Program-made: the position numbers and the translations under genes
Shown here: one piece after another, positions 1-64,000 of the stretch
Numbering within the stretch: the first letter of the stretch is position 1
Layout: each line of letters begins with the position of its first letter
Notes under the pieces: generated by a model
Told to the model about the DNA's origin: nothing
What the model saw: only the letters and a program-made list of their open reading frames with translations
Database searches by the model: none
IMG/VR virus record: IMGVR_UViG_3300037010_002261
Span: 1-64,000 of that record
Origin: a virus
Strand: one strand, 5' to 3'
Length of the DNA stretch: 64,000 nucleotides

Positions 1-2
1 CT

Positions 3-179
3 GACCCCGAGGCGCTGGACATCATGACCCTGCCGCACGCCGTCCGTGTCGAGACGGCGTTCCCCTGCGGATGGGCGCCGAAGCGCTACTGCAAGGGGTA
101 TTGTGATCAAATGGGCATCACAAATTCAGACCTGGAAAGTTTACAGGCACGAGAAGGCCGATTACAATCCGCACCATGA
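3..179 (+). CDS. C-terminal fragment of an unknown protein
   Basis: Open from the left edge of the window to a TGA that overlaps the ATG of the next gene (ATGA). The last 58 codons include a short Cys cluster (CGWAPKRYCKGYC). Nothing else is recognisable and the start lies outside the window. Confidence 0.5.
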   Translation, partial: DPEALDIMTLPHAVRVETAFPCGWAPKRYCKGYCDQMGITNSDLESLQAREGRLQSAP

Positions 180-688
180 TAAAAGTACACGAAGAATCCC
201 TGATCGAGGAGCTCCACCTGGACTTGGACGGCTTGTTCGCCGACTTTGACCTGCGCGTGACCGAGTTGTCCGGAGGCCGCCACCCAAAGCACTTGGAGAA
301 GAAGCACCTGTGGGCCACGATCCACAGGGACAAGCAGTTCTTCGCCAACCTGAAGCTGATCCCAGGCTCTGAACGCCTGTGGGCGGCGATCAAGGACTTG
401 TTGCCGGACCACAAGATCAAGTTTCTGACGGGAGCGCCGGCTTCGGTCGCCTCCCAGCAGCAGAAACGTGAGTGGGTCGCTAAGAAGTTCGGCCCGCAGT
501 ACGAGACCAACGTGGTCAAGCGACGCGACAAGCAGTTGTGGTCGAAGCCGTACCGTGTCCTCATCGATGACACCGAAGGCAACCTCCACGACTGGGTGGT
601 CAAGGGTGGCCACGGCATCCACCATGACGGTGACTTCGACAAGACCATCAAGGCCTTGCTCGAGTACCATGACGCCATCAAGGCTTGA
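176..688 (+). CDS. HAD-superfamily 5'(3')-nucleotidase-like hydrolase
   Basis: 170 aa. Seen: an N-terminal aspartate motif HLDLDGLFADFD near residues 14-25 (DxDG type), a central LTGAP (motif II-like Ser/Thr region) and a later VLIDDTEGN (motif IV-like acidic pair). This order is that of small HAD phosphatases, and the length fits the deoxyribonucleotidase (NT5C-like) branch. In a phage such an enzyme would trim nucleotide pools, which is inference. The start overlaps the upstream stop (ATGA). The substrate is unknown. Confidence 0.65.
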   Translation: MIKVHEESLIEELHLDLDGLFADFDLRVTELSGGRHPKHLEKKHLWATIHRDKQFFANLKLIPGSERLWAAIKDLLPDHKIKFLTGAPASVASQQQKREWVAKKFGPQYETNVVKRRDKQLWSKPYRVLIDDTEGNLHDWVVKGGHGIHHDGDFDKTIKALLEYHDAIKA

Positions 689-690
689 GC

Positions 691-929
691 ATGAAATACA
701 GCATAAGCGTCAACCTTCAGGTTGAAGCTGACACCCCCTGAGGCCGCTAAGGCTCAAGTAACGGCGCATTTGAAAGGCCAGCCTTGGGGGTGGGCTGTAT
801 ACAAACCGCAAACGGCTGCCCGCCGGTGAAGAGCTGTGGGCGGCCGATCCTAACTGCGAGCATGAGATCATTCACCCGTCAGACGGCGGTATCAAATGCC
901 GCAAGTACGGCGGCTGGTGCTGCTACTAG
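691..929 (+). pseudogene. Frame-disrupted small zinc-binding-like protein
   Basis: Three consecutive reading frames together look like one protein. An ATG at 691 gives MKYSISVNLQVEADTP, then TGA at 739. A +1 shift at the CCCCC run (734-738) continues sensibly as PEAAKAQVTAHLKGQPWGW up to about 826. A further +1 frame carries LPAGEELWAADPNCEHE and CRKYGGWCCY, ending at TAG 927. The last part has the C-x-H / CxxC-like pattern of small phage Zn proteins but no usable start codon. Possible causes are homopolymer indels, decay or +1 recoding. Confidence 0.4.
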
Positions 930-937
930 GAGCACAC

Positions 938-1177
938 ATGGTCAATCCTGACAAGGCTTGGACCGAACGTCTGGTCAACGAGCTCGAGGACCAGTACCTC
1001 GAAGTCAAGATTCTTCCTGACGGCAGCGTTGCTGCCTTGCAGGATCCGATCCTGCTCGGCGTCAACGAGCAAAGCTTTACCACCCACTTTGAGGATCGTT
1101 CCCTTGCTGACAAGCATTGGGACGAGCTGCAGACAGAGGATAACCAACTTGAAGGTTACACGGCTAGGAGGCCGTAA
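938..1177 (+). CDS. Hypothetical protein
   Basis: 79 aa, acidic. The ATG at 938 is preceded by AGGAG at 928-932, so I prefer it to the in-frame ATG at 896, which has no ribosome site. It ends one base before the next gene, whose AGGAGG lies inside this gene's tail, so translation is probably coupled. No domain recognised. Confidence 0.6.
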   Translation: MVNPDKAWTERLVNELEDQYLEVKILPDGSVAALQDPILLGVNEQSFTTHFEDRSLADKHWDELQTEDNQLEGYTARRP

Positions 1178-1178
1178 C

Positions 1179-3551
1179 ATGAAGCCAGTCTTTCCCTATA
1201 CGGTCTACAATGTCATCGGCCGCATGATCCAGCAGCCGAAGGTTGCCCAGCAGATCGCGCTTGATCAACAGCTCTTTGGCGCCTTCTTCTCGATGGCGCT
1301 GAAGGTTGTGGCCTTCCAGTCTGAAGCCGATGACGCGCTGCCGATCGACCGCGAGACGATGAGCCTTATCAACAAAGTCGCCCACATCGACTCGAAGTCC
1401 TTCTCGATGGATGAGCTTGCCGAGTCCACGAAGCTGGCCGACTCGATCCGCAAGACGTTGGGCCAGCACGTCACGTCGGAGTACCTGGGCAAGTTCCTGG
1501 CCTTCGCTGACCTCTTCCACTCGTTGTACCAAAAGCGCGAGGCCAAGGACATCCCGCCGGCCATCCAGGCCATCGGCGAGCACATCTGTGACTCCGCAAG
1601 GCAAGCCCGCGAGCGCGCCGATATCACGACCTCGATCGAAGCCAACGTGCTCAACGTCGCTCGCATCTATGACCTGTCCCAGGCTGAGACCTACGTCCTT
1701 GAGCATGCAACGGCGGTCACGATCGACCATGAAGCCTTCATCTTCCTGCAGCTGCTCGAGATGGCCGACGGCCGCAAGGGTGCTTTCCGCCAACAGCTCG
1801 AAGACGCCCTCACGTCCATCATCGTCTCCGACGCTGATGACCCCGGCGCTAGTATAAGCGCCGCGATGAAAGAGACCGAGCGCGTGCTCGCACATGACAC
1901 GTCCAAGCCGCTCGCATTCAACATCGTCAAGGTGACGACTGAGGGCCGCTTCCAACGGCTGAGCCAGTTCTGGAGCAAGGTCATCGGCTATGACCACAAA
2001 GACGGCATCGAAGGCTTTGACGCGCTCTTCGTCAACGCGGTCAAGCCACAGAAGACCTATTCGTCGGTCATCGCTCGTGTCAACGAGAAGATGATCACGC
2101 TGGCTCGCGACGTCTTCACAAAGGTCATCCACAAGGACCCGCTCTGCCAAGAACCTGGCGTCAACATCCTGGTCTACGGCCCGAGCAAGCTCGACAAGGA
2201 TCAAGCGCTGCAACGCGCTCTCGAAGGCATCGAGTTCGAGCTGTATGAGACGGTGGCACGTACTGACTCATGGGGTGACGAAGCCTCCATCACTTGGGCC
2301 GCTCAGCGGATCCTGGAAGGCCGTGCCGCCAAGGACGCCGATGTCAAGCACGTCCTGCTGGTGCGTGACGCCGCAGCGGTGCTGAGCAAAGGTGCCTCTC
2401 GCAGGTCCTTCGCCTCCCTCTTCGAGGACAAAGACTCGGCAAGCAATGAGAAAGTCGAGCTGGACTCTGATGAGCAGCTGCTGACCAAGTCCTGCATCGC
2501 TACCATCTGGTACACAGCCGACCCTCAACGCCTGTCCAAGGAAGCCGTCGGCAAGTTCATGCTTCACCTCGAGGTGATCCCGGGTACGCGTGCTGACCGC
2601 AAGCTCGAAGTCGAGAAGATCGCCAACAGCTTGAACCTGCCTGCTGAAGTGCGGCAGGCTCTGTCCAAGTACATGGAACTCGGCGCCGTGCAGGTCGAGA
2701 CAGCCGCCAAGGTGGTCCAGCTGCTCGAGCTGCAAGAACCTGGCAGCTACGACACGCTGCTGCAGCTGGTTGAAGAGAGCCAGCGTGCCTTGGGTCGTGA
2801 CAAGACTGAAGAGCTGCGCTCCTCCGTCACCAAGTATGACCTTGGCCTGCTGAACATCCGCAGCAAGTTCTCGCCTGAGCAGGTGATCGACGCCCTGAAG
2901 AAGAAGCCCCAAGCAACCCTCTGCTTCTACGGCTTGCCAGGCACCGGCAAGACCCAGCTGGCCGAGTACATCGCCGACAAGCTGGACAAGCCGTTGCTCG
3001 TCAAGCGGGCCTCGGACATCCTGTCCAAGTGGGTCGGTGAGAACGAGCAGAACCTGGCTGAGATGTTCCGTGAGGCCTCCGCTGAAGGCGCTATCCTCCT
3101 GCTGGACGAAGCCGACAGCTTCCTGCGTGACCGCGCCATGAGCAAGAACTCGTGGGAGGTGACCATGGTCAACGAGCTGCTGCAAGGCATGGAGCGCTTC
3201 AAGGGCATCTTCATCTGCGCCTCCAACTTATTCAGCCAGCTCGACGCTGCCGCGCTGCGCCGCTTCACGTTCAAGTTCAACTTCCTCGAGCTGACCGAGT
3301 CACAGCGCGTCAAGATGTTCGCAAACGAGTCGGGTGTCGAGCTGACGGTCGATGACCCGATGCACTTCGAGCTGTTGAAGATCGCTCACCTGACGCCTGG
3401 CGACTTCGCCACCGTCAAGCGGCAAGCGGCTCTGTTTGACGCAACGCTGTCGGCTAAAGATTGGCTGGCGCAGCTCGAAGAGGAAGCAAAGGCCAAGAAT
3501 GCAGGCCTGCGCAGGAACTTCGACAACCTTGAGAACTCTGACCGCATCTAA
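1179..3551 (+). CDS. Large AAA+ ATPase
   Basis: 790 aa from ATG 1179, which follows AGGAGG by 6 nt; the open frame extends further upstream but without a ribosome site. The C-terminal third holds one AAA+ module: Walker A GLPGTGKT near residue 584, a pore-loop-like KWVGENEQN, Walker B ILLLDEAD near 637 and a later arginine-rich ALRRF that could be an Arg finger. The N-terminal 500 residues are helical and unrecognised. Family knowledge: the module is of the classic Cdc48/katanin-like clade, which remodels or unfolds proteins. The target is unknown. A second AAA+ gene lies two genes downstream. Confidence 0.75.
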   Translation: MKPVFPYTVYNVIGRMIQQPKVAQQIALDQQLFGAFFSMALKVVAFQSEADDALPIDRETMSLINKVAHIDSKSFSMDELAESTKLADSIRKTLGQHVTSEYLGKFLAFADLFHSLYQKREAKDIPPAIQAIGEHICDSARQARERADITTSIEANVLNVARIYDLSQAETYVLEHATAVTIDHEAFIFLQLLEMADGRKGAFRQQLEDALTSIIVSDADDPGASISAAMKETERVLAHDTSKPLAFNIVKVTTEGRFQRLSQFWSKVIGYDHKDGIEGFDALFVNAVKPQKTYSSVIARVNEKMITLARDVFTKVIHKDPLCQEPGVNILVYGPSKLDKDQALQRALEGIEFELYETVARTDSWGDEASITWAAQRILEGRAAKDADVKHVLLVRDAAAVLSKGASRRSFASLFEDKDSASNEKVELDSDEQLLTKSCIATIWYTADPQRLSKEAVGKFMLHLEVIPGTRADRKLEVEKIANSLNLPAEVRQALSKYMELGAVQVETAAKVVQLLELQEPGSYDTLLQLVEESQRALGRDKTEELRSSVTKYDLGLLNIRSKFSPEQVIDALKKKPQATLCFYGLPGTGKTQLAEYIADKLDKPLLVKRASDILSKWVGENEQNLAEMFREASAEGAILLLDEADSFLRDRAMSKNSWEVTMVNELLQGMERFKGIFICASNLFSQLDAAALRRFTFKFNFLELTESQRVKMFANESGVELTVDDPMHFELLKIAHLTPGDFATVKRQAALFDATLSAKDWLAQLEEEAKAKNAGLRRNFDNLENSDRI

Positions 3552-4036
3552 TGAAAGCACAAGTCAACGAGCTGCTGCTTTACGCTCGCTTCCCTTTTCA
3601 CTTCTACACGGAGGTCGCCGGTGGGCGACCGCTGTGGGATAACCCTGGCAAGGCTATCCTCAGCCTCTGCGCGTTCAACCTGAGCCAGAATGTCGTCAAC
3701 CTCAAGGAGGCCGATGTCACGGTCTTCAACGAGTGCATGGCGTTCACGCAGAACAGCGAGAACTCGCTCGCTGCATGCGACTGGCTGCAGGAGCAGGTCA
3801 AGGTCCTCATCGACCGCGCCGCGCACACTGAGGCCGCAACGGCTGACGTTGTCAAGCTGACGGTCGCTGTCAACCAGCTTGGGACAGCGTTTGCCTCTCT
3901 CGGCGCGATCAGCCTGGCTGGGACGTTGAACCCGGGTGACAGCTCGGTCATCGCATTCCACCAGGGGCTGATTGACGCGAAGCAGCTGGTCGAGAACATC
4001 GAAGCGAACTTGCCTGAGCAACCATCAGCGTCGTGA
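3551..4036 (+). CDS. Hypothetical protein
   Basis: 161 aa, helical. Its start shares a base with the preceding AAA+ gene's stop (TAATG), so it is translationally coupled to that ATPase and may be its partner; this is inference from spacing only. No signal peptide or motif seen. Confidence 0.6.
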   Translation: MKAQVNELLLYARFPFHFYTEVAGGRPLWDNPGKAILSLCAFNLSQNVVNLKEADVTVFNECMAFTQNSENSLAACDWLQEQVKVLIDRAAHTEAATADVVKLTVAVNQLGTAFASLGAISLAGTLNPGDSSVIAFHQGLIDAKQLVENIEANLPEQPSAS

Positions 4037-4040
4037 ACCC

Positions 4041-4047
4041 TTAAATA
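4041..4047 (+). promoter_or_regulatory. Late-promoter-like box TTAAATA
   Basis: A TTAAATA heptamer 22 nt before the ATG of the 4069 gene, one variant of the recurrent TAAATA box of this genome that resembles the T4 late promoter TATAAATA. Confidence 0.35.
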
Positions 4048-4068
4048 GCTAAAACAGGAACACCTCCT

Positions 4069-5598
4069 ATGAAGCTATTTGAGATTCACGGCGGCCGCGA
4101 AGGCGCTTTCTCCCCCGAGACCATCCATCGTCTCGAACGCATCATCAAGACCAAGCTGGGCAAGATCTACCGCTACGGCGGTGAGACCGGTGTTCAGCAT
4201 GACGCGGCGGGTGACCTTGGCTATCTCTACTTCTTCGGCAGTAGGGCGTTCCGGCTTGACTACACCAAGCATGATCGTCGCATCGGCTACATCGACCTCT
4301 GGGACGAAGGCGCATCGGCTGTAGCAGGCCACGTGCCCGACTACCAGATCGAGCTGCCGGCCGATGTCTCCGTCTTCCGCATCCTGACTCAGGTCACGAA
4401 CTTCATCAAGCATCCGAAGGTCGGCGAGTATCCGGCTAAGGTTGACACCAATGTCAAGGAAGCTGTTGAGGTAGCGTCCTACCAAGACCTGCTCGAAGCG
4501 TCGCGCGTTAGCGTTGAGAAGTTCATCTCCGCCGCTAAGCAGTGGGCGATGAAAAACAACAAGACCGACCTACTGTTCACTTACCCTGAGCTCAAGCAAG
4601 TCGGCGCAGAGTATAACATGCTGCTGCCAGGCTCGTTCTATGACGTAGGCGTCGGCGGCCGCAGCGACACCCACTATGACTTGGCTCGCATCGAGCAGGA
4701 TCACACTGGCGCGATCATCACGGTCCACCCACCTGGTCAAGGCCATCACTTCAAGTTTGACGCGAGCGCGCCGATCTCAAAGGCCGACCAAAAGGCTCTT
4801 GAGCAAGCCATCGAGCCGATCTCAGCCCAAGAGCTGTTCGATGACCTCGAGCGCCTGACCAAGATGGTGATCAAGGGTGCTCGCCCTTCCCTCGTGGTCA
4901 TCGGTGGCCCAGGCACCGGTAAGACCAAGACAATCATGGACTGTATCCATGACGCTGGCTTGAAGAAGGGCTCCGGCTGGATCCAGGTCAAGGGTAAGAT
5001 TTCGCCGTTGACCCTGTACTCAACGATGTTCATCAACCGATCCAAGCTGCTGGTGTTTGACGACACCGACTCGCTGTGGGAGAATGATGACGCCGTCAAC
5101 ATCTTGAAGGCAGGCCTTGACTCAAGCCCTGTTCGCAACGTCTCGTGGGCCTCGCCGCTGACACAAGCCGTCACGCACATGACGGACGATGAGAAGAATG
5201 AGTACATCAAGCAGGTCGATGACGAGCTGAAGGCTAACGCTTCAGCCAAGGTTAAGTTCCCAAGCGAGTTTGACTTCACCGGCAGGATCATCTTCATCTC
5301 GAATAAGCCACACAGCGGGCTCGACTCGGCCGTGCTAAACCGCTCGATGTTCATTGACATGACCTTAACATCCAAGCAGGTGTTCGAGCGGATTGAAGGC
5401 ATCATGGATAAGCTGTCCGCGCCGAACTCGTTTGACATCACGATCGAGACGAAGCGCGAGGTGCTAGAGTACCTGCAAGAGCAGATAGCGTCGAAGAAGA
5501 TGAAGTATGTCTCCATCCGCACCTTCATCGGCGCACTGGGCGTAGCGTCGTCGGGCGATCCCGAGTGGAAGCGCTTGCTGAAGTACATGGGCGAATGA
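4069..5598 (+). CDS. Phage AAA+ ATPase
   Basis: 509 aa. Walker A GGPGTGKTK near residue 280 and a Walker-B-like LLVFDDTDSL follow a 270-residue N-terminal region without a known domain. A sensor-1-like IIFISNKPHS comes before LNRSMFIDM. The order P-loop, DDTD, N-bearing strand, Arg is that of AAA+ ATPases, and the acidic DDTD replaces the usual DExx. The N-terminus (MKLFEIHGG) only faintly resembles the leader of the internal-protein family at 10.9 and 53.6 kb. Role unknown; possibly a remodeller acting with the 1179 ATPase. Confidence 0.7.
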   Translation: MKLFEIHGGREGAFSPETIHRLERIIKTKLGKIYRYGGETGVQHDAAGDLGYLYFFGSRAFRLDYTKHDRRIGYIDLWDEGASAVAGHVPDYQIELPADVSVFRILTQVTNFIKHPKVGEYPAKVDTNVKEAVEVASYQDLLEASRVSVEKFISAAKQWAMKNNKTDLLFTYPELKQVGAEYNMLLPGSFYDVGVGGRSDTHYDLARIEQDHTGAIITVHPPGQGHHFKFDASAPISKADQKALEQAIEPISAQELFDDLERLTKMVIKGARPSLVVIGGPGTGKTKTIMDCIHDAGLKKGSGWIQVKGKISPLTLYSTMFINRSKLLVFDDTDSLWENDDAVNILKAGLDSSPVRNVSWASPLTQAVTHMTDDEKNEYIKQVDDELKANASAKVKFPSEFDFTGRIIFISNKPHSGLDSAVLNRSMFIDMTLTSKQVFERIEGIMDKLSAPNSFDITIETKREVLEYLQEQIASKKMKYVSIRTFIGALGVASSGDPEWKRLLKYMGE

Positions 5599-5671
5599 TG
5601 CGCACAAAAGAGACTAACAAGCTAGCGGCGCCCAACTAGTATACAATCCGCTCTTCCAAGAGGAGAGCAAT

Positions 5672-6256
5672 ATGAGGATGATTGTAGCGGTTGACGCTGA
5701 CAACGCAATTGGCTGGTCCGACGGTAGGTTGCCGTGGAAGTCAACGCGTGACATGAAGCGGTTCAAGGAGCTGACAAGCGCTCCTCGAGCTAACGGCGGC
5801 CAACCTACTGTGGTCATGGGCCGCAAGACCTTTGACTCAATCGGCAAGCCTCTGCCCAACCGTGTCAACTTCGTGCTAACGCGTGATCAGCACGCCTACA
5901 AGCGCATCGATGACGCTGGTGCTCAGGCGCTGTCTCAGAGCCTTAGCGAGTACGCCTTTGACAAAGAGGCATGGCTGATCGGCGGCGCATCGCTGTACGA
6001 CTACGCTCTCGACCACGGCTTGGTGACCAAGCTCTATATCACATGTGTCCACCTGCCCGGGCCGCAGCTAGGCCGCTTGACAGGCTCCTCTGGCGCGGAT
6101 GTTCGCCTCAAGCACAACCTCCACAACTGGGTCGACTTCATCAAGGCTGAGCAAGCCTTCGGTCGTACCTGGCTTGTGCGAGACATGAATTCCCCCACCA
6201 CACCCTATCCCGAAGAACCTGGCCTTACCTTCATCACCCTTGAGAGGATCTCATGA
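5672..6256 (+). CDS. frd: Dihydrofolate reductase
   Basis: 194 aa. Reduces dihydrofolate to tetrahydrofolate with NADPH, supporting thymidylate or hydroxymethyl-dUMP synthesis. Seen: N-terminal MIVAVDADNAIGWSDGRLPW (the family's A-x-N-x-I-G and L-P-W signatures), then VVMGRKTFDSIG (NADPH loop) and a C-terminal WLIGGASLYDYAL, all in the expected order. RBS AAGAGGAG precedes ATG 5672. A TACAAT box at 5642-5647 could be a -10, but no good -35 is visible. Its stop overlaps the next ATG. No thymidylate synthase lies in this window. Confidence 0.92.
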   Translation: MRMIVAVDADNAIGWSDGRLPWKSTRDMKRFKELTSAPRANGGQPTVVMGRKTFDSIGKPLPNRVNFVLTRDQHAYKRIDDAGAQALSQSLSEYAFDKEAWLIGGASLYDYALDHGLVTKLYITCVHLPGPQLGRLTGSSGADVRLKHNLHNWVDFIKAEQAFGRTWLVRDMNSPTTPYPEEPGLTFITLERIS

Positions 6257-7371
6257 CCAAGCTGCTTGTAACCATCGCCTTCATCATAGGCATGCTCTTC
6301 AGCGGGCACGTGCTCGCTGATCCACCCACCGCCAACGAGGTCCGCGTCGAGACGATCAAGGACCTGCACCTCAAGGGCATGCTGACAACCGAGCAAGAAG
6401 CTCAGGCGCTCAGCGAGGTGTATCAGAAGGCCGATGTGAAGCTACAAGAGGCATCGGAAACGTCATGGACCCGCTGGCTGTCATGGGTCAACCTGCTCAA
6501 GACAATCGCTATCGTGGCGCTCCTCATCTGCTTCTCGGGCATCATCAAGAACATGGTCAAAGCGTGCTGGTTCCTGATCACCGGCGTGCCGACTTGGCTC
6601 TATCAGCTCGTGCTGTTTGGAGTCACTACGCTGGGCCTAGCGGTGCCTGAAACCTTCTCGGTTAGCCAAAGCTTCTACATCGCGCTGTTCTGCGCCTTCG
6701 CGGCGCCGATGGTCGCTATCTGGACCATCACGACATACCCGAAGCTGACGGAGGCCGTGCTCAGGTTCTTCAGCCTAGGCATTCCTCCTAGCATCGTGGC
6801 TTCGTTCTACGCCGTGCTGTACTTCGGCGTCCTCACAGTCTGCTACGACTCGCAAATCTTCGGCTTCTTCGCTGCGGTTAGCTTCTCATCGCTCTTCGGC
6901 TTCGGCATGAGCTACCTGCCTGGCACACTCTATCTCGACATTCGGCGCAACTGGGCGCCTGTCGTCGTCTTCAGCCATACGCTCGTGCTGATGCTCTATG
7001 TCGCGCTGAAGCATGCTGGTGTGCCTTATGTCGCCTTGTTTGCTTCAGGCTTCGAGTACTACTGCTCGATCGCGCTCGGCATCGCGCTGCTGGTTGAAAT
7101 CTCGCCCTTCATGGACCGTATCAACGGCGGCGCTCTGCTTCGCGGGGCAACGGTGATCACATTGGCCAACTTTGGCTACAGCTACTTCGGTGAGCATGCC
7201 ATCGGCGCAATCATCGACGTGTGCGCTTTCCTCATCATCCTCGACTGGCTCCTCTGGGCAAGCTGGAAGACAGGCATGATCATCGGCACCGGCGTTACTG
7301 GCCTGCTGCTTTACTTTAGCGCTCTCGTGATGGAAAACCAGGGGCACCGCATCCTCGCGCTGTTCTCTTAA
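6253..7371 (+). CDS. Multi-pass inner membrane protein with signal sequence
   Basis: 372 aa. The N-terminus MTKLLVTIAFIIGMLFSGHV followed by LADPP looks like a cleavable signal peptide. A charged stretch to about residue 75 is followed by roughly eight hydrophobic helices to the C-terminus. No transporter or enzyme motif recognised. It overlaps the DHFR stop by ATGA and ends 21 nt before a strong terminator, so it closes the transcription unit. Confidence 0.6.
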   Translation: MTKLLVTIAFIIGMLFSGHVLADPPTANEVRVETIKDLHLKGMLTTEQEAQALSEVYQKADVKLQEASETSWTRWLSWVNLLKTIAIVALLICFSGIIKNMVKACWFLITGVPTWLYQLVLFGVTTLGLAVPETFSVSQSFYIALFCAFAAPMVAIWTITTYPKLTEAVLRFFSLGIPPSIVASFYAVLYFGVLTVCYDSQIFGFFAAVSFSSLFGFGMSYLPGTLYLDIRRNWAPVVVFSHTLVLMLYVALKHAGVPYVALFASGFEYYCSIALGIALLVEISPFMDRINGGALLRGATVITLANFGYSYFGEHAIGAIIDVCAFLIILDWLLWASWKTGMIIGTGVTGLLLYFSALVMENQGHRILALFS

Positions 7372-7392
7372 GCCTCATCGCTTAATCCTCAA

Positions 7393-7417
7393 ACGGGCCT
7401 GCGGGCCTGTTTTCTTT
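7393..7417 (+). terminator. Rho-independent terminator
   Basis: Stem ACGGGCC / GGCCTGT (one G-T pair) around loop TGCG, followed by TTTCTTTT. It sits just after the membrane protein gene. Confidence 0.85.
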
Positions 7418-7421
7418 TGTC

Positions 7422-7439
7422 GGTTCATCTAGATGAACC
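7422..7439. promoter_or_regulatory. 18-bp perfect palindrome, operator candidate
   Basis: GGTTCATCTAGATGAACC is perfectly self-complementary. Half-site-like GATGAA/GATGAAC words recur at about 7454 and 7478, just upstream of the 7491 promoter of the helicase gene. No regulator is assigned. Confidence 0.45.
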
Positions 7440-7490
7440 CCTGTTGTAATCTTTGATGAATTGAGTATGTAATCGCGGATGAACTTTTTG

Positions 7491-7520
7491 TTTACATGAG
7501 AATTACATTGGTGTTAAAAT
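7491..7520 (+). promoter_or_regulatory. Sigma70-type promoter
   Basis: TTTACA (7491-7496), 18 bp, TAAAAT (7515-7520). It is upstream of the helicase gene in a 260-bp gap that also holds TACAAT at 7603-7608 and GATAGCAAGCTA/TATAGAAAGCTATA-like repeats. Confidence 0.6.
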
Positions 7521-7635
7521 GTTGTTAAACAGCAAGCCACGGTGATAGCAAGCTACCATGGCAACTTCGGACAGGTAATTGGGGCATTATGACAATCCGT
7601 GATACAATTGAAGAGTCACGGTATAGAAAGCTATA

Positions 7636-9384
7636 ATGCTCCAGCATCACCCGCTCGTCTTCTTTGAAACTCACAAACTCAGCATCCGTCCTCAGCAAAA
7701 GCAGGTTGTTGAGACGATTGACTCAAGCTGGGACAAGTACAAGTACTTCATCGTCAACGCCCCGACTGGTGTTGGCAAGACGTACATCACGTGCTCGATA
7801 GCGGACCGCCTCTCAGGTCGCGCTTATATCCTCACTTCGACGTTGCAGCTGCAGGACCAGTACGAGTCCTCCTGGAAGAAGATCGTCAACCTGAAAGGGC
7901 GCGGCAACTACCAGTGCAACGTCAACCCCAACTTCACCGTTGACGCCGCACCGTGCAGCGCCAATGACGCTTTGAAGAAGGACTGCATGATCAATGAGAC
8001 GTGCTCCTACTACAACCAGAAAAACAAGGCGCTGCGCTCGCAGGCGATGATCACCAACCCGCTGTTCCTCCTCTACAGCGCCCATTGCGGGTTCGCTAAG
8101 GACGGCGAGGAGGCTCCTGAGCAGGATGAGAACGGCTGGGTCGCCCGTGAAGCGATGATCGTCGACGAGGCTCACAACCTCGAGCAGCACCTGGTCTCCT
8201 TCGCCGAGACCAAGATTGACCCTGAGCTGATCGCCCAGGAGCACGGCGTCAACCTCAAGGGTATCAAGTTTACCGGCGACCTGGCGAACGACTATGAGAA
8301 GCTGCAGGTTCTCAAAGGCAAGCTCGAAGAGAAGGCTGCCGAGTACAAGGAGAAGCTCGACACCGAGTTCCCACAACGCGGCTCGCATGACAACTTTAGC
8401 ACCAAGAGCTGGGCTCGAGGCTTCGACGCCAAGATCGCCGAGAAGGTCAAGAAGCTGAATGCGAAGATCTACGCTCTCGACAAGTCAATTCAGCCGCTCA
8501 ATATCTTCTTCGGCACTCACAGCTCGGTTGAAGAGCTGCAACGCCGTTGGCTGATTCACGCCGACGTTGAGGCCAACACGATCCAGCTGAGCCCGATCAC
8601 AGCAGACTTCCTCTTCCACGAGTACTTCGGCCGCCTCGCTGACAAGTTCATCTTCATGTCCGCGACGCTGGGCACGAAGGCCGCTCTGTGCGCCGAACTA
8701 GGCATCCCAGAGGAACAGGCGCTCTACATCGAGGTGGATACACCGTTCGCGGCTGAGAAGTCGCCTATCATCGCCACGCCGATGCTGGACCTGACCTACA
8801 GCAACAAGCGCGTCAACATTCCGAAGATCGGCCCGATTGTGGACATGCTGCTCGACGAGCACGCTGAGCAGCGCGGCATCATCCACTCCGCCACCTACGA
8901 GTTTGGCGGCGAGCTCTACAAGCAGGTGAGCCAGAAGCATCGTGACCGCCTCCTCTACAAGGACATGGAGGTTCTAGACGGCTCGCTGCAGGGCAAGGCC
9001 TCCAAGTACGGCCGTAGGTTCAGCAATACGGAGCTGCTGCAGATGCACTCCGAAAGCGAGAAGCACAAGCATAGCGTGCTGGTCTCGCCCTCGATGATGG
9101 AAGGTGTCGACTTGTTCGATGACCTCTCTGAATTCCAGATCATCCTTAAGATGCCGTGGGCCAGCTTAGCTGACCCGCGTGTCAAGCAGAAGAAGAACTT
9201 GGACTCCAACTGGTACACCAACAAGGTGTGGATCAGCATCATGCAAGCCAGCGGCAGAAGCACGCGGCACGAGTCCGACGAGTCGGTGACTTACATCCTC
9301 GATGAGTCTTTTCCAAGGTCGTTCAAGGCCTGGAAGCATATGCTTCCAAAGTGGTTTACGAGCAGGGTAATTTTGGGTAGCTAA
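7636..9384 (+). CDS. XPD/DinG-type superfamily 2 helicase
   Basis: 582 aa. Walker A APTGVGKT near residue 42, then KGRGNYQC and three further Cys (C..C..C) between residues about 95 and 125, the arrangement of an Fe-S cluster domain. DEAH box VDEAHN near 177. C-terminal motifs include SATLG, PSMMEGVDL and QASGRSTR (motif VI). Known family: 5'-3' DNA helicases with a 4Fe-4S domain (XPD, DinG), used in repair and R-loop removal. In the phage it probably serves replication or recombination. No clear ribosome site precedes the ATG, so the start is moderately sure. Confidence 0.85.
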   Translation: MLQHHPLVFFETHKLSIRPQQKQVVETIDSSWDKYKYFIVNAPTGVGKTYITCSIADRLSGRAYILTSTLQLQDQYESSWKKIVNLKGRGNYQCNVNPNFTVDAAPCSANDALKKDCMINETCSYYNQKNKALRSQAMITNPLFLLYSAHCGFAKDGEEAPEQDENGWVAREAMIVDEAHNLEQHLVSFAETKIDPELIAQEHGVNLKGIKFTGDLANDYEKLQVLKGKLEEKAAEYKEKLDTEFPQRGSHDNFSTKSWARGFDAKIAEKVKKLNAKIYALDKSIQPLNIFFGTHSSVEELQRRWLIHADVEANTIQLSPITADFLFHEYFGRLADKFIFMSATLGTKAALCAELGIPEEQALYIEVDTPFAAEKSPIIATPMLDLTYSNKRVNIPKIGPIVDMLLDEHAEQRGIIHSATYEFGGELYKQVSQKHRDRLLYKDMEVLDGSLQGKASKYGRRFSNTELLQMHSESEKHKHSVLVSPSMMEGVDLFDDLSEFQIILKMPWASLADPRVKQKKNLDSNWYTNKVWISIMQASGRSTRHESDESVTYILDESFPRSFKAWKHMLPKWFTSRVILGS

Positions 9385-9387
9385 ATA
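9381..9387 (+). promoter_or_regulatory. CTAAATA box
   Basis: GCTAAATAGGAGA. The TAA also ends the helicase gene and the box runs straight into the AGGAGA ribosome site of the 9400 gene. Confidence 0.4.
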
Positions 9388-9399
9388 GGAGACGACAAC

Positions 9400-9876
9400 G
9401 TGATCACTCGAGAAGTTACGAAGATGAACCAAGGTACCGACTTGATCGGCGCGGCAGCAGATGGCTTCAAGCGCTGGTTGACTATCCCTGAGCTCAAGGA
9501 GCATGTGGAGGCTGAGCGCGAGCGTGTGAGCAAAGTACCTGAGCTTTTTGCTGTTGCTTATAACCAGCGCGCCGGCTACATCAAGCTTGACCTAGGTATC
9601 ATCAAGATGACAGCCGAAGTCAACGAGGAGGGCAAGCTGCTCGACATCGAGCTGCAGACCATCTGCGACTCGTTCTCAGAGCCTGTCAAGATCTACGCCT
9701 CGGTCTTTCAGCCTGGCCACACTCAGATCCAATTCTGCCGCATCTTCGCTACAGCGAGCGACCGGAACTCCTACTACGAGGACATCCGCTTCATCTCCGA
9801 GCTGCAGAACGACTACACCGTCGCCAACATCAACCAGATGCGCAGGCAAGCAGGCCGCAGGCAAACAGGCAAGTGA
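9400..9876 (+). CDS. Hypothetical protein
   Basis: 158 aa from GTG 9400, chosen because AGGAGA lies 7 nt upstream. Mixed alpha/beta composition with a basic tail (QMRRQAGRRQTGK). No domain recognised. The stop overlaps the next ATG (TGATG). Confidence 0.6.
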   Translation: MITREVTKMNQGTDLIGAAADGFKRWLTIPELKEHVEAERERVSKVPELFAVAYNQRAGYIKLDLGIIKMTAEVNEEGKLLDIELQTICDSFSEPVKIYASVFQPGHTQIQFCRIFATASDRNSYYEDIRFISELQNDYTVANINQMRRQAGRRQTGK

Positions 9877-10046
9877 TGGACAGCCCTGTCTTTCAGACGA
9901 TCTTTTACTCGGGCTGCGGCGGCATCTGTGGCTCGATGGTTGCAGGCATGTTTGACGATGCTTATCGCAGCGAAGGCTTCTGGATTGGAGCAGTCATGAT
10001 GCTCTGCTTCGAGCTCTACATTCGGGTTTACAAAAAGCGCCGTTAG
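9876..10046 (+). CDS. Small membrane protein
   Basis: 56 aa, MDSPVFQTIFYSGC... with two hydrophobic stretches (about residues 8-25 and 34-48) and a basic end YKKRR. Coupled to the upstream gene by TGATG. The tail of this gene contains the -35 of the 10027 promoter. Confidence 0.5.
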   Translation: MDSPVFQTIFYSGCGGICGSMVAGMFDDAYRSEGFWIGAVMMLCFELYIRVYKKRR

Positions 10047-10055
10047 CGGTACAAT
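10027..10055 (+). promoter_or_regulatory. Sigma70-type promoter of the TTTACA/TACAAT family
   Basis: TTTACA (10027-10032), 17 bp, TACAAT (10050-10055), 21 nt before the YqeY-like gene. Confidence 0.7.
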
Positions 10056-10076
10056 GGAACTTTCCACGGAGGTTCC

Positions 10077-10526
10077 ATGTCTGACCTGTACGCTGCTATC
10101 AAGGAAGCCCAGCTCGCCGCTCGCAAGCTGCGCGACGCTGCCATCGTCAACCCGTTGACCACCTTGATGGGTGACATCGGCACGCTGGCCAAGAACGCCA
10201 ACCGTGCCGTCACCGACGCTGACGTTGTCGGCAAGCTGAAGACCTTCCGTGACAACGTCAACCAGACCATCGACCAGGTCGCTGACGAAGCCACCAAACA
10301 GGTGCTGCAGGCTGAGAAGGCGCTGTATGAAAAGTTCTTACCGACGCAGATGAACGAGCAGGAGCTGACAGCTGCGATCAAGGCAATCATCGCCGACGTG
10401 CAGGGCGCCAACCCGGTGGACTACAAGGTCAAGATCAGCGACGTGATGCCGCGCCTGAAGGAGAAGCACGCGGGGCTCTACGACGGCGCCATGGCCTCCT
10501 TCATCATCAAGGTCCAGCTGCTGTGA
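10077..10526 (+). CDS. GatB/YqeY-domain protein
   Basis: 149 aa, the size of free-standing YqeY. Helical N-terminal half, then EKALYEKFLPTQMNEQELTA, the conserved E-x-F-L-P-x-Q-x(2)-E-E-L block of YqeY, and a C-terminal MPRLKEKHAGLYDG in place of the usual M...K.....D. Family knowledge: YqeY resembles the tRNA-binding tail of GatB; its cellular role is unsettled. It has its own promoter and a GGAGG site. Possible link to tRNA use, given the tRNA-rich genome (inference). Confidence 0.75.
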   Translation: MSDLYAAIKEAQLAARKLRDAAIVNPLTTLMGDIGTLAKNANRAVTDADVVGKLKTFRDNVNQTIDQVADEATKQVLQAEKALYEKFLPTQMNEQELTAAIKAIIADVQGANPVDYKVKISDVMPRLKEKHAGLYDGAMASFIIKVQLL

Positions 10527-10858
10527 GCCTATCAGGACCTCCTGTCAAACCTAACAGAGATTGGCGAGAGGTCCTGCTCAAAGTCCAACAGCTGCTCATC
10601 GAGCGTGGCTTGGAGGCTACACTCCATGACCTGCGGCGCTATGACGAGACCGAAGGCTATACAGCGACAGCTGACTTAACAGTCAACAGGCATGTCTGGG
10701 CTATCGGCTTCGGCCTGCGGGAAGCAGGCGGTCATGCCGTTAGGCGCTCTCGTCACGAGTACCTCGACTTCACGAATGCTGAGAGCCTCTACAACCTGAT
10801 TGCCGGCGATCGCGTGCTCGCCTACACGCTAGAGCGTCTCGACCGAGCGGCTTGCTAA
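10523..10858 (+). CDS. Hypothetical protein
   Basis: 111 aa from GTG 10523 overlapping the YqeY stop (GTGA). Its N-terminal KVQQLLIERGLEATLHDLR is reminiscent of the L-x-x-Q-Q-x block of the paralogue family on the opposite strand, but the match is weak. It converges with the 10855 gene, their ends overlapping by 4 nt. Confidence 0.55.
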   Translation: MSLSGPPVKPNRDWREVLLKVQQLLIERGLEATLHDLRRYDETEGYTATADLTVNRHVWAIGFGLREAGGHAVRRSRHEYLDFTNAESLYNLIAGDRVLAYTLERLDRAAC

Positions 10859-11226
10859 TCGCTCTCGTGCCGTTGACTACGGTCAACCGTTAGCATTAGC
10901 TTAACAGTTTTCACTAAGCCTTCAGCATTGCTGAAATGGCCTGCATTTGAGTGGCTAAAGTTATTGATGTCATGTGGGTCACCGTTTGTATACGGCGCCA
11001 CCCAGATATCGTTGGGAGCCCCATCTGTTGGGTCCTCTGATACCCAATAGAAGCAAGCAACAAACGGCTCCCCGTTGGCTTCAAAGTAGCGCAATTGAGT
11101 CTTGTCATCTTGCTCGTCATGCTTTGTCAGCTTGACATCGATGTCAACGTCGCTTGCTAGCTGTTGAAACTTGAGCATGAGCCGTCTGATGTTGAAGGCC
11201 TCTTCGAGCAGTTGGCTAAGCTTCAT
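10855..11226 (-). CDS. Putative internal head protein, leader family
   Basis: 123 aa. N-terminal MKLSQLLEEAFNIRR resembles capsid-targeting leaders of T4 internal proteins (hydrophobic-x-x-(F/L)-(L/I)-x-E-A). It is followed by LMLKFQQLASDVDIDVKLTK, a block shared with the 11252 and 11438 neighbours and weakly with the 26566 and 53612 genes. The rest is unrecognised. An AAAAATACC word 13 nt upstream may be a degraded late box. Packaging in the head is inference from the leader. Confidence 0.6.
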   Translation of the reverse strand: MKLSQLLEEAFNIRRLMLKFQQLASDVDIDVKLTKHDEQDDKTQLRYFEANGEPFVACFYWVSEDPTDGAPNDIWVAPYTNGDPHDINNFSHSNAGHFSNAEGLVKTVKLMLTVDRSQRHESD

Positions 11227-11251
11227 GGCGCTCCCGTATAGGTATTTTTCC

Positions 11252-11438
11252 TCACCGAACTCTCCCTTTTAACACGAAGAAGGCATTTACATGATGCCCG
11301 CCGTCAGCATGATCGGTGAGCATCTTGGTTAGCTTGACATCGAGCTCGGCATCCTCCGCGAGCTGTTGAAACTTCAGCATAAACTTGCGTGCGTTGAACG
11401 CCTGAGACTCGACGAGCTGTTGTAGCAGGGCAAAACAT
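11252..11438 (-). pseudogene. Frame-disrupted, shortened paralogue of the leader family
   Basis: The stop of the 11438 gene and an ATG overlap (TGATG), but from that ATG the frame gives nonsense after MF. Skipping one T of the TTTT run at 11432-11435 restores ALLQQLVESQAF, KFMLKFQQLAEDAELDVKLT and a short tail ending at TGA 11254-11252. So this is a third copy, about 61 aa, either mutated, mis-sequenced or frameshifted. Confidence 0.55.
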
Positions 11439-11797
11439 CATTCCTCCAGCGAGTCTAGGTTGAGCTTGATCATCTTCACGATGTCAGCTGCAACAGCAGG
11501 CTCAAAGACGCAGTCGCCGTCAACGTCGTAGTTATTATCGCCGTCCCAGTCAATGGCCAGCACGACTAGGTTCTCTGCCCGCCCGCCTAACCACTCGTTT
11601 GGTGCATGCATGCACATCTTGAGGCTAGTATCTGCCTTTGACGCAGTGAAGTTTGAGCTCGGGCCATCCTCGTCGCCGAACTTGGTCAGCTTGACATCGA
11701 TGTCAGCGTCCTCGCATTCTTGCTGGACACGCAGCATTAGCGACTTGAACTTCTGCTTCTCGAAGCTTTCGCTGAGCTGTTGTAACAGCTGAAACAT
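11438..11797 (-). CDS. Putative internal head protein, leader family
   Basis: 119 aa. N-terminal MFQLLQQLSESFEKQ (leader-like, with S-E-S in place of x-E-A), then FKSLMLRVQQECEDADIDVK and LTK, clearly paralogous to the 10855 protein. The start overlaps the PAS gene's stop (TGATG). The C-terminal part (YDVDGDCVFEPAVAADIVK) differs from the sister copy, so only the first 45 residues are conserved. Confidence 0.6.
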   Translation of the reverse strand: MFQLLQQLSESFEKQKFKSLMLRVQQECEDADIDVKLTKFGDEDGPSSNFTASKADTSLKMCMHAPNEWLGGRAENLVVLAIDWDGDNNYDVDGDCVFEPAVAADIVKMIKLNLDSLEE

Positions 11798-12477
11798 CAG
11801 ATTTCTACGCGTGCGTGCTCGTAAGTTGGGGCAGGTGAGCCAGCGATCTGCGCGATCTTGCAGAGGAAGGTCACGTCCTCAAGCTCCTTAGGCTGTGTGT
11901 CTAGCAAGGAGATGATGACGCGCAGCGGGTGGATTGAGTCGCCTGACTTGAGCACGATGCAGACAGGCTCGTCAAGGTGCATCGCTACCTCCTGCGTCTT
12001 TAGCAGGTACGCCGTGCGAGCGGTGTCGCATAGCTCATTGTAGGTGCAGACATCGCTTTCCTTGACCTTGCTGATGATCAGCTTAGAGCATTCAGCGATT
12101 GAGATCCGCTTGCGGCGGGAGCCTGTCAGGATGTGGTCAATGCGCTTCCCGATGATTTCGGTAATGGGCCTGTTTAGTAGCTCGGCGCCCGCGTGATTGA
12201 CATGGATGATATCACCCTTAAAGTCGACAAAGGCTACGCCTTCGTCCTTCATTGTGGTGAATAGCCCGATGCTTTGATCGAGCTTTTTGAGGCCAGACTT
12301 AAGCTTCTCAGAAACTTCAGCGATAACGGCAATGGTCTCTTCAGTAGACTTATTCAACGCAGCGTTATCGGCAAGCAGAGCTTGCTTCAGCACTTGCAAA
12401 CGTTGACGTTGTTGAGCCATCGTTGCGCTAACCGCTAGGTCTTGCAGCTTTGCGCTGCGGTCTTTCTTAAAGATCAT
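11797..12477 (-). CDS. PAS-domain protein
   Basis: 226 aa. A coiled-coil-like N-terminus (residues about 10-75) precedes a PAS-like core: EGVAFVDFKGDIIHVNHAG, then LLNRPITEIIGKRIDHIL. No kinase, cyclase or DNA-binding domain follows, so it is a bare sensor or scaffold. Terminal residues overlap the next gene's start. In a phage it could sit in the same late operon as the internal proteins downstream; function unknown. Confidence 0.65.
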   Translation of the reverse strand: MIFKKDRSAKLQDLAVSATMAQQRQRLQVLKQALLADNAALNKSTEETIAVIAEVSEKLKSGLKKLDQSIGLFTTMKDEGVAFVDFKGDIIHVNHAGAELLNRPITEIIGKRIDHILTGSRRKRISIAECSKLIISKVKESDVCTYNELCDTARTAYLLKTQEVAMHLDEPVCIVLKSGDSIHPLRVIISLLDTQPKELEDVTFLCKIAQIAGSPAPTYEHARVEI

Positions 12478-12503
12478 GTCATCTCCAGTGTGTATCAGTA
12501 GGA

Positions 12504-12525
12504 AAGGGCCTCAGCTGAGGCCCTT
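12504..12525 (-). terminator. Palindromic terminator
   Basis: AAGGGCCTCAGCTGAGGCCC + TT is a perfect 22-bp inverted repeat. On the minus strand it follows the 12544 gene and continues into TCC, so the T-tract is weak. Confidence 0.55.
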
Positions 12526-12543
12526 ATGCTAAGCAAAACCTTT

Positions 12544-12831
12544 TTAGAGCTTTGCGCCGATCGTGGCGACAAGCACCTTGATCTCATTTATAGCCTCTAC
12601 CGTTTTTAGGTTACTTTCTTGGTAGCGCTCAATGATGTCAATCAGCTCGCGGTGGTCGGACTCGATCTGCTTCTGAAACAATTCGATCAGCTCCTTACGT
12701 TCCTCCTTAGCCGACTTTTGGCCTGTGAAGTACATGTAGCCGAGACCAGCTGAGACGAGAAGCAGGATCGCCTTGATGGCTCCTGCACCATCAGTGAAGA
12801 TTTGATGAATTAGTTCTGTGACCCATTCCAT
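12544..12831 (-). CDS. Holin-like small membrane protein
   Basis: 95 aa. An amphipathic start (MEWVTELIHQIF), one membrane helix (about residues 18-37, AIKAILLLVSAGLGYMYF) and a long charged coiled coil to the end. This plan suits phage holins or membrane-anchored scaffolds; no lysin lies next to it. RBS GGGAG precedes the ATG. A TTAAATA box is 23 nt upstream. Confidence 0.5.
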   Translation of the reverse strand: MEWVTELIHQIFTDGAGAIKAILLLVSAGLGYMYFTGQKSAKEERKELIELFQKQIESDHRELIDIIERYQESNLKTVEAINEIKVLVATIGAKL

Positions 12832-12854
12832 GAGGGACTCCCTTCTCGTGTTGA

Positions 12855-12861
12855 TATTTAA
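12855..12861 (-). promoter_or_regulatory. Late-promoter-like box TTAAATA
   Basis: On the minus strand CTTAAATATC lies 23 nt before the holin-like gene, with the ribosome site in between. This is the spacing expected for a T4-type late promoter. Confidence 0.45.
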
Positions 12862-12933
12862 GAGCTAAATGCTCTCTAAGAGCTTTTTGTGTTAAGATCA
12901 AAATCGTATTTCCAGCAAGGTATGCCAAACCCC

Positions 12934-12962
12934 TTGCAATAGCGGCAACACCCGCTTGTAAT
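12934..12962 (+). promoter_or_regulatory. Sigma70-type promoter
   Basis: TTGCAA (12934-12939), 17 bp, TGTAAT (12957-12962), 31 nt before the PrkA gene. The 160-bp gap also holds GAGCTAAATGCTC-type hairpins at about 12863-12895. Confidence 0.5.
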
Positions 12963-12993
12963 AGGCCGTAATCTCATAGGAAGACCACATCAC

Positions 12994-14925
12994 ATGACGA
13001 CCCTTCTAGAAGACTTCGACACATCCTTCAGCAAGTCCCGGAAAGAGGAGACCCTTACCTTCACCGAGTTCCTCCAACTGGCAAAGAAGGACCCATCGGT
13101 CTATGCTTCGCCGGCGCAACGGATGCTGAAGGCTATCGGAGAGCCCTCCCTGATTGACACCCGCAACGACCCGCGGCTGAGCCAGATCTTCTCCAACAAG
13201 ACCATCAAGGTCTATCCCGCCTTCGCCAACTTCTACGGCATGGAGGACGCGGTCGAACAGATCGTGGCCTACTTCCGGTCGGCGGCTGACGGCCTCGAAG
13301 AGTCCAAGCAGATCTTGTACCTGCTGGGCCCGGTCGGCGGCGGCAAGAGCTCGATTGCGACTCGCCTCCGCGAGCTGATGGAGCAGGAGCCTGTCTACGT
13401 CATTGACGGCTCGCCTGTCTTCGAGAGCCCACTGTCCATCTTCAACACCCCTGAGCTGCAAGACAAGCTCGAAGCTGACTTTAACATCTCGCGCACGGCC
13501 ATCCGCACCATTCCGTCTCCGTGGCTGATCAAAAAGCTCGAAGAGGTCGGCAGCATCGGCAGGCTGAAGGTCCGCAAGCTCTACCCGTCGCAGCTGCGTC
13601 AGCAAGCTTCGATGCGCGTCGAGCCGGGCGACGAGAACAATCAGGACGTCAGCGCGATGGTCGGCAAGCTGAACATTCGCATGATTGAGAAGTTCGAGCA
13701 GGACCACCCATACGCCTACAGCTTCTCAGGCGGCTTGAACCGCGGCAACAACGGCATCGTCGAGATGGTCGAGATGTTCAAGGCGCCGATCAAGATGCTG
13801 CACCCATTGCTGACCGCGACCCAGGAGCGCATGTACGCCGGCACCGAAGCCATCGGCTCCATCCCGTTCGACGGTATCATCCTGGCCCACAGCAACGAGA
13901 GCGAGTGGTCCACCTTCCGCAACAATAAGAACAACGAGGCCTTCCTGGACCGCGTCTGCATCGTCAAGGTCCCGTACTGCCTGCGCGTCACCGAAGAGCA
14001 GCAGATCTACGAGAAGCTCATCCGCAACTCCGAAGTCGGCCGCACCGCCAGCATCGCTCCAGGCACCCTGAAGATGTTGGCTGAGTTCTGCGTCATGTCC
14101 CGCCTGATTGTGCCGCAGAACAGCACGCTCTTCTCGAAGCTGCGCGTCTATGACGGCATCAACATCAAGGCCGAGGACCCGAAGGCAAAGCCCATCCAAG
14201 AGTACCGCGATGATGCGGGCGTCAAGGAAGGCATGGAGGGCCTGAGCACCCGCTTCGCCTTCAAGATGCTGTCGAAGACCCTGGCGTTCGACAACGAGGA
14301 GAAGGCAGCCAACCCAATCCACCTGATGTACGTGCTGAAGACCCAGATCCCGCAGGAGCAGTTCCCGAAGGAGAAGGAGCAAGGCCTGATCGAGCTGATC
14401 GACGGCGTGCTGCAGGAGAAGTACCTCGAGTTCCTGGAGAAGGACATCACCACGGCCTTCCTGGACAGCTACAGCGAGCTGTGCCAGAACATGCTCGAGC
14501 AGTACTACTACTACGCTGACGCTTGGGTGCAAGGCAAGGACGACTACCGTGACCCGTCGACCAACTCGGTCCTCGAGCGCGAAGACCTCGACCGCGAGCT
14601 GAGCAAGACGGAGAAGCCCGCAAGCATCTCCAACCCCAAGGACTTCCGGAACGACATCGTCAACTTCATCATCCGCTACCAAGCGCAACATGGTGGGAAG
14701 CTGCCGGCTTGGAACTCCTACGAGAAGATCCGCAGCGCAATCGAGAAGCGCGTGATCGGCAACATCGACGAGCTGCTGCCCGTCATCTCGTTCGCGCCGA
14801 AGCGCACCGAAGAGGACACGAAGAAGCATCGCGACTTCCTGTCTCGCATGCGGACCCGCGGCTACACCGAGCGTCAAACTCGCATCCTGTGCGAGTGGTT
14901 CATGCGCGTGCGCAAGTCGAGCTAA
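12994..14925 (+). CDS. prkA: PrkA-type serine protein kinase (YeaG-like)
   Basis: 643 aa, the size of bacterial PrkA. Seen: an AAA+ part with Walker A GPVGGGKSS near residue 111, SPLSIFNTPELQ, a conserved block VEMFKAPIKMLHPLLTATQE and IPFDGIILAHSNESEW; then the C-terminal kinase-like region with FDNEEKAANP and a final basic stretch. Known: PrkA (E. coli YeaG) is a nutrient-stress kinase encoded with YeaH, and SpoVR/YcgB is its usual third partner. Both partners occur downstream here (16662 and 18548), so the phage carries the complete module. Its use in infection is unknown. Confidence 0.9.
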   Translation: MTTLLEDFDTSFSKSRKEETLTFTEFLQLAKKDPSVYASPAQRMLKAIGEPSLIDTRNDPRLSQIFSNKTIKVYPAFANFYGMEDAVEQIVAYFRSAADGLEESKQILYLLGPVGGGKSSIATRLRELMEQEPVYVIDGSPVFESPLSIFNTPELQDKLEADFNISRTAIRTIPSPWLIKKLEEVGSIGRLKVRKLYPSQLRQQASMRVEPGDENNQDVSAMVGKLNIRMIEKFEQDHPYAYSFSGGLNRGNNGIVEMVEMFKAPIKMLHPLLTATQERMYAGTEAIGSIPFDGIILAHSNESEWSTFRNNKNNEAFLDRVCIVKVPYCLRVTEEQQIYEKLIRNSEVGRTASIAPGTLKMLAEFCVMSRLIVPQNSTLFSKLRVYDGINIKAEDPKAKPIQEYRDDAGVKEGMEGLSTRFAFKMLSKTLAFDNEEKAANPIHLMYVLKTQIPQEQFPKEKEQGLIELIDGVLQEKYLEFLEKDITTAFLDSYSELCQNMLEQYYYYADAWVQGKDDYRDPSTNSVLEREDLDRELSKTEKPASISNPKDFRNDIVNFIIRYQAQHGGKLPAWNSYEKIRSAIEKRVIGNIDELLPVISFAPKRTEEDTKKHRDFLSRMRTRGYTERQTRILCEWFMRVRKSS

Positions 14926-14929
14926 AGCT

Positions 14930-15250
14930 ATGCCACTCCAGTATGACGACGTCCCAGGCAGCTGGGGCACAGGCTCTCGGGAGTGGCCTGCCCTTGTCTT
15001 CCCTACGAGCGACCTTGCTCGTAGGGCCTACATCGCTTGCACTAAGGCGAACGTAGTCCCCTACGGCAGCTACGTGCTGATGGATGACACGAACTATCCA
15101 CGCCAGTGGAAGAACGGCAAGGCTACCACTGAGCTGCGGATCGAAACGATTCCGCTCCGCGACAAGCTGGAGGAGTACCTCTATGCAAGCCCCTACAAGA
15201 CCTATGAGGACTTGAGGGATCACTACATCAAAGAAGGACTCTGGAAATGA
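14930..15250 (+). CDS. Hypothetical protein
   Basis: 106 aa, starts 4 nt after the PrkA stop. Contains GSYVLMDDTNYPRQWKNGKA and ends with YEDLRDHYIKEGLWK. No domain recognised. Same operon as PrkA by spacing. Confidence 0.55.
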   Translation: MPLQYDDVPGSWGTGSREWPALVFPTSDLARRAYIACTKANVVPYGSYVLMDDTNYPRQWKNGKATTELRIETIPLRDKLEEYLYASPYKTYEDLRDHYIKEGLWK

Positions 15251-15366
15251 GCAACACAACCCTCCTCACCGTCGCCGCCTTAGGCGTCATCATAGTCGGC
15301 GCCCTCGCCGCATGTGTCAACATCATGCTTGGCCGTTACAAAAGCTACGACGGCTCTGGAGATTGA
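15247..15366 (+). CDS. Single-pass membrane microprotein
   Basis: 39 aa: MSNTTLLTVAALGVIIVGAL then ACVNIML and a polar tail. One transmembrane helix. ATG overlaps the upstream stop (ATGA). A Cys after ALAA could be a lipobox-like site, but no proper N-terminal charge precedes it. Confidence 0.45.
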   Translation: MSNTTLLTVAALGVIIVGALAACVNIMLGRYKSYDGSGD

Positions 15367-15403
15367 GGATGTGATACAATTGGCAATGTCTTAGGAGATC
15401 GCC

Positions 15404-15595
15404 ATGTACATCCTCATCTTTGTCGTCACCTTCATGTCTACCGTTCAAGGTCCGTCCAACAGTCAGCTGACCACGGCCACGATTCAGCAACAGCATGGGT
15501 CCAAGGACCGATGCGAAGCCGCTCTCAAGCAGCTGAGGCTGAACATCGAAGGCACCGGCTCCCAAGTTCGCATCGCTCAATGCACTCAGATGTAA
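15404..15595 (+). CDS. Small secreted or membrane-anchored protein
   Basis: 63 aa with a hydrophobic N-terminus (MYILIFVVTFMSTVQG) that could be a signal or anchor, and two Cys in the polar remainder. TACAAT at 15375-15380 followed by TTAGGAG gives a plausible start region, though no -35 is visible. Confidence 0.45.
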   Translation: MYILIFVVTFMSTVQGPSNSQLTTATIQQQHGSKDRCEAALKQLRLNIEGTGSQVRIAQCTQM

Positions 15596-16020
15596 AGTAC
15601 GACCGGCATTACCTAACCGTTGACGCGGCTAGGAGCTTCAAGCTAGCCATCGCCGACTGTCAAGCTAGCTGCCCAGAAGACGTAGACCCTCGGTTGCATG
15701 AACTGCAGCTCGAGGGCATGAATAGCCAGCTAGAATCGTTGCTCGCTGAGCTCGACGAGCTTGAGGCTGAGCTGATCGCACCCTGCTCGCACTGTGGGCG
15801 TGTGCCCAGCGAGGACCTCTCTGACACTACCTACCCTGCTGGCCGTGACGGCACTTGGCTTGTCTGCTGTTCCTTTCCAGAAGGTGGCTGTGACGTTGAA
15901 GCTCGAGGACCCACGCGTACAGCAGCAATCGAAAATTGGAACAATGGACTCGCGCATGCACAACCCCCTCTCGACGAAGCACAATCTCCGCGTCGTAACT
16001 GGCGGCCAAACCGGGGTTGA
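15580..16020 (+). CDS. Lar-like zinc-ribbon protein
   Basis: 146 aa from ATG 15580. A helical N-terminal half with an E-rich coiled coil (LESLLAELDELEAELIAPC) leads into CSHCGR ... WLVCCSFPEGGCDVEARG and TAAIENWN. The CxxC ... C...C and final A-x-x-x-W-N match the Lar/restriction-alleviation-like zinc ribbon seen in many phages. Anti-restriction function is only suggested. Its end overlaps the next gene by 77 nt. Confidence 0.5.
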   Translation: MHSDVKYDRHYLTVDAARSFKLAIADCQASCPEDVDPRLHELQLEGMNSQLESLLAELDELEAELIAPCSHCGRVPSEDLSDTTYPAGRDGTWLVCCSFPEGGCDVEARGPTRTAAIENWNNGLAHAQPPLDEAQSPRRNWRPNRG

Positions 16021-16624
16021 CCTCGCAGGCCTGCGAGCCGCACAATGCGTAGGCCTTCGCACAGGTGGCCTCGCCCCGACTGGCTTTAAAACCACAGCCG
16101 GCGGCAAGCCTGCGCTGGCAAAGACATTCGGCCTGACCGAATGCCACGGTGGCTATAGCTACCGCACTCGCAAGAACGTGCAGGAGAGCGACGCAACGCT
16201 TATCATCGCGCACGACATGGAGTCGAGCGGCACAAGGCTAACAATCGCCGCAGCAGAGACCTCGCAGAAGCCGATCTACAAGCTCGTGCTAGGTGGTGAC
16301 GGGTGGCGAACAATGGTCAAGCAAGACACGGTCAACGCCGCTGTCGCTTGGCTGCTTGCTGAGATCGCCGATCGCGAGGACTTCACGCTCAACGTTGCTG
16401 GCAACAGCTCGCTGACTTGCTCAGGCATCTTCATCCCAGCGTTCCTTCACTTGCTCAAGATTTTTGAAGCCGCTGCGCTGAAGGTTGACGCCGAGGCCGC
16501 ACAACCGATTCAGGTTCTTGTACAGCGCTACTTCCAAGACGGTCACCTCACGCAGGCGCTGAATGACAACTTTGACTACCACGGTGAGCTTGATCCCCGT
16601 GGGTTAAGGGGACTGATTGTCTAA
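15944..16624 (+). CDS. Putative molybdenum-carrier/SLOG-fold protein
   Basis: 226 aa from ATG 15944 (ATG 15956 is an alternative). The N-terminal 110 residues carry VVTGGQTGVDLAGLRAAQCV, GLAPTG and a later ESSGTRLTIAAAE, the signature of the putative molybdenum-carrier/lysine-decarboxylase-like SLOG family that binds nucleotide-type ligands. The last 100 residues are unrecognised. It sits between PrkA and YeaH genes. Molybdenum binding is a database family name, not something I can show; a nucleotide-sensing role is equally possible. Confidence 0.65.
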   Translation: MDSRMHNPLSTKHNLRVVTGGQTGVDLAGLRAAQCVGLRTGGLAPTGFKTTAGGKPALAKTFGLTECHGGYSYRTRKNVQESDATLIIAHDMESSGTRLTIAAAETSQKPIYKLVLGGDGWRTMVKQDTVNAAVAWLLAEIADREDFTLNVAGNSSLTCSGIFIPAFLHLLKIFEAAALKVDAEAAQPIQVLVQRYFQDGHLTQALNDNFDYHGELDPRGLRGLIV

Positions 16625-16661
16625 GCAATAGATACAATCATACCAGAGGAATAGGAAGACC

Positions 16662-17972
16662 ATGGCAATCATCATCGATCGCAGGAAGGCCGCAAACCGC
16701 GACCGAACCTCTGAAAATCGCGGCAGGCTGCTGCGGCGCTACAAGGGTGCAATCAAAGAGCAGCTGCCGAAGATCCTAGGCGATCGCAAGCTGCTCGACT
16801 CGATCAAGGGAGGCGGCGGCAAGGTCACCGTTCCCAAGCGTGACCTCTCTGAGCCCCAGTTCACTTACGGTGAAGGCGGCATGAAAGACACGGTCCTGCC
16901 AGGCAACAAGGACTGGGTCGAGTACGACACAGTGCCTAAGCCTGAGAGCGGCGAAAGCGGTGGGGCAGGTGACGGTCCTGACGGCATGGACGAGTTTAGC
17001 ATAGTGCTGTCCCGTGACGAGTTCCTCAACATGCTCTTCGAGGACTGCGAGCTGCCGTTTATGCTCGAGACCCTGCTGGCTAAGCAGACGGAAACCGTGC
17101 ATGAGAACGCAGGCTTCCAAGTTGCAGGCTCGCCCAACCGGCTGTCGGTGATCCGCTCCTACAAGAACTCGAAGGCCCGCCGCTTGAGCTCGGGCGCTAT
17201 GATCGGCGCTGAGTTGAAGGAGCTCGAAGAGGAATTCAACAGGCTCACGGCTGAAATGGTCGATAACGACCTACCGCTTGACCATCCGACATCGAAGCGC
17301 GTGTTCGAGCTACGTGACCAGATCGCTGAGCTGTTGCGCCGTAAAACCGTCTTGCCGCTCTTTGACTCATCTGACCTCCGCTTTCGGACTCGAATCGAGA
17401 AGAAGGTGCCGAAGACGCATGCTACGATGTTCATGCTGATGGACAACTCGGGCTCAATGGGTGAACGCGAGAAGACCATCGCCCGCAAGTTCTTCATCCT
17501 GCTGTACCTCTTCCTCGACCGCAACTACGATCAGATCGACCTGCGCTTCATCTCACACACGACTGAAGCCGAAGAGCTGCCCGAGGATGAGTTCTTCAAC
17601 ACCCACAAGAACGGCGGCACGATCGTGTCGTCGGCGCTCGACCTGCTAATTAAGTGCATCGAGTCCCTGAGAGGCAAGACCAACATCTACGTTGCGCAGG
17701 TCTCCGACGGCGACAACACAGGCACCGACAACGGCACTTGCAGCGAGCTGCTGATCGATGACATCCTGCCGTATGTCAACTACTTCGCCTACGTGCAGGT
17801 AGAGCAGGAAGGAGCACAGAACAGCTCGCCGTCCTACTACTCGCGCAATAGCCTCTGGTCAACCTACTCGGCGCTCAGCGATGCGCACCCCAACCACGCT
17901 TCCAAGCAAGTCTACCATGAGCGGGACATCTTCGGCGTTTTCCACGCATTCTTCTCCACCACCAAGACATGA
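16662..17972 (+). CDS. yeaH: YeaH/YhbH-family (DUF444) VWA protein
   Basis: 436 aa, matching the family size. N-terminal MAIIIDRRKAANRDRTSENR and LLRRYKGAIKEQ are hallmarks of YeaH. A von Willebrand A core follows near residue 260: MLMDNSGSMGEREKTIARKF (MIDAS DxSGSM), then HTTEAEELPEDEFF and GGTIVSSAL. Known: encoded with PrkA in bacteria and thought to act with it in stress adaptation. GAGGA precedes the ATG. A TACAAT at 16633-16638 may be a -10 without a clear -35. Confidence 0.9.
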   Translation: MAIIIDRRKAANRDRTSENRGRLLRRYKGAIKEQLPKILGDRKLLDSIKGGGGKVTVPKRDLSEPQFTYGEGGMKDTVLPGNKDWVEYDTVPKPESGESGGAGDGPDGMDEFSIVLSRDEFLNMLFEDCELPFMLETLLAKQTETVHENAGFQVAGSPNRLSVIRSYKNSKARRLSSGAMIGAELKELEEEFNRLTAEMVDNDLPLDHPTSKRVFELRDQIAELLRRKTVLPLFDSSDLRFRTRIEKKVPKTHATMFMLMDNSGSMGEREKTIARKFFILLYLFLDRNYDQIDLRFISHTTEAEELPEDEFFNTHKNGGTIVSSALDLLIKCIESLRGKTNIYVAQVSDGDNTGTDNGTCSELLIDDILPYVNYFAYVQVEQEGAQNSSPSYYSRNSLWSTYSALSDAHPNHASKQVYHERDIFGVFHAFFSTTKT

Positions 17973-18178
17973 AAATCCAACTCACCGCATTGACCGTCAA
18001 GCACATCTTCGGTCGCTCCCTTGTCACTTGTGTTCCCAGGGACGAGAACGGCAAGATGCTCGGAGCTGAACAGCCGCTCGCTTCATACCTCAACGAGATT
18101 AAGAAGTCCGATTACGAGATCATCAACGCCCAAGAGGTACTTCAATGCGTCGTCGCGCAGTATGGCTTTGGTGCCTAG
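17969..18178 (+). CDS. Hypothetical protein
   Basis: 69 aa, ATG overlapping the YeaH stop (ATGA). Unrecognised. Its last 34 nt overlap the lipoprotein gene. Confidence 0.55.
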   Translation: MKIQLTALTVKHIFGRSLVTCVPRDENGKMLGAEQPLASYLNEIKKSDYEIINAQEVLQCVVAQYGFGA

Positions 18179-18555
18179 CGCTCCTTGTTGGCTGCGAGGC
18201 CAGCATCAATGTTGAAAGTCATCCGATCGTTGCAGCTCCGCAAGCTACCGTTCGCAATGGCATCGTCGAGCTTCGCAAGGACAACCTCTTGGCTCACGTC
18301 ACGGTAGCTCGAGGCGGTAAGGTTCCCATTACGTTCACGTTGCTCGAGAACCTTGACGACAAGACCAGCTACGTCTCGCGGACTGAGCATGACTGCAAGG
18401 CCCGCACCTCTACCATCAAGTTCCTCGTGGCTTATGACGCCGACTCAAATGCGGTGCAAGAGTCCACGATGAACACCAAGATCGTGATGGAGCCTGGCTC
18501 TATCAGCGAAGCTCAGCTCAATCTCGCCTGCCCCAAGGAGGGTCCCAATGTCTGA
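18145..18555 (+). CDS. Predicted lipoprotein
   Basis: 136 aa. N-terminus MRRRAVWLWCLALLVGCEAS is a basic n-region, hydrophobic core and lipobox LVGC, so Cys17 should be lipidated and the protein anchored in a membrane. The rest is beta-rich (KVPITFTLLENL). It lies inside the YeaH-SpoVR interval and overlaps SpoVR by 8 nt. A surface exclusion role is a guess from location in phages. Confidence 0.6.
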   Translation: MRRRAVWLWCLALLVGCEASINVESHPIVAAPQATVRNGIVELRKDNLLAHVTVARGGKVPITFTLLENLDDKTSYVSRTEHDCKARTSTIKFLVAYDADSNAVQESTMNTKIVMEPGSISEAQLNLACPKEGPNV

Positions 18556-20125
18556 AGATAGCAAGCTCCTGTTCACGTCGGGCGCCGACTGGAATGAAGA
18601 GCTCCTCCGACGCTGCTGGGAGGAGTGCAAGGTCATCGCGCAAGAGGACATGCGCCAGACCTACTACGAGCCTCAGATTGAAGTGGTCTCGGCCGCACAG
18701 ATGCTCGAAGCTTATACCTCAAGCGGCTTGCCGGTCTGGTACTCGCACTGGTCATACGGCAAGGAGCTGGTCAAGTCGGAGGCAGACTACAAGAAGGGCC
18801 TCATGGGCCTGGCGTACGAGATCGTCATCAACTCGAATCCCTGCATCGCCTACCTGATGGAGGAGAACAACGCGTTGGTCCAACTGTTGGTCATCGCGCA
18901 CGCATCGATCGGCCACTCCGCTGTCTTCAAGAACAACTTCATGTTCAAGAACTACACGGACGCGGCGGGCATCGTCAGCTACCTGAGCTTCGCTCGCCGT
19001 TACATCTTGATGTGCGAAGAGCGCTACGGCGTTGACGAAGTCGAAGCGGTGCTTGACGCGTGCCATGCACTGAGCCTGTACGGCACAGACAGCGCTAAGC
19101 GGAACCGCGCTCTGAACTCTGAGCAAGAGGAGAAGAAGGCCATCGAGCGCTTTGCTCAGCAGCTGTATGACTATGACGCTGTGTGGCAGAAGGTCGGCAA
19201 AGGCTTGGTCGACAAGGCAAAGGCTGACCAAGCACCGCCTGCCGAGGATGACGAAGAAGGCTTGCTCGCAGAGCCGCAAGAGAACCTCCTCTACTTCATC
19301 GAGAAGCACGGCAAGATCCCAGCGTGGAAGAAGGAGCTCATCCGCATCAACCGGATGATCGCTCAGTACTTTGACCCACAACGCAAGACCAAGGTGCTGA
19401 ATGAGGGCTACGCTACCTTCACTCACTACTACATCCTCAACAGGCTGTATGACAAGGGCCTAATCGACGAAGGTTCGATGCATGAGTTCTTCCGAATGCA
19501 CTCGGGCGTCATCGCGCAGCGTGCGCAAGCCGCCTTCAACCCGTACAAGCTCGGCTTTGAGATCTTCATGTCCCTCAAGGCTGCCTGCGAGGATGGCTGC
19601 AAGGACCCCGATGACGAGCCGTACCACGGCCACTTGAAGGGGCAACCGTGGCAGGATGTCTTGCAAGAAGCCATGATGAACTATACCGATGAGACCTTCA
19701 TCCTGCAGTTCTTGGCGCCGTCGGTAGCGAAGAAGCTCGAGATGTTTGCGATCCGTGACCACGGACTCTATGACGAAGAGTACCTAATCACCGAGGTGGC
19801 TCGTCCTGAGTCCTTCCGTGAACTGCGCGCTAAGCTGGCCGCACAGTACCACATCTCGCGCTACAAGCCTGACATCCAGGTCATCGGAAACGACGATGAC
19901 GTGCTAAGGTTGAAGCACTTCGTTGTCAACAACCGCCCCCTCAACGAAGAGCAAGCCAATGACGTGATCGCGCATGCCTCCTACCTTTGGGGCGGCACGG
20001 TCAAGCTGACGATGTACATCGATGACGGCGACGGTGAAACCAGCGTGCCGCATGTCATCATGGCCCTCAACGGCGCAAGGGTTGAGAACAGCATCGATAT
20101 CGGCTGGGGCGTGTTTACATTCTGA
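18548..20125 (+). CDS. SpoVR-family protein (YcgB-like)
   Basis: 525 aa, as in the family. Signature stretches: LPVWYSHWSYGKELVKSEAD, YEIVINSNPCIAYLMEENN, VIAHASIGHSAVFKNN, GTYFTHYYI-like YATFTHYYILNRLYDKG, and a C-terminal REL...YHISRYKPDIQV. Known: SpoVR is a spore-cortex protein in Bacillus, and its YcgB homologue works with PrkA and YeaH in enterobacteria. It completes the phage module. The start overlaps the lipoprotein gene. Confidence 0.9.
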   Translation: MSEDSKLLFTSGADWNEELLRRCWEECKVIAQEDMRQTYYEPQIEVVSAAQMLEAYTSSGLPVWYSHWSYGKELVKSEADYKKGLMGLAYEIVINSNPCIAYLMEENNALVQLLVIAHASIGHSAVFKNNFMFKNYTDAAGIVSYLSFARRYILMCEERYGVDEVEAVLDACHALSLYGTDSAKRNRALNSEQEEKKAIERFAQQLYDYDAVWQKVGKGLVDKAKADQAPPAEDDEEGLLAEPQENLLYFIEKHGKIPAWKKELIRINRMIAQYFDPQRKTKVLNEGYATFTHYYILNRLYDKGLIDEGSMHEFFRMHSGVIAQRAQAAFNPYKLGFEIFMSLKAACEDGCKDPDDEPYHGHLKGQPWQDVLQEAMMNYTDETFILQFLAPSVAKKLEMFAIRDHGLYDEEYLITEVARPESFRELRAKLAAQYHISRYKPDIQVIGNDDDVLRLKHFVVNNRPLNEEQANDVIAHASYLWGGTVKLTMYIDDGDGETSVPHVIMALNGARVENSIDIGWGVFTF

Positions 20126-20133
20126 GCGTCGTG

Positions 20134-20271
20134 ATGGCCGATAGGTTGAGTAGATTGTGCCGCAAGGAGATGCGCCTACGAGAGCAACAGCTCAAGCAGG
20201 CGTATGAGCTCAAGGAGCTGCTTCGACAGCTCCGCGAGGACATCGTCAAGCTCCAAAGGCTGCAAGCATGA
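20134..20271 (+). CDS. Small coiled-coil protein
   Basis: 45 aa, MADRLSRLCRKEMRLREQQ then KQAYELKELLRQL and DIVKLQRLQA: one continuous amphipathic, leucine-zipper-like helix. Starts 8 nt after SpoVR and overlaps the Nudix ATG (ATGA). Confidence 0.5.
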   Translation: MADRLSRLCRKEMRLREQQLKQAYELKELLRQLREDIVKLQRLQA

Positions 20272-20702
20272 ACTACGAGAATCCCACACCTGTCGCGGTC
20301 AACATGGTAAGAGTCCTTGACAGTGACCTCAATGTCATCGGCCTGCTGGGGATCGAACGGGGCATCGAGCCACAGCTAGGCGGGCTGGCGATGCCTGGTG
20401 GCTACGTCGACAAGCTTGAGTCCATCGAGCAAGCCGCTTCGCGCGAATTTGCGGAGGAGGTAGGCATCTCCTTCTCCCCTAGTATGTGGAGGCTGTCTCA
20501 CTCTGAGATTACGGCTACAAACCGTGTGCTGATCTTCTGCGAGGCAATAGTATGCATTCCCGAGCCGAAGATCGCTGAGCTCAAGCCTAACCGAGAGGTG
20601 CGGCGCTTTTGCGTGCTGACACGCGAGTCAAAGCTGTGCTTCCCGCTTCATCAGAAAGCTCTCGACGCTTACTTTAACAAGCAGGTGCATGATGATCGCT
20701 GA
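20268..20702 (+). CDS. Nudix hydrolase
   Basis: 144 aa. Nudix box GGYVDKLESIEQAASREFAE then EVGI (G-x5-E-x7-R-E-x-x-E-E-x-G-hydrophobic) at residues about 44-67. Cleaves nucleoside diphosphate linked compounds; the exact substrate cannot be read. It overlaps the NADAR gene by 14 nt, which hints at a shared ADP-ribose or NAD theme. Confidence 0.85.
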   Translation: MNYENPTPVAVNMVRVLDSDLNVIGLLGIERGIEPQLGGLAMPGGYVDKLESIEQAASREFAEEVGISFSPSMWRLSHSEITATNRVLIFCEAIVCIPEPKIAELKPNREVRRFCVLTRESKLCFPLHQKALDAYFNKQVHDDR

Positions 20703-21141
20703 GTTCAAGGGTGAACACCGTTGGCTGAGCAACTTTTGGCCTTGCACCGTCAAGTACAAGGACGTGCTCTTCCCGTCATCGGAGCATGCTTATGTCATGG
20801 CCAAAGTCGAGCCGCACCTTTGGCCCGCGGTCTTGGACCTGGTCCTTGAAGCAAAGACAGCGGGTCAAGTCAAGCGGCTCGGGCGCAAGCTGCCGCTTCG
20901 ACCTGACTGGGACCTGGTCAAGGTGCAGGTGATGCGTGACATCCTTGAAAGCAAGTTCTCAAACACCGGCCTTGCGGCGATGCTGCTAACCACGGGTGAT
21001 GAGGAGCTTGTGGAGGGAAACCACTGGGGTGACACCTTCTGGGGCGTCTGTGACGGCGTCGGTCAAAACTGGCTAGGTCGGCTGCTGATGGGAATCAGGG
21101 CTGATCTGGCAAGTAAGCGAGCGTCTCCCGAAGCTCCTTAA
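20689..21141 (+). CDS. NADAR-family protein (YbiA-like)
   Basis: 150 aa. Family blocks are clear: WLSNFWPCTV, PSSEHAYVMAK, VKVQVMRDILESKF, TGDEELVEGNHWGDTFWGV and GQNWLGRLLMGIR. Known: NADAR proteins act on ADP-ribose-linked substrates, and some reverse ADP-ribosylation of nucleic acid bases. Paired with a Nudix gene here and with an ART-like gene at 42214 elsewhere in the window, it may protect against or recycle ADP-ribosylation (inference). Starts ATGATG; either M is possible. Confidence 0.88.
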   Translation: MMIAEFKGEHRWLSNFWPCTVKYKDVLFPSSEHAYVMAKVEPHLWPAVLDLVLEAKTAGQVKRLGRKLPLRPDWDLVKVQVMRDILESKFSNTGLAAMLLTTGDEELVEGNHWGDTFWGVCDGVGQNWLGRLLMGIRADLASKRASPEAP

Positions 21142-21262
21142 CCACTTCGTGCAGCTTGTCGGCGATCCGACGAATGCGCGCCTCCACGCCCGGATCATCA
21201 ATGTTCCGAGCGAGTTCATGCAGCGCAATCACTGCGCTCTGGAGCGTCAGCAGGTCTTTCAT
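21095..21262 (-). CDS. Small helical protein, antisense to the NADAR gene end
   Basis: 55 aa: MKDLLTLQSAVIALHELARN then a charged helix ending AYLPDQP. It overlaps the NADAR 3' end by 47 nt on the other strand. A CTAAATA box sits 5 nt before the ATG, like many late genes here, which supports it; no ribosome site is visible. Confidence 0.45.
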   Translation of the reverse strand: MKDLLTLQSAVIALHELARNIDDPGVEARIRRIADKLHEVVKELRETLAYLPDQP

Positions 21263-21284
21263 AGAAGTATTTAGCCAAGACCTG

Positions 21285-21313
21285 TTTACCTGGACATTTG
21301 AAAGGGATACAAT
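21285..21313 (+). promoter_or_regulatory. Sigma70-type promoter of rIIA
   Basis: TTTACC (21285-21290), 17 bp, TACAAT (21308-21313), 36 nt before the rIIA-like gene, with TTAAGGA as ribosome site. Confidence 0.65.
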
Positions 21314-21349
21314 CATTCCTATCGAAACTCGGATACTTAAGGAAGCGAA

Positions 21350-23950
21350 ATGAAGCTGCTCGAGGAAGAGATCAAGTTCGAAGGCAACCTCCCCCAGGAT
21401 GACCGCTTGACCTTCAAGCTGAAGTCCAACCCGAAGATGTTCGCGATCCTGTCGGACGGCATCTACACCGACAAGATTATGGCCGTCATCCGCGAGCTGA
21501 GCTGCAACGCTCGTGACTCCGCGGTCATGGCTGCCATCGCCGACCCGGATCCTGCTCGCAAGTTCGGCTTCATGGTCAACGTGCCGACCACGCTCGACAA
21601 CAACTTCTGGGTCGAGGACGTCGGCCTGGGCATCGACCCCGACCACATCGTCGACATCTTCTGGACCTACGGCGCATCGACCAAGACCCACACGAATGAC
21701 GCCATCGGCGCTCTCGGCCTCGGCTCGAAGAGCCCGTTCGCCTACACGAAGAGCTCGTTCCTCGTCATCAACCGATACAACGGCGTCGAGTACAAGTACT
21801 TCTGCTTCATCAACGAAGGCGGCGTGCCGGACGGCAAGCTGGTCTTCCAAGCTCCTACTGACTTGCCTAACGGCGTCCGTGTCGAGCTCGCGGTTCGCAT
21901 CGATGACATCAAAGCCTTCCGCCAACGGATCATCCGCTTCTACAGCTACTGGAACCCCGCTGACCTGCCCACCTTCCAAGGCGATACCTCGGTGGTCAAG
22001 GCCATCGAAGAGGCCCGCGGCAACCCGATCTCTACCGGCAGCGACTGGAACCTCCGCAAGTACAGCCATGACAACGCCGGCCCGGTCGCCGTCATGGGCG
22101 GCGTGCCCTACCGCATCACGGCCCAGTCCTTGCCCCGTGTTTCAGATCGCGCTCGCGCCATCCTGAACCAGCCGATCACGATCACCTTCCCCATTGGCGC
22201 CTTGAGCTTCCAGGCTTCGCGCGAGGAGCTCAGCTATGACGAGCCGACGTGCAAGGTCTTGAGCGTTGCATTTGACCGGATCGCTGGCGAGCTGGTTGAA
22301 AAGTCCAAGTCGGACCTGCACAACATGGACTCGCCGAACGCTTTCCTCAAGAAGTTCAACGAGAAGTACCGCCTGCTGTACGAAAGCTTCCCGTTTGTCG
22401 CTCAAATCATCATGGGCGAGACCTTCAAGCTGGCCGACGGCCGCGAGGTCGTGCCGAGCAAGCTGCGCACCGACCGCATTCATGTCAGCAAGGGAGAGCA
22501 CCTGCTATTCAATGTCCAGTTGATCTCCGCGGACTACAAGATATACGTCAAGGGGCCGCAGCGCTTCGGCCTGACGGCGATCTCCTTCGTGATGGTGGAG
22601 CATCCTGGCACGGTTGACCCGAAGACCAAGCGCACGGTCGGTGCCCAGAACAACACGATCGACTGGTTCTCGCCGGCGCTCGAGCCGAAGCCGTTGCTGA
22701 ACGTCAACATGAAGCGGCGGGCGGCGAACTACCTGCATGAAGGCCACAAGGTCACAAACACCAACTTTGACCTGTACACGCGCGAAGGCAACATCGCCTT
22801 CATCATCAATGACCTAGGCGAGCGTGGCTCGGAAGGCATCCGCTTCTACGCTGAACAGTTCAACGACCCTGACCTGATCCGAGCCTACCAGAGCGCCGCT
22901 CTGTACTTCATCGACGGCTTCGGCGGCGGCTTGAGCGCAGCGGACACTCTGGTCAAGTTCAGCGAGCATGTCAAGGGCACGATCGCGGACGGCGCTAAGG
23001 TCGTGCTGCTGAGCACGCTGCCGAAGTTCAAGTTCCCTGAGCCACCGAAGCGTGACTTCGTAGCAGCAAAGAAGCCTGCGCAGAAGGGCACGATCGAGCA
23101 GCGCTTCGACATGTACACCTTCCCCGTTGACCAAGCCGGCAAGCACATTCAGCGCGAGCTCTACAAGCTGGATGGCCTGATCAACCTGAGCTTCTACAAG
23201 CCCACCCACAGCCGTGACTATGCACGTCACGAGCTGAAGCGGCCAATGCTGTACGTGCCCACCGTGCACGGTCAACCGCTGGGCGTGCACAAGCAGTTGA
23301 TCGAGAACGAGCTGGTCGGCGCCTTGTTCACGCTCGGCTTGCTCGAGCCTTTCATGACAGACGGCAAGCCATTGATGATCGGCTTGCTGTCTGACCGGCA
23401 GCAAGAGGAATGCAAGAACAAAGGCGTAGAGCTTGTCGACATGGCTGAGCTGCTCAAGCCGATCAAGGACATGGTAACAGCCGACGCCGGCTTGCTCAAG
23501 GCAATGCAAAGCCGGTTAAACGCCCTTGACCGGTCGGACGGCGCGCGGATCGCTAAGGCCTTCATCAATGAATCCAAGTTTGTCAAGGCGATGGGGCCGC
23601 TCGGCCCGAACAACGTCTTTGTTAAGCTGCGGGGCATCACAAACGTGGTCAAGAGCGCGCTGATCGGCAACACGAAGCGCTCGGCGCTCGTGTACGTGGT
23701 CCACACGATCGAGCGTCAGTTCGATGACATGCGAACCCTGCTAGAAGGCAAGGTGCGCCTTGCCGACGTGCTCAAGGCTTACCCGCTGCTCGAGCACCTG
23801 GGCGATGAGCTCTACGATCGCAAGGAGCCCTTCTTCCACCAAGTTGTTGCCTACTTGGTGGGTGTTGACCGCACGATCGCTGAAGCTGAAGCCCAAGCAC
23901 GACGCGACACCGAAGCTGCTTACTGGGCCGAAGCTTTGCTGACCGCTTAA
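21350..23950 (+). CDS. rIIA: rIIA-like protein with GHKL ATPase domain
   Basis: 866 aa. The N-terminal third is a GHKL fold: N-box IRELSCNARDSAVMAA (residues about 46-61), G1-like VEDVGLGIDPD and G2-like IGALGLGSKSPFAYTK. T4 rIIA has the same start and size class, and the next gene is rIIB-like, which supports the name. Known: rIIA/rIIB are membrane-associated and overcome Rex exclusion in lambda lysogens and other abortive systems. Strong private promoter upstream, so early expression is likely. Confidence 0.85.
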   Translation: MKLLEEEIKFEGNLPQDDRLTFKLKSNPKMFAILSDGIYTDKIMAVIRELSCNARDSAVMAAIADPDPARKFGFMVNVPTTLDNNFWVEDVGLGIDPDHIVDIFWTYGASTKTHTNDAIGALGLGSKSPFAYTKSSFLVINRYNGVEYKYFCFINEGGVPDGKLVFQAPTDLPNGVRVELAVRIDDIKAFRQRIIRFYSYWNPADLPTFQGDTSVVKAIEEARGNPISTGSDWNLRKYSHDNAGPVAVMGGVPYRITAQSLPRVSDRARAILNQPITITFPIGALSFQASREELSYDEPTCKVLSVAFDRIAGELVEKSKSDLHNMDSPNAFLKKFNEKYRLLYESFPFVAQIIMGETFKLADGREVVPSKLRTDRIHVSKGEHLLFNVQLISADYKIYVKGPQRFGLTAISFVMVEHPGTVDPKTKRTVGAQNNTIDWFSPALEPKPLLNVNMKRRAANYLHEGHKVTNTNFDLYTREGNIAFIINDLGERGSEGIRFYAEQFNDPDLIRAYQSAALYFIDGFGGGLSAADTLVKFSEHVKGTIADGAKVVLLSTLPKFKFPEPPKRDFVAAKKPAQKGTIEQRFDMYTFPVDQAGKHIQRELYKLDGLINLSFYKPTHSRDYARHELKRPMLYVPTVHGQPLGVHKQLIENELVGALFTLGLLEPFMTDGKPLMIGLLSDRQQEECKNKGVELVDMAELLKPIKDMVTADAGLLKAMQSRLNALDRSDGARIAKAFINESKFVKAMGPLGPNNVFVKLRGITNVVKSALIGNTKRSALVYVVHTIERQFDDMRTLLEGKVRLADVLKAYPLLEHLGDELYDRKEPFFHQVVAYLVGVDRTIAEAEAQARRDTEAAYWAEALLTA

Positions 23951-23966
23951 ATACATCACGGACTTG

Positions 23967-23995
23967 TTTACACCGGATCCGCTTCAGTATACAAT
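23967..23995 (+). promoter_or_regulatory. Sigma70-type promoter of rIIB
   Basis: TTTACA (23967-23972), 17 bp, TACAAT (23990-23995), 27 nt before the rIIB-like gene. So rIIA and rIIB each have their own promoter. Confidence 0.7.
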
Positions 23996-24021
23996 TCACA
24001 TACCACAACACGGAGAGAGCC

Positions 24022-25194
24022 ATGGCAATCGATGCAAAGAGCGCGCCGCAGGTCTTCTGGACCAAGAACGCAGTCGGTCTGACCCTGATCGTCAACGGAG
24101 TGCCGGCGGTCGTTGACACGACCAACCCGAACTTCGACCTGATCGAGCAGGAGCTGCGCGCCGGCAAGTACGACCGAGTCCTGGCTCTCGCCAATGTCAA
24201 GCGTACGGTCGCCGAAGCGATCACCAACGCTAACGCTCGCGTGCGCTTCGTTGATGGTGAGCTCTACTGGGAAGGCCCGAAGGGCCCCGAGAAGATCGCC
24301 GGTCCACTCGTGGACCGCATCATCGCCTCTGTCCGCAACGGCAGCACGGCCGAGTCCATTCAGCCGCTGGTCCTGCTGCTGCAGAACATCAGCCGTAACA
24401 AGAAGAAGGACCTCCGCGAGGAGCTGTACCAGTTCCTGATGAGCGGCAAGATGCCCATCACGAAGGACGGTTGCTTCCTGGCCTACAAGAAGGTCGCGCG
24501 AAACTTCAAGGACATCTACACCGGCACGCTGGACAACAGCCCCGGCAAGCTGGTCGCCATGGACCCGGACAAGGTCGACGTCAACCGTCACCAGACCTGC
24601 TCCGTGGGCCTGCACTTCTGCTCGCGCTCCTACCTGAGCCAGTACCGCAGCGATGTCAGCTCACGCACCGTCATCGTCAAGGTCAACCCGCGCTTCGTGT
24701 TCGCCATCCCGACGGACTACCAGAACACCAAGGGTCGTGCCTCCGAGTACTTCGTCGTCGGCGAAGCTCTGGGCGATGCGGCCAAGGACGAGCTGTTCCT
24801 GCAGCCCTTCATCTTCGACGAGAACATGAAGGACGCCGCACCGCAAGTCAAGTTCGTGGAGCAAGGTCCGGAAGGCGCCAAGCAGAAGGCCCGCAAGAAC
24901 GTGGCGCAGCCGAAGGAGACCGTCTCCATCGGCAACCTGAAGCCTTCGCTGAAGGTCCTGGCCGAAGGCTACGGCCTGGCAAAGAACGGCAAGGCCTGGG
25001 TCCGCTTCCAGGACTCCAAGGGGCCGCTGCCGGCTGAGAAGTACACGATCGCCTTCGAGCAAGACGGCACCTACATCTCCTCGATCACTGGCAAGCCGGT
25101 GCCGAAGAGCGACCTGAAACAGCTGTCGGTCGAGACCAAGTCGGTCCGCTCTGCAATGGTCCGCGCCGTGGCCAAGCGCCGCGGCCGCGCCTAA
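24022..25194 (+). CDS. rIIB: rIIB-like protein
   Basis: 390 aa. Middle blocks LVLLLQNISRN, FLMSGKMPITKDGCFLAYKK and GLHFCSRSYLSQY are those of rIIB-type proteins. The basic C-terminus (VAKRRGRA) follows a less conserved linker. Partner of rIIA by family and position; acts in exclusion escape and lysis timing in T4. GGAGAG site before the ATG. Confidence 0.82.
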   Translation: MAIDAKSAPQVFWTKNAVGLTLIVNGVPAVVDTTNPNFDLIEQELRAGKYDRVLALANVKRTVAEAITNANARVRFVDGELYWEGPKGPEKIAGPLVDRIIASVRNGSTAESIQPLVLLLQNISRNKKKDLREELYQFLMSGKMPITKDGCFLAYKKVARNFKDIYTGTLDNSPGKLVAMDPDKVDVNRHQTCSVGLHFCSRSYLSQYRSDVSSRTVIVKVNPRFVFAIPTDYQNTKGRASEYFVVGEALGDAAKDELFLQPFIFDENMKDAAPQVKFVEQGPEGAKQKARKNVAQPKETVSIGNLKPSLKVLAEGYGLAKNGKAWVRFQDSKGPLPAEKYTIAFEQDGTYISSITGKPVPKSDLKQLSVETKSVRSAMVRAVAKRRGRA

Positions 25195-25205
25195 GGAGAC
25201 GCTCT

Positions 25206-25700
25206 GTGAAAGCCAACAGCTGGCACGGGCGTCTCGCCTTCTATTACCACAGCGCCAACCTACACCCTGAGGTGCAGGTGGACATCTGCACCTACTCACA
25301 CTGGGTGTTCTGGGGTACGGTCAAGGCTCTGCTCATTACAGCCTACGGCGGCCTCATCGCCTTCCTTGCAGGTCATGACATAGCTTGGGTTGCAGCGCTT
25401 GTGAAACTCAGAGCTTTGCCTGACGCCGGCGACTTGCTCGCAATCGTCCTGGTCCTGCCGCTCATGGCAGCGGTCTCCCTCTTCGTTGTCGGCTTTGTCT
25501 TCGGCAGCTACCACTATGGCGAGTGGAAGAAGGCCAAGCGAAAGGCCAAGAAAGCCGTGGAGCCCGAGCCCTACGAGCCCGACTTCTTGACCAAGCTCTG
25601 GGAGTCCTGGTCCGGCAAGATGTGCTTCCGCGTGGACTTCTCCGACCGTACCGAGCTGCCTACATGGGTTGACCGTACGCGCAGCCGCCGCTACTACTGA
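25206..25700 (+). CDS. Two-helix membrane protein
   Basis: 164 aa from GTG 25206 (AAGGAGA 5 nt upstream, just after the rIIB stop). Hydrophobic stretches near residues 33-54 and 78-100, then a basic KKAKRKAKKAV linker and a soluble tail. No domain recognised. Probably cotranscribed with rIIB. Confidence 0.55.
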   Translation: MKANSWHGRLAFYYHSANLHPEVQVDICTYSHWVFWGTVKALLITAYGGLIAFLAGHDIAWVAALVKLRALPDAGDLLAIVLVLPLMAAVSLFVVGFVFGSYHYGEWKKAKRKAKKAVEPEPYEPDFLTKLWESWSGKMCFRVDFSDRTELPTWVDRTRSRRYY

Positions 25701-25732
25701 TCCTCCCTCCGGCGTCATGCAACGACGCTTTC

Positions 25733-25765
25733 ACCGCCCGGCCTAACAGCTGGGCGGTTTTTTCT
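25733..25765 (+). terminator. Rho-independent terminator
   Basis: Stem ACCGCCC (25733-25739) / GGGCGGT (25752-25758) with a 12-nt loop and TTTTTTCTT after it; ends the rIIB unit. Confidence 0.88.
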
Positions 25766-25776
25766 TGCGCGCTTGG

Positions 25777-25805
25777 TTTACATTCTGTAGAGGTCCGGGT
25801 ACAAT
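25777..25805 (+). promoter_or_regulatory. Sigma70-type promoter with long leader
   Basis: TTTACA (25777-25782), 17 bp, TACAAT (25800-25805). It is followed by CATAAATA at 25806-25813, so early and late boxes abut. An 80-nt leader separates it from the HNH gene. Confidence 0.7.
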
Positions 25806-25887
25806 CATAAATACCGCCTGCAAGGCGCCAAAGCGGACGTAGGAAGATAGGTTTAGCCGCACCTGCTGGAAACTAGAGGAGAACATC

Positions 25888-26517
25888 ATGCAGCATCAAG
25901 TTCTGGTACTCGACAAGTCTTGGACCCCTCACGAGTGGATCACCCGTGACGAGGCCATCATGTGCGAAGCCAAGGGCCAAGTCCTGGATCACCTGGGCGA
26001 TGACCTCATCACCTACCGTGGTGGTGACAACTCCGTGACCAAGTCCCAGTCCGAGCTGATGACGGCTTCGATCATCGTCATCAAGGGCGAGTCAACGGTC
26101 AAGCGGGTTAAGCCGTCTGCGCTGACGAACTCCTCACTGTTCCAGCGTGACCGCTACATGTGCGCCTACTGCTCTGGCTTGTTCACGAGCCATGACCTGA
26201 CTCGTGACCACATCATGCCGGTGTCGAAGGGCGGCCCGGACGTGTGGATGAACGTGGTCACGGCCTGCAAGGCCTGCAACAACCTGAAGGGTGACTTGCT
26301 GCCAGGCAAGCCGCTGCCGCATGGACAGTACAGCCCGCAAGGCACTCGGACCATGGATCCGCTCTACCTGCCGTACATCCCGTGCAAGGCCGAAGCCATG
26401 ATCATGCGCAACCGCAACATCCAGGCTGATCAGATGGCCTTCTTGTTGGGACGGATCGCCAACAAGGACCGCAGCCGCGTGTACCGTGACTTGGCTCCGA
26501 AGTTCATCACGAGCTGA
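25888..26517 (+). CDS. HNH endonuclease
   Basis: 209 aa. A zinc-binding CAYC (near residue 92), HDLTRDHIMPVSKGGPD (the H and DH of HNH), then VTACKACNNLKGD (second CxxC plus the catalytic N/H region) in the order typical of stand-alone HNH nucleases. Base composition matches its neighbours, unlike the 28187 HNH, so it is probably a resident gene (packaging or DNA-processing nuclease) and not a recent homing element. Ribosome site GAGGAG. Confidence 0.8.
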   Translation: MQHQVLVLDKSWTPHEWITRDEAIMCEAKGQVLDHLGDDLITYRGGDNSVTKSQSELMTASIIVIKGESTVKRVKPSALTNSSLFQRDRYMCAYCSGLFTSHDLTRDHIMPVSKGGPDVWMNVVTACKACNNLKGDLLPGKPLPHGQYSPQGTRTMDPLYLPYIPCKAEAMIMRNRNIQADQMAFLLGRIANKDRSRVYRDLAPKFITS

Positions 26518-26529
26518 GTTCAAGCTCGG

Positions 26530-26536
26530 CTAAATA
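26530..26536 (+). promoter_or_regulatory. CTAAATA box
   Basis: GGCTAAATAAGG, 29 nt before the 26566 gene and not part of a stop codon in the reading frame used upstream. It immediately precedes the hairpin at 26538. Confidence 0.45.
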
Positions 26537-26537
26537 A

Positions 26538-26560
26538 GGGTGGCATTTGCCACCCCCTTT
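26538..26560 (+). terminator. Hairpin, terminator-like
   Basis: GGGTGGCA / TGCCACCC with a TT loop, then CCTTTATT. It could end HNH transcription, or cap the 5' end of a transcript from the CTAAATA box just before it. Confidence 0.55.
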
Positions 26561-26565
26561 ATTCT

Positions 26566-27249
26566 ATGCTAGTCGAAGATGTGTTCACCAACCGAGATAG
26601 GTCACCCCGCACCGCTGCGCTAAAGCTTCAGCAGGCGATGGCTGACTACCCGCTTGACCTTCACATCACCCTCGCCCCCACAGAGGTGTACGGCAAGGCT
26701 AAGGAAGCCGGTAAGGCTGGCGTACGGCTCTCCTACACAGACACACACGGCTTAGTCAAAGGCTGGGTTGACCTGCTACCGTCACCGACTCTACCCGAAG
26801 AGTATGTCGTCGTGGCGGCTGCGAGCGGTAGCGTCTTTTCGGGGGAGAAGTTTGACATTCCGAAAATCTTCAAGGTCATGCAGCGAGACTTCATGTTCAA
26901 GGTGTTTGAGCAGCAGCTGAAGTCAGCCTTAGGTGTGACATCAATTGACCAACGGCAAGGCATCGGTGAGGACAACGACTACGTTGCGCACTGGGACATC
27001 TTCCCGCCGTTCAACCTGCCAGGTCACCAGGTGTATGACCAGTACATCGTCTCTCACATCAACATCAACATCACCACCCATTCGACGGTCCGAGTCTGGA
27101 TCTATGATGTCAACGGCGATGACGCCGCAAAAGCCGAAGCAACCGACCTCCATGAAGCGCTAAAAGAGGCCGCGGAGGCGATCAAGCAAATGACGCCTGA
27201 CGACATGCAAGATCCAAGCCACAACCTAAAGCCATATAAGCGGTTCTGA
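26566..27249 (+). CDS. Hypothetical protein, distant leader-family member
   Basis: 227 aa. After MLVEDVF it has AALKLQQAMADYPLDLHITL, aligning with the L-x-L-x-Q-Q-x-x-x-D...D-I/L block of the 10855/11438/53612 proteins. The remaining 190 residues are unrecognised, with a helical end rich in Ala and Glu (LHEALKEAAEAIKQM). The late-type box upstream suits a virion protein. The leader itself is less convincing than in its relatives. Confidence 0.5.
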   Translation: MLVEDVFTNRDRSPRTAALKLQQAMADYPLDLHITLAPTEVYGKAKEAGKAGVRLSYTDTHGLVKGWVDLLPSPTLPEEYVVVAAASGSVFSGEKFDIPKIFKVMQRDFMFKVFEQQLKSALGVTSIDQRQGIGEDNDYVAHWDIFPPFNLPGHQVYDQYIVSHININITTHSTVRVWIYDVNGDDAAKAEATDLHEALKEAAEAIKQMTPDDMQDPSHNLKPYKRF

Positions 27250-27252
27250 CAG

Positions 27253-27259
27253 CTAAATA
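27253..27259 (+). promoter_or_regulatory. CTAAATA box
   Basis: AGCTAAATACTAGG, three bases after the 26566 stop and 34 nt before the next ATG. Confidence 0.45.
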
Positions 27260-27293
27260 CTAGGCACGGCAAGCTCGCCGTTCGGAGACCGCC

Positions 27294-27485
27294 ATGTGGG
27301 ACATCCTCACCTTCATCCTTAACTTCCTCACCCACCCGTTCCTGGTGGGCGCATTCGTCGGCGCTGCAGTCGGCGCCTGGTTCTACCGCTGGATGCTGAA
27401 GCGTAACCCAGCAAAGCTCGAGCAGTGGGCTCAAGAAGCGAACGGCCTGGCCGCTCTCGCTAAGTCCAAGTTGGACAACAAGTAA
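27294..27485 (+). CDS. Small membrane protein
   Basis: 63 aa: MWDILTFILNFLTHPFLVGA and FVGAAVGAWFYRW form one or two membrane helices, followed by a charged helix (LEQWAQEANGLAALAKSKL). Late-type box upstream. Confidence 0.55.
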   Translation: MWDILTFILNFLTHPFLVGAFVGAAVGAWFYRWMLKRNPAKLEQWAQEANGLAALAKSKLDNK

Positions 27486-27517
27486 CGGTACAAGTAGGAT
27501 TGTTACACTTTAGCCGG

Positions 27518-27546
27518 TTTACAACGACTTCGACTGTAAATACAAT
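27518..27546 (+). promoter_or_regulatory. Sigma70-type promoter of the tRNA cluster
   Basis: TTTACA (27518-27523), 17 bp, TACAAT (27541-27546). No protein gene follows for 640 bp, so it should drive the tRNAs through the hairpin region at 27587-27690. Confidence 0.7.
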
Positions 27547-27586
27547 TCTACCATCATGAAGAACACCTCCCTATCATATTTGAGCT

Positions 27587-27616
27587 CCTCATCGCTTTAT
27601 AGCGATGGAGGCTTTT
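27587..27616 (+). terminator. First leader hairpin, terminator-like
   Basis: Stem CCTCATCGCT / AGCGATGGAGG (one bulged G) around loop TTAT, followed by CTTTTG. See the second hairpin for the competing pairing. Confidence 0.55.
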
Positions 27617-27655
27617 GCATGATCGGGTAAGACAGAACTTCTACCTTCACACCTA

Positions 27656-27690
27656 GCAAAAGCCTCCGACCGAAAGGTCCGAGGCTTTTT
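27656..27690 (+). terminator. Second leader hairpin, bidirectional terminator
   Basis: GCCTCCGACC GAAA GGTCCGAGGC (one C-C mismatch) flanked by AAAA and TTTTT, so it can terminate both ways. Its left arm GCAAAAGCCTCC (27656-27667) is a perfect 12-nt complement of 27607-27618 in the first hairpin. Confidence 0.75.
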
Positions 27691-27732
27691 CTCATTGGTG
27701 TGACGCTCTTTAACAATTCGCGCTTTACTTTT

Positions 27733-27817
27733 GGGGTCGTAGACAGTAATGGCTTCTGCCCGGCCTGTAAACCCGGTGTCCCTGACCAACAAGGTTCGAT
27801 TCCTTGCGGCCCCACCA
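27733..27817 (+). tRNA. tRNA-Tyr (GTA)
   Basis: Acceptor GGGGTCG / CGGCCCC, discriminator A and encoded CCA. Anticodon loop CTGTAAA with GTA, one mismatch at the base of the loop (C31-C39). Variable arm GTC-CCT-GAC, as in class II. T-arm CAAGG TTCGATT CCTTG. Confidence 0.85.
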
Positions 27818-27825
27818 AAAGTAAT

Positions 27826-27906
27826 GGATCAGCTGGGTGAGACGAGCCCAGGAGCCAGTTTGGGCTCCCGCGAAAGCTACGTAGGTTCGACTCCTATCCT
27901 GATCCA
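27826..27906 (+). tRNA. tRNA-like element, identity undetermined
   Basis: Acceptor GGATCAG / CTGATCC + A, T-arm GTAGG TTCGACT CCTAT (one extra C before the acceptor), a D-arm-like CTGGG...CCCAG and a small variable hairpin GC-GAAA-GC. The anticodon stem is GGAGC(C)/(G)GCTCC, giving a loop of 6 or 8 nt (AGTTTG within CAGTTTGG) in which no anticodon is in register. No CCA. Either a degenerate tRNA or a tRNA-like RNA with another use. Confidence 0.45.
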
Positions 27907-27920
27907 CCCGTAAGACCCTT

Positions 27921-28001
27921 GGAGGTATAGACGCCTATGGAGAGCGCCCGGACTGTAACCCCGGTACTTCGGTCATGAAGGTTCGATTCCTTCTACCTCC
28001 A
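27921..28001 (+). tRNA. tRNA-Tyr (GTA), second copy
   Basis: Acceptor GGAGGTA / TACCTCC, loop CTGTAAC with GTA, variable arm AC-TTCG-GT, T-arm GAAGG TTCGATT CCTTC. Same mismatch position in the anticodon stem as the first copy (A31-C39). The 3' end reads ACCC, so CCA must be added. Confidence 0.75.
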
Positions 28002-28007
28002 CCCACC

Positions 28008-28086
28008 GCCCTGGTGATGAAATCTTGGTAAACATGTCCGCCTCAGAAGCGGAATTCTGCGGGTTCGAGTCCCGCCTAGGGCACCA
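28008..28086 (+). tRNA. tRNA-Leu (CAG) with short variable loop
   Basis: Acceptor GCCCTGG / CTAGGGC, Leu-type D-arm (ATG AAATCTTGGTAAA CAT), stem TCCGC loop CTCAGAA stem GCGGA, then only ATTCT before T-arm GCGGG TTCGAGT CCCGC. CCA encoded. A normal bacterial tRNA-Leu has a long variable arm here; this one has five bases. Confidence 0.8.
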
Positions 28087-28089
28087 TAT

Positions 28090-28172
28090 GCACACGTGAT
28101 GGAATTGGTATACATCACAGCCTCAGACACTGTGGCCTTCGGGATTGGGAGTTCAAGTCTCCCCCGTGTGCA
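28090..28172 (+). tRNA. tRNA-Leu (CAG), second copy
   Basis: Acceptor GCACACG / CGTGTGC, loop CTCAGAC (CAG), a longer variable arm around GGCCTTCGGGATT, T-arm GGGAG TTCAAGT CTCCC. Mismatch C-A at the loop-closing pair. The CTAAATA box of the next gene starts two bases later. Confidence 0.78.
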
Positions 28173-28173
28173 C

Positions 28174-28180
28174 CTAAATA
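28174..28180 (+). promoter_or_regulatory. CTAAATA box
   Basis: ACCTAAATAGG, ending 6 nt before the HNH start. Confidence 0.4.
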
Positions 28181-28186
28181 GGCAGC

Positions 28187-28696
28187 ATGAAACGCGGACC
28201 TAAACCAGCTACACCAATTTCAACGGCACACATGTGTGCTTACGACTGTGGGCAAACTGCCCTATTCATTAGTGCAAGTGGAAAGTACATTTGCTGCAAG
28301 AGCGCTAATCAATGCTTAGCAAATCGAGCTAGAAGCAGTGCTACATTGAGAGCTGGCTATCAAGCAGGAAGACCTACTGCAGGGCCGATGCGCGAAGATA
28401 GAATCAAGGGCGGTTTAATGGCCGCACGTATTGCAAAAGACAAACGGCAGCACCACTTAACAGATGCACCATGGCACGAAGTTCCTAAGAGCTGCTTCCA
28501 TGAGCGCGTGTTGTTAGAGCAAGGCGGCATTTGTAAAGAATGCGGCCTTGGACAAACTTGGAATGGCAAGCCCTTAGTGTTTCAGCTTGATCACGCTAAT
28601 GGTGATAACAAGGACAATCGGCGTGAAAACTTACGCATGATCTGTCCCAACTGTCACACACAAACTCCAACGTGGGGTTTTAAGAAACGTACTTAG
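28187..28696 (+). mobile_element. HNH homing endonuclease gene in the tRNA cluster
   Basis: 169 aa CDS. N-terminal Cys pairs (CAYDCG, CCKSANQC) and a C-terminal HNH core: CKECGLGQ, FQLDHANGDNKDNRRENLR and MICPNCHTQTPTW. Codon use is visibly more AT-rich than the neighbours, as expected for a recently acquired selfish gene. It interrupts the run between two tRNA-Leu genes. Confidence 0.85.
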
Positions 28697-28700
28697 TCAC

Positions 28701-28785
28701 GCGCCCGTGGCGGAATGGGTAGACGCGGCAGACTCAAAATCTGTTGCCGCAAGGCGTGTCGGTTCGAGTCCGACCGGGCGCACCA
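28701..28785 (+). tRNA. tRNA-Leu (CAA)
   Basis: Acceptor GCGCCCG / CGGGCGC, encoded CCA, loop CTCAAAA in stem GCAGA/TCTGT, long variable arm (TGCCGCAAGGCG), T-arm TCGG TTCGAGT CCGA. Confidence 0.9.
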
Positions 28786-28789
28786 AGTG

Positions 28790-28818
28790 TTTACAAGCGG
28801 ATCGTGATGATGTACAAT
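28790..28818 (+). promoter_or_regulatory. Sigma70-type promoter
   Basis: TTTACA (28790-28795), 17 bp, TACAAT (28813-28818), followed by CAT. The further downstream words CCGATACTTAGGAG recur after the 31359 and 33351 promoters. Confidence 0.75.
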
Positions 28819-28854
28819 CATTCCATTCTGCCAACCGATACTTAGGAGCACAGC

Positions 28855-29112
28855 ATGACCTTCCCGACACAAATTGTAGTCACAAAAGACGGCGTCGAGG
28901 TGTTCAACGCGGTCGCAGGAATTCATCGCGGCCAACCGCTGACCTACCCAGGCTGCGAGGACTCTGCTGCGCGAGGCTTCATCTGCTTTGCAAGCCCACT
29001 CATTGGTTGCGCTTACCACTACACCAGTTACATCGAAGCCGCTGAGCGCATCGCCCGCATGGGTTACATTACGACCATCACGGAAGCCGGCGCCGACAAG
29101 GTGATTCAATGA
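28855..29112 (+). CDS. Hypothetical protein
   Basis: 85 aa. Contains ICFASPLIGCAYHYTSYIEA and ends with TEAGADKVIQ. No domain recognised. First gene of a four-gene ATGA/GTGA-coupled early unit. Confidence 0.6.
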   Translation: MTFPTQIVVTKDGVEVFNAVAGIHRGQPLTYPGCEDSAARGFICFASPLIGCAYHYTSYIEAAERIARMGYITTITEAGADKVIQ

Positions 29113-29399
29113 GCTGCGTTCACAACTACAAGCCGGTCGAAGGCGTCCGCGCCGTCTACCGCTGCCCAAGCTGCGGCATCTTTGCGCACAAGAGCAAGGC
29201 TCGCATCGGTCATGGCTCAAGCACCGAACTGACACCCTACAAGTGCCACCGCACAGGGTGCGATCAGCCGGTTGTCGTGCTGTACCCGGTTGTCAAGGGA
29301 CGGAAGCGCTCACAACCTAGCTGCACCTTCCACCGCAAGGACCAAGAGATCGCAGAGCTCGGGCCGCTGTCCGACGCCATCCGAAACTTCAAGCGGTGA
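29109..29399 (+). CDS. Small zinc-finger-like protein
   Basis: 96 aa. YRCPSCGIFAHK gives one CxxC; KCHRTGCDQ and a later C-x-F-H could complete metal sites. No family name. Overlaps both neighbours. Confidence 0.5.
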   Translation: MSCVHNYKPVEGVRAVYRCPSCGIFAHKSKARIGHGSSTELTPYKCHRTGCDQPVVVLYPVVKGRKRSQPSCTFHRKDQEIAELGPLSDAIRNFKR

Positions 29400-29617
29400 A
29401 GCTCGAGTACCTGACCGATAAGGCAAGGCACCTCATCTGCTTGCCCTACTCAATCGAGAACCTGCACCTGATGGCGCAGGAGCTCAACATCGCTCGCTGC
29501 TGGTTCCACAAGGACCACTACGACATTCCCAAGCGCCGCATCGCTGAGATCGAAGCGAAGTGCCGGATCGTGACCAGCCAGGACATCGTCCGGATCGCGA
29601 GGCACGGTGGCGACTAA
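29396..29617 (+). CDS. DUF4031-like protein
   Basis: 73 aa from GTG 29396 (GTGA overlap). Core CLPYSIENLHLMAQELNIAR, WFHKDHYDIPKRR and a final I-V-T match the small DUF4031 fold (start of domain shortened). Function of the family is unknown. Confidence 0.6.
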   Translation: MKLEYLTDKARHLICLPYSIENLHLMAQELNIARCWFHKDHYDIPKRRIAEIEAKCRIVTSQDIVRIARHGGD

Positions 29618-29620
29618 ATA
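29614..29620 (+). promoter_or_regulatory. CTAAATA box
   Basis: GACTAAATACC. TAA is the stop of the previous gene; the box ends 6 nt before the ATG at 29626. Confidence 0.35.
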
Positions 29621-29625
29621 CCAGC

Positions 29626-30186
29626 ATGAAGTGCTGGCATGAACTGACTATCCCGACAGCGGGCGCCCTAAGACCTGGTTGGACGCTCCCCGCTGACCCC
29701 AAGCCCTGGGCTATCTATGACCCTACGCTGACCGACATCTTCACCGATGATTGGTTACGCTGGATGACCTTGATCGGCCTGCCGGTCTGCCAGGCTATCT
29801 TGTTCTACAAGCAGCCTTGGGCTCGAAGCCCCATCGCGCACATCGACATGAGCACGCCGACTAGGCCGAAAGCATTTGCTTTTAACTGGGTCCTAGGCGG
29901 CAAGGGGAGCAAGATGCTGTGGTACACAGGGCATGAGGGCAAAGCAGGTGCCGCAAGCCTGACCATGGTCGAGACAGACTACCTCTCATGGCCTAAGACG
30001 GAGCTCACGCTTATTGACAGCCATGAGGTCAAGCAAGAGCTTACGCTCGTGCGCACGGACGTTCCGCACTCCATTGACGTGGAGGCTGAGCCTCGGTGGT
30101 GCATTAGCGTAAGGGTTCCTGACAGCGTCATTGGGGCCTCTTGGAACGAAGCTGTAGCTAAGCTGCAGCACCTCATCATCGGATGA
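29626..30186 (+). CDS. 2-oxoglutarate/Fe(II) oxygenase-like protein
   Basis: 186 aa from ATG 29626; the frame opens earlier, but the CTAAATA box and CCAGC context favour this start. Seen: AHIDM (H-x-D), FNWVLGG, a distal RTDVPHSID with the second His and RWCISVR with the 2OG-binding Arg position. This H-x-D...H...R order is that of jelly-roll oxygenases common in phages. Substrate unknown; base or protein hydroxylation is possible. The last 6 nt are also the start of tRNA-Ser. Confidence 0.5.
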   Translation: MKCWHELTIPTAGALRPGWTLPADPKPWAIYDPTLTDIFTDDWLRWMTLIGLPVCQAILFYKQPWARSPIAHIDMSTPTRPKAFAFNWVLGGKGSKMLWYTGHEGKAGAASLTMVETDYLSWPKTELTLIDSHEVKQELTLVRTDVPHSIDVEAEPRWCISVRVPDSVIGASWNEAVAKLQHLIIG

Positions 30187-30271
30187 TAAACCGGGCGGGC
30201 GTCCGGGGCCGCCTTGAAAGCGGTACGGTTCGGCTAGTACCCGGGCTGGGGTTCGAGTCCTCTGTCATCCG
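30181..30271 (+). tRNA. tRNA-Ser (TGA)
   Basis: Acceptor GGATGAT / GTCATCC with discriminator G, anticodon stem GCCGC loop CTTGAAA stem GCGGT, long variable arm, T-arm GGGG TTCGAGT CCTC. Its first six bases include the stop codon of the 29626 gene. Confidence 0.85.
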
Positions 30272-30321
30272 CCGCTTTATATCACCTTGGCCGAAAAGGT
30301 AATATAATGCAAACACATCAC

Positions 30322-30404
30322 GCCCTCGTGATAAATGCAAATTGGTACAGCTACTAGCTTGAGATGCTAGATTTTTGCGGGTTCGAGTCCCGCCGAGGGC
30401 ACCA
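30322..30404 (+). tRNA. tRNA-Leu (GAG) with short variable loop
   Basis: Acceptor GCCCTCG / CGAGGGC + ACCA, stem CTAGC loop TTGAGAT stem GCTAG, then only ATTTTT before T-arm GCGGG TTCGAGT CCCGC. The D-arm has about six extra bases before GCAAATTGGTAC. TATAAT lies just upstream (30303-30308). Confidence 0.72.
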
Positions 30405-30550
30405 AGGTGACATGCTGAAAATTGGTAGACAGCGTCGCGGTCAAGTCAAGACGGAGAGGCCTTATCACCCTCGCATGCCCATGGCAGGAACCGATGGCAT
30501 AAGCTAGCATGACAGACTATGCATCGTAGGTTCGAGTCCTACTGTCACCT
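30405..30550 (+). tRNA. Expanded tRNA-Leu-like gene, about 146 nt
   Basis: Perfect 8-bp ends AGGTGACA / TGTCACCT, a Leu-type D-arm (GCTG AAAATTGGTAGA CAGC) and a canonical T-arm GTAGG TTCGAGT CCTAC. Between them are about 93 nt in place of about 45. A loop GTCAAGT with CAA lies at the right place, but its stem GTCGCG/CAAGAC has two mismatches. The extra RNA can form GATGgCAT/ATGCATC and TGCC-CAT-GGCA hairpins. Could be a Leu tRNA with a giant variable insertion, or a decayed gene. Confidence 0.45.
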
Positions 30551-30553
30551 TAC

Positions 30554-30642
30554 GGAAGATGAACCGGACAGGGTCCGGACCTGCTTCGAAAGCAGTGGGA
30601 GTCACAGAGATGTGGCTTGGGGTTCAAGTCCTCCGTCTTCCA
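30554..30642 (+). tRNA. tRNA-Ser (CGA)
   Basis: Acceptor GGAAGAT / GTCTTCC, loop TTCGAAA in stem CCTGC/GCAGT, long variable arm, T-arm TGGGG TTCAAGT CCTCC-like. Adjacent to the next tRNA by two bases. Confidence 0.85.
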
Positions 30643-30644
30643 CC

Positions 30645-30730
30645 GCCCCGTTGGCGAAATTGGTAGACGCAGCAGGCTTAAACTCTGCCGCCTCGGAAGA
30701 GGCGTACCGGTTCGAGTCCGGTACGGGACA
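30645..30730 (+). tRNA. tRNA-Leu (TAA)
   Basis: Acceptor GCCCCGT / ACGGGAC (one C-A mismatch), loop CTTAAAC in stem GCAGG/TCTGC, variable arm CCGCCTCGGAAGAGGCG, T-arm TACCGG TTCGAGT CCGGTA. Confidence 0.87.
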
Positions 30731-30733
30731 CAT

Positions 30734-30828
30734 GGATAGTTAACCGGTTAGGTGACCGGACCTGCTTGGAAAGCAGTGGGATTCTTCGGTAACGAGGGAT
30801 TGGGTTTCGAGTACTCAACTATCCGCCA
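30734..30828 (+). tRNA. tRNA-Ser (GGA)
   Basis: Acceptor GGATAGT / ACTATCC, discriminator G, encoded CCA. Loop TTGGAAA in stem CCTGC/GCAGT, long variable arm, T-arm TGGGT TTCGAGT ACTCA. The last A of CCA is the A of the next gene's ATG. Confidence 0.87.
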
Positions 30829-31226
30829 TGATAGCACACAACGACATTACCGGCGATGCCCTCAAGTCCAAGTCAACTACCGACTCCTACCGTAGCGGGT
30901 GGGACCGAATCTTTGGCAAGAAGGCTGAAGAACAAGAGCCAGCTGCAGAAGCACTTGGCAAGGAAAAGCGGTACATTGTCCGTGTTGGGCTTGACGCAAA
31001 GTACTCGCCCGAAACCGCCGCAAGGCTAATCAATGCAGAGTACGGCACGGTGCTTCGCGCGTCTGGTCAAAGCTTGCTTATCACGCTGCGTGACGCTCCC
31101 GACACGCTCAACCACCTGAAGGAGGCTACAGGTTGCGCTGTGTCCGAGGAGGTGCTGTACAAACGGCCTGACGCACGCTTACATGTACGGCTCTACGACG
31201 ACCCGCTCGAAGATCATCACGACTGA
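30828..31226 (+). CDS. Conserved phage protein with YRxGWDRIFG motif
   Basis: 132 aa. N-terminal NDITGDALKSKSTTDSYRSG then WDRIFGKK resembles a motif I recall from many tailed-phage proteins of unknown role. The ATG overlaps the CCA end of tRNA-Ser, so the mRNA start must be inside or before a tRNA; no separate ribosome site is visible. Confidence 0.6.
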   Translation: MIAHNDITGDALKSKSTTDSYRSGWDRIFGKKAEEQEPAAEALGKEKRYIVRVGLDAKYSPETAARLINAEYGTVLRASGQSLLITLRDAPDTLNHLKEATGCAVSEEVLYKRPDARLHVRLYDDPLEDHHD

Positions 31227-31243
31227 GTAAAGCGCGAATTCAT

Positions 31244-31339
31244 GGAAGGTTAACCAGGTAGGTGCCTGGACCGGATTGCTAATCCGAGGGTCTCGCTCTC
31301 AACAAGCGGGATGGGTTTCGAGTACTCAGCCTTCCGCCA
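31244..31339 (+). tRNA. tRNA-Ser (GCT)
   Basis: Acceptor GGAAGGT / GCCTTCC, discriminator G and encoded CCA, loop TTGCTAA in stem CGGA/TCCG, long variable arm, T-arm TGGGT TTCGAGT ACTCA as in the GGA isoacceptor. Confidence 0.87.
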
Positions 31340-31358
31340 TCTTTTTGTCTCTCGAGTG

Positions 31359-31387
31359 TTTACACGGAGGCCGTACTGGTGTACAAT
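31359..31387 (+). promoter_or_regulatory. Sigma70-type promoter
   Basis: TTTACA (31359-31364), 17 bp, TACAAT (31382-31387), followed by CATCATATCGGCAACAGTGA, nearly the same leader as at 33381. Confidence 0.75.
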
Positions 31388-31423
31388 CATCATATCGGCA
31401 ACAGTGATACTTGGAGATGCAAG

Positions 31424-31768
31424 ATGCTCAAATCGCTCAATGATTCCAACCTTTGCGCCCTGCATGCAGGCGCCACGAAGGTCTGGTACTACAAGCCCGC
31501 GGTCGCCCGCTACATCACCTTCGGCGAGGTCAAGGTTGACCCGAAGAACCTGGAGGCAACGCACGTGCTGTTGGGCTCCATCGCCGAAACCCACCTCGAA
31601 GCTATCTTCGGCTCTCTCCAAGGTGAATGCTGGTCCCCGAACGGCGAAGCCCGCGAGCTAATCACGAGCAAGGAGCTGAACCACACCTCGATGTCCGTCG
31701 GTGACGTGATCGAGGTCAACGGCCGCGCCTACGAGTGCAAGCCGTTTGGCTTTGCGGAGCTGGTATGA
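31424..31768 (+). CDS. YodL-like hypothetical protein
   Basis: 114 aa from ATG 31424, which follows CTTGGAG and lies behind the promoter leader; an upstream in-frame ATG at 31379 overlaps the promoter. The C-terminus MSVGDVIEVNGRAYECKPFG + FAELV matches the small YodL-like motif (S-V-G-D-V...FGF). Function unknown. Confidence 0.55.
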   Translation: MLKSLNDSNLCALHAGATKVWYYKPAVARYITFGEVKVDPKNLEATHVLLGSIAETHLEAIFGSLQGECWSPNGEARELITSKELNHTSMSVGDVIEVNGRAYECKPFGFAELV

Positions 31769-31998
31769 CCTACTCATCCATCTGCTGTGCCTCTAACCGG
31801 GGCGGCTGCGGCCACACCTTCACGCCGGCGCGCGAGTTCCAAAAAGCTTGCTCCCGTGACTGTGCTTCGCGCATGATCGGCCAAGTCACTGAAGAGCTGC
31901 GGCTGGCTCGCCGGCAGTACTACATCGAGCGACAAGCAACGCTCTCAGATCTGGTCCCTAAGCCGAAGCGCAAGCGCGCTCGTCGGCGCAGGAAGTAG
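31765..31998 (+). CDS. Small zinc-finger protein with basic tail
   Basis: 77 aa from ATG 31765 (ATGA overlap). CCASNRGGCGHTFTP ... CSRDCAS gives a four-Cys site; the tail PKPKRKRARRRRK is strongly basic, suggesting nucleic-acid binding. Confidence 0.5.
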   Translation: MTYSSICCASNRGGCGHTFTPAREFQKACSRDCASRMIGQVTEELRLARRQYYIERQATLSDLVPKPKRKRARRRRK

Positions 31999-31999
31999 C

Positions 32000-32542
32000 A
32001 TGAGCAATTCGTCTGACATGCGACGAGCTCTCCTCATCATGCAGCAAGCCTGCATCGATGATGGCCATGAGCTGACCTTCAAACGAGTCAAAGCGCGGAC
32101 AGTCAAGGTCACAGTGGTCAACGCCGGCGACACCTTGACGATGACCTGGGAGGCCTACAAGACAGGCTTCCTTAGCATCGAGTGCGGTGACCAAAGCCGC
32201 ATGTATCCAGTCGGGTACGATCCTGTTCCCACAGCGGCTGCTGAGCTCAGGGCGCTAGACTGGAGCTTCAGGGTCATGCGCGCTCCGACTTTGGAGCTAA
32301 AGTCTTTCGTGAGCGAGCGTAAGGCCAATGCGGCTCCGACCAAGCATGTCATGAACAAGCATGAGCGCAAGCTCATGACGCAGCTGCGGCAAAGTCAGGC
32401 AAGACCGAAGCCGAGGTGCGGCGGGACCCGACCGCCCGCCGGCAGCTGGCCGAGGCTCGCAAGCTTGGCAACAAGCCGGCGGGCGACCACGTGTTCGACG
32501 GTCGTAACTGGCTCACGCCTCACCAAGCGGCCAGCCGGGTAG
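32000..32542 (+). CDS. Hypothetical protein, probably frame-disrupted near 32390
   Basis: 180 codons as read, but the tail after about residue 131 is Arg/Pro/Thr-rich nonsense typical of a wrong frame. A -1 shift at CGG-CAA-AG (32387-32394) joins HERKLMTQLRQ to KSGKTEAEVRRDPTARRQLA, giving a coherent protein of about 207 aa ending at 32622. So this and the next entry are probably one gene, either interrupted or frameshifted. Confidence 0.45.
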   Translation: MSNSSDMRRALLIMQQACIDDGHELTFKRVKARTVKVTVVNAGDTLTMTWEAYKTGFLSIECGDQSRMYPVGYDPVPTAAAELRALDWSFRVMRAPTLELKSFVSERKANAAPTKHVMNKHERKLMTQLRQSQARPKPRCGGTRPPAGSWPRLASLATSRRATTCSTVVTGSRLTKRPAG

Positions 32543-32622
32543 TCGAGCGCGCTCGCCTGAAAGGCGTCACCAAGCCGATCTACGCTGATGAGCTTGCCAA
32601 GGCTCTGAAGAGGGCAAAATGA
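32416..32622 (+). CDS. Downstream part of the 32000 gene, or a separate GTG-start gene
   Basis: 68 aa if started at GTG 32416: RRDPTARRQLAEARKLGNKP then a C-terminal VTKPIYADELAKALKRAK. The same frame is open from 32365, before any start codon, which favours a fused or frameshifted origin. No ribosome site. Confidence 0.45.
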   Translation: MRRDPTARRQLAEARKLGNKPAGDHVFDGRNWLTPHQAASRVVERARLKGVTKPIYADELAKALKRAK

Positions 32623-32951
32623 ACAACACCCACCGCATCACGTACGTTGTTCACGCTCTCGTAGACCTGGTTCAGCTCAAGCTGGAATACTCCATGGACC
32701 AGCGCGAGGAGGCCGAGGCTTTAGCTGGCTCCTTCAAACGTGTCGGCTTCCAGGTCCAACTCGGCCGTGTCATGTCACCTACAGCGGCAACACCGTGCGG
32801 GAGGAGCTGGACATTCAGAGCACTCCCGCGCTCACGCTCACCCAAACAAGGAGCTCATGATGATCTACCAAGCCTGCGGCGCTATCACCGCCTTCTCCCT
32901 CCTTGCCATGGGCCTGATCACCTTCGATGCTCTCGACGGACCTGTGTATGA
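32619..32951 (+). CDS. Hypothetical protein, probably frame-disrupted near 32771
   Basis: ATGA-coupled to the previous gene. The first 50 residues (NNTHRITYVVHALVDLVQLK...) look real; the tail to 32951 is out-of-frame composition. A -1 shift at GTC/CAT (32769-32773) gives HVTYSGNTVREELDIQSTPA + LTLTQTRSS with a TGA at 32858-32860 that overlaps the next ATG, the spacing typical of this operon. So the true product is probably about 80 aa. Confidence 0.45.
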   Translation: MNNTHRITYVVHALVDLVQLKLEYSMDQREEAEALAGSFKRVGFQVQLGRVMSPTAATPCGRSWTFRALPRSRSPKQGAHDDLPSLRRYHRLLPPCHGPDHLRCSRRTCV

Positions 32952-33072
32952 CCGACTCAACACGGCTCTCAAGCGCCTGAACGGGCGCCATGCAGGCATC
33001 GCCCTGCTCTTGGGCTGCGTCGCCCTGCTGAGCTTTTTGATCGCTTTGCTTGCTAAAGGAGCAACACCATGA
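32857..33072 (+). CDS. Two-helix membrane protein
   Basis: 71 aa from ATG 32857 (AAGGAGC 7 nt upstream). Hydrophobic segments near residues 5-23 and 48-66 separated by a basic loop (TALKRLNGRH). Overlaps the next gene by ATGA. Confidence 0.6.
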   Translation: MMIYQACGAITAFSLLAMGLITFDALDGPVYDRLNTALKRLNGRHAGIALLLGCVALLSFLIALLAKGATP

Positions 33073-33344
33073 GCCAAGACTTTGACGAGATCAACCCAGC
33101 ACCCGAGGTGTCCTACATCCCGCGCTGGTCCTTCACCTTGAGCAAGAAGGACGCGCTGCTGGTCCTCAAGGCCCTGGGTGGCCGCTTGACCGATGTCGAG
33201 GTCAAGGAGGCCAAGGAGCTTGGCGACCGCTTGACCGAGCTGCGGCAAGCCACCGGTCAGGACTACCAGAACTCCTTGGACCGTGCGGCACGCGCCGCGG
33301 CTGAAGGCTTCACCGGCAAGCGGAACGTAGCTCCAAAGAGCTGA
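33069..33344 (+). CDS. Hypothetical protein
   Basis: 91 aa. DVEVKEAKELGDRLTELRQA is a helical stretch; ends GFTGKRNVAPKS. No domain recognised. Last gene of the unit before a new promoter. Confidence 0.6.
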   Translation: MSQDFDEINPAPEVSYIPRWSFTLSKKDALLVLKALGGRLTDVEVKEAKELGDRLTELRQATGQDYQNSLDRAARAAAEGFTGKRNVAPKS

Positions 33345-33350
33345 AAGCCG

Positions 33351-33380
33351 TTTACATCACGGTCCGAATGGGTGTACAAT
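33351..33380 (+). promoter_or_regulatory. Sigma70-type promoter
   Basis: TTTACA (33351-33356), 18 bp, TACAAT (33375-33380). The following leader matches that of the 31359 promoter (CAT-x-x-TATCG-x-CAACAGTGATACTT). Confidence 0.75.
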
Positions 33381-33416
33381 CATCTTATCGACAACAGTGA
33401 TACTTAAGGAGACGGC

Positions 33417-33683
33417 ATGAGCCTCCAATTTGCATTTCTCGAGATCGCCTACGACAATGGCTGCGTCAATAGGTCCATGCCCGAGAGCAAGGTCCTGGAC
33501 AAGATGTGGGGCGTTGTACGCCTCAAGTTTGACTCGAAGGTCATCGCTGACGTCGACAAGGAGCTCTCTGCCATGCCTCGGCACGCTTTGGAGGAGCTTT
33601 GCTCTGGCGAGGAGTCCGAGCAACCGAGCGTGTCGCAAAACGCGCGCGACATCCTGGAACACGCTTTCAACCACATGGTGTGA
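33417..33683 (+). CDS. Hypothetical protein
   Basis: 88 aa: EIAYDNGCVNRSMPESKVLD, RLKFDSKVIADVDKEL and a helical end. Early promoter upstream, TTAAGGAGA ribosome site. Unrecognised. Confidence 0.6.
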   Translation: MSLQFAFLEIAYDNGCVNRSMPESKVLDKMWGVVRLKFDSKVIADVDKELSAMPRHALEELCSGEESEQPSVSQNARDILEHAFNHMV

Positions 33684-33685
33684 TC

Positions 33686-33802
33686 ATGAGCCTCCTGTCC
33701 CTCTACCTCTGCCTCAGCTTCGTGATGTTCGGCTTCCTCATGGTGATCTGGAACCGCAGCGACCCGTTCAACCTCATCCTCAAGGTAGCCTTCGGGCGTT
33801 GA
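33686..33802 (+). CDS. Membrane microprotein
   Basis: 38 aa with one transmembrane helix (LLSLYLCLSFVMFGFLMVIW). Followed by an overlapping TTG-start frame of 19 codons (33799-33858, LTGLAAFVVLTHFGYIIKA) that is again hydrophobic; the pair may be two parts of one membrane protein or two micro-genes. Confidence 0.45.
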   Translation: MSLLSLYLCLSFVMFGFLMVIWNRSDPFNLILKVAFGR

Positions 33803-33868
33803 CCGGGCTCGCCGCCTTCGTCGTCCTCACCCACTTCGGCTACATCATCAAAGCCTGACAACTTTTTG

Positions 33869-33897
33869 TTTACAACTTGCTTGGCAGGTGTTACTAT
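33869..33897 (+). promoter_or_regulatory. Sigma70-type promoter
   Basis: TTTACA (33869-33874), 17 bp, TACTAT (33892-33897), 29 nt before the 33926 gene with AGGAAAGGA as ribosome site. Confidence 0.65.
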
Positions 33898-33925
33898 CTA
33901 GACCACAATAGGAAAGGAAATCCCG

Positions 33926-36007
33926 ATGACCCACGTGCTGAACTTCAACGTCTTCAAGAAGGCGATCCAGAAGCGCTTCGCGGAGATGACGGCCAACAAC
34001 GCCGCTCTGTTCCGCGTCAGCATCCCGAAGGATGAGACCGGTGCCAAGAGCGACCTGCTCTGGAACACCTACTTGGGCGCCTTCCCGGAAGGCACCAACC
34101 CGATGTACCGTGAGCGCACGGAGCACGACTGTACCTGCTGCCGCCACTTCATCCGTGACGTTGGCGACGTCGTGACGATCAACGCCGACGGCTCGCTCAC
34201 GTCCATCTGGGACATCGACATCGCCGCCAAGGAGCCGGCTTACCAAACTGTTGCCAACGCGCTGTCCGCGACCGTCAAGGCTCACGCCATCGGCGACGTG
34301 TTCCTGCACTACCTGGACAAGGCCGGCACCGACCGCAGCTTCGAGCAGCTGGTCAACGGCGGTCAGCAAGCCTGGGATCACTTCTTCGTCAACATCCCGC
34401 GCGCTTACGTGGTGGGCAAGGACCATGTCGCGACCAAGCTGAGCGAAGACCGCTCGGCCCGTGACTCCCTGCACCGCAGCCTGACCGACCTGAGCATCGA
34501 GAACATCGACGCGGTGCTGGAGCTGATCACGCAGGGCTCGATCTACCGCGGTGACCAGTTCAAGGGCGCCGTCACCTCCTTCCGTGAGCTGAAGGCCGCT
34601 TTCGACAAGCTGTCGGCTGACCGACAAGCGCTCTTCGCCTGGACCAAGTTCAAGGCAGCAGGCGCACTGTGCGGCTTCCGCACTTCGGTCATCGGCACGT
34701 TGGTCGAGGACTTGGCCATGAAGGAGCTGGATGACGCCGTCAAGATCTACGAGTCCAAGACCGCCCCGCAGAACTACAAGCGTCCGACGGCGCTGGTTAC
34801 CAAGGGCATGATCGAGAAGGCCAAGGGCGAGCTGCAGAAGCTGGGCTTGGTCTCGGCCCTGGAACGCCGCTTCGCAGTCCTGACGGACATCACGGTCAAC
34901 AACGTGTTGTTCGCCAACCGCGACGCCAAGGCGACCATGACCGGCGACGTGTTCGATGACCTGGTGGGTGACGCCAAGGTCTCGACCAGGTCCTTCGACA
35001 AGATCGAGGAGGTGGGCATCGAGAAGTTCCTGAAGGACATCCTGCCGACGGCCAAGTCGATCGAGCTGCTGTTGGAGAACAAGCACACCAACCGCCTGGT
35101 CAGCCTGATCGCTCCAACCGACCCGACGGCTGGCAAGCTGTTTGCTTGGGACAACTCCTTCAGCTGGTCCTACACCGGCGACGTGACGGACTCGATCAAG
35201 GAACGTGTTAAGAGCGCCGGCGGCCAAGTGGTCGGCGAGCTGTGCTGCCGCCTGGCCTGGGACTACACCGATGACCTGGATTTCCACATGGTCGAGCCGG
35301 GCGGCTCCGAGATCTACTACGGCAGCTACCGGCTGAAGGGTGGCCGTAGCCTGTCTCCGTGCGGTGGCGAGCTGGACCTGGACGCCAACGGCGTTGACGG
35401 CATGAAGAACGAGCCGTGCGAGAACATCTACTACGCCAACCGCAACCGCATGAAAGAAGGCGTCTACGAGCTGTTCATCAACAACTTCGTCAAGCGGTCG
35501 ACGGACGGCAAGGGCTTCGGCGTCGACATCGAGTTCGACGGCGTGACCACGACGATCTACTACGATCGCGCGATCCCGTCTCGGTCGAACCTGACCGTGG
35601 CGAAGATCAAGTACTCGAAGAAGGACGGCTTCACGATCATCGAGTCGCTGCCGAGCACGAGCACGACGAAGGATGTCTGGGGCCTGAAGACCCAGACCTT
35701 CCAGCAAGTCAACGTCGTGATGCTGTCACCGAACCACTGGGATGACCAGAAGGGCGCCGGCAACAAGCACTACTTCTTCATGCTGCAAGGCTGTGCCAAT
35801 GACGGCACCGCCCGTGGCTTCTACAACGAGTTCCTGACCCCGGAGCTGAACAAGCACCGCAAGGTCCTGGAGATGGTCGGCTCCAAGCTGAAGGTCGCCA
35901 AGGCGTCCGAACAGCTGTCGGGCCTGGGCTTCTCGTCCACGGTACGCGACACCGTGGTCGTGCGTGTCAAGGGCGCTCTCAACCGCGTCATCCGAGTCGC
36001 ATTCTGA
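33926..36007 (+). CDS. Large conserved phage protein with DUF2135-like C-terminal domain
   Basis: 693 aa. Early Cys/His pair (HDCTCCRHF, about residue 70). The region from about residue 440, CRLAWDYTDDLDFHMVEPGG then SEIYYG, GGELDLDANGVDG and GVYELFINNF, resembles the YfaP/DUF2135 beta-sandwich that accompanies VWA proteins. The 250-residue middle is helical. Family role unknown. Coding composition is very regular and its promoter is strong, so it is likely abundant early in infection. It pairs with the 36040 gene. Confidence 0.65.
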   Translation: MTHVLNFNVFKKAIQKRFAEMTANNAALFRVSIPKDETGAKSDLLWNTYLGAFPEGTNPMYRERTEHDCTCCRHFIRDVGDVVTINADGSLTSIWDIDIAAKEPAYQTVANALSATVKAHAIGDVFLHYLDKAGTDRSFEQLVNGGQQAWDHFFVNIPRAYVVGKDHVATKLSEDRSARDSLHRSLTDLSIENIDAVLELITQGSIYRGDQFKGAVTSFRELKAAFDKLSADRQALFAWTKFKAAGALCGFRTSVIGTLVEDLAMKELDDAVKIYESKTAPQNYKRPTALVTKGMIEKAKGELQKLGLVSALERRFAVLTDITVNNVLFANRDAKATMTGDVFDDLVGDAKVSTRSFDKIEEVGIEKFLKDILPTAKSIELLLENKHTNRLVSLIAPTDPTAGKLFAWDNSFSWSYTGDVTDSIKERVKSAGGQVVGELCCRLAWDYTDDLDFHMVEPGGSEIYYGSYRLKGGRSLSPCGGELDLDANGVDGMKNEPCENIYYANRNRMKEGVYELFINNFVKRSTDGKGFGVDIEFDGVTTTIYYDRAIPSRSNLTVAKIKYSKKDGFTIIESLPSTSTTKDVWGLKTQTFQQVNVVMLSPNHWDDQKGAGNKHYFFMLQGCANDGTARGFYNEFLTPELNKHRKVLEMVGSKLKVAKASEQLSGLGFSSTVRDTVVVRVKGALNRVIRVAF

Positions 36008-36039
36008 TCCACCCGTGCAACACTGAAAGGAAGCACATC

Positions 36040-36462
36040 ATGACAACCAACATCGACAACCTGCTGCTGCAGGCCTCCCGCCAGAAGTGGCGCTTCGACA
36101 CGCCGAAGGGCGCGCTGGCCATCGAGGACCTGTGGGACCTGCCGCTGACCTCGGGCACCGGCAAGGCCAACCTGGACGACATCGCCAAGTCTCTGTTCCG
36201 CAAGGCCAAGGCCGACAATGACGAGCCGACCAGCTTCGTCACGGCCAGCGCCAAGCCGGCTGACGTCGTCACGCCGCTGAAGCTCGAGGTCGTCAAGTAC
36301 GTCATCGACGTCATCTCGACCGAACGCACGGCCGCCGCCAACGCCGCCGCTCGCGCCGCTCAGCGCCAGCTGGTGATGAAGGCCATCGACGACAAGAAGG
36401 CCAACGCCATCAACGACATGTCCGTCGAGGACCTGCAGGCCCTGCTGGAATCGCTGAAGTAA
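36040..36462 (+). CDS. Conserved phage protein next to the DUF2135-like gene
   Basis: 140 aa. IDNLLLQASRQKWRFDTPKG, ALAIEDLWDLPL, LEVVKYVIDVI and a helical Ala-rich end; I recall the same neighbour pair from other large phages. AAAGGAAG ribosome site, 32 nt after the upstream gene. Function unknown. Confidence 0.6.
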   Translation: MTTNIDNLLLQASRQKWRFDTPKGALAIEDLWDLPLTSGTGKANLDDIAKSLFRKAKADNDEPTSFVTASAKPADVVTPLKLEVVKYVIDVISTERTAAANAAARAAQRQLVMKAIDDKKANAINDMSVEDLQALLESLK

Positions 36463-36482
36463 GCTTCGGCCTGGATGATGTG

Positions 36483-36510
36483 TTTACAAGGCTTGGCTTT
36501 GTGATACAAT
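36483..36510 (+). promoter_or_regulatory. Sigma70-type promoter
   Basis: TTTACA (36483-36488), 16 bp, TACAAT (36505-36510), then CATCCTACCG as in its relatives. Confidence 0.72.
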
Positions 36511-36542
36511 CATCCTACCGAATCCCAAACAGCGAGACTGCC

Positions 36543-36842
36543 ATGCAATACCCAAGCAACCTGTTCAACTTCAGCAAGCACTTGGGTATGCTGGTAACAC
36601 GTGCTGGCGTCCTGCAGCACGCCGCTCGAGGCCTCCCGATCTTCGAGCCTGTCAATGACCGCACCGCCGATGAAGGCATGCACGTCATCTCGACAGGCTC
36701 GGGCGAGGAGGCCTCGTTCTATGTCAGCCATGTTGACAAGAAGCATGACGGCACCGTCAAGAGCTGGCTGCTGAAGCCCACGCTCGACACCGTGATCCGC
36801 CTGCCACAGCTCAGCAAGGCCAAGATTCTGGTGGTCGCATGA
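36543..36842 (+). CDS. Hypothetical protein
   Basis: 99 aa from ATG 36543; an earlier in-frame ATG lies before the promoter -10 and is excluded. LFNFSKHLGMLVTRAGVLQH, then ISTGSGEEASFYVSHVDKK. Unrecognised. Confidence 0.58.
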   Translation: MQYPSNLFNFSKHLGMLVTRAGVLQHAARGLPIFEPVNDRTADEGMHVISTGSGEEASFYVSHVDKKHDGTVKSWLLKPTLDTVIRLPQLSKAKILVVA

Positions 36843-37063
36843 GCTCGTTCAAAGAGGCGTTGTTGGTTCTCCCTGAAGCGGACCTGGTCCTGATGGCCGA
36901 GTCCCTGCTCGGGAACGAGCTGTTCAGCATCGTCGTTGACGCTGAGACCAACCCGCTGGTGCTGAAGCACCAGAGCCACACAGCGCTCGACGAGCTCAGC
37001 AAGCGGCCGTACGTTCAAGCATTACCTGAAGCCAGCAAGGTTAAAGATCCTCGAGCTGGTTGA
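36839..37063 (+). CDS. Hypothetical protein
   Basis: 74 aa, ATGA-coupled to the previous gene. SFKEALLVLPEADLVLMAES, then TNPLVLKHQSHTALDELSKR. Unrecognised. The 180 bp that follow hold no gene I can support, only a TATACT word near 37170. Confidence 0.55.
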   Translation: MSSFKEALLVLPEADLVLMAESLLGNELFSIVVDAETNPLVLKHQSHTALDELSKRPYVQALPEASKVKDPRAG

Positions 37064-37242
37064 GCAAGCACGTCATCCCATCGACGCAACCGATGAGTAA
37101 CCAGCCGATGGAGGCTATCATGTAGCGCAAGCTATGCATATGATCACACAATAGAGAACTCATCTTTTATACTGTCCAGGAAAGATGGTTGGGCTTACGT
37201 ATATGGCGAAAGCCTGGGCTTGACACAGGACTTTCCAAAAGC

Positions 37243-37329
37243 GCGCCCGTGGTGAAATTGGTAGACACACCAGGTTTAGGTCCTGACGCCAGCAGTGGCG
37301 TGCCGGTTCGAGTCCGGCCGGGCGCACCA
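37243..37329 (+). tRNA. tRNA-Leu (TAG)
   Basis: Acceptor GCGCCCG / CGGGCGC as in tRNA-Leu(CAA), encoded CCA, loop TTTAGGT in stem CAGG/CCTG, long variable arm (GCCAGCAGTGGC), T-arm GCCGG TTCGAGT CCGGC. The final A of CCA starts the next ATG. Confidence 0.88.
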
Positions 37330-37607
37330 TGAGAGACAATCTGTTCACCGAGATCTTCGCCGACCTTTCGAGCCCGCCATACGTCGCGTTCGGCGGCAAG
37401 GCTCCCGAGCCTCAAGAGCCTGGGGCTCACGCCATCGCGGACGCAGTCTGCGAGATGCTGCAGGCTCGCATCCAGCTCCGGCAAGCTCAAGCCAAGGTGC
37501 CGAGCTACACCGGGCAGTGGAGCGACCAGGACTACTGGCAAACGGAGCTCGGCCAGTATAACGCCGCATGCGATAAGCTGGCGAAAGCCTTGCGAAGCGG
37601 GCCGTGA
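37329..37607 (+). CDS. Hypothetical protein
   Basis: 92 aa starting on the CCA end of tRNA-Leu. PGAHAIADAVCEMLQARIQL then a helical end. No ribosome site except tRNA sequence, so translation probably needs the unprocessed transcript or another signal. Confidence 0.55.
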   Translation: MRDNLFTEIFADLSSPPYVAFGGKAPEPQEPGAHAIADAVCEMLQARIQLRQAQAKVPSYTGQWSDQDYWQTELGQYNAACDKLAKALRSGP

Positions 37608-37918
37608 ACCGCGCCTTCTGCCTCCAGCTGCAAGACGCATTGCTGACGGCAGGCTATGATGACGCTTCGCTGAAGTACCTGAGCGACAGCATCGCGACCT
37701 TCACGCTGTCGCACAAAGGCGTCATTCGGCGCATGGGCATCGAGGTGACGGTTCCTGGGCACGCTCGTGTGCATGAAGGGCATGACCCTGACAGAGAGCC
37801 GCTCCTCATCGACTACGAGACGGTCGCTGAGCTTGCAACCGCGATCTTTGACCGTGACCCAGGCGCGCATGACGTGCCTGACTTCAAGCACTTCACAGGA
37901 CTCAACGATGAAACGTGA
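37604..37918 (+). CDS. Hypothetical protein
   Basis: 104 aa from GTG 37604 (GTGA overlap). FCLQLQDALLTAGYDDASLK and a mixed alpha/beta remainder. Unrecognised. Confidence 0.55.
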   Translation: MNRAFCLQLQDALLTAGYDDASLKYLSDSIATFTLSHKGVIRRMGIEVTVPGHARVHEGHDPDREPLLIDYETVAELATAIFDRDPGAHDVPDFKHFTGLNDET

Positions 37919-38213
37919 ACAGCTGCTGGCGCTTGATACGCTACTCAGCTCCTACAAGGACAACCTGCACGCGATGACCTCAAAGGCCATGGCGAAGATC
38001 GAGTACGCCAAGGTTGCGGTTCTCTACGAGCTGTTCGAGCTCGCCACCGACGAGCAGTGCGAGGGCTTCCTCAACCTGTACAAGGACGGCGTGACGGACA
38101 AGAACATCATGACCGCTTTGGCGCTGTGCGAGCGTACGGTGACCGACATGCACAAACGGCCGCTGACCTACATGGTCATCAACGGCGTGCACCACAAGCT
38201 GGTGCATGCATGA
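37908..38213 (+). CDS. Helical hypothetical protein
   Basis: 101 aa from ATG 37908, overlapping the previous gene by 11 nt. Almost all helix: LLALDTLLSSYKDNLHAM, then EYAKVAVLYELFELATDEQ. Unrecognised. Confidence 0.55.
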   Translation: MKREQLLALDTLLSSYKDNLHAMTSKAMAKIEYAKVAVLYELFELATDEQCEGFLNLYKDGVTDKNIMTALALCERTVTDMHKRPLTYMVINGVHHKLVHA

Positions 38214-38410
38214 TCAGCGTTCCCTCAAACCTCTACGACGCCATTCACGAGCTGTTGACTGAGCGGCACTTCCGGTTTCGGTCGATCAGCAGCCCGTATG
38301 CCAGCTTCAGCTTCAGCACGCCTGAGCTCGAGCAGGCGGCTGGGCTGCTGATCACCGACAAGTACGGCGCCGCCGTCATGACACAGTCGGTCGAGGGTGA
38401 GCATGCCTGA
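38210..38410 (+). CDS. Hypothetical protein
   Basis: 66 aa, ATGA overlap with the previous gene; ends eight bases inside the glycosylase gene. Ser/Phe-rich centre (SSPYASFSFSTPEL). Unrecognised. Confidence 0.55.
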   Translation: MISVPSNLYDAIHELLTERHFRFRSISSPYASFSFSTPELEQAAGLLITDKYGAAVMTQSVEGEHA

Positions 38411-39338
38411 AGGTCCAGAGGTTAAGCGCAACGCCGACCTGCTCGACGAGCTAGTGATCGGCAACACCCTCGAACGCATCGAGTTGGTCTCAGGCAAGCT
38501 GCTCAAGAAAGGCATCCCAGGCCTTGACAAATTCAAGCCAGGCGTGGTCACACAAGTGCGGGCCCACGGCAAACTCATCAAGCTCACGCTTGACAACGGC
38601 GGCGAGCTGACGTCCACTCTGGGCATGAGCGGTTGGTGGTACCCGGCCTCCGACAGCATCCATGTCGCTCACAACAACCAGAAGGCCTATGTCGGCGGCG
38701 CTCTAGTGCCGATGCGTGACATCATCAACTCGGCGTTGAAGCATGCCAGAGTCCAGCTTCGCGGCGACTACGGCCTGCATAAGGACGAGGTTCACGCTGT
38801 CTACACCGACATGCGCAACTTTGGCAACATGGAGTACTGGCCTGACGGCATGCCCGAAGCTGAGCTGAAGCGCCGCATCGGCTTTGACCTGCTCAATGAG
38901 CTGCCGAAGCTGATGACCGACATGGCGGTGGCCAAAGGCACGGTCGTTGCGCTCAAGGAGGGCGCGCCGAAGCGGGTGCAGAACATGCGAATGGGCGATG
39001 TCGCTCTCGAGCAAAGCTTCATCGCTGGCTTAGGCAACATCTACCGGGCGGAAACCTTCTGGCTGACAGGCATCAACCCGCATGTTAGGCTGAAAGACCT
39101 CCCGACGGAGGACTGGCTGAAGTTCTGCGAGGTTGCCATGGTGGTGCTGCAGATCGCCTACATGTACAGCGGCTCGATGCGCTATCGCATGGACTTCATC
39201 CATGAGGTGACCGGCATCATCCTGCCTGCCGACCATCGTGGCCACTTGGCCTACGGGCGCACACATGACATCTGCAGGCGGCCGATCATCCGCGATGACT
39301 CATTTGCGCGCCCGCTGTGGCGCTTGGAGACCGCATGA
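38403..39338 (+). CDS. Fpg/Nei-family DNA glycosylase
   Basis: 311 aa from ATG 38403, which gives MPEGPEVKRNADLL: Pro2 is the catalytic nucleophile and Glu3 the acid of the family, so the GTG two codons earlier is not the start. Other blocks: ALEQSFIAGLGNIYRAE (helix-two-turn-helix) and HGKLIKLTLDNGGELTSTLG + MSGWW. The C-terminal zinc finger that normally has four Cys is reduced to CRRPII. Excises oxidised bases; could also protect or edit modified phage DNA. ATGA overlap downstream. Confidence 0.85.
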   Translation: MPEGPEVKRNADLLDELVIGNTLERIELVSGKLLKKGIPGLDKFKPGVVTQVRAHGKLIKLTLDNGGELTSTLGMSGWWYPASDSIHVAHNNQKAYVGGALVPMRDIINSALKHARVQLRGDYGLHKDEVHAVYTDMRNFGNMEYWPDGMPEAELKRRIGFDLLNELPKLMTDMAVAKGTVVALKEGAPKRVQNMRMGDVALEQSFIAGLGNIYRAETFWLTGINPHVRLKDLPTEDWLKFCEVAMVVLQIAYMYSGSMRYRMDFIHEVTGIILPADHRGHLAYGRTHDICRRPIIRDDSFARPLWRLETA

Positions 39339-39610
39339 TGTCCTTAGACAGCACAGTAGAAACCGTCGAATTTCCCTCTAGTGTCATGACACTTACCCAG
39401 AAGCGCGTGCTAACGGTGCTGTCTAGAATCAAGGACCAAATAGTTAGCGATCATGATGACGCCCTCGCTTACTCTGAAGCGCTAAATGACATCCTCGATG
39501 AGCTGGGCCAAGCTGACTTCTTCGGCACCGAAGGGCAGAATGACCCACGCGGGGACCAACGCAACGGCCTCTGGACCATGGGGCGCGTTGAAGGCGTAGA
39601 CCCGCGATGA
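39335..39610 (+). CDS. Hypothetical protein
   Basis: 91 aa from ATG 39335 (ATGATG, overlapping the glycosylase stop). YSEALNDILDELGQADFFGT then a polar end. Unrecognised. Confidence 0.55.
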   Translation: MMSLDSTVETVEFPSSVMTLTQKRVLTVLSRIKDQIVSDHDDALAYSEALNDILDELGQADFFGTEGQNDPRGDQRNGLWTMGRVEGVDPR

Positions 39611-40047
39611 TCCGCCGCATCGGCTCCGTGGATGTGGGCTGGCCGCTTCGCCAAGCGGCCAACGAGATCAGGTACCTGAGCTACAAGGTCAACACGCCGA
39701 AGCGGTTTCAAACGCATCAGCTTCATAATCTTGCCGCTCAGCACCTGATGACGCACCTGAGCTACATCGCAGGCGTGCCGGTTGAGAAGCTCGACTTCGT
39801 CTACTTCTCAGTCTGCGCCGGCGCTGAGGAGCACGTTGACGAGCTCGACCTCGAGCGGTTCACGGACCGCACACTCGTTGTGCCCCTCATCCTGCCTAGC
39901 GGCGTCTCAACCATCACGGCCGACGGCGTCACGATGCAGGTAGAGCTTGACAAGGTCTACGAGTTCAACCATCAGCGGCCCCACCGCATGGACCTCGAGG
40001 ATACCCAATCCGGGTGCGTTGTGCTGATGGTAGCGGTGCTGAAATGA
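39607..40047 (+). CDS. 2OG/Fe(II) oxygenase- or cupin-like protein
   Basis: 146 aa. EEHVDELD gives an H-x-D; LVVPLILPSGV, MQVELDKVYEFNHQRPHRMD gives the distal His on a jelly-roll strand. A conserved Arg in place is unclear. Probably a small beta-barrel oxygenase related in plan to the 29626 protein; reaction unknown. Confidence 0.42.
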   Translation: MIRRIGSVDVGWPLRQAANEIRYLSYKVNTPKRFQTHQLHNLAAQHLMTHLSYIAGVPVEKLDFVYFSVCAGAEEHVDELDLERFTDRTLVVPLILPSGVSTITADGVTMQVELDKVYEFNHQRPHRMDLEDTQSGCVVLMVAVLK

Positions 40048-40319
40048 GCAAGAACAAGCTCCTGGAGCTTCAACAAACGTTCATCGACCGACTTGCGCTT
40101 GACTATGACGTGGTCCTGCGGGACAAGAAGCTGCACGTGATGCGGGGCACACGGATCATGATCCACGCTGTCTTCATGGAGACCGTGGATCAGGTGATGC
40201 TGGCGTTCTTCACCGGCAACCCGATCTTCTTCGTGTGGTCAGAGGATGGGCCTGCTTACATCGCCAAGATCGGCGTTGAGCGTTTGCACAAAGAGCTCGA
40301 CAAGAATCCGTGGAAGTAA
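40044..40319 (+). CDS. Hypothetical protein
   Basis: 91 aa, ATGA-coupled. KLLELQQTFIDRLALDYDVV then a beta-rich half. Similar in opening pattern to the 41189 protein (LLLAQQELVDKLDDSYDVRI), so the two are likely paralogues. Confidence 0.55.
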   Translation: MSKNKLLELQQTFIDRLALDYDVVLRDKKLHVMRGTRIMIHAVFMETVDQVMLAFFTGNPIFFVWSEDGPAYIAKIGVERLHKELDKNPWK

Positions 40320-40322
40320 ATA
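40316..40322 (+). promoter_or_regulatory. GTAAATA box before the tmRNA
   Basis: Late-type box overlapping the stop of the 40044 gene and lying directly upstream of the tmRNA acceptor piece. Confidence 0.4.
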
Positions 40323-40324
40323 AG

Positions 40325-40586
40325 AGCTGAACAGCGTAAACTGAAGGTAAGAAAAGCGGCGACACCCGGGTTCAATTCCCGGCACCTCCACCCAAGCACA
40401 TATCATGTGTTCTTCGGTGGGGGTGACTTGGCGATCGACCGACGCGTAGTATGACCATAGGCGCTCGATAGGTGACTGCCGTAAGCAGCGCAAAGCATTA
40501 CAAACGCAAACGACTCTGTCTACGCGATGGCGGCCTAATAAGCCTTCGGAGTTCGTAGCCGTACTTGGCAACAGAAACGGCTACAC
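40325..40586 (+). ncRNA. ssrA: Circularly permuted (two-piece type) tmRNA
   Basis: The tRNA-like 3' end comes first: T-arm CCGGG TTCAATT CCCGG (40366-40382), acceptor CACCTCC (40383-40389), A, CC. A short spacer with hairpin CACAT/ATGTG follows, then the mature 5' end GGGGGTG (40419-40425), which pairs perfectly with CACCTCC and forms a G3-U70 wobble, the alanine identity pair. Next comes TGGCGATCGACCGACG, like the tmRNA 5' consensus. The tag frame 40506-40538 reads ANDSVYAMAA then TAATAA. A stem CTGC-CGTAA-GCAG (PK1-like) precedes the tag, and GTAGCCGT/ACGGCTAC (40555-40584) closes it. Exact ends and helix P2 are not resolved. Known: rescues stalled ribosomes with SmpB;permuted genes give two RNA pieces. 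Confidence 0.9.
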
Positions 40587-41081
40587 CCCTTCAGGATATA
40601 CCCACGTCCTCTTACCGTCAACGACGGCAATTTTCCTGCCTGTAATTGTCTTAGACAATTTTTCAGCTGACTTGCGTCCATTTTCAGCTGCATTGGGATT
40701 CTTTACCCCTTTGTTCCAGGCAGGTTTCCCCGTGCCTTTCCCCTTTCGGCCTTCGCTGATAGCTTTACAATAGTCTTCAGACATTGTCTTGCCTGCATTC
40801 CATGGCAATTGACCTTTCTTGCGACCGACTTTCTGATTGTAGTACTTGGTATTGTACTCACAGTCCTTAATTCTGGCTAGTAGATCCCATTCTAGCTTTC
40901 GAATCTCTTCAATGTCGCTGATCTTAAGGATTCGACGCTTGAAGTCTTGAGGTCGATAGTGATATTCACCATTGAACCAACGCGACGATGAGGTGTAGCT
41001 GTCTGTCGGTACTCCTTCATGAGAGCCGATGTAGTACATGTTACGCAACGAGTCGCGCCAGAGATAGATGAAGCCTTGCAT
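40581..41081 (-). mobile_element. GIY-YIG homing endonuclease gene
   Basis: 166 aa CDS. MQGFIYLWRD...NMYYIGSHEG is the GIY-YIG motif, with the R and E of the core in FKRRILKISDIEEIRKLEWD. The C-terminal half has NUMOD3-like repeats (LPWNAGKTMSE, PAWNKGVKNPNA). AT-rich compared with neighbours. Its stop lies inside the closing hairpin of the tmRNA, so the element sits against that gene. Confidence 0.88.
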
Positions 41082-41153
41082 GAGTACTATGTATCCACTT
41101 AGGTGTAGCTGCCTAACGCGCGCCTTGGCCCGTTCTTTTTGCTGTAACCGATG

Positions 41154-41182
41154 TTTCTTTTTGGAATCGAAGTGGATATAAT
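41154..41182 (+). promoter_or_regulatory. Probable promoter with TATAAT
   Basis: TTTCTT (41154-41159), 17 bp, consensus TATAAT (41177-41182). The ATG of the next gene begins 7 bp later, so the transcript would start at or near the start codon. Confidence 0.5.
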
Positions 41183-41188
41183 GTGCTC

Positions 41189-41491
41189 ATGGACATTAAA
41201 CCGCTTCGGCCAATCTTGCTGCTAGCACAGCAAGAGCTGGTCGACAAGCTCGATGACTCGTACGATGTACGCATTGAGGCTGTCTCTGAACCGAAGGTGC
41301 CCACGCTTATCATCAGGCAACACCGAAGAGCCATCTTCAAGGTCTACCCGATGAAAGAAGGTCGCTTCCGGATCCTCGACATCGAGGAATCAAAGCGCTT
41401 GAAGGAGCAGGTGTTTACCTATGTCAATGGAAAGCACCTGATGGTTAACCTCCTGATGAGCCGAATCGAATATCAAAGTTATGCCTTCTAA
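41189..41491 (+). CDS. Hypothetical protein, possibly leaderless
   Basis: 100 aa from ATG 41189 (GTG 41183 is less likely because it overlaps the -10 boundary). RPILLLAQQELVDKLDDSYD then beta-rich segments; opening similar to the 40044 protein. TATAAT ends 6 bp before the ATG and no ribosome site is present. Confidence 0.55.
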   Translation: MDIKPLRPILLLAQQELVDKLDDSYDVRIEAVSEPKVPTLIIRQHRRAIFKVYPMKEGRFRILDIEESKRLKEQVFTYVNGKHLMVNLLMSRIEYQSYAF

Positions 41492-41559
41492 TAAATGCCA
41501 CGGCAGAACGGTATGTGGTAAAATGAATTTCGCCCCTCTTCAGGCCTAAAACCTGATGT

Positions 41560-41583
41560 CTCACCCAAAAGGTGAGTTGCTTT
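41560..41583 (+). terminator. Terminator-like hairpin
   Basis: CTCACC-CAAAA-GGTGAG followed by TTGCTTT. A second small hairpin CAGG-CCTAAAA-CCTG lies 20 nt upstream. Confidence 0.5.
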
Positions 41584-41598
41584 ACTCGAAGCTTGCAG

Positions 41599-41937
41599 AT
41601 GCACACCGAGTCATGCACACCATTTTCTTTTATCATCAACCAACTTACTGCTGCTGAGCAGGAGCGAACCTTAGAAAACATCGAACCGCCTAAACGTCAG
41701 CGCGGCCGCCCTGCAAAACCCGTTGAGGAACCCATCGCTCCCAACGCACATCGCCATCACCTGAGCGATGCCGACCCAGAGTGCTGCAAGCTAGGCAAGG
41801 ATGACCGGCGCAAGATCCGCCTCGAGTACGCCGATCTCATGCGCACAGGCATGACAACCCCCAACGCAATCCGCAAGCTGTTGCGCCGCTATGAGGTGAC
41901 CTACAAGGAAGCCTTTGACATCTGCAGGGCCGCATGA
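41599..41937 (+). CDS. Basic DNA-binding-like protein
   Basis: 112 aa from ATG 41599; the frame also has a GTG at 41572, inside the terminator stem, which I doubt. The middle holds PPKRQRGRPAKPVEEP, an AT-hook (R-G-R-P). The second half is helical (DLMRTGMTTPNAIRKLLRRY) and could be a helix-turn-helix. Start uncertain. Confidence 0.5.
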   Translation: MHTESCTPFSFIINQLTAAEQERTLENIEPPKRQRGRPAKPVEEPIAPNAHRHHLSDADPECCKLGKDDRRKIRLEYADLMRTGMTTPNAIRKLLRRYEVTYKEAFDICRAA

Positions 41938-41981
41938 GCTATAAGCCAGTGCTTCGCTTTAGCAAGAGCGGCTACCAATGA
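41934..41981 (+). CDS. Micro-ORF with ATGA overlaps on both sides
   Basis: 15 aa, MSYKPVLRFSKSGYQ. Its ATG overlaps the previous stop and its stop overlaps the next ATG. The double overlap suggests it is translated, at least as a coupling device. Confidence 0.3.
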   Translation: MSYKPVLRFSKSGYQ

Positions 41982-42196
41982 GACACGTTGTCTTACAAGC
42001 CGCAGGCGGCAGGTGGCACGCCGTCTACAAGCTAGCAGCTGGGTCTTATGGGAGCGTCGGTGACGCCCCGACCCAACGAGCCGCGCAGGAGCTAGCTGAT
42101 GAGGCCAACAAGGCTTATGCCGCAGAGATCAAGTTGATCATGCGGGACGCGAAGCTGCGGGGTCTAACCTTCATCGAGCCTTCAGCCGACATCTAG
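41978..42196 (+). CDS. Hypothetical protein
   Basis: 72 aa: LQAAGGRWHAVYKLAAGSYG then a helix AAQELADEANKAYAAEIKL. Unrecognised. Confidence 0.55.
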   Translation: MRHVVLQAAGGRWHAVYKLAAGSYGSVGDAPTQRAAQELADEANKAYAAEIKLIMRDAKLRGLTFIEPSADI

Positions 42197-42201
42197 GCTT
42201 T

Positions 42202-42208
42202 GTAAATA
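42202..42208 (+). promoter_or_regulatory. GTAAATA box
   Basis: TTTGTAAATAGGAGC: the box merges with the ribosome site of the 42214 gene and is not a stop codon of an upstream gene. Confidence 0.45.
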
Positions 42209-42213
42209 GGAGC

Positions 42214-42687
42214 ATGAAGCTCTCGCAAATCATTGAGTCTTATAAGTATGAGGCTCCAAGCCCTGACGCTAAAAGCGTTCAGGATGCTAAGCTTAGATTC
42301 AAAAAATTGATTGCAGCTGGAGTTCTCTATCATCAAACACGTAAAGAAAACGTTGAGTCAATCTTGGCTAACGGTTTCGTAAAGAACTCTTTCTTTAGCT
42401 TTAATAAAGTAAATCTGCTTAAGCATGAAGACTGGGTGACGCTTAGCGTGAAAGGCAGTGATGTCGCCGATGACATCCTTCCCGACCCCGAACACATGTA
42501 CGCTAGCCATTGGATTAGCGATCTAATGACCGTGAATGGCTGGTCTAGCATAGAATTTGAGCGCGTCATTACTGTCATTGACAAAGATATCTTGCCGTGG
42601 ATATTTTTTGGCATTCAAAAGAAAATATCTACTGGCTTTTGGCTAGTTTGCAGCAAGCCAATTGACCCCAAGCTTATTATCAAATGA
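42214..42687 (+). CDS. ADP-ribosyltransferase-like protein with virion leader
   Basis: 157 aa. Leader-like MKLSQIIESYKYEA, then from residue 38 GVLYHQTRKENVESILANGF, the R/H-x-T...I...G-F start seen in ART-fold enzymes (KptA, DarT, phage Alt-like). Later FSFNKVNLL and EFERVITVI could carry the strand and catalytic Glu, but no E-x-E is certain. AT-richer than neighbours. If injected like T4 Alt, it would modify host targets on entry (inference). Overlaps the next gene by ATGA. Confidence 0.5.
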   Translation: MKLSQIIESYKYEAPSPDAKSVQDAKLRFKKLIAAGVLYHQTRKENVESILANGFVKNSFFSFNKVNLLKHEDWVTLSVKGSDVADDILPDPEHMYASHWISDLMTVNGWSSIEFERVITVIDKDILPWIFFGIQKKISTGFWLVCSKPIDPKLIIK

Positions 42688-44474
42688 CTTTCAAGACCTT
42701 CCTCTCCGAAGCCCTCATCCTTGAAGGCGGCGCCGCTATCAAGGGCTCCCACCCGCTGACCCAAGCCGAGGCTCGGGAGATCGGCATGCAGGTCATCTGT
42801 GACCTCAAGGTCAAGCTTAACCTCCCGTCATCAGCTATCGCGCTTGTCGGCAGCGCCGGTTTGAAGGAGCCCGACCAGCTCTCAGGTGATATCGACGTCG
42901 CGGTGGAGGCTGATGTTACGCTCGTCAAAACCGCCGTAGAGCAGCTGGCTTTGAACGGCCAATTCCGCCACATGCCGGGCCTTAATGTCTACAGCTTTGC
43001 GCGGCTCCATGGGTCAAAGATAGCCCAAGTTGACATCATCCCTACAACGAACCTCAAGCTAGCGAAGTGGGCCTACTACAACGCCCCGAACGACCTGAAG
43101 CTAGGCTTGAAGGGCTCTCACCGCAATGAGCTGCTGTTTGCAATCGCGAAGTATGCGGAGTACAAGGTGACGGCCAGGGCGGCAGACGGCCAAGAGACGG
43201 CAAGGAGTAGGCTTGCATTCGATCTAAGCCGTGGGCTCTATAGGTCAACACAGGACAAGGCAGGAAAACGCGGGATCACGAAGTCCTTCAAGACCACGGG
43301 CAAGAGCCTGATCACCAGCGACCCTGACAAGATCTGCACCATCCTCTTCGGCTCAAGCGTGAGCGCGAAGCAGGTCATGACCTACGGCGACGCCTTCAAG
43401 CTAATGATGTCATCAAGCTTCCCGCACAAGGCACAGCTGAAGGAGATCCTGAAGCGAGCCGTTGAGGGCTTGGAAAGCAAGAAGCTGGTCGTACCTGCTG
43501 AGCTACGCCAGGCGTGTACAAGTAAGCTCAATGAAGCCAGCACGTTGCGGTCACGGGCTCTCTTGATCCAGCAGGCTATCGTTGACGCGCTGCCTAAGCA
43601 CAATGTCAAGATTGAAGATGGCGGCAAGGAGGTCGTCGTCTATGATCACCTCGGCGACAAGCTCTACGACGTAAGCATCGCGAACCTCTTGGGTGATGAT
43701 GCCGCTCTACCTCACTGGGTCGCGAACCTCTTGGGTGATGATGCCGCTCTACCTCACTGGGTCAAGCTACATGTTGCTTATGCGGAACGTACTGCGTTCT
43801 TGAAGATCATCACAGCGGCAGGCTTTAAGCGGAACCACGTTAACTACACGCAGGAGTACGAGCTTACTCTTGATGATCGACGGCTCATCGCAACGACTAA
43901 GCATCCGCTAACAATCTATGTGAGCACGCTTGACCGCTTCAGCGTTGAGCGAGTCCGAGTGCGTGACGTTGAGCAAACAAGAGAGGCCATCGCTTACTCT
44001 AAGACAGTCCACCTCGACGACAACGTGATCCAACGGACTATCGCCGACGGCCCTGTTGAGAAGATCTTTGAAGAGGTTGAATACAGCAAGCGCGTGATGC
44101 TTTCGCTTCAGCAGAAGTTCATCGGCTTTGAGACGCCTAGAGGCCGTGAGTTTGACGACGTCAAGATGAGTGGCGGCGTACTGCATGCATGCCTTAGATG
44201 CCAGCACTACAATTGGACATTCGGCGCATCGCACGTGCCGTACTCAGGCAACAGGGACAGGTTGAGGGTCACCTTGAAAGCCAGCGGCGGTGACTATGAC
44301 ACCGAATGCTCGTACATCATCCGCCGGGTGCCTAACGAAGAACGCATCCTGATGTTTGTTGACGGCGGCGCGCTCACCGACGGCGAGGACGAAGCTGTGT
44401 TTGATACTTGGGAGCAAGCTCTCAATAAGCTCATGTCAGAGCTAACTGCCATCTTCAGCGACCAAGACGAGTGA
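42684..44474 (+). CDS. Nucleotidyltransferase-fold protein with virion leader
   Basis: 596 aa. N-terminus MTFKTFLSEALILEGG is very like T4 internal-protein leaders (x-F-x-x-F-x-x-E-A) with a possible prohead-protease site after ILE. A Pol-beta-type NTase core follows: IALVGSAGLKEPDQLSGDID + VAVE (GS...DxD) near residue 52 and the third Asp in KIAQVDIIPT. Residues 340-596 are unrecognised. A 14-residue in-frame duplication (43680-43763) lies between. The substrate could be tRNA, protein or nucleotide; not decided. Confidence 0.6.
   Translation: MTFKTFLSEALILEGGAAIKGSHPLTQAEAREIGMQVICDLKVKLNLPSSAIALVGSAGLKEPDQLSGDIDVAVEADVTLVKTAVEQLALNGQFRHMPGLNVYSFARLHGSKIAQVDIIPTTNLKLAKWAYYNAPNDLKLGLKGSHRNELLFAIAKYAEYKVTARAADGQETARSRLAFDLSRGLYRSTQDKAGKRGITKSFKTTGKSLITSDPDKICTILFGSSVSAKQVMTYGDAFKLMMSSSFPHKAQLKEILKRAVEGLESKKLVVPAELRQACTSKLNEASTLRSRALLIQQAIVDALPKHNVKIEDGGKEVVVYDHLGDKLYDVSIANLLGDDAALPHWVANLLGDDAALPHWVKLHVAYAERTAFLKIITAAGFKRNHVNYTQEYELTLDDRRLIATTKHPLTIYVSTLDRFSVERVRVRDVEQTREAIAYSKTVHLDDNVIQRTIADGPVEKIFEEVEYSKRVMLSLQQKFIGFETPRGREFDDVKMSGGVLHACLRCQHYNWTFGASHVPYSGNRDRLRVTLKASGGDYDTECSYIIRRVPNEERILMFVDGGALTDGEDEAVFDTWEQALNKLMSELTAIFSDQDE
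43680..43763 (+). repeat. 42-bp exact tandem duplication inside the NTase gene
   Basis: Two identical 42-bp units (43680-43721, 43722-43763) starting GCGAACCTCTTGGGTGATGA and encoding ANLLGDDAALPHWV twice. The frame is kept. Perfect identity suggests a recent event or an assembly artefact. Confidence 0.9.
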
Positions 44475-45602
44475 TCAGAACTCGAGCAGGTCGAGCCTGA
44501 ACGGCGGTTCCGGCTTCATGTCCACGGTCTTGCCGTAGTCACCCGTTGGGATGTCATCGGCCGCAACACCCTGCTCCCGCAGCTTAAACGGCGTCAGGTC
44601 GTAGGTCACGTCCTTGCGCCGCTTCATCGCCTCAGGCTCCTTGAGGAACTTGTTGTAGACGCTGCACTGGCACAAACCTACCTCTAAGCTGTTGGCCGTA
44701 TAGAAGGTTTGGTCCTTCTTGAGAATCTTGCCGTCCCAGCCGTCCAAGTTTTGGAACTCAACCGGCACCTTGACATCAGGCATCAGAGTGTCTTGATGCT
44801 CAACGAGGAGGTTAATGAGCTTATTGGGATTCAGCTTGACGCCGGCGCTCTTCATCGGCTCAAACAGCCAGTCAAGCGTGGCGATCGCGCCGCCGCCAGC
44901 TGCGCAGAAGCTTTCTTCGTGCGAGTATGCGGCTTCCTTGAGGTTGGCGGCCATCATGACAGCGTTGCCGCCGAAGTACGGGCCTACACCTCGAGGCTCG
45001 CAGTAAGCCTTGTAAGCGTCTTCGAGGGTCTTCGCCTCGATGACCTTCTTCACCCAGCCGTTACGCTTGAGGTGAGCCATCCACTCGACGATGTCCAACG
45101 AGTCAGCCTTGCGGGCCGGGTCGTTGTACTTCTGCTTGCAGTAGTTGCGGCCTTCTGTCTGGATCGACGTGTGTAGCTCAGTCGTAGTCCAGATGGGATG
45201 CTTGTGCTTGCGGGCAAAGGCGATGTTGGCTCGCAGGGACTCGACGTAGTCCTGGTCATCGTAGACACGGTCAAAGTCTATGTGCGCCTTGGCTGTGTCG
45301 GTGATCCCGGTCAAGTAGGTCAGGATGTAGGTCGGGCCATACCAGTAAGACAACGACGCGTTGCAGACCTTGTCCTCGGGTGAGAGCTGGCTTGACGGAA
45401 CGCCGATGATGTCGCGCGCCAGCATCCGGCGGTCAGACGGCGCTAAGACCAGCGGCTGGAAGTACATAACGTCCGGCGAGAGGGCCGTGGTGTAGCTGTA
45501 GGTCTTGTTGTAGTGAGCCGCAAGACCTCGGACGTTCATCTGCTTGAGGAAGTAGCAGAACTGGTCCCAGCGGGAGCGGTCAAGGTAGTTGAGGACTGTC
45601 AT
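44475..45602 (-). CDS. DNA-hypermodification-type helical protein (AGPT/HMUDK_hel-like)
   Basis: 375 aa. Near residues 205-250 it has PRGVGPYFGGNAVMMAANLK ... FCAAGGGAIATLDWLF, matching the G-(I/V)-G-P-(F/Y)...GPGA..G...LF pattern I recall for the glycosylase-like alpha-glutamyl/putrescinyl-thymine pyrophosphorylase and hmdU-kinase helical families. The rest is helical with several conserved-looking Tyr and Trp. Inferred role: thymine hypermodification of phage DNA. It converges with the 42684 gene without any gap. Confidence 0.5.
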   Translation of the reverse strand: MTVLNYLDRSRWDQFCYFLKQMNVRGLAAHYNKTYSYTTALSPDVMYFQPLVLAPSDRRMLARDIIGVPSSQLSPEDKVCNASLSYWYGPTYILTYLTGITDTAKAHIDFDRVYDDQDYVESLRANIAFARKHKHPIWTTTELHTSIQTEGRNYCKQKYNDPARKADSLDIVEWMAHLKRNGWVKKVIEAKTLEDAYKAYCEPRGVGPYFGGNAVMMAANLKEAAYSHEESFCAAGGGAIATLDWLFEPMKSAGVKLNPNKLINLLVEHQDTLMPDVKVPVEFQNLDGWDGKILKKDQTFYTANSLEVGLCQCSVYNKFLKEPEAMKRRKDVTYDLTPFKLREQGVAADDIPTGDYGKTVDMKPEPPFRLDLLEF

Positions 45603-45829
45603 GGGTGCGGCTCAAATCCGTGTGCTTGCAGGTTGCCAACGCAAGACAGCAGCGTCGTCTTGCCGTCAAGGCGGCGCATGCCGTAGTAATAGTCATCCTT
45701 GCCGTGCACCAAGCCGTAGAGGACCCAGATGTAGCCGTCATCGTCGATGAACTTGGTGTCGAGCAGCGGTTCAACTTCGGCGACAATAGCGCGCCAGTTG
45801 CCTTTGCCTTTGCAAATGCAGTCAGTCAT
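45599..45829 (-). CDS. Hypothetical protein
   Basis: 76 aa: CICKGKGNWRAIVAEVEPLL then IWVLYGLVHGKDDYYYGMRR. ATGA overlap with the 45602 start. A CTAAATA box 5 nt upstream also contains the stop of the previous gene. Unrecognised. Confidence 0.55.
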   Translation of the reverse strand: MTDCICKGKGNWRAIVAEVEPLLDTKFIDDDGYIWVLYGLVHGKDDYYYGMRRLDGKTTLLSCVGNLQAHGFEPHP

Positions 45830-45836
45830 TGGCTAT

Positions 45837-46286
45837 TTAGGGTAGCGGCCGGCGGTAGGCGGTGAGGGTGTCAATGACCGTCTTCCAGTCGGTCTCGGCG
45901 TCAAAGCCAGCCTTGTCATCTAGCAGGACGTTGAAGTAGAACTTCTGGTTAAAGCTTGCGTACTCGGTCTCACCGCACTCGGGATTGCAGTTGAGGTAGA
46001 CGCAGTCCTGCTCCTTGGGAGAGAAGATGTCCTTGAAGATGTGGTCCTTGTGCCGCTGCATGTCTTCTGGGCTGAGGGAGGACCAAAGGATGATCCGTGA
46101 CTCAGGGAAGCTGAGGATCAGCTTCAAGCTTTCAATCACCAGCGGGTAGTGAACGCCCAGGACCTTGCTGTCATATGACGGCACGAGGATGGTCTCGTGG
46201 ATGTCAATCGCCCAGTAGATGCGGTCCCACTTACGAGCTGCAGCTTTCTTGTAAGCCAGCTTGATAACGTTGGTCAGCGATTTCAT
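45837..46286 (-). CDS. HAD-like phosphatase
   Basis: 149 aa from ATG 46286. WAIDIHETILVPS (motif I, D-x-H-x-T/S), RIILWSSLSPED (motif II) and VLLDDKAGFDAETDWK (motif IV). The second Asp of motif I is replaced by His, as in some phage HAD proteins. Position in the DNA-modification-like cluster suggests a nucleotide substrate; unproven. Confidence 0.6.
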   Translation of the reverse strand: MKSLTNVIKLAYKKAAARKWDRIYWAIDIHETILVPSYDSKVLGVHYPLVIESLKLILSFPESRIILWSSLSPEDMQRHKDHIFKDIFSPKEQDCVYLNCNPECGETEYASFNQKFYFNVLLDDKAGFDAETDWKTVIDTLTAYRRPLP

Positions 46287-46287
46287 G

Positions 46288-46515
46288 TTAGAAGGGATAG
46301 GGCGGCCGTTTCGCAGCGCGCGCAATCATGGCAGGAGTCGGGTTGAGCACTGGGTTGAAGGTTTCGAACTTCATGCTGTGCATGTCAACCGAGGTGACGG
46401 TGCCGTCCTCGAGCTCGATGATGGTGCCAAAGCCCATGAAGGCAGCGCGAAAAGGTGATTCTCACGGCTGCCCCTTGCGAGGCAGGAAGACGATGACCAC
46501 ACGTTGTTCAGCCAT
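46288..46515 (-). pseudogene. Small protein gene with an in-frame TGA
   Basis: From ATG 46515 the frame reads MAEQRVVIVFLPRKGQP, TGA (46464-46462), then ESPFRAAFMGFGTIIELEDG and on to TAA at 46290-46288. Both sides have sensible composition and the codon before E would suit Trp (TGG to TGA). Alternatives: readthrough, a nonsense mutation, or two products of which the second starts at ATG 46437 (49 aa). Confidence 0.5.
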
Positions 46516-46516
46516 G

Positions 46517-47665
46517 TCAGAACTCCAAGAGGTTTGAAACGACGGGGACTACCTTCTGGTGGACGGGGTTGGGCCTGTTGCCCTTCAAGTCCCAACGGTA
46601 GTTGCACCAGCCAAGGTGGACCGAACGTGGGCGCTCCATGAACTTCATGAAGTCCACTGGGTCCATGGCGTACCAGCTCTCAGGCCAGCTGAACACCGTC
46701 CAGCTGTTGCGAGCGGCGATGTCATGTAGCCCAGCGATGAACTGGTCCAGCACCGCTTTACGCTCGAGGCGGGTGCCGAAGAACGGCGTGCCCTTGTACC
46801 AGCCCATCTTCGGAACCACGCGGGACTCGTCCTCGATGGGCAGCGGAGTCACCAGCTCAATCGGCCGCCCGGCCAGGAGGAGGGCCTGCTCGTAGTCGGC
46901 CAGCAGCTTGGCGCATGCGGCTTTGGGGTCAGGGTCACGGCAAAGGTGGTGACGAATGTCGATGCTGCCGTAGTAGCAGGTCAGCGTGTCGATGTCAGCC
47001 AGGTCAAAGCCTGCGCCGGTGATCTCATTGAGAAGTCCCTTCTTGATGACGCCGGCGAGCGTGCGCCCGTCCTTGCGCAGCACCATTGAGCCTGCCTTGT
47101 AGGCCGAGTGAGCGTGCGAGTCGCCCATGACCAGGTGCCTAACCTTGCCCTTGGCGTAGGTGAAGCCTGGGTCAAGCACGTACTCGTCGGCCAGGATCTG
47201 GTCGCACTTCTCCTGGTACTTCTCCCAGTCGGTGGCGCGCCAGGCGTCGGAGCAGACCGGGCGTGTAGACTTGTAACGGCCACGCTTACCGTAGTCGAGC
47301 ATCGGCCAATCAAGCGACACGATCTTGATGTGCTTGTGCTTGTCCCACATAATCCGCTGGAAGTACCACGCGGACTTGTCCAAGCCGATGTCGTAGACGT
47401 TGACGATGTTGCTGTCGACGAAGTTCTGCATCGCCATGTCCTGGTAGAGCAGGATGACGTCATACTGATCCCAAGCCGTGTACTCGGCTTCAGGCTTGCT
47501 GCCTTCATGGATGGTCTCGCAGTCAACGCCGAGGTTGACCATCTGGTTGGATCGGAGCTGAGCCCACGAGTTGCCGTGCGAGTGCTCGTCATCGGTCAGG
47601 CGTCGTTGCAGGAGGTCGATGCCGACCTTCTTGCCCTTAAAGTCATCGAGGGTCCAAATTGCCAT
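46517..47665 (-). CDS. Large protein with GDSH motif, candidate DNA-modification enzyme
   Basis: 382 aa. No P-loop. HLVMGDSHAHSAYKAG near residue 175 resembles the GDSx/GDSH block of SGNH-type hydrolases, with DIRHHLCRD later. Ends VVPVVSNLLEF, similar to RLDLLEF of the 44475 protein. Its place in a cluster with glycosylase-like and UDG-like genes makes an amino acid:DNA transferase or deacylase role thinkable, but I cannot assign a family. Confidence 0.5.
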   Translation of the reverse strand: MAIWTLDDFKGKKVGIDLLQRRLTDDEHSHGNSWAQLRSNQMVNLGVDCETIHEGSKPEAEYTAWDQYDVILLYQDMAMQNFVDSNIVNVYDIGLDKSAWYFQRIMWDKHKHIKIVSLDWPMLDYGKRGRYKSTRPVCSDAWRATDWEKYQEKCDQILADEYVLDPGFTYAKGKVRHLVMGDSHAHSAYKAGSMVLRKDGRTLAGVIKKGLLNEITGAGFDLADIDTLTCYYGSIDIRHHLCRDPDPKAACAKLLADYEQALLLAGRPIELVTPLPIEDESRVVPKMGWYKGTPFFGTRLERKAVLDQFIAGLHDIAARNSWTVFSWPESWYAMDPVDFMKFMERPRSVHLGWCNYRWDLKGNRPNPVHQKVVPVVSNLLEF

Positions 47666-47666
47666 G

Positions 47667-47819
47667 TCAGCGCACCTTAACGATCATGTAGTAGAGGAAG
47701 GGTACAGCCGCAAGCATCAAGAGGACAATGTCATCTGCGAGCCACAACCTGAGGCAAGCAACAGCGGACGCTCCGTAGAGCACGACAACCGTCAGAAGGG
47801 TGTTGCGGAGGGTAAACAT
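47667..47819 (-). CDS. Membrane microprotein
   Basis: 50 aa from ATG 47819: MFTLRNTLLTVVVLYGASAV, then LLMLAAVPFLYYMIVKVR; two helices. The longer frame upstream runs into the UDG-like gene and is discounted. No ribosome site. Confidence 0.4.
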   Translation of the reverse strand: MFTLRNTLLTVVVLYGASAVACLRLWLADDIVLLMLAAVPFLYYMIVKVR

Positions 47820-47827
47820 GGTCTCGG

Positions 47828-47856
47828 ATTGTAACACAGCTTTGCCCGCAGGTGAA
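47828..47856 (-). promoter_or_regulatory. Possible sigma70 promoter
   Basis: On the minus strand TTCACC (47856-47851), 17 bp, TACAAT (47833-47828). The ATG at 47819 is 8 bp after the -10, so transcripts would be leaderless or nearly so. Confidence 0.4.
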
Positions 47857-48408
47857 CTATTGCGGCATGCCTTTAGTTGCAATTTGCAGTACCTGAATGA
47901 AGGGGTAAGGCTCTTTGCTCTTAAATCGCTTCCAGTATTGCGGGTGAGCGAAGGCTGTGTAAGGGACCTTGTGCTTCTCAAGCTGACGCTCAGCGACCTT
48001 GCCTAGGGCAAACACGAACTGCGGCTTGAGATAGCTGTACATCGCACCTAGGTCAACAGGCGTGCCGTCATTGTCAAGAGCGTTGACCCAGAAGAGATCC
48101 TTCTCGTCAATCTTAGCGTCGCAGAGCTGAGCGTTGAGCCAACCTGAGCAAGCCTTGATCGAACAGAACGGCGCATGGTACTTGTTGACCTCTGGGTGGC
48201 TGGTCTGCTCACCAATGATAAGTACCTTGACGCCAGGTGTATAGTTACCTGCACCAACTGGCGCCTTGGTCTTCGAGCCTAGCCTGAAGCGAGTCAGCAC
48301 CCTGTCACGCACTGACTCGTCCTTAGGCGAGGTAGGCTTAGGGATCATGCCGTTAGCCTGTAGGCGTTGCACGATCTCTTCAAACTCAGCACGGATGGCG
48401 TCAGTCAT
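47857..48408 (-). CDS. Uracil-DNA glycosylase superfamily-like protein
   Basis: 183 aa. VLIIGEQTSHPEV (motif 1, G-E-x-x-x-x-P region), then CSGWLNAQL, DLFWVNALDNDGTPVDL and a C-terminal FAHPQYWKRF in place of the H-P-S motif. This is the UDG fold layout of family 4/5-like enzymes. It may excise or process modified bases, or be inactive; the catalytic Asp/Asn is not clear. Coupled to the 48890 gene. Confidence 0.55.
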   Translation of the reverse strand: MTDAIRAEFEEIVQRLQANGMIPKPTSPKDESVRDRVLTRFRLGSKTKAPVGAGNYTPGVKVLIIGEQTSHPEVNKYHAPFCSIKACSGWLNAQLCDAKIDEKDLFWVNALDNDGTPVDLGAMYSYLKPQFVFALGKVAERQLEKHKVPYTAFAHPQYWKRFKSKEPYPFIQVLQIATKGMPQ

Positions 48409-48890
48409 CAGAGCACCATACGAGCGAAGTAATTCAAGTAGCCTTCGTGAGCGTACAGCTGGCCGTCATGCCAGGCGATACCACCCTCTATGGCACTGTT
48501 CTTTGATGAAAAAAGCGCCATGCGCAGCTCACCGACCGGTAGCTCTGGCGCATGCACATAGGTTATATCTTGCGAGCCGTGCTGTGTCTTCAGCAGTTCA
48601 ATGAACTCAGCGTCAGCCGTGAACAGTAGGTTGCCGAAGACTCGCCGGGACCGCGCGGCGATGCTGTTGCGCAGCACGTTGACGGCCCTGATGGCCGTGG
48701 TCACCGAGTCAGCGACTCGTTCGGGCACGACTTCAAACTCGCCCCACAGTTCATCAAAGGTCAGCTCTAATGGCTCACCTTTGCAAACCGTGATGGTAAG
48801 GTTGGTGACAGGACCGTCGGTGCTAGGAGCCGGGGTGCAGGCGATGAAGAACGGCTTGGTAGCGGAGCGAAAATACTCAAAGTAGTTCAT
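48408..48890 (-). CDS. Hypothetical protein
   Basis: 160 aa. RSRRVFGNLLFTADAEFIEL is reminiscent of capsid-fold segments in T4-like phages, but nothing else supports that. Overlaps both neighbours (ATGA). Confidence 0.5.
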   Translation of the reverse strand: MNYFEYFRSATKPFFIACTPAPSTDGPVTNLTITVCKGEPLELTFDELWGEFEVVPERVADSVTTAIRAVNVLRNSIAARSRRVFGNLLFTADAEFIELLKTQHGSQDITYVHAPELPVGELRMALFSSKNSAIEGGIAWHDGQLYAHEGYLNYFARMVL

Positions 48891-49465
48891 GCTGCCTTCT
48901 TGAAGTTTGCCTTCACCCAGTCCGTCTTGATCGGCTCGGTAAAGAGCTTGGTGATGTTGACGTACAACGGCTCGCTCAGACTTGCAATCTTGCTGTTGAG
49001 GTCATCGACCGCCGAATGGCACTCAGCCTTCGGCACGTCGTAGCAGAGCGAGACATGCGGGCTGAGCTCGGGGTAAGTGTGGGTGCAACCCAGATCCTTG
49101 CAAGCAGCGTGCAGCTGCATGAGCTCAGAACATTCAAGCTTCAGCACCAACGTGCTCACGTCATCGGCTCGGGTGCCGTCTTCGCGAGGCACGGCGTCAA
49201 AGGCTGCAGCTCCGATGATCTTGGCCTTGAGCGGCAGCTTGTAAGAGTCGAACGCAGGCTTGAGCAGGTCGGGCTCGACAACCGTGCCCTTGCTGTAGAC
49301 AACCGTGATGTGCAGCTTCTCGCTAGCTACCCTTGAACCTGCAATGCATGACAGGCTCTTGAACAGTGCACAGTGCTCGGCGTTGAAGTCTTCGACGTTG
49401 GCGCCGACATACGTGCCTCCGGGCGCGTCAGCCTTGTTGGCCAAGAAATTGAGGATGTTGCTCAT
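48887..49465 (-). CDS. 2H phosphoesterase, Acb1-like anti-CBASS candidate
   Basis: 192 aa. Two H-x-(T/S) motifs define the 2H fold: KLHITVVYS (about residues 50-58) and SPHVSLCYD (about 138-146). The opening GTYVGANVEDF before the first His resembles T4 Acb1 (gp57B), which degrades cyclic nucleotide signals of CBASS defence. Other 2H proteins ligate or cleave RNA ends, so the role needs assay. ATGA coupled to both neighbours. Confidence 0.6.
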   Translation of the reverse strand: MSNILNFLANKADAPGGTYVGANVEDFNAEHCALFKSLSCIAGSRVASEKLHITVVYSKGTVVEPDLLKPAFDSYKLPLKAKIIGAAAFDAVPREDGTRADDVSTLVLKLECSELMQLHAACKDLGCTHTYPELSPHVSLCYDVPKAECHSAVDDLNSKIASLSEPLYVNITKLFTEPIKTDWVKANFKKAA

Positions 49466-50052
49466 AGCGGAATAATATCTTTCAAGCTGATGAATTTTGA
49501 GATAGTGTCGCGCTTTGAGTCAATCCAAGATTGCTGTCGAGCATAAAACACTTGAGAGAGGGTTAATGCGCTCGCACCGCTGCATTCATCAAGTACTACG
49601 CGCACGTGGATCACGTTTGGATCCGTAGGTGGGGTGGGATTGCTCAACGAATCATACGAGCCAAAGATCGCCGCATGCTCGCTGTTCATGATAGACGTGG
49701 TGCCAGCATAAACCGACCGCTTAGACAACTTAACGTCAAGCTTCATCGGCTCATCATACGTAGCTACGATGATGTCATATGCGCCGGTGTTAGTGCTGCC
49801 AAAGCCCATCCAATGGGCGTTGAACCGATGAGCTACCAAGTAACGCCAGACGTTGACTTCAGCGACCGTCTCGAGGTATGCATCCTCATACTGAGGAATG
49901 TCACGATCCTCCTTACGCCGGCTGACAAGCTTCCACTTATGCAACGATTCAGCCGCGGCTGTGACGCTCGACTTAAGCTCGCTGGGTACTTCAATTAGCA
50001 TTGCTGTGCCGACAAGGCTCACAAGGCTTTGGCAAGCCACACGATGACTCAT
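49462..50052 (-). CDS. PD-(D/E)xK nuclease-like protein
   Basis: 196 aa from ATG 50052, 12 nt after the previous stop (ATG 50001 is an alternative). STNTGAYDIIVATYDEPMKL + DVKLSKRS gives D...(L)DVK, the spacing of a restriction-endonuclease-type active site, with an upstream Glu (YLETVAEVNVWRYL). AT-richer than neighbours. Host or rival DNA as target is conceivable. Confidence 0.45.
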   Translation of the reverse strand: MSHRVACQSLVSLVGTAMLIEVPSELKSSVTAAAESLHKWKLVSRRKEDRDIPQYEDAYLETVAEVNVWRYLVAHRFNAHWMGFGSTNTGAYDIIVATYDEPMKLDVKLSKRSVYAGTTSIMNSEHAAIFGSYDSLSNPTPPTDPNVIHVRVVLDECSGASALTLSQVFYARQQSWIDSKRDTISKFISLKDIIPL

Positions 50053-50063
50053 CGTCAGCGGCT

Positions 50064-50570
50064 TCAAATCAGCAGCTCCTGCGCGCTCATGTTGACCATG
50101 TGCTTGCCCAGGTCTTGCGGGCCGAGCAGGACGTTCATCGGCAAGTCCTTGCTCGACATGGTCTGCCCAACCGGATGACAGATCATGGTCAAGCGCGGGA
50201 TGGCCAGGTGAACAACAACGCCGTTGTAGTCCAAGTCCATCAGCTCGACAGCTACAGCTTCGTAGCGGTTCAGCCTTGGGTGCATCAAGTAAGCCTTGAA
50301 GGCCGAAGAGGCGCATTGAGTGATCGGCACCGTGTCTACGGTGCGCGTGTCGTCATCAACGATCAGTATGTACCAGCTCGCAGGCACTGAGATGACCGTG
50401 CCGTTGATCCGAGCGGTCACCGTCGGGCCGGTTGTCTCCTCAAGCATGTGAATCGGCCTGAGAAGAAAGTCATTTACCTGCACGTCGTAGAACCAAGCGT
50501 ACTTAGGAATAACGGGTGTTGTTACGTCATCGATGGCGAACGCAAAGCCGTAGTCAGGAAGAATTTGCAT
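50064..50570 (-). CDS. Hypothetical protein
   Basis: 168 aa, beta-rich: VSVPASWYILIVDDDT-like ISVPASWYILIVDDDT, LMDLDYNGVVVHLAIP, then GQTMSSKDLPMNVLLG. Unrecognised. Confidence 0.5.
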   Translation of the reverse strand: MQILPDYGFAFAIDDVTTPVIPKYAWFYDVQVNDFLLRPIHMLEETTGPTVTARINGTVISVPASWYILIVDDDTRTVDTVPITQCASSAFKAYLMHPRLNRYEAVAVELMDLDYNGVVVHLAIPRLTMICHPVGQTMSSKDLPMNVLLGPQDLGKHMVNMSAQELLI

Positions 50571-50590
50571 GTAGTCCTTGGATTATACCG

Positions 50591-51028
50591 CTAGAACGAA
50601 ACGAATTGAAAATTCATGCGGTGGTTTGCGTGGTGGTTAACGCTAATGACGGCGGCTTGGTAGAACATCAGCGAATGCTGATCCATCGTAATGACGTGCA
50701 CCTCGCTAGGATGGAAGGTCCGCACCTCTTCGTCCGTGACCGTGTAAGCCGAGTAAAGCTGATCCACCGGGATGACAGCTCTGAAGATATGAATCTCATA
50801 CTTGTCCTGCACCGTGAAAACACCGCACCTGGTGAGCTCAGAGGTCAGCAAATCGAGCCCCGATTCCTCGTGCACCTCGCGCACGGCAGCGTCCTCAATG
50901 GCTTCGCCTGGTTCTACCTTGCCGCCGATCCCGTTCCACTTACCTGCGAGGTAGTCAGGACGATTCTTCTTGATCAGAGCCACCCGTCCGTTAGGGTCAA
51001 AGGCGAAGACCATTGTGTAGAGCTGCAT
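50591..51028 (-). CDS. Nudix hydrolase (MutT-like)
   Basis: 145 aa. Nudix box GGKVEPGEAIEDAAVREVHE + ESGL at residues about 36-58, preceded by KWNGIGG. Looks like nucleoside triphosphate sanitising MutT-type enzymes, with the W-x-x-I-G-G that precedes the box. Second Nudix gene of the window. Confidence 0.85.
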   Translation of the reverse strand: MQLYTMVFAFDPNGRVALIKKNRPDYLAGKWNGIGGKVEPGEAIEDAAVREVHEESGLDLLTSELTRCGVFTVQDKYEIHIFRAVIPVDQLYSAYTVTDEEVRTFHPSEVHVITMDQHSLMFYQAAVISVNHHANHRMNFQFVSF

Positions 51029-51030
51029 GG

Positions 51031-51387
51031 TCAGACCAGGCGCTTGATGGCCGCTGCCCAGATCGCGTCTACCTCTCCTTGCGTCAGGCCGACGTCGAGG
51101 CTGTAGACCTGACGCTCAGCGCCTGGCTCAGCCTTCGCAAAGGTGCCAACCAAAGCCAGCGGATCTGCGAGCGTGTTGATCATGACGGTGAACGGCGTCT
51201 CTTGCTCGATCTGCTTGATGGCCTCAGGCGCGGGCACGAGCAGGACAGAGCCTTCATCTGGGTACTCAGCGACCCAGGCGTGGACGGAGCCGTCGGCAAA
51301 CTGCTTGATAGTGAGCTGGGTCTCATAGTCGCCGCCGAGGATGGCGACTGCTTGCTTCAGTTGGTGGAGGTCGAGATTGAGGGACAT
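51031..51387 (-). CDS. Hypothetical protein
   Basis: 118 aa: LNLDLHQLKQAVAILGGDYE then mostly strand. Starts 15 nt after UvsW and ends 2 nt before the Nudix gene. Unrecognised. Confidence 0.55.
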   Translation of the reverse strand: MSLNLDLHQLKQAVAILGGDYETQLTIKQFADGSVHAWVAEYPDEGSVLLVPAPEAIKQIEQETPFTVMINTLADPLALVGTFAKAEPGAERQVYSLDVGLTQGEVDAIWAAAIKRLV

Positions 51388-51402
51388 GGTGGGTTTCCTT
51401 GG

Positions 51403-52845
51403 TTAGCTAAGCAGCCCTGGCTTGGACGCTTCGGTGTACTTGACTTTGACAGGCTTGGAGATGGGGTATCCAGCCTCCTGGTAGTACTCTTTCCGCTTCT
51501 TGAAGTGCTTTTTACTGAACTTCAGCTTCGAGTGCACGTCATAGACTTCGATATGTTTCTTGTCACCCTTCTTTCGCAGGCCACGACCTACAGACTGGAT
51601 GCACTTAACGAATGACTTGCCGGTGTCGATAAGCCATTGGCAGAAGATGCGGTCGATCGAGATGCCGGTCGATGCGATGCCGACGGAGGCGATCAGGATG
51701 ATGTTGTCCCGCTCGGCGTACTCTTGGTAGTTCTGCTTCCGCAAGTCATTTTCAGACTCACCAAAGAGGAAGACAGCGCCTGGAATCAGCTCCTCGAGCG
51801 CCTGCCCCTGCACAATGCTGTTGACAAGCACCAGCGTGTTGCCGACCTCGTCGCGCTTCTGCATGATCAGCTTGGCGATCAGCTCAAGACGGTCGGTGTT
51901 CTTTGAAAGGTAAGCTCGCTCTGACTGATAGTCAGGGAACTCCTCCTCTACCAGGTCCTGAATCTCGATGTCGGTGATGTTGATGCTTGACAGGTAGCCC
52001 TGGCTGATCAGCCAAGCCGCATCAACCGTGACATGGATCGGCCCGATGGAGGTCCGCAGCGAGTACTGGTCTGTCTCAGGCTTCGGGAAGGTGCCGGTGA
52101 CGCCGTAGCGGTAGGCGATGTGCTTGCCGTGCTCGTTGATCAGCTTCTTGATAACATCGGCCTTAGCGCCGTGAGCCTCGTCTACGATGACCGCTTGGAA
52201 GTAGGCCATGTAGTGCGGGGCGTTCTGCAGGGACTGCCAGGTAGCAACAACGATCGGGTGGTCGATGTTCTTCTCGCTGCCTGAGTAGGAGCCGATGGTC
52301 AGGTCACCCTTGATGTTGACCAGCCTCTCCTCAAACTCAGTCACTGTTTGGGTGATCAGGTCGCCTGACGGTACGATGATGATGACCTGAAACCCCTGCT
52401 TGGCAAGCAGGTACGCCATCGCGGCGCACATTGAAGTCTTCCCTGAGCCCGTAGCACAGATGCCGAAGCCCGAGCCTTCTTGCAACAGCTTGTTGATGAC
52501 GTTGAGCTGGTACGGCCTGAACTTGAACTCGGTCTGGAACATGTCCTCGGTCGCCACCTCGGTGATGGCTTTGACCGGCAAGCGCCGATCATCGAAGTCG
52601 ATGTCATACTCCCAAACCACAAGGTAAGGGAGGATCTCGACAAGCAGCTTTGTGTAGGTCTTGCCTTGCTGGTCCATAAAATGGACCTTGCCACTCCACC
52701 TGCCCAGCTGAAATTGAGGCATATAACGGTAGCCTTCGACATAAAAGCCGAATTTGTTCCAAAGAACTTCAAGATGTCCGGGATGCAAACCACCGATTCG
52801 GCAATTTACTTCATCATCAATGACAATGGTACATTTTTTAGACAT
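51403..52845 (-). CDS. uvsW: UvsW-type helicase
   Basis: 480 aa, close to T4 UvsW. Walker A CATGSGKTS near residue 134, DEAH in IVDEAHGAK, GVTGTF (motif III-like), then LVNSIVQGQAL and the motif VI region SVGRGLRKKG. Known: UvsW is a 3'-5' SF2 helicase that unwinds R-loops and branched DNA and drives the switch to recombination-dependent replication. UvsX, UvsY and gp32 lie upstream in the same orientation, with two plus-strand genes inserted between. Confidence 0.9.
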   Translation of the reverse strand: MSKKCTIVIDDEVNCRIGGLHPGHLEVLWNKFGFYVEGYRYMPQFQLGRWSGKVHFMDQQGKTYTKLLVEILPYLVVWEYDIDFDDRRLPVKAITEVATEDMFQTEFKFRPYQLNVINKLLQEGSGFGICATGSGKTSMCAAMAYLLAKQGFQVIIIVPSGDLITQTVTEFEERLVNIKGDLTIGSYSGSEKNIDHPIVVATWQSLQNAPHYMAYFQAVIVDEAHGAKADVIKKLINEHGKHIAYRYGVTGTFPKPETDQYSLRTSIGPIHVTVDAAWLISQGYLSSINITDIEIQDLVEEEFPDYQSERAYLSKNTDRLELIAKLIMQKRDEVGNTLVLVNSIVQGQALEELIPGAVFLFGESENDLRKQNYQEYAERDNIILIASVGIASTGISIDRIFCQWLIDTGKSFVKCIQSVGRGLRKKGDKKHIEVYDVHSKLKFSKKHFKKRKEYYQEAGYPISKPVKVKYTEASKPGLLS

Positions 52846-52859
52846 CGTGCCTACATTCT

Positions 52860-52871
52860 AACTATATAGTT
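52860..52871. promoter_or_regulatory. Palindrome in the divergent UvsW/GIY-YIG gap
   Basis: AACTATATAGTT, a perfect 12-bp palindrome in a 29-bp intergenic gap, containing TATATA; possible shared promoter core. Confidence 0.35.
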
Positions 52872-52874
52872 GGT

Positions 52875-53582
52875 ATGGATGCTATTTATTTTGTCTACGT
52901 GATCGAGCTTTTGGACGGAACACCGCTGTACTTCGGAAAAGGTAAGAACAATAGGCCTGATGATCATTTTCACCCTAGAGCTACAAGCTACATCGCAAAT
53001 AAGATCCGTAAAGAAGGAAAAGAAAAAGTTCAAGTACGAAAGCTGCATGAACAGCTTGATCGCGATACAGCATTCGCTCTAGAGATGGCTTATATTGCTA
53101 AGCATGGTAGGAAAGACATCGGAACAGGAATTCTTTATAATCGGTCGATTGGTGGTGAAGGCAGTCGTGGTCATCGGATGACACCTGAAGGTATTGAACG
53201 CCTACGACAGCTTAATTTAGGGAAGAAGCTGTCAGTGGAAACTAAGGCTCTTCTTAGTAGCATGTTTAAGGGCCGTAAATGTACATGGGGTAACAAAATC
53301 GCGATCAGCTTAACAGGACAACAGCACACAGAAGAACGCAAGCGTAAGGTTTCAATAGCAGCTGTTACCCGATGCTCTAAGATGACAGCTGAGGAACGGA
53401 GGGAACGAATGAAGAGGGTAGCAGCCTGCATTGATCGAACGAAACCAAACCCGATGGCTAAGCGTTGCTCAGTCAATGGCATTGAATACGCAAACGTTTC
53501 AGAAGCCGCCCTAATGCTAAAATGGTCTCGAAGACGAGTAAGAGATCATGAGACCTTTTCTTACTTACATAGTATCTCATAA
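52875..53582 (+). mobile_element. GIY-YIG homing endonuclease gene
   Basis: 235 aa CDS. IYFVYVIELLDGTPLYFGKG (GIY-YIG with F in place of I), then R in FHPRATSY and E in FALEMAYIAKHGR. NUMOD-like motifs follow (RMTPEGIERLRQL, TWGNKIAISLTG) and a final helix-turn-helix-like segment (NVSEAALMLKWSRRRV). Clearly AT-rich. It lies in opposite orientation to the surrounding replication genes. Confidence 0.87.
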
Positions 53583-53585
53583 ATA
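53579..53585 (+). promoter_or_regulatory. ATAAATA late-type box
   Basis: TCATAAATAGC, the box nearest to T4 TATAAATA in the window, 26 nt before the transglycosylase-like gene. Confidence 0.5.
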
Positions 53586-53611
53586 GCACACCAGTCATTT
53601 TTGAACGGAAT

Positions 53612-55054
53612 ATGCTGCCTCTATTTAGCGAGCTCCTAGAAGCGAGAAAAGACGTGTTGCGTCTGCAGCAGGAGCTCATCGAGATCGAGCCGCGGTTGCA
53701 TTACAAGGTTGTAGATGATCAGCATATCCGTGTCGATGTCAAGTTTAGAGGCGAGACCCAAACTATCCTCTTTAGCATTGCTGCTTACGAGCCGTTTTCA
53801 GCTACGGTCGATATTTGCGACATGACCGCGAACGGTAAGTCTGTCAACGGTTTCTCGGCTTGGACTGATCATGCTGGCTTTCACCGCCATGTTAGCCGAA
53901 TGCTCCCGACCTTCGGTAACCTGCAAGATGGGAAGCTCGAAGAAGGCTTCAAGCATGCCGTGGCTGCCGGTGTCCTGGCCGCTGCTTCGCTGACCGGCAG
54001 CACGCTTAAGGCTCCCGCCCATGAGCCGGTCTCCGCCGCACAGAAGGCCGAGAACGACTCAGAGACCAAGCGCTTGACCATGAAGCAGCACATGGCTCAA
54101 GAGGACAACAAGAAGGAGGCTCGTGCTAAGGAGCTGGCTTCGATCGTTGTCGACAAGTACAAGGTCACCGATGACTTCGCCCTGAAGGTCGCTCGCCTCG
54201 CCGTCAAGCATGAGAAGCCGACCTTTCCGAAGGCGGAAGACATCCTCTCGGTTATCGGCATCGAGAGTTCGTTCAAGCCTAACGTGGTGTCAGGCTTGAA
54301 GCATGACCCGGCTGTAGGCCTGACACAGATCCGGCCGGGTGTTTGGGGCATCGACCCAAGCAAGCTAAAAGGCAACATCGAGAACCAGGTCAAGATTGGC
54401 GCCAACATCCTCAAGACCTACTACGACAAGGTCAAGTCGGTGCCTGACGCGCTGCATGCTTTTAACATCGGTATGACCAACTTCATGAAGAAGAAGGGCC
54501 TAAACCCGAAATACGTGCAGAAATTTGACGCCGAACGCGAGCTGTATGAAGCCGAAGATCCAGAGCTGCAAGCTTTGCTCAAGTGGCAGCAGGAGATCGC
54601 TGAGCACACTGATGTCAAAATCACGATTCCGCGGTCGAAGGAGGGCTTGATTGTGACTGGCCCCAACAACCTATTCAAGTGGTTGCTGGTCATCAGGGCC
54701 AACCCCAACTATGAGAGCGGCGCTGACGTTGAAGTTTACGAGAGCGGTGCCAAGAATAAGACTCGCCTGGCGTCACATGGCTTAGGCGAAATTATCTATG
54801 TGCTCAGGTCATACGAAGAGCTATGCGAACTTCTGCCAGCTGATCAGCTGAGTAAGTGCACGGCGACGCCGTGGAGTATCAAGATTCCAGGTCCGAACGG
54901 AGACAAGTTCATCATCAACTTTCAAACGCCCGATCAAGCCGATGCAAACATCATCTACGAGTTCGAGCACAAGAAAGGCAACAAGGTTCTTGATGGTGAT
55001 GCCGGCTACTATGCCAAAACCATCGCAGCAGAGCTGAAACGCTGCTTAGGCTAG
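53612..55054 (+). CDS. Leader-family protein fused to a lytic transglycosylase domain
   Basis: 480 aa. Leader MLPLFSELLEARKDVLRLQQ + ELIEIEPRL follows the pattern of the 10855/11438 proteins. An SLT domain lies near residues 190-310: IESSFKPNVVS with the catalytic Glu (E217 region), AVGLTQIRPGVWG and NIGMTNFMKK (N-x-G). The last 150 residues are unrecognised. Reading: a virion protein that is packaged and cuts peptidoglycan on DNA entry (inference). Late-type box upstream. Confidence 0.7.
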   Translation: MLPLFSELLEARKDVLRLQQELIEIEPRLHYKVVDDQHIRVDVKFRGETQTILFSIAAYEPFSATVDICDMTANGKSVNGFSAWTDHAGFHRHVSRMLPTFGNLQDGKLEEGFKHAVAAGVLAAASLTGSTLKAPAHEPVSAAQKAENDSETKRLTMKQHMAQEDNKKEARAKELASIVVDKYKVTDDFALKVARLAVKHEKPTFPKAEDILSVIGIESSFKPNVVSGLKHDPAVGLTQIRPGVWGIDPSKLKGNIENQVKIGANILKTYYDKVKSVPDALHAFNIGMTNFMKKKGLNPKYVQKFDAERELYEAEDPELQALLKWQQEIAEHTDVKITIPRSKEGLIVTGPNNLFKWLLVIRANPNYESGADVEVYESGAKNKTRLASHGLGEIIYVLRSYEELCELLPADQLSKCTATPWSIKIPGPNGDKFIINFQTPDQADANIIYEFEHKKGNKVLDGDAGYYAKTIAAELKRCLG

Positions 55055-55239
55055 TAGTTAGCCCAGTCGCGCTCAACTTGAGCGCCTTCAATGATCTTGA
55101 TCCAGCGCCTACGCATACGGTCACGTTGCGGCTTTGAGAGAGCCAGCATCATCGAGCCCATGTAGACCGAGTCGCTAATGTCCTCGAGGATCTTGTCGAC
55201 CACCGCCTCAGCGTCATTGACCTGAGGCTGGTCAGTCAT
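55051..55239 (-). CDS. Hypothetical protein
   Basis: 62 aa, acidic start (NDAEAVVDKILEDI), basic middle (DRMRRRWIKII). Its stop overlaps the end of the plus-strand 53612 gene by 4 nt. Unrecognised. Confidence 0.55.
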   Translation of the reverse strand: MTDQPQVNDAEAVVDKILEDISDSVYMGSMMLALSKPQRDRMRRRWIKIIEGAQVERDWANY

Positions 55240-55508
55240 GGCCTGCTGCCCAAGACGGTGCCTGGGGTTGCTGTGGTCCCGGACCCAACTGGAGCGTTGC
55301 TCAAACCGGCCGCAGAGAAGACGTTCAAGCCGTCAGGCGACAGCACTTGAATCTCAAGGCCGGTGATTGACGACGGCACGACGACAGCCTTCGCGTTGAA
55401 GACCGTGGTGATGTGCGTCTGCAGGTCAACAACCGCTTGCGAGCGCTCGAGGCCGTACTCCACGTGGATGACGACGATCGAGGAAGGTTGGATGTAGAAG
55501 TGGCTCAT
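55236..55508 (-). CDS. Hypothetical protein
   Basis: 90 aa: SIVVIHVEYGLERSQAVVDL, then a Ser/Gly/Thr-rich tail (SGTTATPGTV). ATGA overlaps on both sides. Unrecognised. Confidence 0.55.
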   Translation of the reverse strand: MSHFYIQPSSIVVIHVEYGLERSQAVVDLQTHITTVFNAKAVVVPSSITGLEIQVLSPDGLNVFSAAGLSNAPVGSGTTATPGTVLGSRP

Positions 55509-55966
55509 AGGATGACGTGGTCCGCTTGGGCGACTCGCAGCTTCGTGATGTTGCTGAGGGTCCAGCCCATTGACTCAAGCGCCGACACGATTGCTTCGAG
55601 GCTGCGCTTGACATGGTTGACTTCGATCAGGATGGTCTTGATCTCAATCGCCAACGGGTCGCTCTTCACATACTGTTTGAGCTCCGTGGCGCCGAGAGCG
55701 CGAGCCCCTGACTCGATGTACTTGCGGTAGAGCAGGCCTTCTTGCTCTTCCGCTTTGGCTTCGACATACTGCTCGATGGTCTTGCACTCTTGCAGCAGGA
55801 GGTTGTACATCGAGAGGTCCTGTGGGTGAGCCTTGCAGAGATCCTCGAGCCTGCGGCCCGACATCTCGAAAACAGGAGCTGATGATTGAATCACCATCTC
55901 GTATGTCGCCATCCGCTCAGCAATCTTTGAGAGCGGTTGGTTCTTCAGGCTACCCGTGAAGGACAT
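55505..55966 (-). CDS. uvsY: UvsY-like recombination mediator
   Basis: 153 aa, helical. EQEGLLYRKYIESGARALGA then ELKQYVKSDPLAIEIKTILI and a C-terminal ESMGWTLSNITKLRVAQ follow the T4-type UvsY plan (Y-Y-x-G, K-S-(E/D), L-x-x-R-x-(W/F)-x-(I)-x-(N)). Known: UvsY helps UvsX displace gp32. Position between UvsW and UvsX agrees. The N-terminal 60 residues are extra. Confidence 0.6.
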   Translation of the reverse strand: MSFTGSLKNQPLSKIAERMATYEMVIQSSAPVFEMSGRRLEDLCKAHPQDLSMYNLLLQECKTIEQYVEAKAEEQEGLLYRKYIESGARALGATELKQYVKSDPLAIEIKTILIEVNHVKRSLEAIVSALESMGWTLSNITKLRVAQADHVIL

Positions 55967-56299
55967 TTAGGTCGGGACTCGCTCGATGCCGAGGAGCGCC
56001 GAGCCGGCGACTACCCACATCTTCTGCTTGCCAAAGGCCAGCGGCATCGCCGAGCCAGCTGTCCAGCGGATGATGTCACCTTCCTTGATCGCAGGCATTT
56101 GAATCGGCAGGCCGTTGACCTGGTCACGCTTGCCTGGCCCAACAGCCAACACGATGCCGCGCGACGGAGCCTTCTGATTCTCGATCACAGTCAGCACGCC
56201 TTGCTGGCCCACCTTGGCGTCGGAGTAGAGCTCGTTGCTGTCATGGGCCAACGGCTGGACCCAGACTTGCTCGTTAAGAGGTTGCAGGTTGATGCTCAT
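55967..56299 (-). CDS. GroES-like cochaperonin
   Basis: 110 aa. NLQPLNEQVWVQPL (P-L-x-D/E-x-V-x-V), APSRGIVLAVGPGKRDQVNG (V-x-A-V-G-P-G) and EGDIIRWTAG are GroES signature positions; the mobile-loop region is DAKVGQQGVLTV. T4 has its own GroES substitute, gp31, needed to fold the capsid protein. Here the gene sits between uvsY-like and uvsX genes. TGATG-type coupling at both ends. Confidence 0.75.
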   Translation of the reverse strand: MSINLQPLNEQVWVQPLAHDSNELYSDAKVGQQGVLTVIENQKAPSRGIVLAVGPGKRDQVNGLPIQMPAIKEGDIIRWTAGSAMPLAFGKQKMWVVAGSALLGIERVPT

Positions 56300-56496
56300 A
56301 CTTTCCTCGCGAAGGTGATGTCCACGCCCAGGCCGCCGATCTCAGCCAGCACGAGCACCTGGTTGCTGTAGAAGGACTTCTTGATGGCCCTACGGACGCC
56401 TTGCAGGGTGGACCTGACTTGGTAAGGCGTGGCGCTGGGCATGACGCCCACTCGTGCGATGATCACGTCATCTGGCTTGTATTCGATGGTCTTCAT
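56296..56496 (-). CDS. Hypothetical protein
   Basis: 66 aa: DDVIIARVGVMPSATPYQVR and a beta-rich end. Between UvsX and GroES-like genes, overlapping both. Unrecognised. Confidence 0.55.
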   Translation of the reverse strand: MKTIEYKPDDVIIARVGVMPSATPYQVRSTLQGVRRAIKKSFYSNQVLVLAEIGGLGVDITFARKV

Positions 56497-57563
56497 GTTG
56501 CGAGTCCTTCTTCGGGTGTGTCTTCAACGTCAAGATCGAGCGAGCTGAAGCGCTCGTCAACGGCTTTGAGCTTCGGGTGGTTGAGGCAGAGCTCGACGAT
56601 CTCAGCCGTCAGCTCTTTGTCCATGAACTTGCGGCTGACGCCTTCATAGTCCAGGGTGTTCCAGGCCGCTGACTTGGTGATGACCTCGTCTTCGCGGAGA
56701 CGCTCCAGCAAGCCGCTGGTCGGGTCCAGGCCCACATCGTACGGCACTTCGAGCTCGACCTTTGAGCCGATGAGCGAGAAGCGCGACTTGAAGGTCTCAG
56801 CCTTGAGGCGAATGCCGATCGTCGTCTTGTTGCCCTTGGCGTCCTCGTCACGCAGCTTGAGCTTGGTGATGATTGGGATCTGGCTGCAAGCGTAGCGCAG
56901 GGACGGCGTCACAGAGTACATGCCTTCGCCCTTCAGCGGGTCGGCTGAGTAGACGTGCGCGGTTGTGACCAGCGTCATGTTGGTCATCTTCATCCGGGAG
57001 ACCATGGTCTTCAGGAAGTGCTTGATCTGCTTGGCTTGCTGACCTTGGTCGCCCTTCTGGTCGCCCTTGGAGAAGTTCTCGTTCTCCGCTTCCGTCAAAA
57101 GCATAGACAACGAGTCGATGCCCACAAAGACTTTGGGCGCCTCTGGATTGTACTTCCCGTAGTCCTTGAGGTATAGACCTACGAAGTCGGACAAAACATC
57201 GACCACGTCGTTCACCGTCACGACCTGCACAGGCTGGAAGTGATCCGGGCTCACGTTGACGCCGACGCGCTTAAGGTAGTTGTAGTCGAGCGCATTCTCG
57301 GTGTCGATGGCGAGCACGTATGCACCTTCGGCCTGAGCCTGCTTCATGCCGTTGGTCAGCAGGAAGGACTTGCCCGAGTCAGACGGGCCAGCCAGCGCGG
57401 TCACGCGGCCTTGCGGGAAGCCGAAGCGATAGCTTCCCGAGATAATCCGGTTCAACGCATAGTTGCCGGTGCTGTACCAGAACGCCGGCGGCTTGGCGTC
57501 CAGGTTAACGTTCTCGAGCTTCGAGGCGTTCTTGCGAAAGTCCTTGAGGAATTTCAGTGTCAT
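56493..57563 (-). CDS. uvsX: UvsX/RecA-type recombinase
   Basis: 356 aa. Walker A AGPSDSGKSFL near residue 59, AIDTENALD (catalytic Glu), Walker B VFVGIDSLSMLL and KQIKHFLKTMVSRMKMTNMT + LVTTAHVY. Known: forms filaments on single strands coated by gp32 and drives strand exchange. The acidic C-terminus (SLDLDVEDTPEEG) is typical. Confidence 0.93.
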   Translation of the reverse strand: MTLKFLKDFRKNASKLENVNLDAKPPAFWYSTGNYALNRIISGSYRFGFPQGRVTALAGPSDSGKSFLLTNGMKQAQAEGAYVLAIDTENALDYNYLKRVGVNVSPDHFQPVQVVTVNDVVDVLSDFVGLYLKDYGKYNPEAPKVFVGIDSLSMLLTEAENENFSKGDQKGDQGQQAKQIKHFLKTMVSRMKMTNMTLVTTAHVYSADPLKGEGMYSVTPSLRYACSQIPIITKLKLRDEDAKGNKTTIGIRLKAETFKSRFSLIGSKVELEVPYDVGLDPTSGLLERLREDEVITKSAAWNTLDYEGVSRKFMDKELTAEIVELCLNHPKLKAVDERFSSLDLDVEDTPEEGLAT

Positions 57564-57706
57564 TGGGCGAGGTTGTTGACGAAGGCCACCGCGAGAGCGA
57601 GGCCGCTGCTGTGCACGCCATACGGGCTGTGCGTCAGCGTAAAGGTTAACTGTGCCGAAGGTTGGCTAGCCGAGAGCCCATTGCAGGCTCCTGAGAGGGT
57701 GTTCAT
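57560..57706 (-). CDS. Small protein upstream of uvsX
   Basis: 48 aa: MNTLSGACNGLSASQPSAQL then GLALAVAFVNNLAQ. ATGA overlap with UvsX supports translation. Unrecognised. Confidence 0.45.
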   Translation of the reverse strand: MNTLSGACNGLSASQPSAQLTFTLTHSPYGVHSSGLALAVAFVNNLAQ

Positions 57707-57721
57707 ATGCTATGCTTCCAG

Positions 57722-57749
57722 AGAAGAGAAAGGGAGGCCGAAGCCTCCC
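57722..57749 (-). terminator. Terminator after the gp32-like gene
   Basis: On the minus strand GGGAGGC TTCG GCCTCCC then TTTCTCTTCTC. It separates gp32 from uvsX transcription, at least partly. Confidence 0.75.
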
Positions 57750-57760
57750 TCATTGCGAGC

Positions 57761-58657
57761 TTACTTAGCTGCGCGGTCCTTGTTGATGCGAGCCAGCAGG
57801 GCGCGGGCGCGATCGGAAGCAGAGCCGCCTTCAGCCGGAGGAGCGCCGTCAGCGGCCGGAGTTGCGGCCGACAGCACTGGGGTTTCCTTCGGAGAGTCCA
57901 CGTTCGGCGAGCCGGTGGTGTCGCCTTCGCGCGAGTCCTCGTAGGACTTGCCGGTCAGGAAGGCCTCGATTTGGGCCTGCATGACATCAGCTTCCACACG
58001 AGCGAAGCGGAACTTGTTAAGGTCCACCAGCTCCAGACGGGAGAGGATGTTCTCTGGGATCGCCGAAGCCTTCCGCACGAACTCCGAAGAGGAGTAGTCG
58101 GCGTACTCGCCCTGCTTCGTCTTCATGATCTTGAAGTCGAAGCCTTCCAGGAGGTCATACGGAGCGACATCGAAGTCGCCGCTTGCGATCGAGGTCTCGA
58201 CACGCTTGAAGAGCTTCGGGCCTAGGGAGACCAGGCGGACCGGGTTGTCTTCGGGCTTGATCGGGTACTCGAACGGGGAATGCATCACCAGGCCGGCGCC
58301 GATGTAGTCGATCTTGCGCCAGAAGAGCTTGCCCATCTTCTCGTCGCCGAGCTCGTTGTAGTACTTCGCCGAAGCGGCGCACGCCGGGCAGTGAGCCTCG
58401 TGGCCGTCATGCATCTTCAGGCAAGCGATGCGCTTCTTCTTGCCGTTGATCGTGAACTCGTGGTACTTGTTTTCGACGATGAAGCCCAGCGGGTTTTCTT
58501 CATTTGCGTCAGGGAGGAAACGGAAGAGAGCCGTTTCACCGAAGCCCATCTTGTAGAATGGGTAGAACTTGTCCCAGAAGCCGGTGTTTTCGTTGGAACC
58601 ACCGCCAGTGGTGCGCTTGCCGAATGCAGCCTTGAGTTGGTCGAATGAGAGAGCCAT
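57761..58657 (-). CDS. 32: gp32-type single-stranded DNA-binding protein
   Basis: 298 aa (T4 gp32 is 301). ACLKMHDGHEAHCPAC (C..H....C..C zinc site, residues about 79-94), the OB-fold region after it (KYYNELGDEKMGKLFWRKID, YIGAGLVM) and an acidic, Ser-rich C-terminus that recruits partners, ending RALLARINKDRAAK. Known role: coats ssDNA in replication and recombination. Near to UvsX and UvsY genes as in T4 relatives. Confidence 0.9.
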   Translation of the reverse strand: MALSFDQLKAAFGKRTTGGGSNENTGFWDKFYPFYKMGFGETALFRFLPDANEENPLGFIVENKYHEFTINGKKKRIACLKMHDGHEAHCPACAASAKYYNELGDEKMGKLFWRKIDYIGAGLVMHSPFEYPIKPEDNPVRLVSLGPKLFKRVETSIASGDFDVAPYDLLEGFDFKIMKTKQGEYADYSSSEFVRKASAIPENILSRLELVDLNKFRFARVEADVMQAQIEAFLTGKSYEDSREGDTTGSPNVDSPKETPVLSAATPAADGAPPAEGGSASDRARALLARINKDRAAK

Positions 58658-58713
58658 GATGTTTACCTGTTACCTTATAAAAAGATCAGCAATATCAGTT
58701 ATGCTGAACGCTA

Positions 58714-58721
58714 TATTTATA
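58714..58721 (-). promoter_or_regulatory. TATAAATA late promoter-like octamer
   Basis: Exact T4 late consensus TATAAATA on the minus strand, inside the palindrome GCTATA-TT-TATAGC, 57 nt before the gp32-like gene. A TATAAG word lies nearer the gene. Confidence 0.5.
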
Positions 58722-58779
58722 GCCGAGTTGATTATATGATCCTTCCGTTTGCCCATGCATTTTGGAAAGAGCGGGATAT

Positions 58780-59133
58780 TTACCGTGCTTCAATGTCAGC
58801 CAAAAAGGCAACGAGCTGCTCGAGCACGGCTTGAATGTCAGGCCGAATGAAGTGCAGCTGAGCAATAGCCGAACGGGCGATAGCCGCATCCTTGATCCCA
58901 TGCTTAGCCAGCATCTTGCGAGCACCGTGCTTTGCCGATGCGATGACCTGCTTGCTAGAACAGGCGATACAGTATGACCTGCCTTCAACGGGAGTCGTCT
59001 CGCACATCACGCACAGCCCAAGCAACTTAAGTCGTTGATAGCGCCCTTTATGCGACTGAGACTGATTCTGGTCTTTGCTAACCTTTTGGGTACGGCGATC
59101 ACCCGAATCGGGCTTGATAAGTTCAACGCTCAT
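58780..59133 (-). CDS. Small zinc-ribbon protein
   Basis: 117 aa from ATG 59133 (the frame also has TTG 59145). LGLCVMCETTPVEGRSYCIA + C gives C-x2-C...C-x2-C, followed by a helical half (ARKMLAKHGIKDAAIARSAI). TATAAT lies upstream at 59193-59188 on the minus strand. Unknown role. Confidence 0.55.
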   Translation of the reverse strand: MSVELIKPDSGDRRTQKVSKDQNQSQSHKGRYQRLKLLGLCVMCETTPVEGRSYCIACSSKQVIASAKHGARKMLAKHGIKDAAIARSAIAQLHFIRPDIQAVLEQLVAFLADIEAR

Positions 59134-59234
59134 GAGCTTGTCCAATTAAGGCAGCCAATCTAGTTGATTGGGCGGGTACCAAGAATCATTATATACTCAA
59201 ATGCCCGCTCAGAGGCCATTTTGGCCAAGCAACT

Positions 59235-60845
59235 TTAGAGGATCGCCATCGGCATCGGCTCCATGTCCCTGCCTGCATACTCGCCCATGCCCAGCTCCTC
59301 GCCCGTGCCTTGACGGCTGCGGTACAGCCGATCGAAGGCGTCATCGTCGTAAGCGGTTACGTACTTGAACAAGCGCGTGATGATCAAGCAAGCTGAGACG
59401 CAGTCATCGGTCGCGCCCGGTTTGGCAGCGTAGATGCCGTCGGTTCGGCTTTGAGCGTAGTTCTTGAACTCGTTGATCAGGTCCTTGGAGCGGACAGTCA
59501 TCGAGCCTGACTCAAGCAGGCGCTTCAGGTCTTTGGAGGCCTCCTTCTTAGTGGAGGCGTTGGTGTTCATGCCGAGCTTCTCACCAACGCTGATCAGCTC
59601 GCCTTCGCCTGGGAACTTCTCATCCTTGTAGTAGAGGGTCGAGATGACCTTGCCGCATGAGTTGTTCTCGTAAGACCACATCAGCTTAGCCTTGTTGCTG
59701 GTCAGGTAGTTGATGATCCACTTGATCTTGTCGAACAGCTCCGCTTCACTTACCTTGTTAGAGCGGAACTCGGCTACCTGCACAAGTCTAGTGTCAAAGA
59801 CCTCGACGACGGACGAGTCCTGACCCAGGCCCTCTGCCACGTCACAGCCAACCAAGTACTCCTTGCGAGGGTCGATGCGTTCATAGAAGTTGAAGCCGTT
59901 GTCCTTGAACAACGGGTCTTGGGACTTCCAGCTGTTAGCTATTAGTGAGCTAATCAGCAGCGGGTCATTGGATAGGAACTCGCACGCGTACTCTTGGCGG
60001 AACATCAGCTCGCCGACCTTGGCGATCATTCGCTTCTTGTAGAGGATGCCCTCCTTAGAGGTTTCATCGCCGGCGCCCCGGTCCGGGTGGTCATACCACG
60101 GCGCAAAGACCGGATGGAAGTTGATGTCGATCTCCTCTTCGTCATTAACGACCGTCGTCTCTTCAGCCATGCCTTGCCGCCACAACTGAGCAAACATGTC
60201 CGAGTCGCCGTTAGGCGTTGAGGAGATGATGCATCGGCCACCTGTTGACAGGGTTGGCGCAAGCGAAGTCCACATCGCTTGCTGGATTTGCCGGTTGACA
60301 AAAGCCAGCTCGTCAATCATCAGGAGCGAGATCGAGCGACCGCGACCCGTGCCTTCGGTGGTAGCCGATGACTTGATGGTTGAGCCATTGTCGAGAGCGA
60401 TCTCGTGGCGGTTGAAGTAGATGCAGCCTGGCTTGAGCCACATCGGGAGCTCTTCATAGGAGAACCGGATCCGGTTCAGCACGTCCATAGCAGCGTCATT
60501 GTCCTTGGACGCCACCAGGATGTAGTTGGAGGAATCTTCGCCGGCGGCTACCGATGGGTCACGATAGAAGCAGGCAAACCAGAGGAGGAAAGCGGCAATA
60601 ACCGTGGTCTTGCCCATCTGCCGACCCAGCATAACGATGCTGTCCTTGTGGTTCATGAAGGACCTGACGGCCTTCTCTTGATAGTCGTACATCAAGAACG
60701 GAATCGAACCTCGGACCGGGTGCTGCACCTTCATGTACGTGCGCATGAAGTAGATCGGATCATTCATGCAACGAGCCAGCTCCATGACCTGCTGGTGGGT
60801 GTAGTTTTCTACCTGGTTGGGCTTCTTGATGAACTCGCTTTTCAT
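59235..60845 (-). CDS. 17: Terminase large subunit (gp17-like)
   Basis: 536 aa from ATG 60845. Walker A LGRQMGKTTV near residue 73, Walker B LLMIDELAF near 178, coupling SSTPNG, then the RNase-H-like nuclease with VGCDVAEGLGQD (first Asp), MWSYENNSCG and a final TDDCVSACLI. Known: packages DNA into the prohead and cuts concatemers. The open frame extends 71 codons upstream across a terminator and the CTAAATA box, so those codons are not used. Confidence 0.93.
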   Translation of the reverse strand: MKSEFIKKPNQVENYTHQQVMELARCMNDPIYFMRTYMKVQHPVRGSIPFLMYDYQEKAVRSFMNHKDSIVMLGRQMGKTTVIAAFLLWFACFYRDPSVAAGEDSSNYILVASKDNDAAMDVLNRIRFSYEELPMWLKPGCIYFNRHEIALDNGSTIKSSATTEGTGRGRSISLLMIDELAFVNRQIQQAMWTSLAPTLSTGGRCIISSTPNGDSDMFAQLWRQGMAEETTVVNDEEEIDINFHPVFAPWYDHPDRGAGDETSKEGILYKKRMIAKVGELMFRQEYACEFLSNDPLLISSLIANSWKSQDPLFKDNGFNFYERIDPRKEYLVGCDVAEGLGQDSSVVEVFDTRLVQVAEFRSNKVSEAELFDKIKWIINYLTSNKAKLMWSYENNSCGKVISTLYYKDEKFPGEGELISVGEKLGMNTNASTKKEASKDLKRLLESGSMTVRSKDLINEFKNYAQSRTDGIYAAKPGATDDCVSACLIITRLFKYVTAYDDDAFDRLYRSRQGTGEELGMGEYAGRDMEPMPMAIL

Positions 60846-60850
60846 GCGGC

Positions 60851-60857
60851 TATTTAG
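60851..60857 (-). promoter_or_regulatory. CTAAATA box before terminase
   Basis: GTGCTAAATAGCCGCATG on the minus strand: the box ends 5 nt before the ATG, with no stop codon there and no ribosome site. Shows that the box is not just a stop codon. Confidence 0.5.
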
Positions 60858-60865
60858 CACGCATG

Positions 60866-60890
60866 AAAAAAAAGGACCCGCAGGTCCTTT
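60866..60890 (-). terminator. Rho-independent terminator
   Basis: Minus strand AAAGGACC TGCG GGTCC followed by TTTTTTTT. It ends transcription coming from the 61505 gene, just before the terminase box. Confidence 0.85.
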
Positions 60891-61109
60891 CAAAATGTAA
60901 CTGTTGAGGGTTGAGTCTGAGCACATAGCAGCGTCAAGCACTACTTGCTCAAACCCGCGCTTCACCCACTTTTCATGGCCTTCATCAGGGTTACGAATTC
61001 CATCGAAGGCTCTGTGTTTGTGCCCCATATGTAAGAGTAAGCACGCCATACAGCGCACACCCCAAGTCTGTCCGCCGGTTGTAAACTCGAGCGAAACACA
61101 GAGCCTCGC
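60891..61109. other. Region without a supported gene
   Basis: 219 bp between the terminator and the 61110 gene. An open minus frame runs through it into the terminase, but it crosses the terminator. A TGTAAA (TTTACA on the minus strand) at 61080-61085 has no -10 at the right distance. Confidence 0.4.
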
Positions 61110-61505
61110 TCACAGGGCCTCAAACGTGACGAAGCGTGGCAGGAACTCGGTGTGGATGACGTTGATCGGCTTATCCTGCACCAGCGCGTCAAGCTCATCA
61201 TCGGTGAAGGTAGACGGGCTAAGGGTGAATGCAGGGCCTGAGTTCTTGGTGATAATCATCACCTTTGACGGGCTCTTGTAGAGCACGGTGCCAGGGGTCG
61301 CCGTGACTTTCTCGACACGGACACCGTTCTCGCCGTCCTCAGTCTTGAACGGCGTGCCGTCATGATCAAGGGTGTACTTGTAGTACTTGTTCTTGCCCTT
61401 CTCGACGCATGCGGACTCGACGACCTTGCAGACGCACCGGTCTCTGGGATGACCTTTGGAGAAGAAGACCACCTGGGTGCCTGTGGGGTACAGCTCGAGC
61501 GCCAT
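61110..61505 (-). CDS. Hypothetical protein under an operator-like palindrome
   Basis: 131 aa, beta-rich: LYPTGTQVVFFSKGHPRDRC, YYKYTLDHDGTPF and an acidic end. Ribosome site AGGAG. It has its own strong promoter with a 19-bp palindrome on the start site, so its expression is probably controlled. Function unknown. Confidence 0.6.
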   Translation of the reverse strand: MALELYPTGTQVVFFSKGHPRDRCVCKVVESACVEKGKNKYYKYTLDHDGTPFKTEDGENGVRVEKVTATPGTVLYKSPSKVMIITKNSGPAFTLSPSTFTDDELDALVQDKPINVIHTEFLPRFVTFEAL

Positions 61506-61522
61506 GACTGACTCCTAAGTTT

Positions 61523-61541
61523 CTAACTAACGGTTAGTTAG
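61523..61541. promoter_or_regulatory. 19-bp perfect palindrome, operator candidate
   Basis: CTAACTAACGGTTAGTTAG: 9-bp arms around one G, starting directly after the -10 box and covering the expected start of transcription. Confidence 0.6.
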
Positions 61542-61570
61542 ATTGTAACCCAAGAGTCAGCTCGTGTAAA
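61542..61570 (-). promoter_or_regulatory. Sigma70-type promoter, minus strand
   Basis: TTTACA (61570-61565), 17 bp, TACAAT (61547-61542), same class as the plus-strand early promoters. Confidence 0.75.
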
Positions 61571-61573
61571 CAC

Positions 61574-62368
61574 CTATTGCGGGCACGATGTCGCCTTGAG
61601 GGCGGCAGCGGATGTCGGGGTCGCCCACAGCTGTGGGTAGCTCACGTTAGCTGGCATCGGGAAGGTGACGCTTGTCTGGCGCTGGACCTCTGGCAAGCTC
61701 GACTTGAAGGTTTCAATGCCGGCATGCTTGCCATCTTCGTGCTTGAACAGGAAGACCTGCGCCTCGCCGGTCATGATGTCCACAATGACCTTGTAGAAGG
61801 CGTGCGGCACCACGACACGGTTCTTGCCGATCGTGCTGTCTTGCACGCCATAGACTGGACCCACGTAGATAAGCAGCGGGTGCAGGCGTGAGACTGACCA
61901 GCTACGTGTCGTGCTTTCAAGGGCTTTCCACACGCCGCGGTTGAATGACGGCAGCTGAGGTGCCATGTTGGTTAAGTAGAACGACTCGCGCTCTGCCTCA
62001 ACGTCCCAACGCATGTCGCTGTTGTTAGCCATGTGGCCTGTGTCATAGCCGCTCTTGTTGTAGTCAGCGAGCGATGCACGGTCAGCCTTCTTGAGGCTTT
62101 GGTCAACAGCGAAGGCATTGGTCCGCTTGCCACAGCCTACGCTGTTTGTAGGCACCAGCACGTAGGAGACCCACACCGGTACCTTAGCCTGCGGGTCATA
62201 CTCGACCGCATAAGCCTTGCGGCACTGACCTAATGTGCGCTGCTTACGGCCCTTAGGAGCGCCGTAGGGTAGCTGGTCCTTGCATTCGCTTAGCGGCCGA
62301 GGTGGCTGCTGGGGAGCCGCTTGTACGGCTCCTACTAACAGCGCGAGCGAGAGGAGCCAAGCCTTCAT
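61574..62368 (-). CDS. Secreted DNA/RNA non-specific endonuclease (NUC1-like)
   Basis: 264 aa. Signal peptide MKAWLLSLALLVGAVQA. Core DTGHMANNSDMRW in place of DRGH, with the catalytic His kept, then YLTNMAPQLPSFNRGVWKAL + E (N and E that bind metal). Family: beta-beta-alpha metal nucleases such as Serratia nuclease. Export suggests action in the periplasm or outside, perhaps on competing or free DNA. ATGA-coupled to the next secreted gene. Confidence 0.82.
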   Translation of the reverse strand: MKAWLLSLALLVGAVQAAPQQPPRPLSECKDQLPYGAPKGRKQRTLGQCRKAYAVEYDPQAKVPVWVSYVLVPTNSVGCGKRTNAFAVDQSLKKADRASLADYNKSGYDTGHMANNSDMRWDVEAERESFYLTNMAPQLPSFNRGVWKALESTTRSWSVSRLHPLLIYVGPVYGVQDSTIGKNRVVVPHAFYKVIVDIMTGEAQVFLFKHEDGKHAGIETFKSSLPEVQRQTSVTFPMPANVSYPQLWATPTSAAALKATSCPQ

Positions 62369-63207
62369 TGCAGCTTCGGCTCACAAACGGACACTGAGTA
62401 CTGGTAGCTAGGCGATTCATTGATCGCACAGTACTGACGACCGGTATCAATGGAGCGCCACAGGTTGCAATAGCAAGCTGCTCCGACCTTGACCGAACCG
62501 GTCACCTTCGGGTCCAACTTGCCATTGAGGGGCGTAGATGAGTATGTCGGGCGTGTCGCGGCGGTGCCGTTGAGCGGCACGGTGTAGCCGGTGAACATGT
62601 CAACGCCTACCAACCTGTAGAGCTCAGCTGGGATGTTGTCAGGGTTATCCTTGACCTTCGCGGTCCACAGCGCGTTGAGCGCGGTCACCGGCGAGGTTGA
62701 CGCAAGCACGGCTGCCATGTCATTGAAGAAGGTCGAGTTTGAGTAGGTCAGCTTCGAGACCACGACAAACTGAGGCTCGTACATGACCTTGTTGGAGCAA
62801 TACCACCAAGCCCAAACGCCCGTATCAGACGAGTTAGTTCGGAGCCTAGTGCCCGTACCGATCGGCTTCGGCCAGCACTTCGGCAGGGGCGCTACGGCGG
62901 AACCTGATGCTGGCGTGCTCGGCGGGGTTACAGCTCCGGCTTGCTTATAGTAGCAAGCCTTAGCGGCTCCGTGAGCCGGGTCCATGAAGTAGTCATTGGA
63001 GCAAGCGATCGACCCTGACAGGCCCTGCTTGACAGTGAACATACCCTCGATGCCATATGACACGTCATACGTACCTGCAAACGGTAACACGCATGTTTCA
63101 TTTTCGGCTGAACAGTACACGCCGGCGCTGGTTTGCGGCGTTGTTGAGCCTTGGGCTGCGGCGAAGCCTGAGACGGCGAGGAGAGCTATAGCTATGAGAT
63201 GCTTCAT
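62365..63207 (-). CDS. Secreted cysteine-rich protein
   Basis: 280 aa. Signal peptide MKHLIAIALLAVSGFAAAQG, then about 13 Cys in the mature part (CSAENETCVLPF, SIACSNDYF, ACYYK, CWPKP, CYCNLW, CEPKL), Thr/Pro linker in the middle. Probably disulphide-rich and periplasmic or extracellular. Cotranscribed with the secreted nuclease; could be a partner. No family recognised. Confidence 0.6.
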   Translation of the reverse strand: MKHLIAIALLAVSGFAAAQGSTTPQTSAGVYCSAENETCVLPFAGTYDVSYGIEGMFTVKQGLSGSIACSNDYFMDPAHGAAKACYYKQAGAVTPPSTPASGSAVAPLPKCWPKPIGTGTRLRTNSSDTGVWAWWYCSNKVMYEPQFVVVSKLTYSNSTFFNDMAAVLASTSPVTALNALWTAKVKDNPDNIPAELYRLVGVDMFTGYTVPLNGTAATRPTYSSTPLNGKLDPKVTGSVKVGAACYCNLWRSIDTGRQYCAINESPSYQYSVSVCEPKLQ

Positions 63208-63211
63208 GTTT

Positions 63212-63892
63212 TTAGGCTAGGTTTTCAAGCTTGTATTTCGTCCTGTACACGAGGGCTTGAACCTCGTCTACCAGGTTGTGAATGAAAGTTTCAGCAGGGC
63301 TAAATGCGTGGTGGCCTGCTGCACACACAGCGGTGAGCGCGTCCATGAACAGCCTGATCTCCTCGTCTACAGTGTCAGCGTGCGAGGTCATGCTCTGCAC
63401 GTCACCCATGACAGGGCCCATGATTCCGTGAACGCCTTGCACAACTTCAGCGATCTCGTCAGCCTTGTCGATCAGCCCTTGGTACAGGTCGCCGAGGGCA
63501 ACATGCTTTGAGAAGGACTTGGTCCGTAGGTGCAGCTGATGCGCACGGTCCCGAGCGCTGAAGAGGATCGAGATGAAGTCACGAGCGGTCGACGCCAACT
63601 CAGCGCCAGCAGGAGTAGGCGGCAGCTCTGGCTCAACTGTAGGCAAAGGCTCTGGGTCAACAGCGGTAGGCGGCAGGATCGCCGAAGCTGACGGGTACTT
63701 ATGTTGATTGTCACAGATGTCATTACCGTTCGGCCGCTTCTCGCGCGCAACACCCGGAGAGCCGCACTGTGGGCAAAAACCGTAGACAGCTGCGAACGGT
63801 TCTGGTTCAGGCAAAGCAGGCGCGTCAAACTGAGTCAAGTCAACGACGGGTTCGCCGTCAGCGAGATGTTGGAGTACGTCTAGGATAGGCAT
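63212..63892 (-). CDS. Zinc-ribbon plus ferritin-like (DUF5856-type) protein
   Basis: 226 aa. N-terminal FCPQCGSPG ... NDICDNQHKY (C-x2-C...C..H), a Pro/Glu-rich linker (residues about 70-95), then a helical bundle with LHLRTKSFSKHVALGDLYQG and DKADEIAEVVQG, the H...H..L..LY..L...D...E pattern of small ferritin-like phage proteins. Role unknown. Ribosome site GAGGAA. Confidence 0.6.
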   Translation of the reverse strand: MPILDVLQHLADGEPVVDLTQFDAPALPEPEPFAAVYGFCPQCGSPGVAREKRPNGNDICDNQHKYPSASAILPPTAVDPEPLPTVEPELPPTPAGAELASTARDFISILFSARDRAHQLHLRTKSFSKHVALGDLYQGLIDKADEIAEVVQGVHGIMGPVMGDVQSMTSHADTVDEEIRLFMDALTAVCAAGHHAFSPAETFIHNLVDEVQALVYRTKYKLENLA

Positions 63893-63913
63893 GGAATGTT
63901 CCTCTAGACTTAC

Positions 63914-64000
63914 TTATAGTAACCATGACGGCAGCTCATCAACGCCATAGAGGAACATGGGAACATTAGCAATGTCAATCCGTCCAAGAAAGTCCAACCC
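63914..64000 (-). CDS. C-terminal fragment of an unknown protein
   Basis: Open to the right edge. Last residues GLDFLGRIDIANVPMFLYGV + DELPSWLL before TAA (63916-63914). Start outside the window. Confidence 0.45.
   Translation of the reverse strand, partial: GLDFLGRIDIANVPMFLYGVDELPSWLL

Follow-up and report, generated by a model that had tools for sequence, protein, structure and literature searches.

To our knowledge, the bacterial prkA–yeaH–spoVR operon is widely conserved and has no known mechanism. It is represented by yeaGH together with ycgB in E. coli, by CH02817–CH02815 in R. etli and by prkA, yhbH and spoVR in B. subtilis. The three-gene operon of R. etli is induced by (p)ppGpp and is among the most strongly induced in the stringent response, and deletion of prkA in that organism gave no clear stress phenotype (PMC3188799). 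A role for yeaGH in nitrogen starvation has been described (PMC4664914), and SpoVR of B. subtilis is RNA-binding (PMC12456014).

The DNA analysed here, referred to as the window, is a stretch of 64,000 nucleotides corresponding to positions 1 to 64,000 of the virus record IMGVR_UViG_3300037010_002261, the full contig of which is 90,151 bases long. The window carries the hallmarks of a phage (the terminase TerL, UvsX, SSB, helicases, rIIA and rIIB), and its contig encodes eight tRNAs and one tmRNA. Genes for PrkA, YeaH (DUF444) and SpoVR lie intact on a single strand between positions 12994 and 20125, which bears out the original prediction of a complete set on a genuine phage. The three families, their order, their strand and their motif residues are those of the bacterial operon, every motif residue tested being present in all three proteins; the phage locus differs in its genomic setting, in the SLOG protein and small ORFs interposed between the core genes, and in belonging to a virus-only clade. 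A scan for promoters and terminators returned no more sites than expected by chance.

The first gene (12994..14925, plus strand) encodes a PrkA/YeaG-family AAA+ protein of 643 aa, 53–62% identical to the proteobacterial proteins tested. Both the AAA_PrkA domain (PF08298, E = 6e-152) and the PrkA C-terminal domain (PF06798, E = 2e-57) exceed the curated Pfam cut-offs, and NF011999 of NCBIfam scores 980 bits against a cut-off of 576. Loss of catalytic residues from PrkA had been named beforehand as grounds for rejecting the proposal, and the equivalents of YeaG K116, R232 and K426 are all retained, as K118, R229 and K424. K118 lies in the Walker A motif GPVGGGKSS, whose lysine is found in 235 of 235 aligned PrkA sequences; at the position of K424, five phage PrkAs have aspartate, so this lysine is not universally needed. 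Changes in yeaG and ycgB have been reported from E. coli selection lines, each from single populations (PMC10044975). One of them, YeaG E414K from a T7-resistant line, aligns with the invariant E412 of PrkA, and another, YcgB H127Y, aligns with the invariant H123 of SpoVR. The predicted structure of PrkA consists of an AAA+ domain and an all-helical C-terminus (residues 381–643). The top structural matches of this model were NorQ (Z 15.6) and CbbQ2 (Z 15.4), ahead of other AAA+ folds by only about one Z unit; Foldseek ranked Lon first, and a weak sequence echo of RavA is present in PrkA.

YeaH (16662..17972, plus strand; 436 aa) is a VWA protein of the YeaH/YhbH (DUF444) family, matched by PF04285 over essentially its full length (residues 4–433, E = 2e-115) and by NF003707 at 416 bits, above the cut-off of 396. 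Its MIDAS motif, of the DxSxS-T-D type, comprises D261, S263, S265, T320 and D349, residues that are invariant across 218 YeaH sequences, and a sequence search of the PDB returned no credible relatives. SpoVR (18548..20125, plus strand; 525 aa) matches PF04293 (E = 4e-123) and the SpoVR_C domain PF24755 (E = 2e-10); at 532 bits it falls under the NF008737 cut-off of 679, and is thus a member of the family rather than an equivalog by that model. All 24 of the best structural matches to the SpoVR model are gluzincin metallopeptidases (Z 7.0–10.7, the next match having Z 5.8), and the predicted resemblance to the M1, M3 and M32 families extends over residues of about 10–400. SpoVR and the gluzincins have in common a histidine pair and a glutamate on two predicted helices, here within the motifs H118-ASIG-H123 and N285-E286-G...H293. 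H118, G122, H123 and E286 are invariant in 214 SpoVR sequences; H118, H123 and E286 are putative ligands of a metal that, judging from the model, SpoVR probably binds. Unlike the gluzincins, however, SpoVR has HxxxGH or HxxGH in place of HExxH, the residue after H118 being alanine or valine in all 214 sequences rather than the catalytic glutamate, and about 160 residues separate its histidine pair from the NEG motif. Sequence similarity to gluzincins was undetected: hhalign found no link to M1 peptidases, and a sequence search of the PDB found no relatives. Foldseek with the SpoVR model gave nothing at E < 0.001.

Several ORFs, all on the plus strand, are interposed among the core genes, and the descriptions first given to them fared unequally. 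The assignment of a SLOG protein stands: the ORF at 15944..16624 is of the cpYpsA type (E = 1.4e-22), with ATG at 15944 a likelier start than the GTG at 15794 that opens the longest ORF, and a homologue occupies the equivalent place in two related phages, L016 and L094. So does that of a microprotein, a 69-aa product (17969..18178) whose start overlaps the stop of YeaH and which is kept in the same two relatives (E = 3.7e-7). The proposed Lar-like ribbon and lipoprotein have weak matches only. The former, an uncertain gene at 15511..16020, has a C..C / C.C pattern and reaches E = 0.013 in Pfam, below the cut-off, and E = 1.5e-4 with PHROG 11877; the latter (18145..18555, 136 aa) is predicted from a lipobox-like LLVGC signal, overlaps the end of the microprotein at its start and the start of SpoVR at its end, and has a weakly matching secreted-type ORF at its place in L094. 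Family searches found nothing for a 106-aa ORF directly 3′ of PrkA (14930..15250). Upstream of PrkA lies a divergent PAS-like protein (11797..12477, minus strand), which both L016 and L094 retain in this position. On the 3′ side, the plus strand encodes a Nudix hydrolase-like protein (20268..20702), a NADAR/RibX-type protein (20689..21141; TIGR02464 score above the cut-off), an rIIA homologue (21350..23950) and an rIIB homologue (24022..25194).

The set is not new to phages, since Thermus phages and huge phages carry all three genes and the Ralstonia jumbo phage RsoM2USA carries two. A search of large-phage genomes, proposed with the original prediction, found the three families together in both of these groups and in IMG/VR phages. 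In the Thermus phages phiYS40, TMA, phiLo, MN1 and Lalka8/27a/27b, the genes for the VWA protein, SpoVR and PrkA also stand together, but in the order YeaH>SpoVR>PrkA, with PrkA identity of about 26–28%, aspartate at the K424 position and the standing of a separate deep lineage. The huge metagenomic phages LR756502, LR756504, LR745206 and LR756511 (595–642 kb) likewise have all three genes, although in LR756502 SpoVR is detached and lies far from PrkA–YeaH; the PrkAs of the first three fall in the 21-row virus clade of the window, and that of LR756511 in a divergent group. The published isolate RsoM2USA, which we know from its annotation, has SpoVR as ORF28 and PrkA as ORF30, annotated singly with no module named (PMC8504454). 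Alignment-based scans of IMG/VR, for which single-protein scans were too strict, recovered at least 90 distinct modules with all three genes, nearly always in the order PrkA>YeaH>SpoVR. All three genes are present in 135 of 156 virus loci, and a contig end cuts 20 of the remaining 21; TerL was detected at E < 1e-25 in 16 of the 30 records tested. The main text of the huge-phage paper is silent on these genes, and the searchable literature holds no description of PrkA–YeaH–SpoVR as a phage module.

In a tree with 71 bacterial PrkAs, the window copy lies inside a virus-only clade, and the trees of YeaH and SpoVR are concordant, with virus-only clades in all three. This agreement points to an old phage lineage rather than captured host DNA. 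Wherever dS could be estimated in phage pairs, dN/dS was 0.03–0.13, and it can be argued from this purifying selection, together with the virus-only clades, that phages use the module. Judged on sequence, then, the module has been passed down among large phages and is not a recent acquisition, and its recurrence, often on virus-only branches, suggests that phages have long retained the operon for their own use.

What that use might be is suggested by the MoxR AAA+/VWA pairs. NorQ and CbbQ are AAA+ proteins paired with VWA partners, and in NorQ–NorD, CbbQ–CbbO and RavA–ViaA, as in PrkA–YeaH, an AAA+ motor is matched with a VWA protein bearing a MIDAS. PrkA differs in having N- and C-terminal regions absent from NorQ and in lying outside the MoxR sequence family, and its client is putative. 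We give roughly even chances to a reading in which the phage-resident operon encodes an AAA+/VWA motor, PrkA–YeaH, that acts on SpoVR and tunes host physiology during infection. By analogy with the pairs above, PrkA would form an AAA+ ring with YeaH as its partner; ATP turnover by PrkA would move YeaH, the MIDAS of which would grip the client. The likeliest client is SpoVR, with its gluzincin-like predicted fold, three putative metal ligands kept and the peptidase glutamate absent, which PrkA–YeaH might load, remodel or regulate. The infecting phage would thereby put its host into the stress state normally set by the host's own operon, which answers to (p)ppGpp and RpoS, and a slow or starving host would stay viable so that a long replication cycle could be completed. 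The SLOG protein, microprotein and lipoprotein may be lineage-specific regulators or sensors. Weighing against the reading are the R. etli prkA deletion, with its lack of a clear stress phenotype, and the distance between SpoVR and PrkA–YeaH in LR756502. Control of starved hosts by the phage, as first suggested, is a reasonable hypothesis.

The main alternative takes the family name at its word: PrkA would be a serine kinase or Lon-like protease signalling to host targets, with YeaH and SpoVR as accessories, and the phage would rewire host stress signalling. The resemblance of the AAA+ part to Lon fits this, as does the failure of the YeaG AAA+ and 'STK' mutants K116A, R232A and K426A, and of a truncation, to complement (PMC4664914), the residues concerned being kept in the window. 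However, the kinase activity is disputed, older reports standing against the negligible kinase and protease activity of B. anthracis PrkA in vitro (PMC13001217). The C-terminal region is modelled as all helix, and five phage PrkAs have aspartate for K424. Kinase folds were absent among the structural matches listed for PrkA, which are filled by the AAA+ domain and are silent on the C-terminal region. We regard the kinase or protease role as unlikely and the label 'PrkA kinase' used in the original prediction as doubtful; an AAA+ motor with a VWA partner appears, from the models, to fit better. The idea that the module is passenger host DNA, recently picked up and functionless for the phage, can appeal to a gene order identical to that of the bacterial operon and to the phage record LAU1, which, in contrast to the window, clearly carries host yeaGH. 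It is largely refuted already and we give it almost no credence: besides the trees and the low dN/dS, the module genes resemble phage core genes in GC3 and have conserved phage-specific neighbours, and the trees, GC3, selection and synteny together rule out host contamination or recent capture.

Two further explanations draw on the neighbouring genes. The block could counter host defence through NAD/ADP-ribose handling, PrkA–YeaH–SpoVR being part of it, since SLOG lies within the module, Nudix and NADAR follow immediately 3′, and an HD protein is present in the relatives. Yet neither the Nudix nor the NADAR gene accompanies the module in L016 or L094, the core three are stress genes in bacteria, and a PADLOC search matched no defence system, which also disposes of a known system of that kind; we see slender prospects for this explanation. 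A role in lysis timing or superinfection exclusion with the adjacent rIIA/rIIB seems slightly more remote still. In its favour, rIIA follows SpoVR at a distance of 0.07–1.7 kb in the window and in both L016 and L094; in L046 it follows at 3.7 kb. But no rIIA occurs within the fetched 10 kb of most modules, it was found in six of 13 large records searched and is far from the module in three of those six, and the modules of the Thermus phages adjoin packaging genes instead. The delay of lysis originally proposed therefore has a weak link to the module, as rIIA is close on the 3′ side only in the window's subgroup (the window, two relatives and one contig within 10 kb).

A broader version of the AAA+/VWA reading can be offered tentatively, as something we think rather improbable: that the AAA+/VWA activation systems include PrkA–YeaH–SpoVR as another major type, acting on a client that binds metal and RNA and has a gluzincin fold without being a peptidase, and that large phages have long kept and diversified this system as a general switch of host physiology. 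If true, such a switch would explain the conserved bacterial operon. The combination of an AAA+/VWA pair with a gluzincin-like partner makes sharp predictions that biochemistry can test, and would replace the doubtful label of kinase. Recurrence in about ninety virus contigs, in clades of their own, argues that PrkA, YeaH and SpoVR function together and travel as a single unit; such a unit would be under selection beyond host regulation, and phages, for example those of Thermus on a laboratory strain of T. thermophilus, offer compact systems in which the module can be removed.

The PrkA, YeaH (DUF444) and SpoVR genes of the original prediction are intact and lie where it placed them, and their identity is established. 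Pfam family matches reach E 6e-152 for PrkA (12994-14925), E 2e-115 for YeaH (16662-17972) and E 4e-123 for SpoVR (18548-20125); PrkA and YeaH score above their NCBI equivalog cut-offs, and SpoVR falls under its own (532 vs 679 bits). The accompanying genes that had been claimed do lie between the core genes: a SLOG protein of the cpYpsA type (E 1.4e-22), a 69-aa microprotein, and the ORFs described as a Lar-like ribbon, whose family match is weak, and as a lipoprotein, a character that is predicted. A 106-aa ORF also falls there. The ends of the YeaH, microprotein, lipoprotein and SpoVR genes overlap one another, and in sequence this stretch resembles a translationally coupled operon. Adjoining the SLOG-containing module, at 20268-21141, a Nudix hydrolase-like gene overlaps a NADAR-family gene (TIGR02464 above cut-off, with a weak match to a NADAR anti-phage protein); these are possibly an NAD/ADP-ribose handling pair.

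The contig is a phage, encoding TerL, UvsX, SSB, helicases, rIIA and rIIB together with tRNAs and a tmRNA (40300-40629; predicted tag ANDSVYAMAA). The eight tRNA genes at 27733-37329 include five for Leu, an unusually high share, and two for Tyr. The source virus record has 90,151 bases, and another IMG/VR contig, of 113,079 bases, starts near SpoVR at 100% identity. Upstream of the module are two large ATPase genes (1029-3551, AAA, PF00004; 4069-5598, phrog_1250) and, side by side on the minus strand, two small ORFs (10855-11226 and 11438-11797) with the motif D[IV]DVKLTK in common, apparently paralogues. Dihydrofolate reductase, YqeY-like and Fpg/MutM-like DNA glycosylase genes lie at 5672-6256, 10077-10526 and 38397-39338. 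A protein of phrog_1735 (693 aa) and phrog_2018 is encoded at 33926-36462; it occurs in >500 phage records and has ~52% identity to proteins, unnamed, from phiCbK-like phages of Caulobacter.

Among annotated phages, tblastn found all three genes in Thermus phages phiYS40, TMA, YS40_Isch, phiLo, Lalka8, 27a and 27b and in four phages of 595-642 kb; Thermus phage MN1 has them by annotation and by profile search. In Ralstonia jumbo phage RsoM2USA, ORF28 is reported as SpoVR and ORF30 as PrkA (PMC8504454). Scanning IMG/VR with alignments yielded at least 251 relatives for PrkA and at least 191 for SpoVR; the best 80 of each were fetched. The full set is present in 135 of 156 IMG/VR loci, and 20 of the 21 incomplete loci are truncated by a contig end. 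The other, L110, has PrkA and YeaH within 8.6 kb but lacks SpoVR there. It is apparently enterobacterial yeaGH, given that it has the same PrkA score as Enterobacter phage LAU1 and that filtering at 92% identity merged it. Merging identical copies leaves 106 modules, of which 90 are complete. Across all viral loci compared the genes always share one strand, in the order PrkA>YeaH>SpoVR in 138 and YeaH>SpoVR>PrkA in the four Thermus phages among them. Since IMG/VR may hold mis-called bacterial contigs, TerL was sought, and was found at E < 1e-25 in 16 of 30 larger records tested. In Bacillus phage CM1 (LC785692), a gene at 4611-5564, close to RtcB and annotated ‘sporulation protein’, encodes a YeaH-like VWA protein; PrkA and SpoVR are absent from the 10 kb fetched.

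The PrkA tree included 71 bacterial rows, drawn from beta, gamma, alpha, Thermomicrobium and Paenibacillus plus an evenly spread set of Pseudomonadota, with other phyla thinly sampled. In it the window protein falls inside a virus-only set of 21 rows, which takes in the huge phages LR756502, LR756504 and LR745206, with inner virus-only sets of 11 and 5 rows (SH-aLRT 97, 97 and 99, the sole support measure, from a short search). The SpoVR and YeaH trees, built with fewer bacteria, again put the window copies into virus-only sets, and their nearest relatives are the same (viral loci L016, L094 and L093); the agreement of the three trees shows that the genes moved together. Wherever dS is unsaturated, dN/dS in close phage pairs is 0.03-0.13, and module GC3 is similar to that of phage core genes. 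The LAU1 copy is host DNA, clustering with E. coli; this deposited ‘complete’ genome (MN688132) opens with host yeaG and yeaH (1-3308), probably a bacterial flank remaining in the record. Among bacteria, true PrkA occurs in 27 of 120 Pseudomonadota genomes (E < 1e-90), operon order is identical in the relatives fetched, and the R. etli operon has been verified by RT-PCR (PMC3188799).

The window has a block in common with two related phages, L016 (389 kb record, TerL present) and L094 (80 kb): divergent PAS gene, PrkA, small ORF, cpYpsA, YeaH, microprotein, one more small or secreted ORF, SpoVR and rIIA. Both relatives have an additional 244-253 aa protein between cpYpsA and YeaH (HD-like in L016). 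In L016 and the window rIIB comes next. A DDAH/arginine-deiminase-like gene sits between SpoVR and rIIA in L094 (18125-18940). The PAS-to-rIIA block is found only in this subgroup. Most other modules have no rIIA nearby, and in three of the six rIIA-bearing records among 13 large ones the gene is distant from the module. Support for the suggestion of delayed lysis is therefore circumstantial and confined to the subgroup.

VWA proteins are the working partners of the AAA+ proteins NorQ, CbbQ and RavA. PrkA likewise has a VWA operon partner, YeaH, in which none of the five MIDAS residues varies across 218 sequences. The PrkA model (mean pLDDT 88.5) has an AAA+ core and an entirely helical C-terminal region (381-643); its closest structural match is NorQ (Z 15.6, 243 residues, 3.5 Å), several of the NorQ matches coming from NorQ-NorD complexes, followed by CbbQ2 (Z 15.4), a small lead over the remaining AAA+ proteins (Z 14.5 and lower). 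Foldseek alone puts Lon first, and sequence profiles give weak echoes of Lon and RavA. A motor pairing of PrkA with YeaH, AAA+ with VWA, is moderately supported. The NorD MIDAS is needed for client maturation and dispensable for NorQ binding (PMC9976466), and NorQD has been proposed to rotate the VWA domain and so drive metal insertion (PMC13036017); neither paper mentions PrkA/YeaG. The kinase label in the original prediction is weakened: in vitro kinase activity of B. anthracis PrkA is negligible (PMC13001217), although YeaG genetics require K426, as well as K116 and R232, for function under nitrogen starvation (PMC4664914). With enterobacterial YeaG as ruler, rechecked with E. coli YeaG, none of these residues is missing from the window protein (K118, Walker A, R229 and K424 for K116, R232 and K426). 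The Walker lysine never varies among 235 PrkA sequences; at the K424 position, the five phage proteins that diverge most (those of Thermus phages and of the huge phage LR756511) carry Asp.

We infer that SpoVR would be the main client of a PrkA-YeaH remodelling motor. Foldseek with the SpoVR model (mean pLDDT 83.4) returned nothing at E < 0.001, and on structural realignment all 24 top rows were gluzincin metallopeptidases: M3 oligoendopeptidase F (Z 10.7), leukotriene A4 hydrolase (10.1), M32 carboxypeptidase (9.4) and an ACE homologue (about 7), against 5.8 for the top unrelated row. Across 214 sequences H118, G122, H123 and E286 are invariant, and H293 is conserved in 212. The His pair lies on a predicted helix (109-129) and E286/H293 on a second (282-302), a modelled placement that fits a gluzincin metal site. 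Unlike in the peptidases, Ala or Val follows the first His, so the peptidase glutamate is absent, and profile comparison with M1 gave no link. B. subtilis SpoVR is RNA-binding (PMC12456014). Independent published hints come from E. coli: under evolution in excess iron(III), yeaG E555* and ycgB H127Y each rose to ~0.64 in a single population, and one line resistant to T7 had yeaG E414K fixed (PMC10044975). H123 aligns with YcgB H127, and PrkA E412, invariant in alignment A5, with YeaG E414; as single populations, these are weak evidence. In the SpoVR of LR756504 (a 636 kb phage; locus coordinates 18519-20426) the NEG motif is split precisely by an insertion (NEG|C...HN|CATF) that looks intein-like in sequence (Pfam intein match below cut-off, E 0.0095).

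The phage gene set is not new as such, having been visible in public records since phiYS40, where the genes are annotated ‘conserved bacterial protein’, SpoVR and serine kinase. Our literature search found no paper treating PrkA with YeaH and SpoVR together; the papers searched, the original phiYS40 paper not among them, annotate the phage set one gene at a time, the huge-phage paper mentions none of the three in its main text, and an ocean virome study includes spoVR by itself among sporulation AMGs (PMC8940887). The module thus represents a known bacterial operon in a phage-lineage form that is widespread and carries lineage-specific additions; with it, large phages may set host physiology during long or starvation-time infections.

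Follow-up and report, generated by a model that had tools for sequence, protein, structure and literature searches.

A jumbo-phage tRNA cluster restricted to the leucine, serine and tyrosine families, and its possible relation to a proposed depletion of class II tRNAs in the host

Why should a phage carry tRNAs for leucine, serine and tyrosine and for no other amino acid? The question is raised by a cluster in a stretch of 64,000 nucleotides (the window; positions 1 to 64,000 of the IMG/VR record IMGVR_UViG_3300037010_002261), in which a sequence-only reading had found every assignable tRNA to belong to the three bacterial families with a long variable (V) arm, that is, to class II. That reading doubted that codon usage could explain such a choice, and suggested instead a Schlafen-like host defence directed against class II tRNAs.

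The restriction itself holds. With ARAGORN, matches to RF01852 and RF00005, and a scan for T arms and acceptors, all 12 assignable tRNAs of the window (six Leu, four Ser and two Tyr) were placed in these families; all ten bacterial Leu/Ser/Tyr anticodons are present, and every Leu and Ser codon can be read (Table 1). ARAGORN by itself recovers eight of the tRNAs (Tyr GTA twice, Leu CAG twice, Leu CAA, TAA and TAG, and Ser GCT), as well as a permuted tmRNA; Ser TGA and Ser CGA were recognized as sub-threshold matches to tRNA-Sec, Leu GAG as an RF00005 match below the default cut-offs, and Ser GGA by the T-arm/acceptor scan. Each of the four tRNAs missed by ARAGORN has a 7-nt anticodon loop with U33. 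The idea that the composition is an ARAGORN artefact was dismissed: since the program overlooked these four class II tRNAs and two Ser tRNAs in relatives, its bias lowers the class II count and does not inflate it. The claim that the set corresponds exactly to the long-arm families is correct for the families and for the coverage of Leu and Ser codons, but not for every molecule, as a V arm longer than 10 nt is present in 10 of the 12 tRNAs, the exceptions being Leu CAG number 1 (5 nt) and Leu GAG (6 nt). Because the variable loop measures only 5-6 nt in two Leu tRNAs out of six, the restriction is one of amino-acid family, and not strictly one of architecture.

Table 1. Features of the tRNA locus and its surroundings (V arm, variable arm; 8/4 and 7/5, lengths of acceptor/T stems).
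Feature	Coordinates	Strand	Evidence
rIIA	21350-23950	+	PHROGs
rIIB	24022-25194	+	PHROGs
Promoter-like TTTACA-17-TACAAT upstream of cluster	27518..27546	+	motif search
tRNA-Tyr(GTA), 13-nt V arm, CCA encoded	27733..27817	+	ARAGORN; RF00005 31.3 bits
Tyr-lineage tRNA-like element	27826..27906	+	T arm 5/5, perfect acceptor
tRNA-Tyr(GTA), 12-nt V arm	27920..28005	+	ARAGORN
tRNA-Leu(CAG) number 1, V arm lost, 5-nt variable loop ATTCT	28008..28086	+	ARAGORN; RF00005 59.5 bits
tRNA-Leu(CAG) number 2, 13-nt V arm	28089..28174	+	ARAGORN
HNH (homing-type) endonuclease gene within tRNA cluster	28187..28696	+	phrog_10822 78.9 bits; PADLOC homing endonuclease 38.6 bits
tRNA-Leu(CAA), 13-nt V arm	28701..28785	+	ARAGORN; RF00005 60 bits
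tRNA-Ser(TGA), 8/4, 22-nt V arm	30181..30271	+	RF01852 43.3 bits
tRNA-Leu(GAG), V arm lost, 6-nt variable loop, CCA encoded	30322..30404	+	scan; RF00005 25.1 bits
Leu-like element of 146 nt, a tRNA relic or an intron-like variant	30405..30550	+	acceptor and T arm intact, middle abnormal
tRNA-Ser(CGA), 8/4, 6-bp D-stem, 21-nt V arm, A73	30554..30642	+	RF01852 37.1 bits
tRNA-Leu(TAA), 17-nt V arm	30645..30731	+	ARAGORN
tRNA-Ser(GGA), 8/4 or 7/5, 6-bp D-stem, 23-nt V arm, CCA encoded	30734..30828	+	scan
tRNA-Ser(GCT), 8/4 or 7/5, 6-bp D-stem, 24-nt V arm, CCA encoded	31244..31339	+	ARAGORN
tRNA-Leu(TAG), 15-nt V arm	37243..37329	+	ARAGORN; RF00005 51.7 bits
Permuted (two-piece) tmRNA, same locus	40300..40629	+	ARAGORN; RF04321 96.7 bits

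Two more tRNA-like elements, one Tyr-like and one Leu-like, are found in the window; the sequence-only reading had left them unassigned. The Tyr-like element stands in tandem with the two Tyr genes, and has an altered anticodon loop of 6-8 nt and the V arm GCGAAAGC; its best match is the Tyr tRNA of relative G003 (54%), and it is probably not decoding. The sequence of the promoter-like site upstream of the cluster is repeated at 28790-28818 and 31359-31387, with five promoter-like sites observed against 2.0 ± 1.5 expected.

The window is part of the genome of a jumbo myophage, whose terminase is nearest to that of phage XacN1. The assembly in hand consists of the 90,151-bp record and of 175,159 bp by which overlapping contigs extend it; no class I tRNA was found in these 265,310 bp of a genome that is unclosed, no overlapping contigs having been found beyond the left end or beyond the last extension at the right end. 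A terminase search for closer relatives returned only a near-identical contig; relatives at 53-58% in the terminase are short contigs, and in one of these, L058 (30 kb), an RF00005 match was not found. As the extension contigs are also near-identical to the record, and thus not independent samples, there is no second independent case of a set composed only of class II tRNAs.

Among the phages compared, this one alone has such a set. The tRNA sets of 15 relatives are all mixed, with Leu, Ser and Tyr accounting for 59 of 256 ARAGORN tRNAs, and the best coverage of class II anticodons among them is 8 of 10. The hypergeometric probability of the observed composition is 5e-6 for 8/8, considering only the ARAGORN tRNAs, and 9e-9 for 12/12, values that assume the tRNAs to be independent and that are affected by the undercounting of class II by ARAGORN. 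Genome G009, a near duplicate of G003, was excluded both from the 256 tRNAs and from a table of the variable loops of the relatives, in which one Leu, two Tyr and 15 other tRNAs remained unparsed. In that table the V arm is lost in 18 of 31 parsed Leu tRNAs of relatives with mixed sets, and long V arms occur on 18 of 179 parsed tRNAs with class I anticodons, such that changes of shape are not peculiar to this phage.

The bodies of the Ser tRNAs are rebuilt. All four share a 6-bp D-stem like that of tRNA-Sec, with D loops of 3-4 nt (4 nt in Ser TGA), and a D-stem of at least 6 bp is found in 2 of 17 Ser tRNAs of the relatives. In Ser TGA and Ser CGA the 8/4 arrangement follows from a mismatch at 49-65 and pairing of 8-65, Ser GGA and Ser GCT are compatible with either arrangement, and the eighth acceptor pair covaries across the four (U-A, A-U, G-C). 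Bacterial allo-tRNAs and other tRNA-Sec-like 8/4 tRNAs, which the phage Ser tRNAs resemble, combine an 8-bp acceptor, a 4-bp T stem, a long V arm and a seryl-type body, and tRNA-Sec has the 6-bp D-stem with a 4-nt loop; however, allo-tRNAs carry mostly non-serine anticodons (PMC7609411), whereas the anticodons of the four phage tRNAs are all serine, neither non-serine nor UCA. In sequence comparisons these tRNAs are mostly each other's closest relatives, suggesting that the set probably diversified in phages and was not copied from one host. A weak search for a bacterial source of the D arm, based on one strict pattern that fits two of the four Ser tRNAs, yielded four genome contigs and no tRNA by ARAGORN.

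We favor, with a probability of about 0.4, the view that the phage maintains in this cluster a remodelled supply dedicated to class II, which offsets a host factor that depletes class II tRNAs. Host class II tRNAs would be depleted during infection by an effector directed at the V arm or the elbow, most likely a bacterial immune nuclease reading the variable-arm side of these molecules; the phage tRNAs would survive through dosage or altered shape, and phage translation would be kept going by a complete supply of Leu/Ser/Tyr isoacceptors. The remodelling would also match what the synthetases tolerate, with Leu tRNAs shedding the V arm and Ser and Tyr tRNAs retaining it: leucyl-tRNA synthetase probably tolerates the loss of the V arm, and tyrosyl-tRNA synthetase requires it. 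Seryl-tRNA synthetase requires it as well (PMC7609411), and the Ser and Tyr tRNAs may retain the V arm because their synthetases need it.

This view can be examined in the light of known systems. Two reports (PMC11555353, PMC13096335) describe how PtuAB cuts the variable loop of tRNA-Tyr, how phage tRNA-Tyr rescues, and how the tRNA-Tyr of T5 resists through its V loop. With their tRNA-Tyr, which belongs to a class II family, T5/SP15 and T6 offset the cutting of the variable loop by a bacterial effector (retron-Eco7, Septu PtuAB), much as proposed here; copy number and the form of the V loop matter, and a homing endonuclease adjoins the tRNAs. Unlike the present case, in which the whole array is class II with Leu and Ser complete, other tRNAs are present in the region and the defence hits tRNA-Tyr only. 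Since the known target of PtuAB is tRNA-Tyr, and not Leu or Ser, a bacterial nuclease acting on the whole of class II is something that we infer. One part of the sequence-only proposal is supported, as a bacterial defence that cuts a class II variable loop and is offset by a phage tRNA is documented, while its Schlafen form found no support. Human SLFN11/12/14 single out tRNAs with long variable arms, as we propose for a bacterial effector, and viral expression is partly restored by additional type II tRNA (PMC13245857); but these are vertebrate proteins, and the literature searched (preprint servers were outside its scope) contained no report of a bacterial Schlafen that cuts class II tRNAs, or of a bacterial counterpart that acts on the class as a whole. 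A phage-borne Schlafen was rejected, as no match to the AlbA_2 (SLFN) domain was found in 4/4 phage records, a result with no bearing on the host. A phage-borne PtuB was also rejected: the candidate, a 209-aa HNH protein (25888-26517), matches PtuB over the HNH core only, with 27 bits at best (PADLOC), and PHROGs HNH models with up to 62 bits.

The phage also encodes domains of an RNA ligase of the T4-Rnl1 type (87.1 bits) and of the CCA-adding type (67.4 bits), as well as the anti-CBASS protein Acb1 (63.2 bits), and therefore has other tRNA-upkeep and anti-defence genes aboard. Against our view, XacN1 too has RNA ligase and CCA genes, alongside a mixed tRNA set. In this related jumbo phage the tRNAs are likewise clustered, with rIIAB and a match resembling tmRNA close by, but they serve all 20 amino acids (PMC5852040); its Leu CAA is 81% identical to ours. 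A bolder version of our view, which we consider unlikely though worth stating, is that an undescribed immune effector of some bacteria reads the elbow or the variable arm, and so recognizes the whole of class II, and that jumbo phages counter it with rebuilt class II tRNAs (8/4 tRNA-Sec-like Ser, V-arm-less Leu), of which this phage would hold the full resistant set and no other tRNAs.

The resemblance to XacN1 also lends itself to a history without selection on tRNA class, in which an ancestral mixed jumbo-phage array shrank and the remaining Leu/Ser/Tyr lineages were duplicated in the phage. With rIIAB and the tmRNA nearby, the locus is probably equivalent to the mixed tRNA locus of XacN1, the diversification of the Ser tRNAs within phages would fit, and the cluster contains, and has close to it, homing endonucleases, which move segments of this kind; yet the loss of all class I tRNAs together with the presence of all ten class II anticodons is hard to obtain without selection (p ~1e-8, under independence), and compensatory changes preserve the stems. 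We hold this history to be unlikely, but far from negligible. Distinctly unlikely, in our opinion, is a general supply for translation unrelated to defence, in which the demand for Leu, Ser and Tyr exceeds what the host provides. The tRNAs of XacN1 match codons commoner in the phage than in the host (PMC5852040), and no amino acid is more frequent here than Leu (9.0%). The set nonetheless covers every Leu and Ser codon whatever its use, including TTA, with 4% of Leu codons against 35% for CTG, which argues against simple codon compensation, as the earlier reading had maintained, and on this ground we rejected it as the sole cause. Moreover, Leu, Ser and Tyr make up 19.5% of codons, a share we judge ordinary, and common residues such as Ala (8.3%), Gly (7.5%) and Val (7.2%) have no phage tRNA.

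Two other explanations appear very improbable to us. One is that the phage itself, or a general shut-off of the host, destroys canonical class II tRNAs, for which the remodelled phage set substitutes. The Ser and two of the Leu tRNAs depart from the canonical class II shape, so that a nuclease reading shape could spare them, and HNH and DNA/RNA non-specific nuclease domains are encoded by the phage; against this, no phage tRNA nuclease was identified in the smaller part of the 342 predicted genes that was examined, including by the AlbA_2 and PtuB comparisons. The other is that class I tRNAs lie in sequence beyond the 265 kb in hand, the restriction being positional only. The terminase-nearest phages reach 286-385 kb, and some relatives (G008, G021, G025) have more than one tRNA cluster; but the entire locus matching the tRNA locus of XacN1 is in hand, the 265 kb contain no further tRNAs, and the 56 tRNA genes of XacN1 sit in its terminal repeats (PMC5852040).

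It has long been asked why phages carry tRNAs, and mixed arrays yield many answers together. When an array holds one structural class only, and all of it, a single selective cause is isolated, and the question becomes that of the host factor by which class II tRNAs are removed. The rebuilt bodies, 8/4 Ser tRNAs with the D arm of tRNA-Sec and Leu tRNAs devoid of the V arm, also indicate how much bacterial translation may tolerate; if the model of an offset depletion is true, they would be ready-made nuclease-resistant tRNAs.

ARAGORN recognizes eight tRNAs in the window. Four more (Ser TGA, Ser CGA, Leu GAG, Ser GGA) come from a low-threshold Rfam search, RF00005 run on the record and a T arm plus acceptor scan. 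The 12 assignable tRNAs, Leu (CAG x2, CAA, GAG, TAA, TAG), Ser (TGA, CGA, GGA, GCT) and Tyr (GTA x2), are the same ones listed in the sequence-only reading of this DNA; seven encode CCA. Two more tRNA-like elements are given in the table, one of them Leu-like, with GTCAA duplicated in the anticodon region and ~60-70 nt extra, and either a relic or a variant.

The 90,151 b IMG/VR virus record, of which the window forms bases 1-64000, was extended with three near-identical continuation contigs, reached by a protein search and by scanning twice for exact patterns at right-hand ends: 3300036715_001578 (identical along the 12,000 bases that were compared, and again at the tail of this contig), 3300035180_001545 (99.99% identity across 35,182 bases) and 3300035181_001618 (identical across 2,496 bases). 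We estimate the resulting 265,310 bp, unclosed, to be most but not all of the phage genome, because the phages closest by terminase large subunit, which are jumbo myophages with XacN1 at the top (39.7%), have genomes of 286-385 kb. Neither ARAGORN nor our own T arm/acceptor scan finds further tRNAs in these 265 kb of unclosed genome, as the few weak extra hits of the latter are, in our reading, without tRNA form; RF00005 up to E = 10 gives no additional tRNA in the two right-hand records. The check proposed earlier, a search for class I tRNAs (all families other than Leu, Ser and Tyr) elsewhere, returns none across the 265,310 bp assembled and unclosed.

We compared this array with 15 relatives, using the tRNA-bearing stretches of 14 viral contigs plus XacN1 1-70 kb after removal of a near duplicate. 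Leu, Ser and Tyr account for 59 of their 256 ARAGORN tRNAs. A class-II-only set occurs in 0/15 and is known in one lineage only, and the best relative covers 8/10 class II anticodons, the window phage 10/10. The hypergeometric p, computed post hoc and assuming independence, is 9e-9 when the twelve tRNAs are counted and 5e-6 when the count is restricted to the eight that ARAGORN reports. ARAGORN also overlooks some class II genes in the relatives, two Ser genes being recovered by R1, a model built from the four window Ser tRNAs; these misses alter the base rate little.

rIIAB, tRNAs and a permuted tmRNA are grouped in the window phage; in XacN1 the tRNAs lie in terminal repeats near rIIAB with a tmRNA-like match among them (ARAGORN). 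The array therefore looks like the XacN1 locus with other content, in which only class II tRNAs remain or class II has been built up. The RF01850 match of the window tmRNA (86.7 bits) suggests a betaproteobacterial type.

In all four window Ser tRNAs the D-stem has 6 bp and closes a loop of 3-4 nt, as is typical of tRNA-Sec (6 bp + 4 nt, versus 4 bp + 8-11 nt in tRNA-Ser; PMC7609411). Among the Ser tRNAs of the relatives, 2/17 have a D-stem of 6 bp or more (contigs G016, G022). Ser TGA and Ser CGA adopt an 8/4 acceptor/T stem arrangement without U8, while for Ser GGA and Ser GCT both 8/4 and 7/5 are possible. When the four are aligned, 96.7% of cells are paired in the structure, versus 81.1% after shuffling; the eighth acceptor pair varies (U-A, A-U, G-C) and two D-stem pairs change on both sides; this covariation is supportive of the structure, although four related sequences do not amount to proof. 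The four-Ser model finds kin in G016, G020, G025 and G022 at 43-65 bits. Ser CGA is closest to the CGA tRNA of G016 (68%), and the closest relative of each of the others is another window Ser tRNA, with low tree support at several nodes. Since the window Ser tRNAs are mostly each other's closest kin, genes duplicated inside phages and then altered in their anticodons are the probable origin of the full set.

Features of the window phage and of its relatives (bit scores where available)
Feature	Location	Strand	Evidence
PrkA kinase, DUF444, SpoVR-like genes, grouped	window 12994-14925, 16662-17972, 18548-20125		
rIIA/rIIB genes	window 21350-25194		
Tyr-lineage element, altered anticodon loop	window 27826-27906		paired acceptor + T arm
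Leu-like element, 146 nt, abnormal middle	window 30405-30550		paired intact acceptor + T arm
Permuted tmRNA, tag ANDSVYAMAA	window 40300-40629		RF04321, 96.7 bits
Homing endonuclease gene, overlaps tmRNA end	window 40581-41081	opposite to tmRNA	phrog_314, 41 bits; GIY-YIG-like by eye
5-hmdU DNA kinase helical domain	window 44475-45602	(-)	31.7 bits
Acb1 anti-CBASS family protein	window 48887-49465	(-)	PF23474, 63.2 bits
T4 Rnl1-type RNA ligase domain	G012:992-1723	(-)	87.1 bits
CCA-adding-type polymerase domain	G010:102970-103332	(-)	67.4 bits
8/4-type Ser tRNA of a relative, overlooked by ARAGORN	L140:11956-12042	(+)	R1, 56.2 bits
8/4-type Ser tRNA of a relative, overlooked by ARAGORN	L146:9991-10080	(-)	R1, 44.3 bits

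The RNA ligase and CCA-adding-type domains both sit in continuation contigs (G012, G010), outside the window. The PrkA/DUF444/SpoVR-like genes are what we take to be a bacterial stress trio, here phage-borne, and the 5-hmdU DNA kinase domain is a hint that the phage DNA may be hypermodified.

Since the phage supplies all of the Leu, Ser and Tyr tRNAs but none of any other family, it would most plausibly need them where host class II tRNAs are lost. By analogy, a bacterial effector would deplete class II tRNAs and the phage tRNAs would rescue; we infer depletion, effector and rescue alike. The strongest precedent for such an analogy is Septu / retron-Eco7 PtuAB, which cuts tRNA-Tyr in the variable loop, with added phage tRNA-Tyr rescuing infection and T5 tRNA-Tyr withstanding the effector through its own V loop (PMC13096335, PMC11555353); PtuAB, however, targets tRNA-Tyr, whereas the window array comprises all Leu, Ser and Tyr. 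In T6 a homing endonuclease amplifies the tRNA-Tyr gene, to which the homing-type genes within and near the window tRNA cluster offer a parallel only. In human cells, SLFN14 is an example of a nuclease able to pick out type II tRNAs (PMC13245857). The sequence-only reading, a host factor acting against class II tRNAs, is partly upheld by the complete Leu/Ser/Tyr set, but its Schlafen form finds no support in this analysis.

The sequence-only observation itself is confirmed, subject to a single correction. That all these tRNAs carry a long variable arm holds for the families, and for the V loop of ten of the twelve (12-24 nt), but not for Leu CAG-1 (5 nt) and Leu GAG (6 nt), which have no V arm. 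Among parsed tRNAs of the relatives (contigs L138-L157, L024, L029-L033), V loops of at most 7 nt occur in 18/31 Leu, 0/17 Ser and 0/8 Tyr, and V arms of 14-23 nt on 18/179 tRNAs with class I anticodons (Cys, Lys, Asn, Thr, Pro, Trp, Glu, Met, Gly and Ile). Architecture and anticodon are therefore partly uncoupled, in both directions, in these jumbo phages; a literature search found no published account of such uncoupling in jumbo-phage tRNAs. Three things count against the reading of class II depletion: relatives whose arrays are mixed show altered tRNA shapes too, the class-II-only set comes from a single lineage, and the genome is unclosed. The window array belongs to the phage tRNA arrays, which are already known; what is unusual is its Ser and Leu tRNA bodies.
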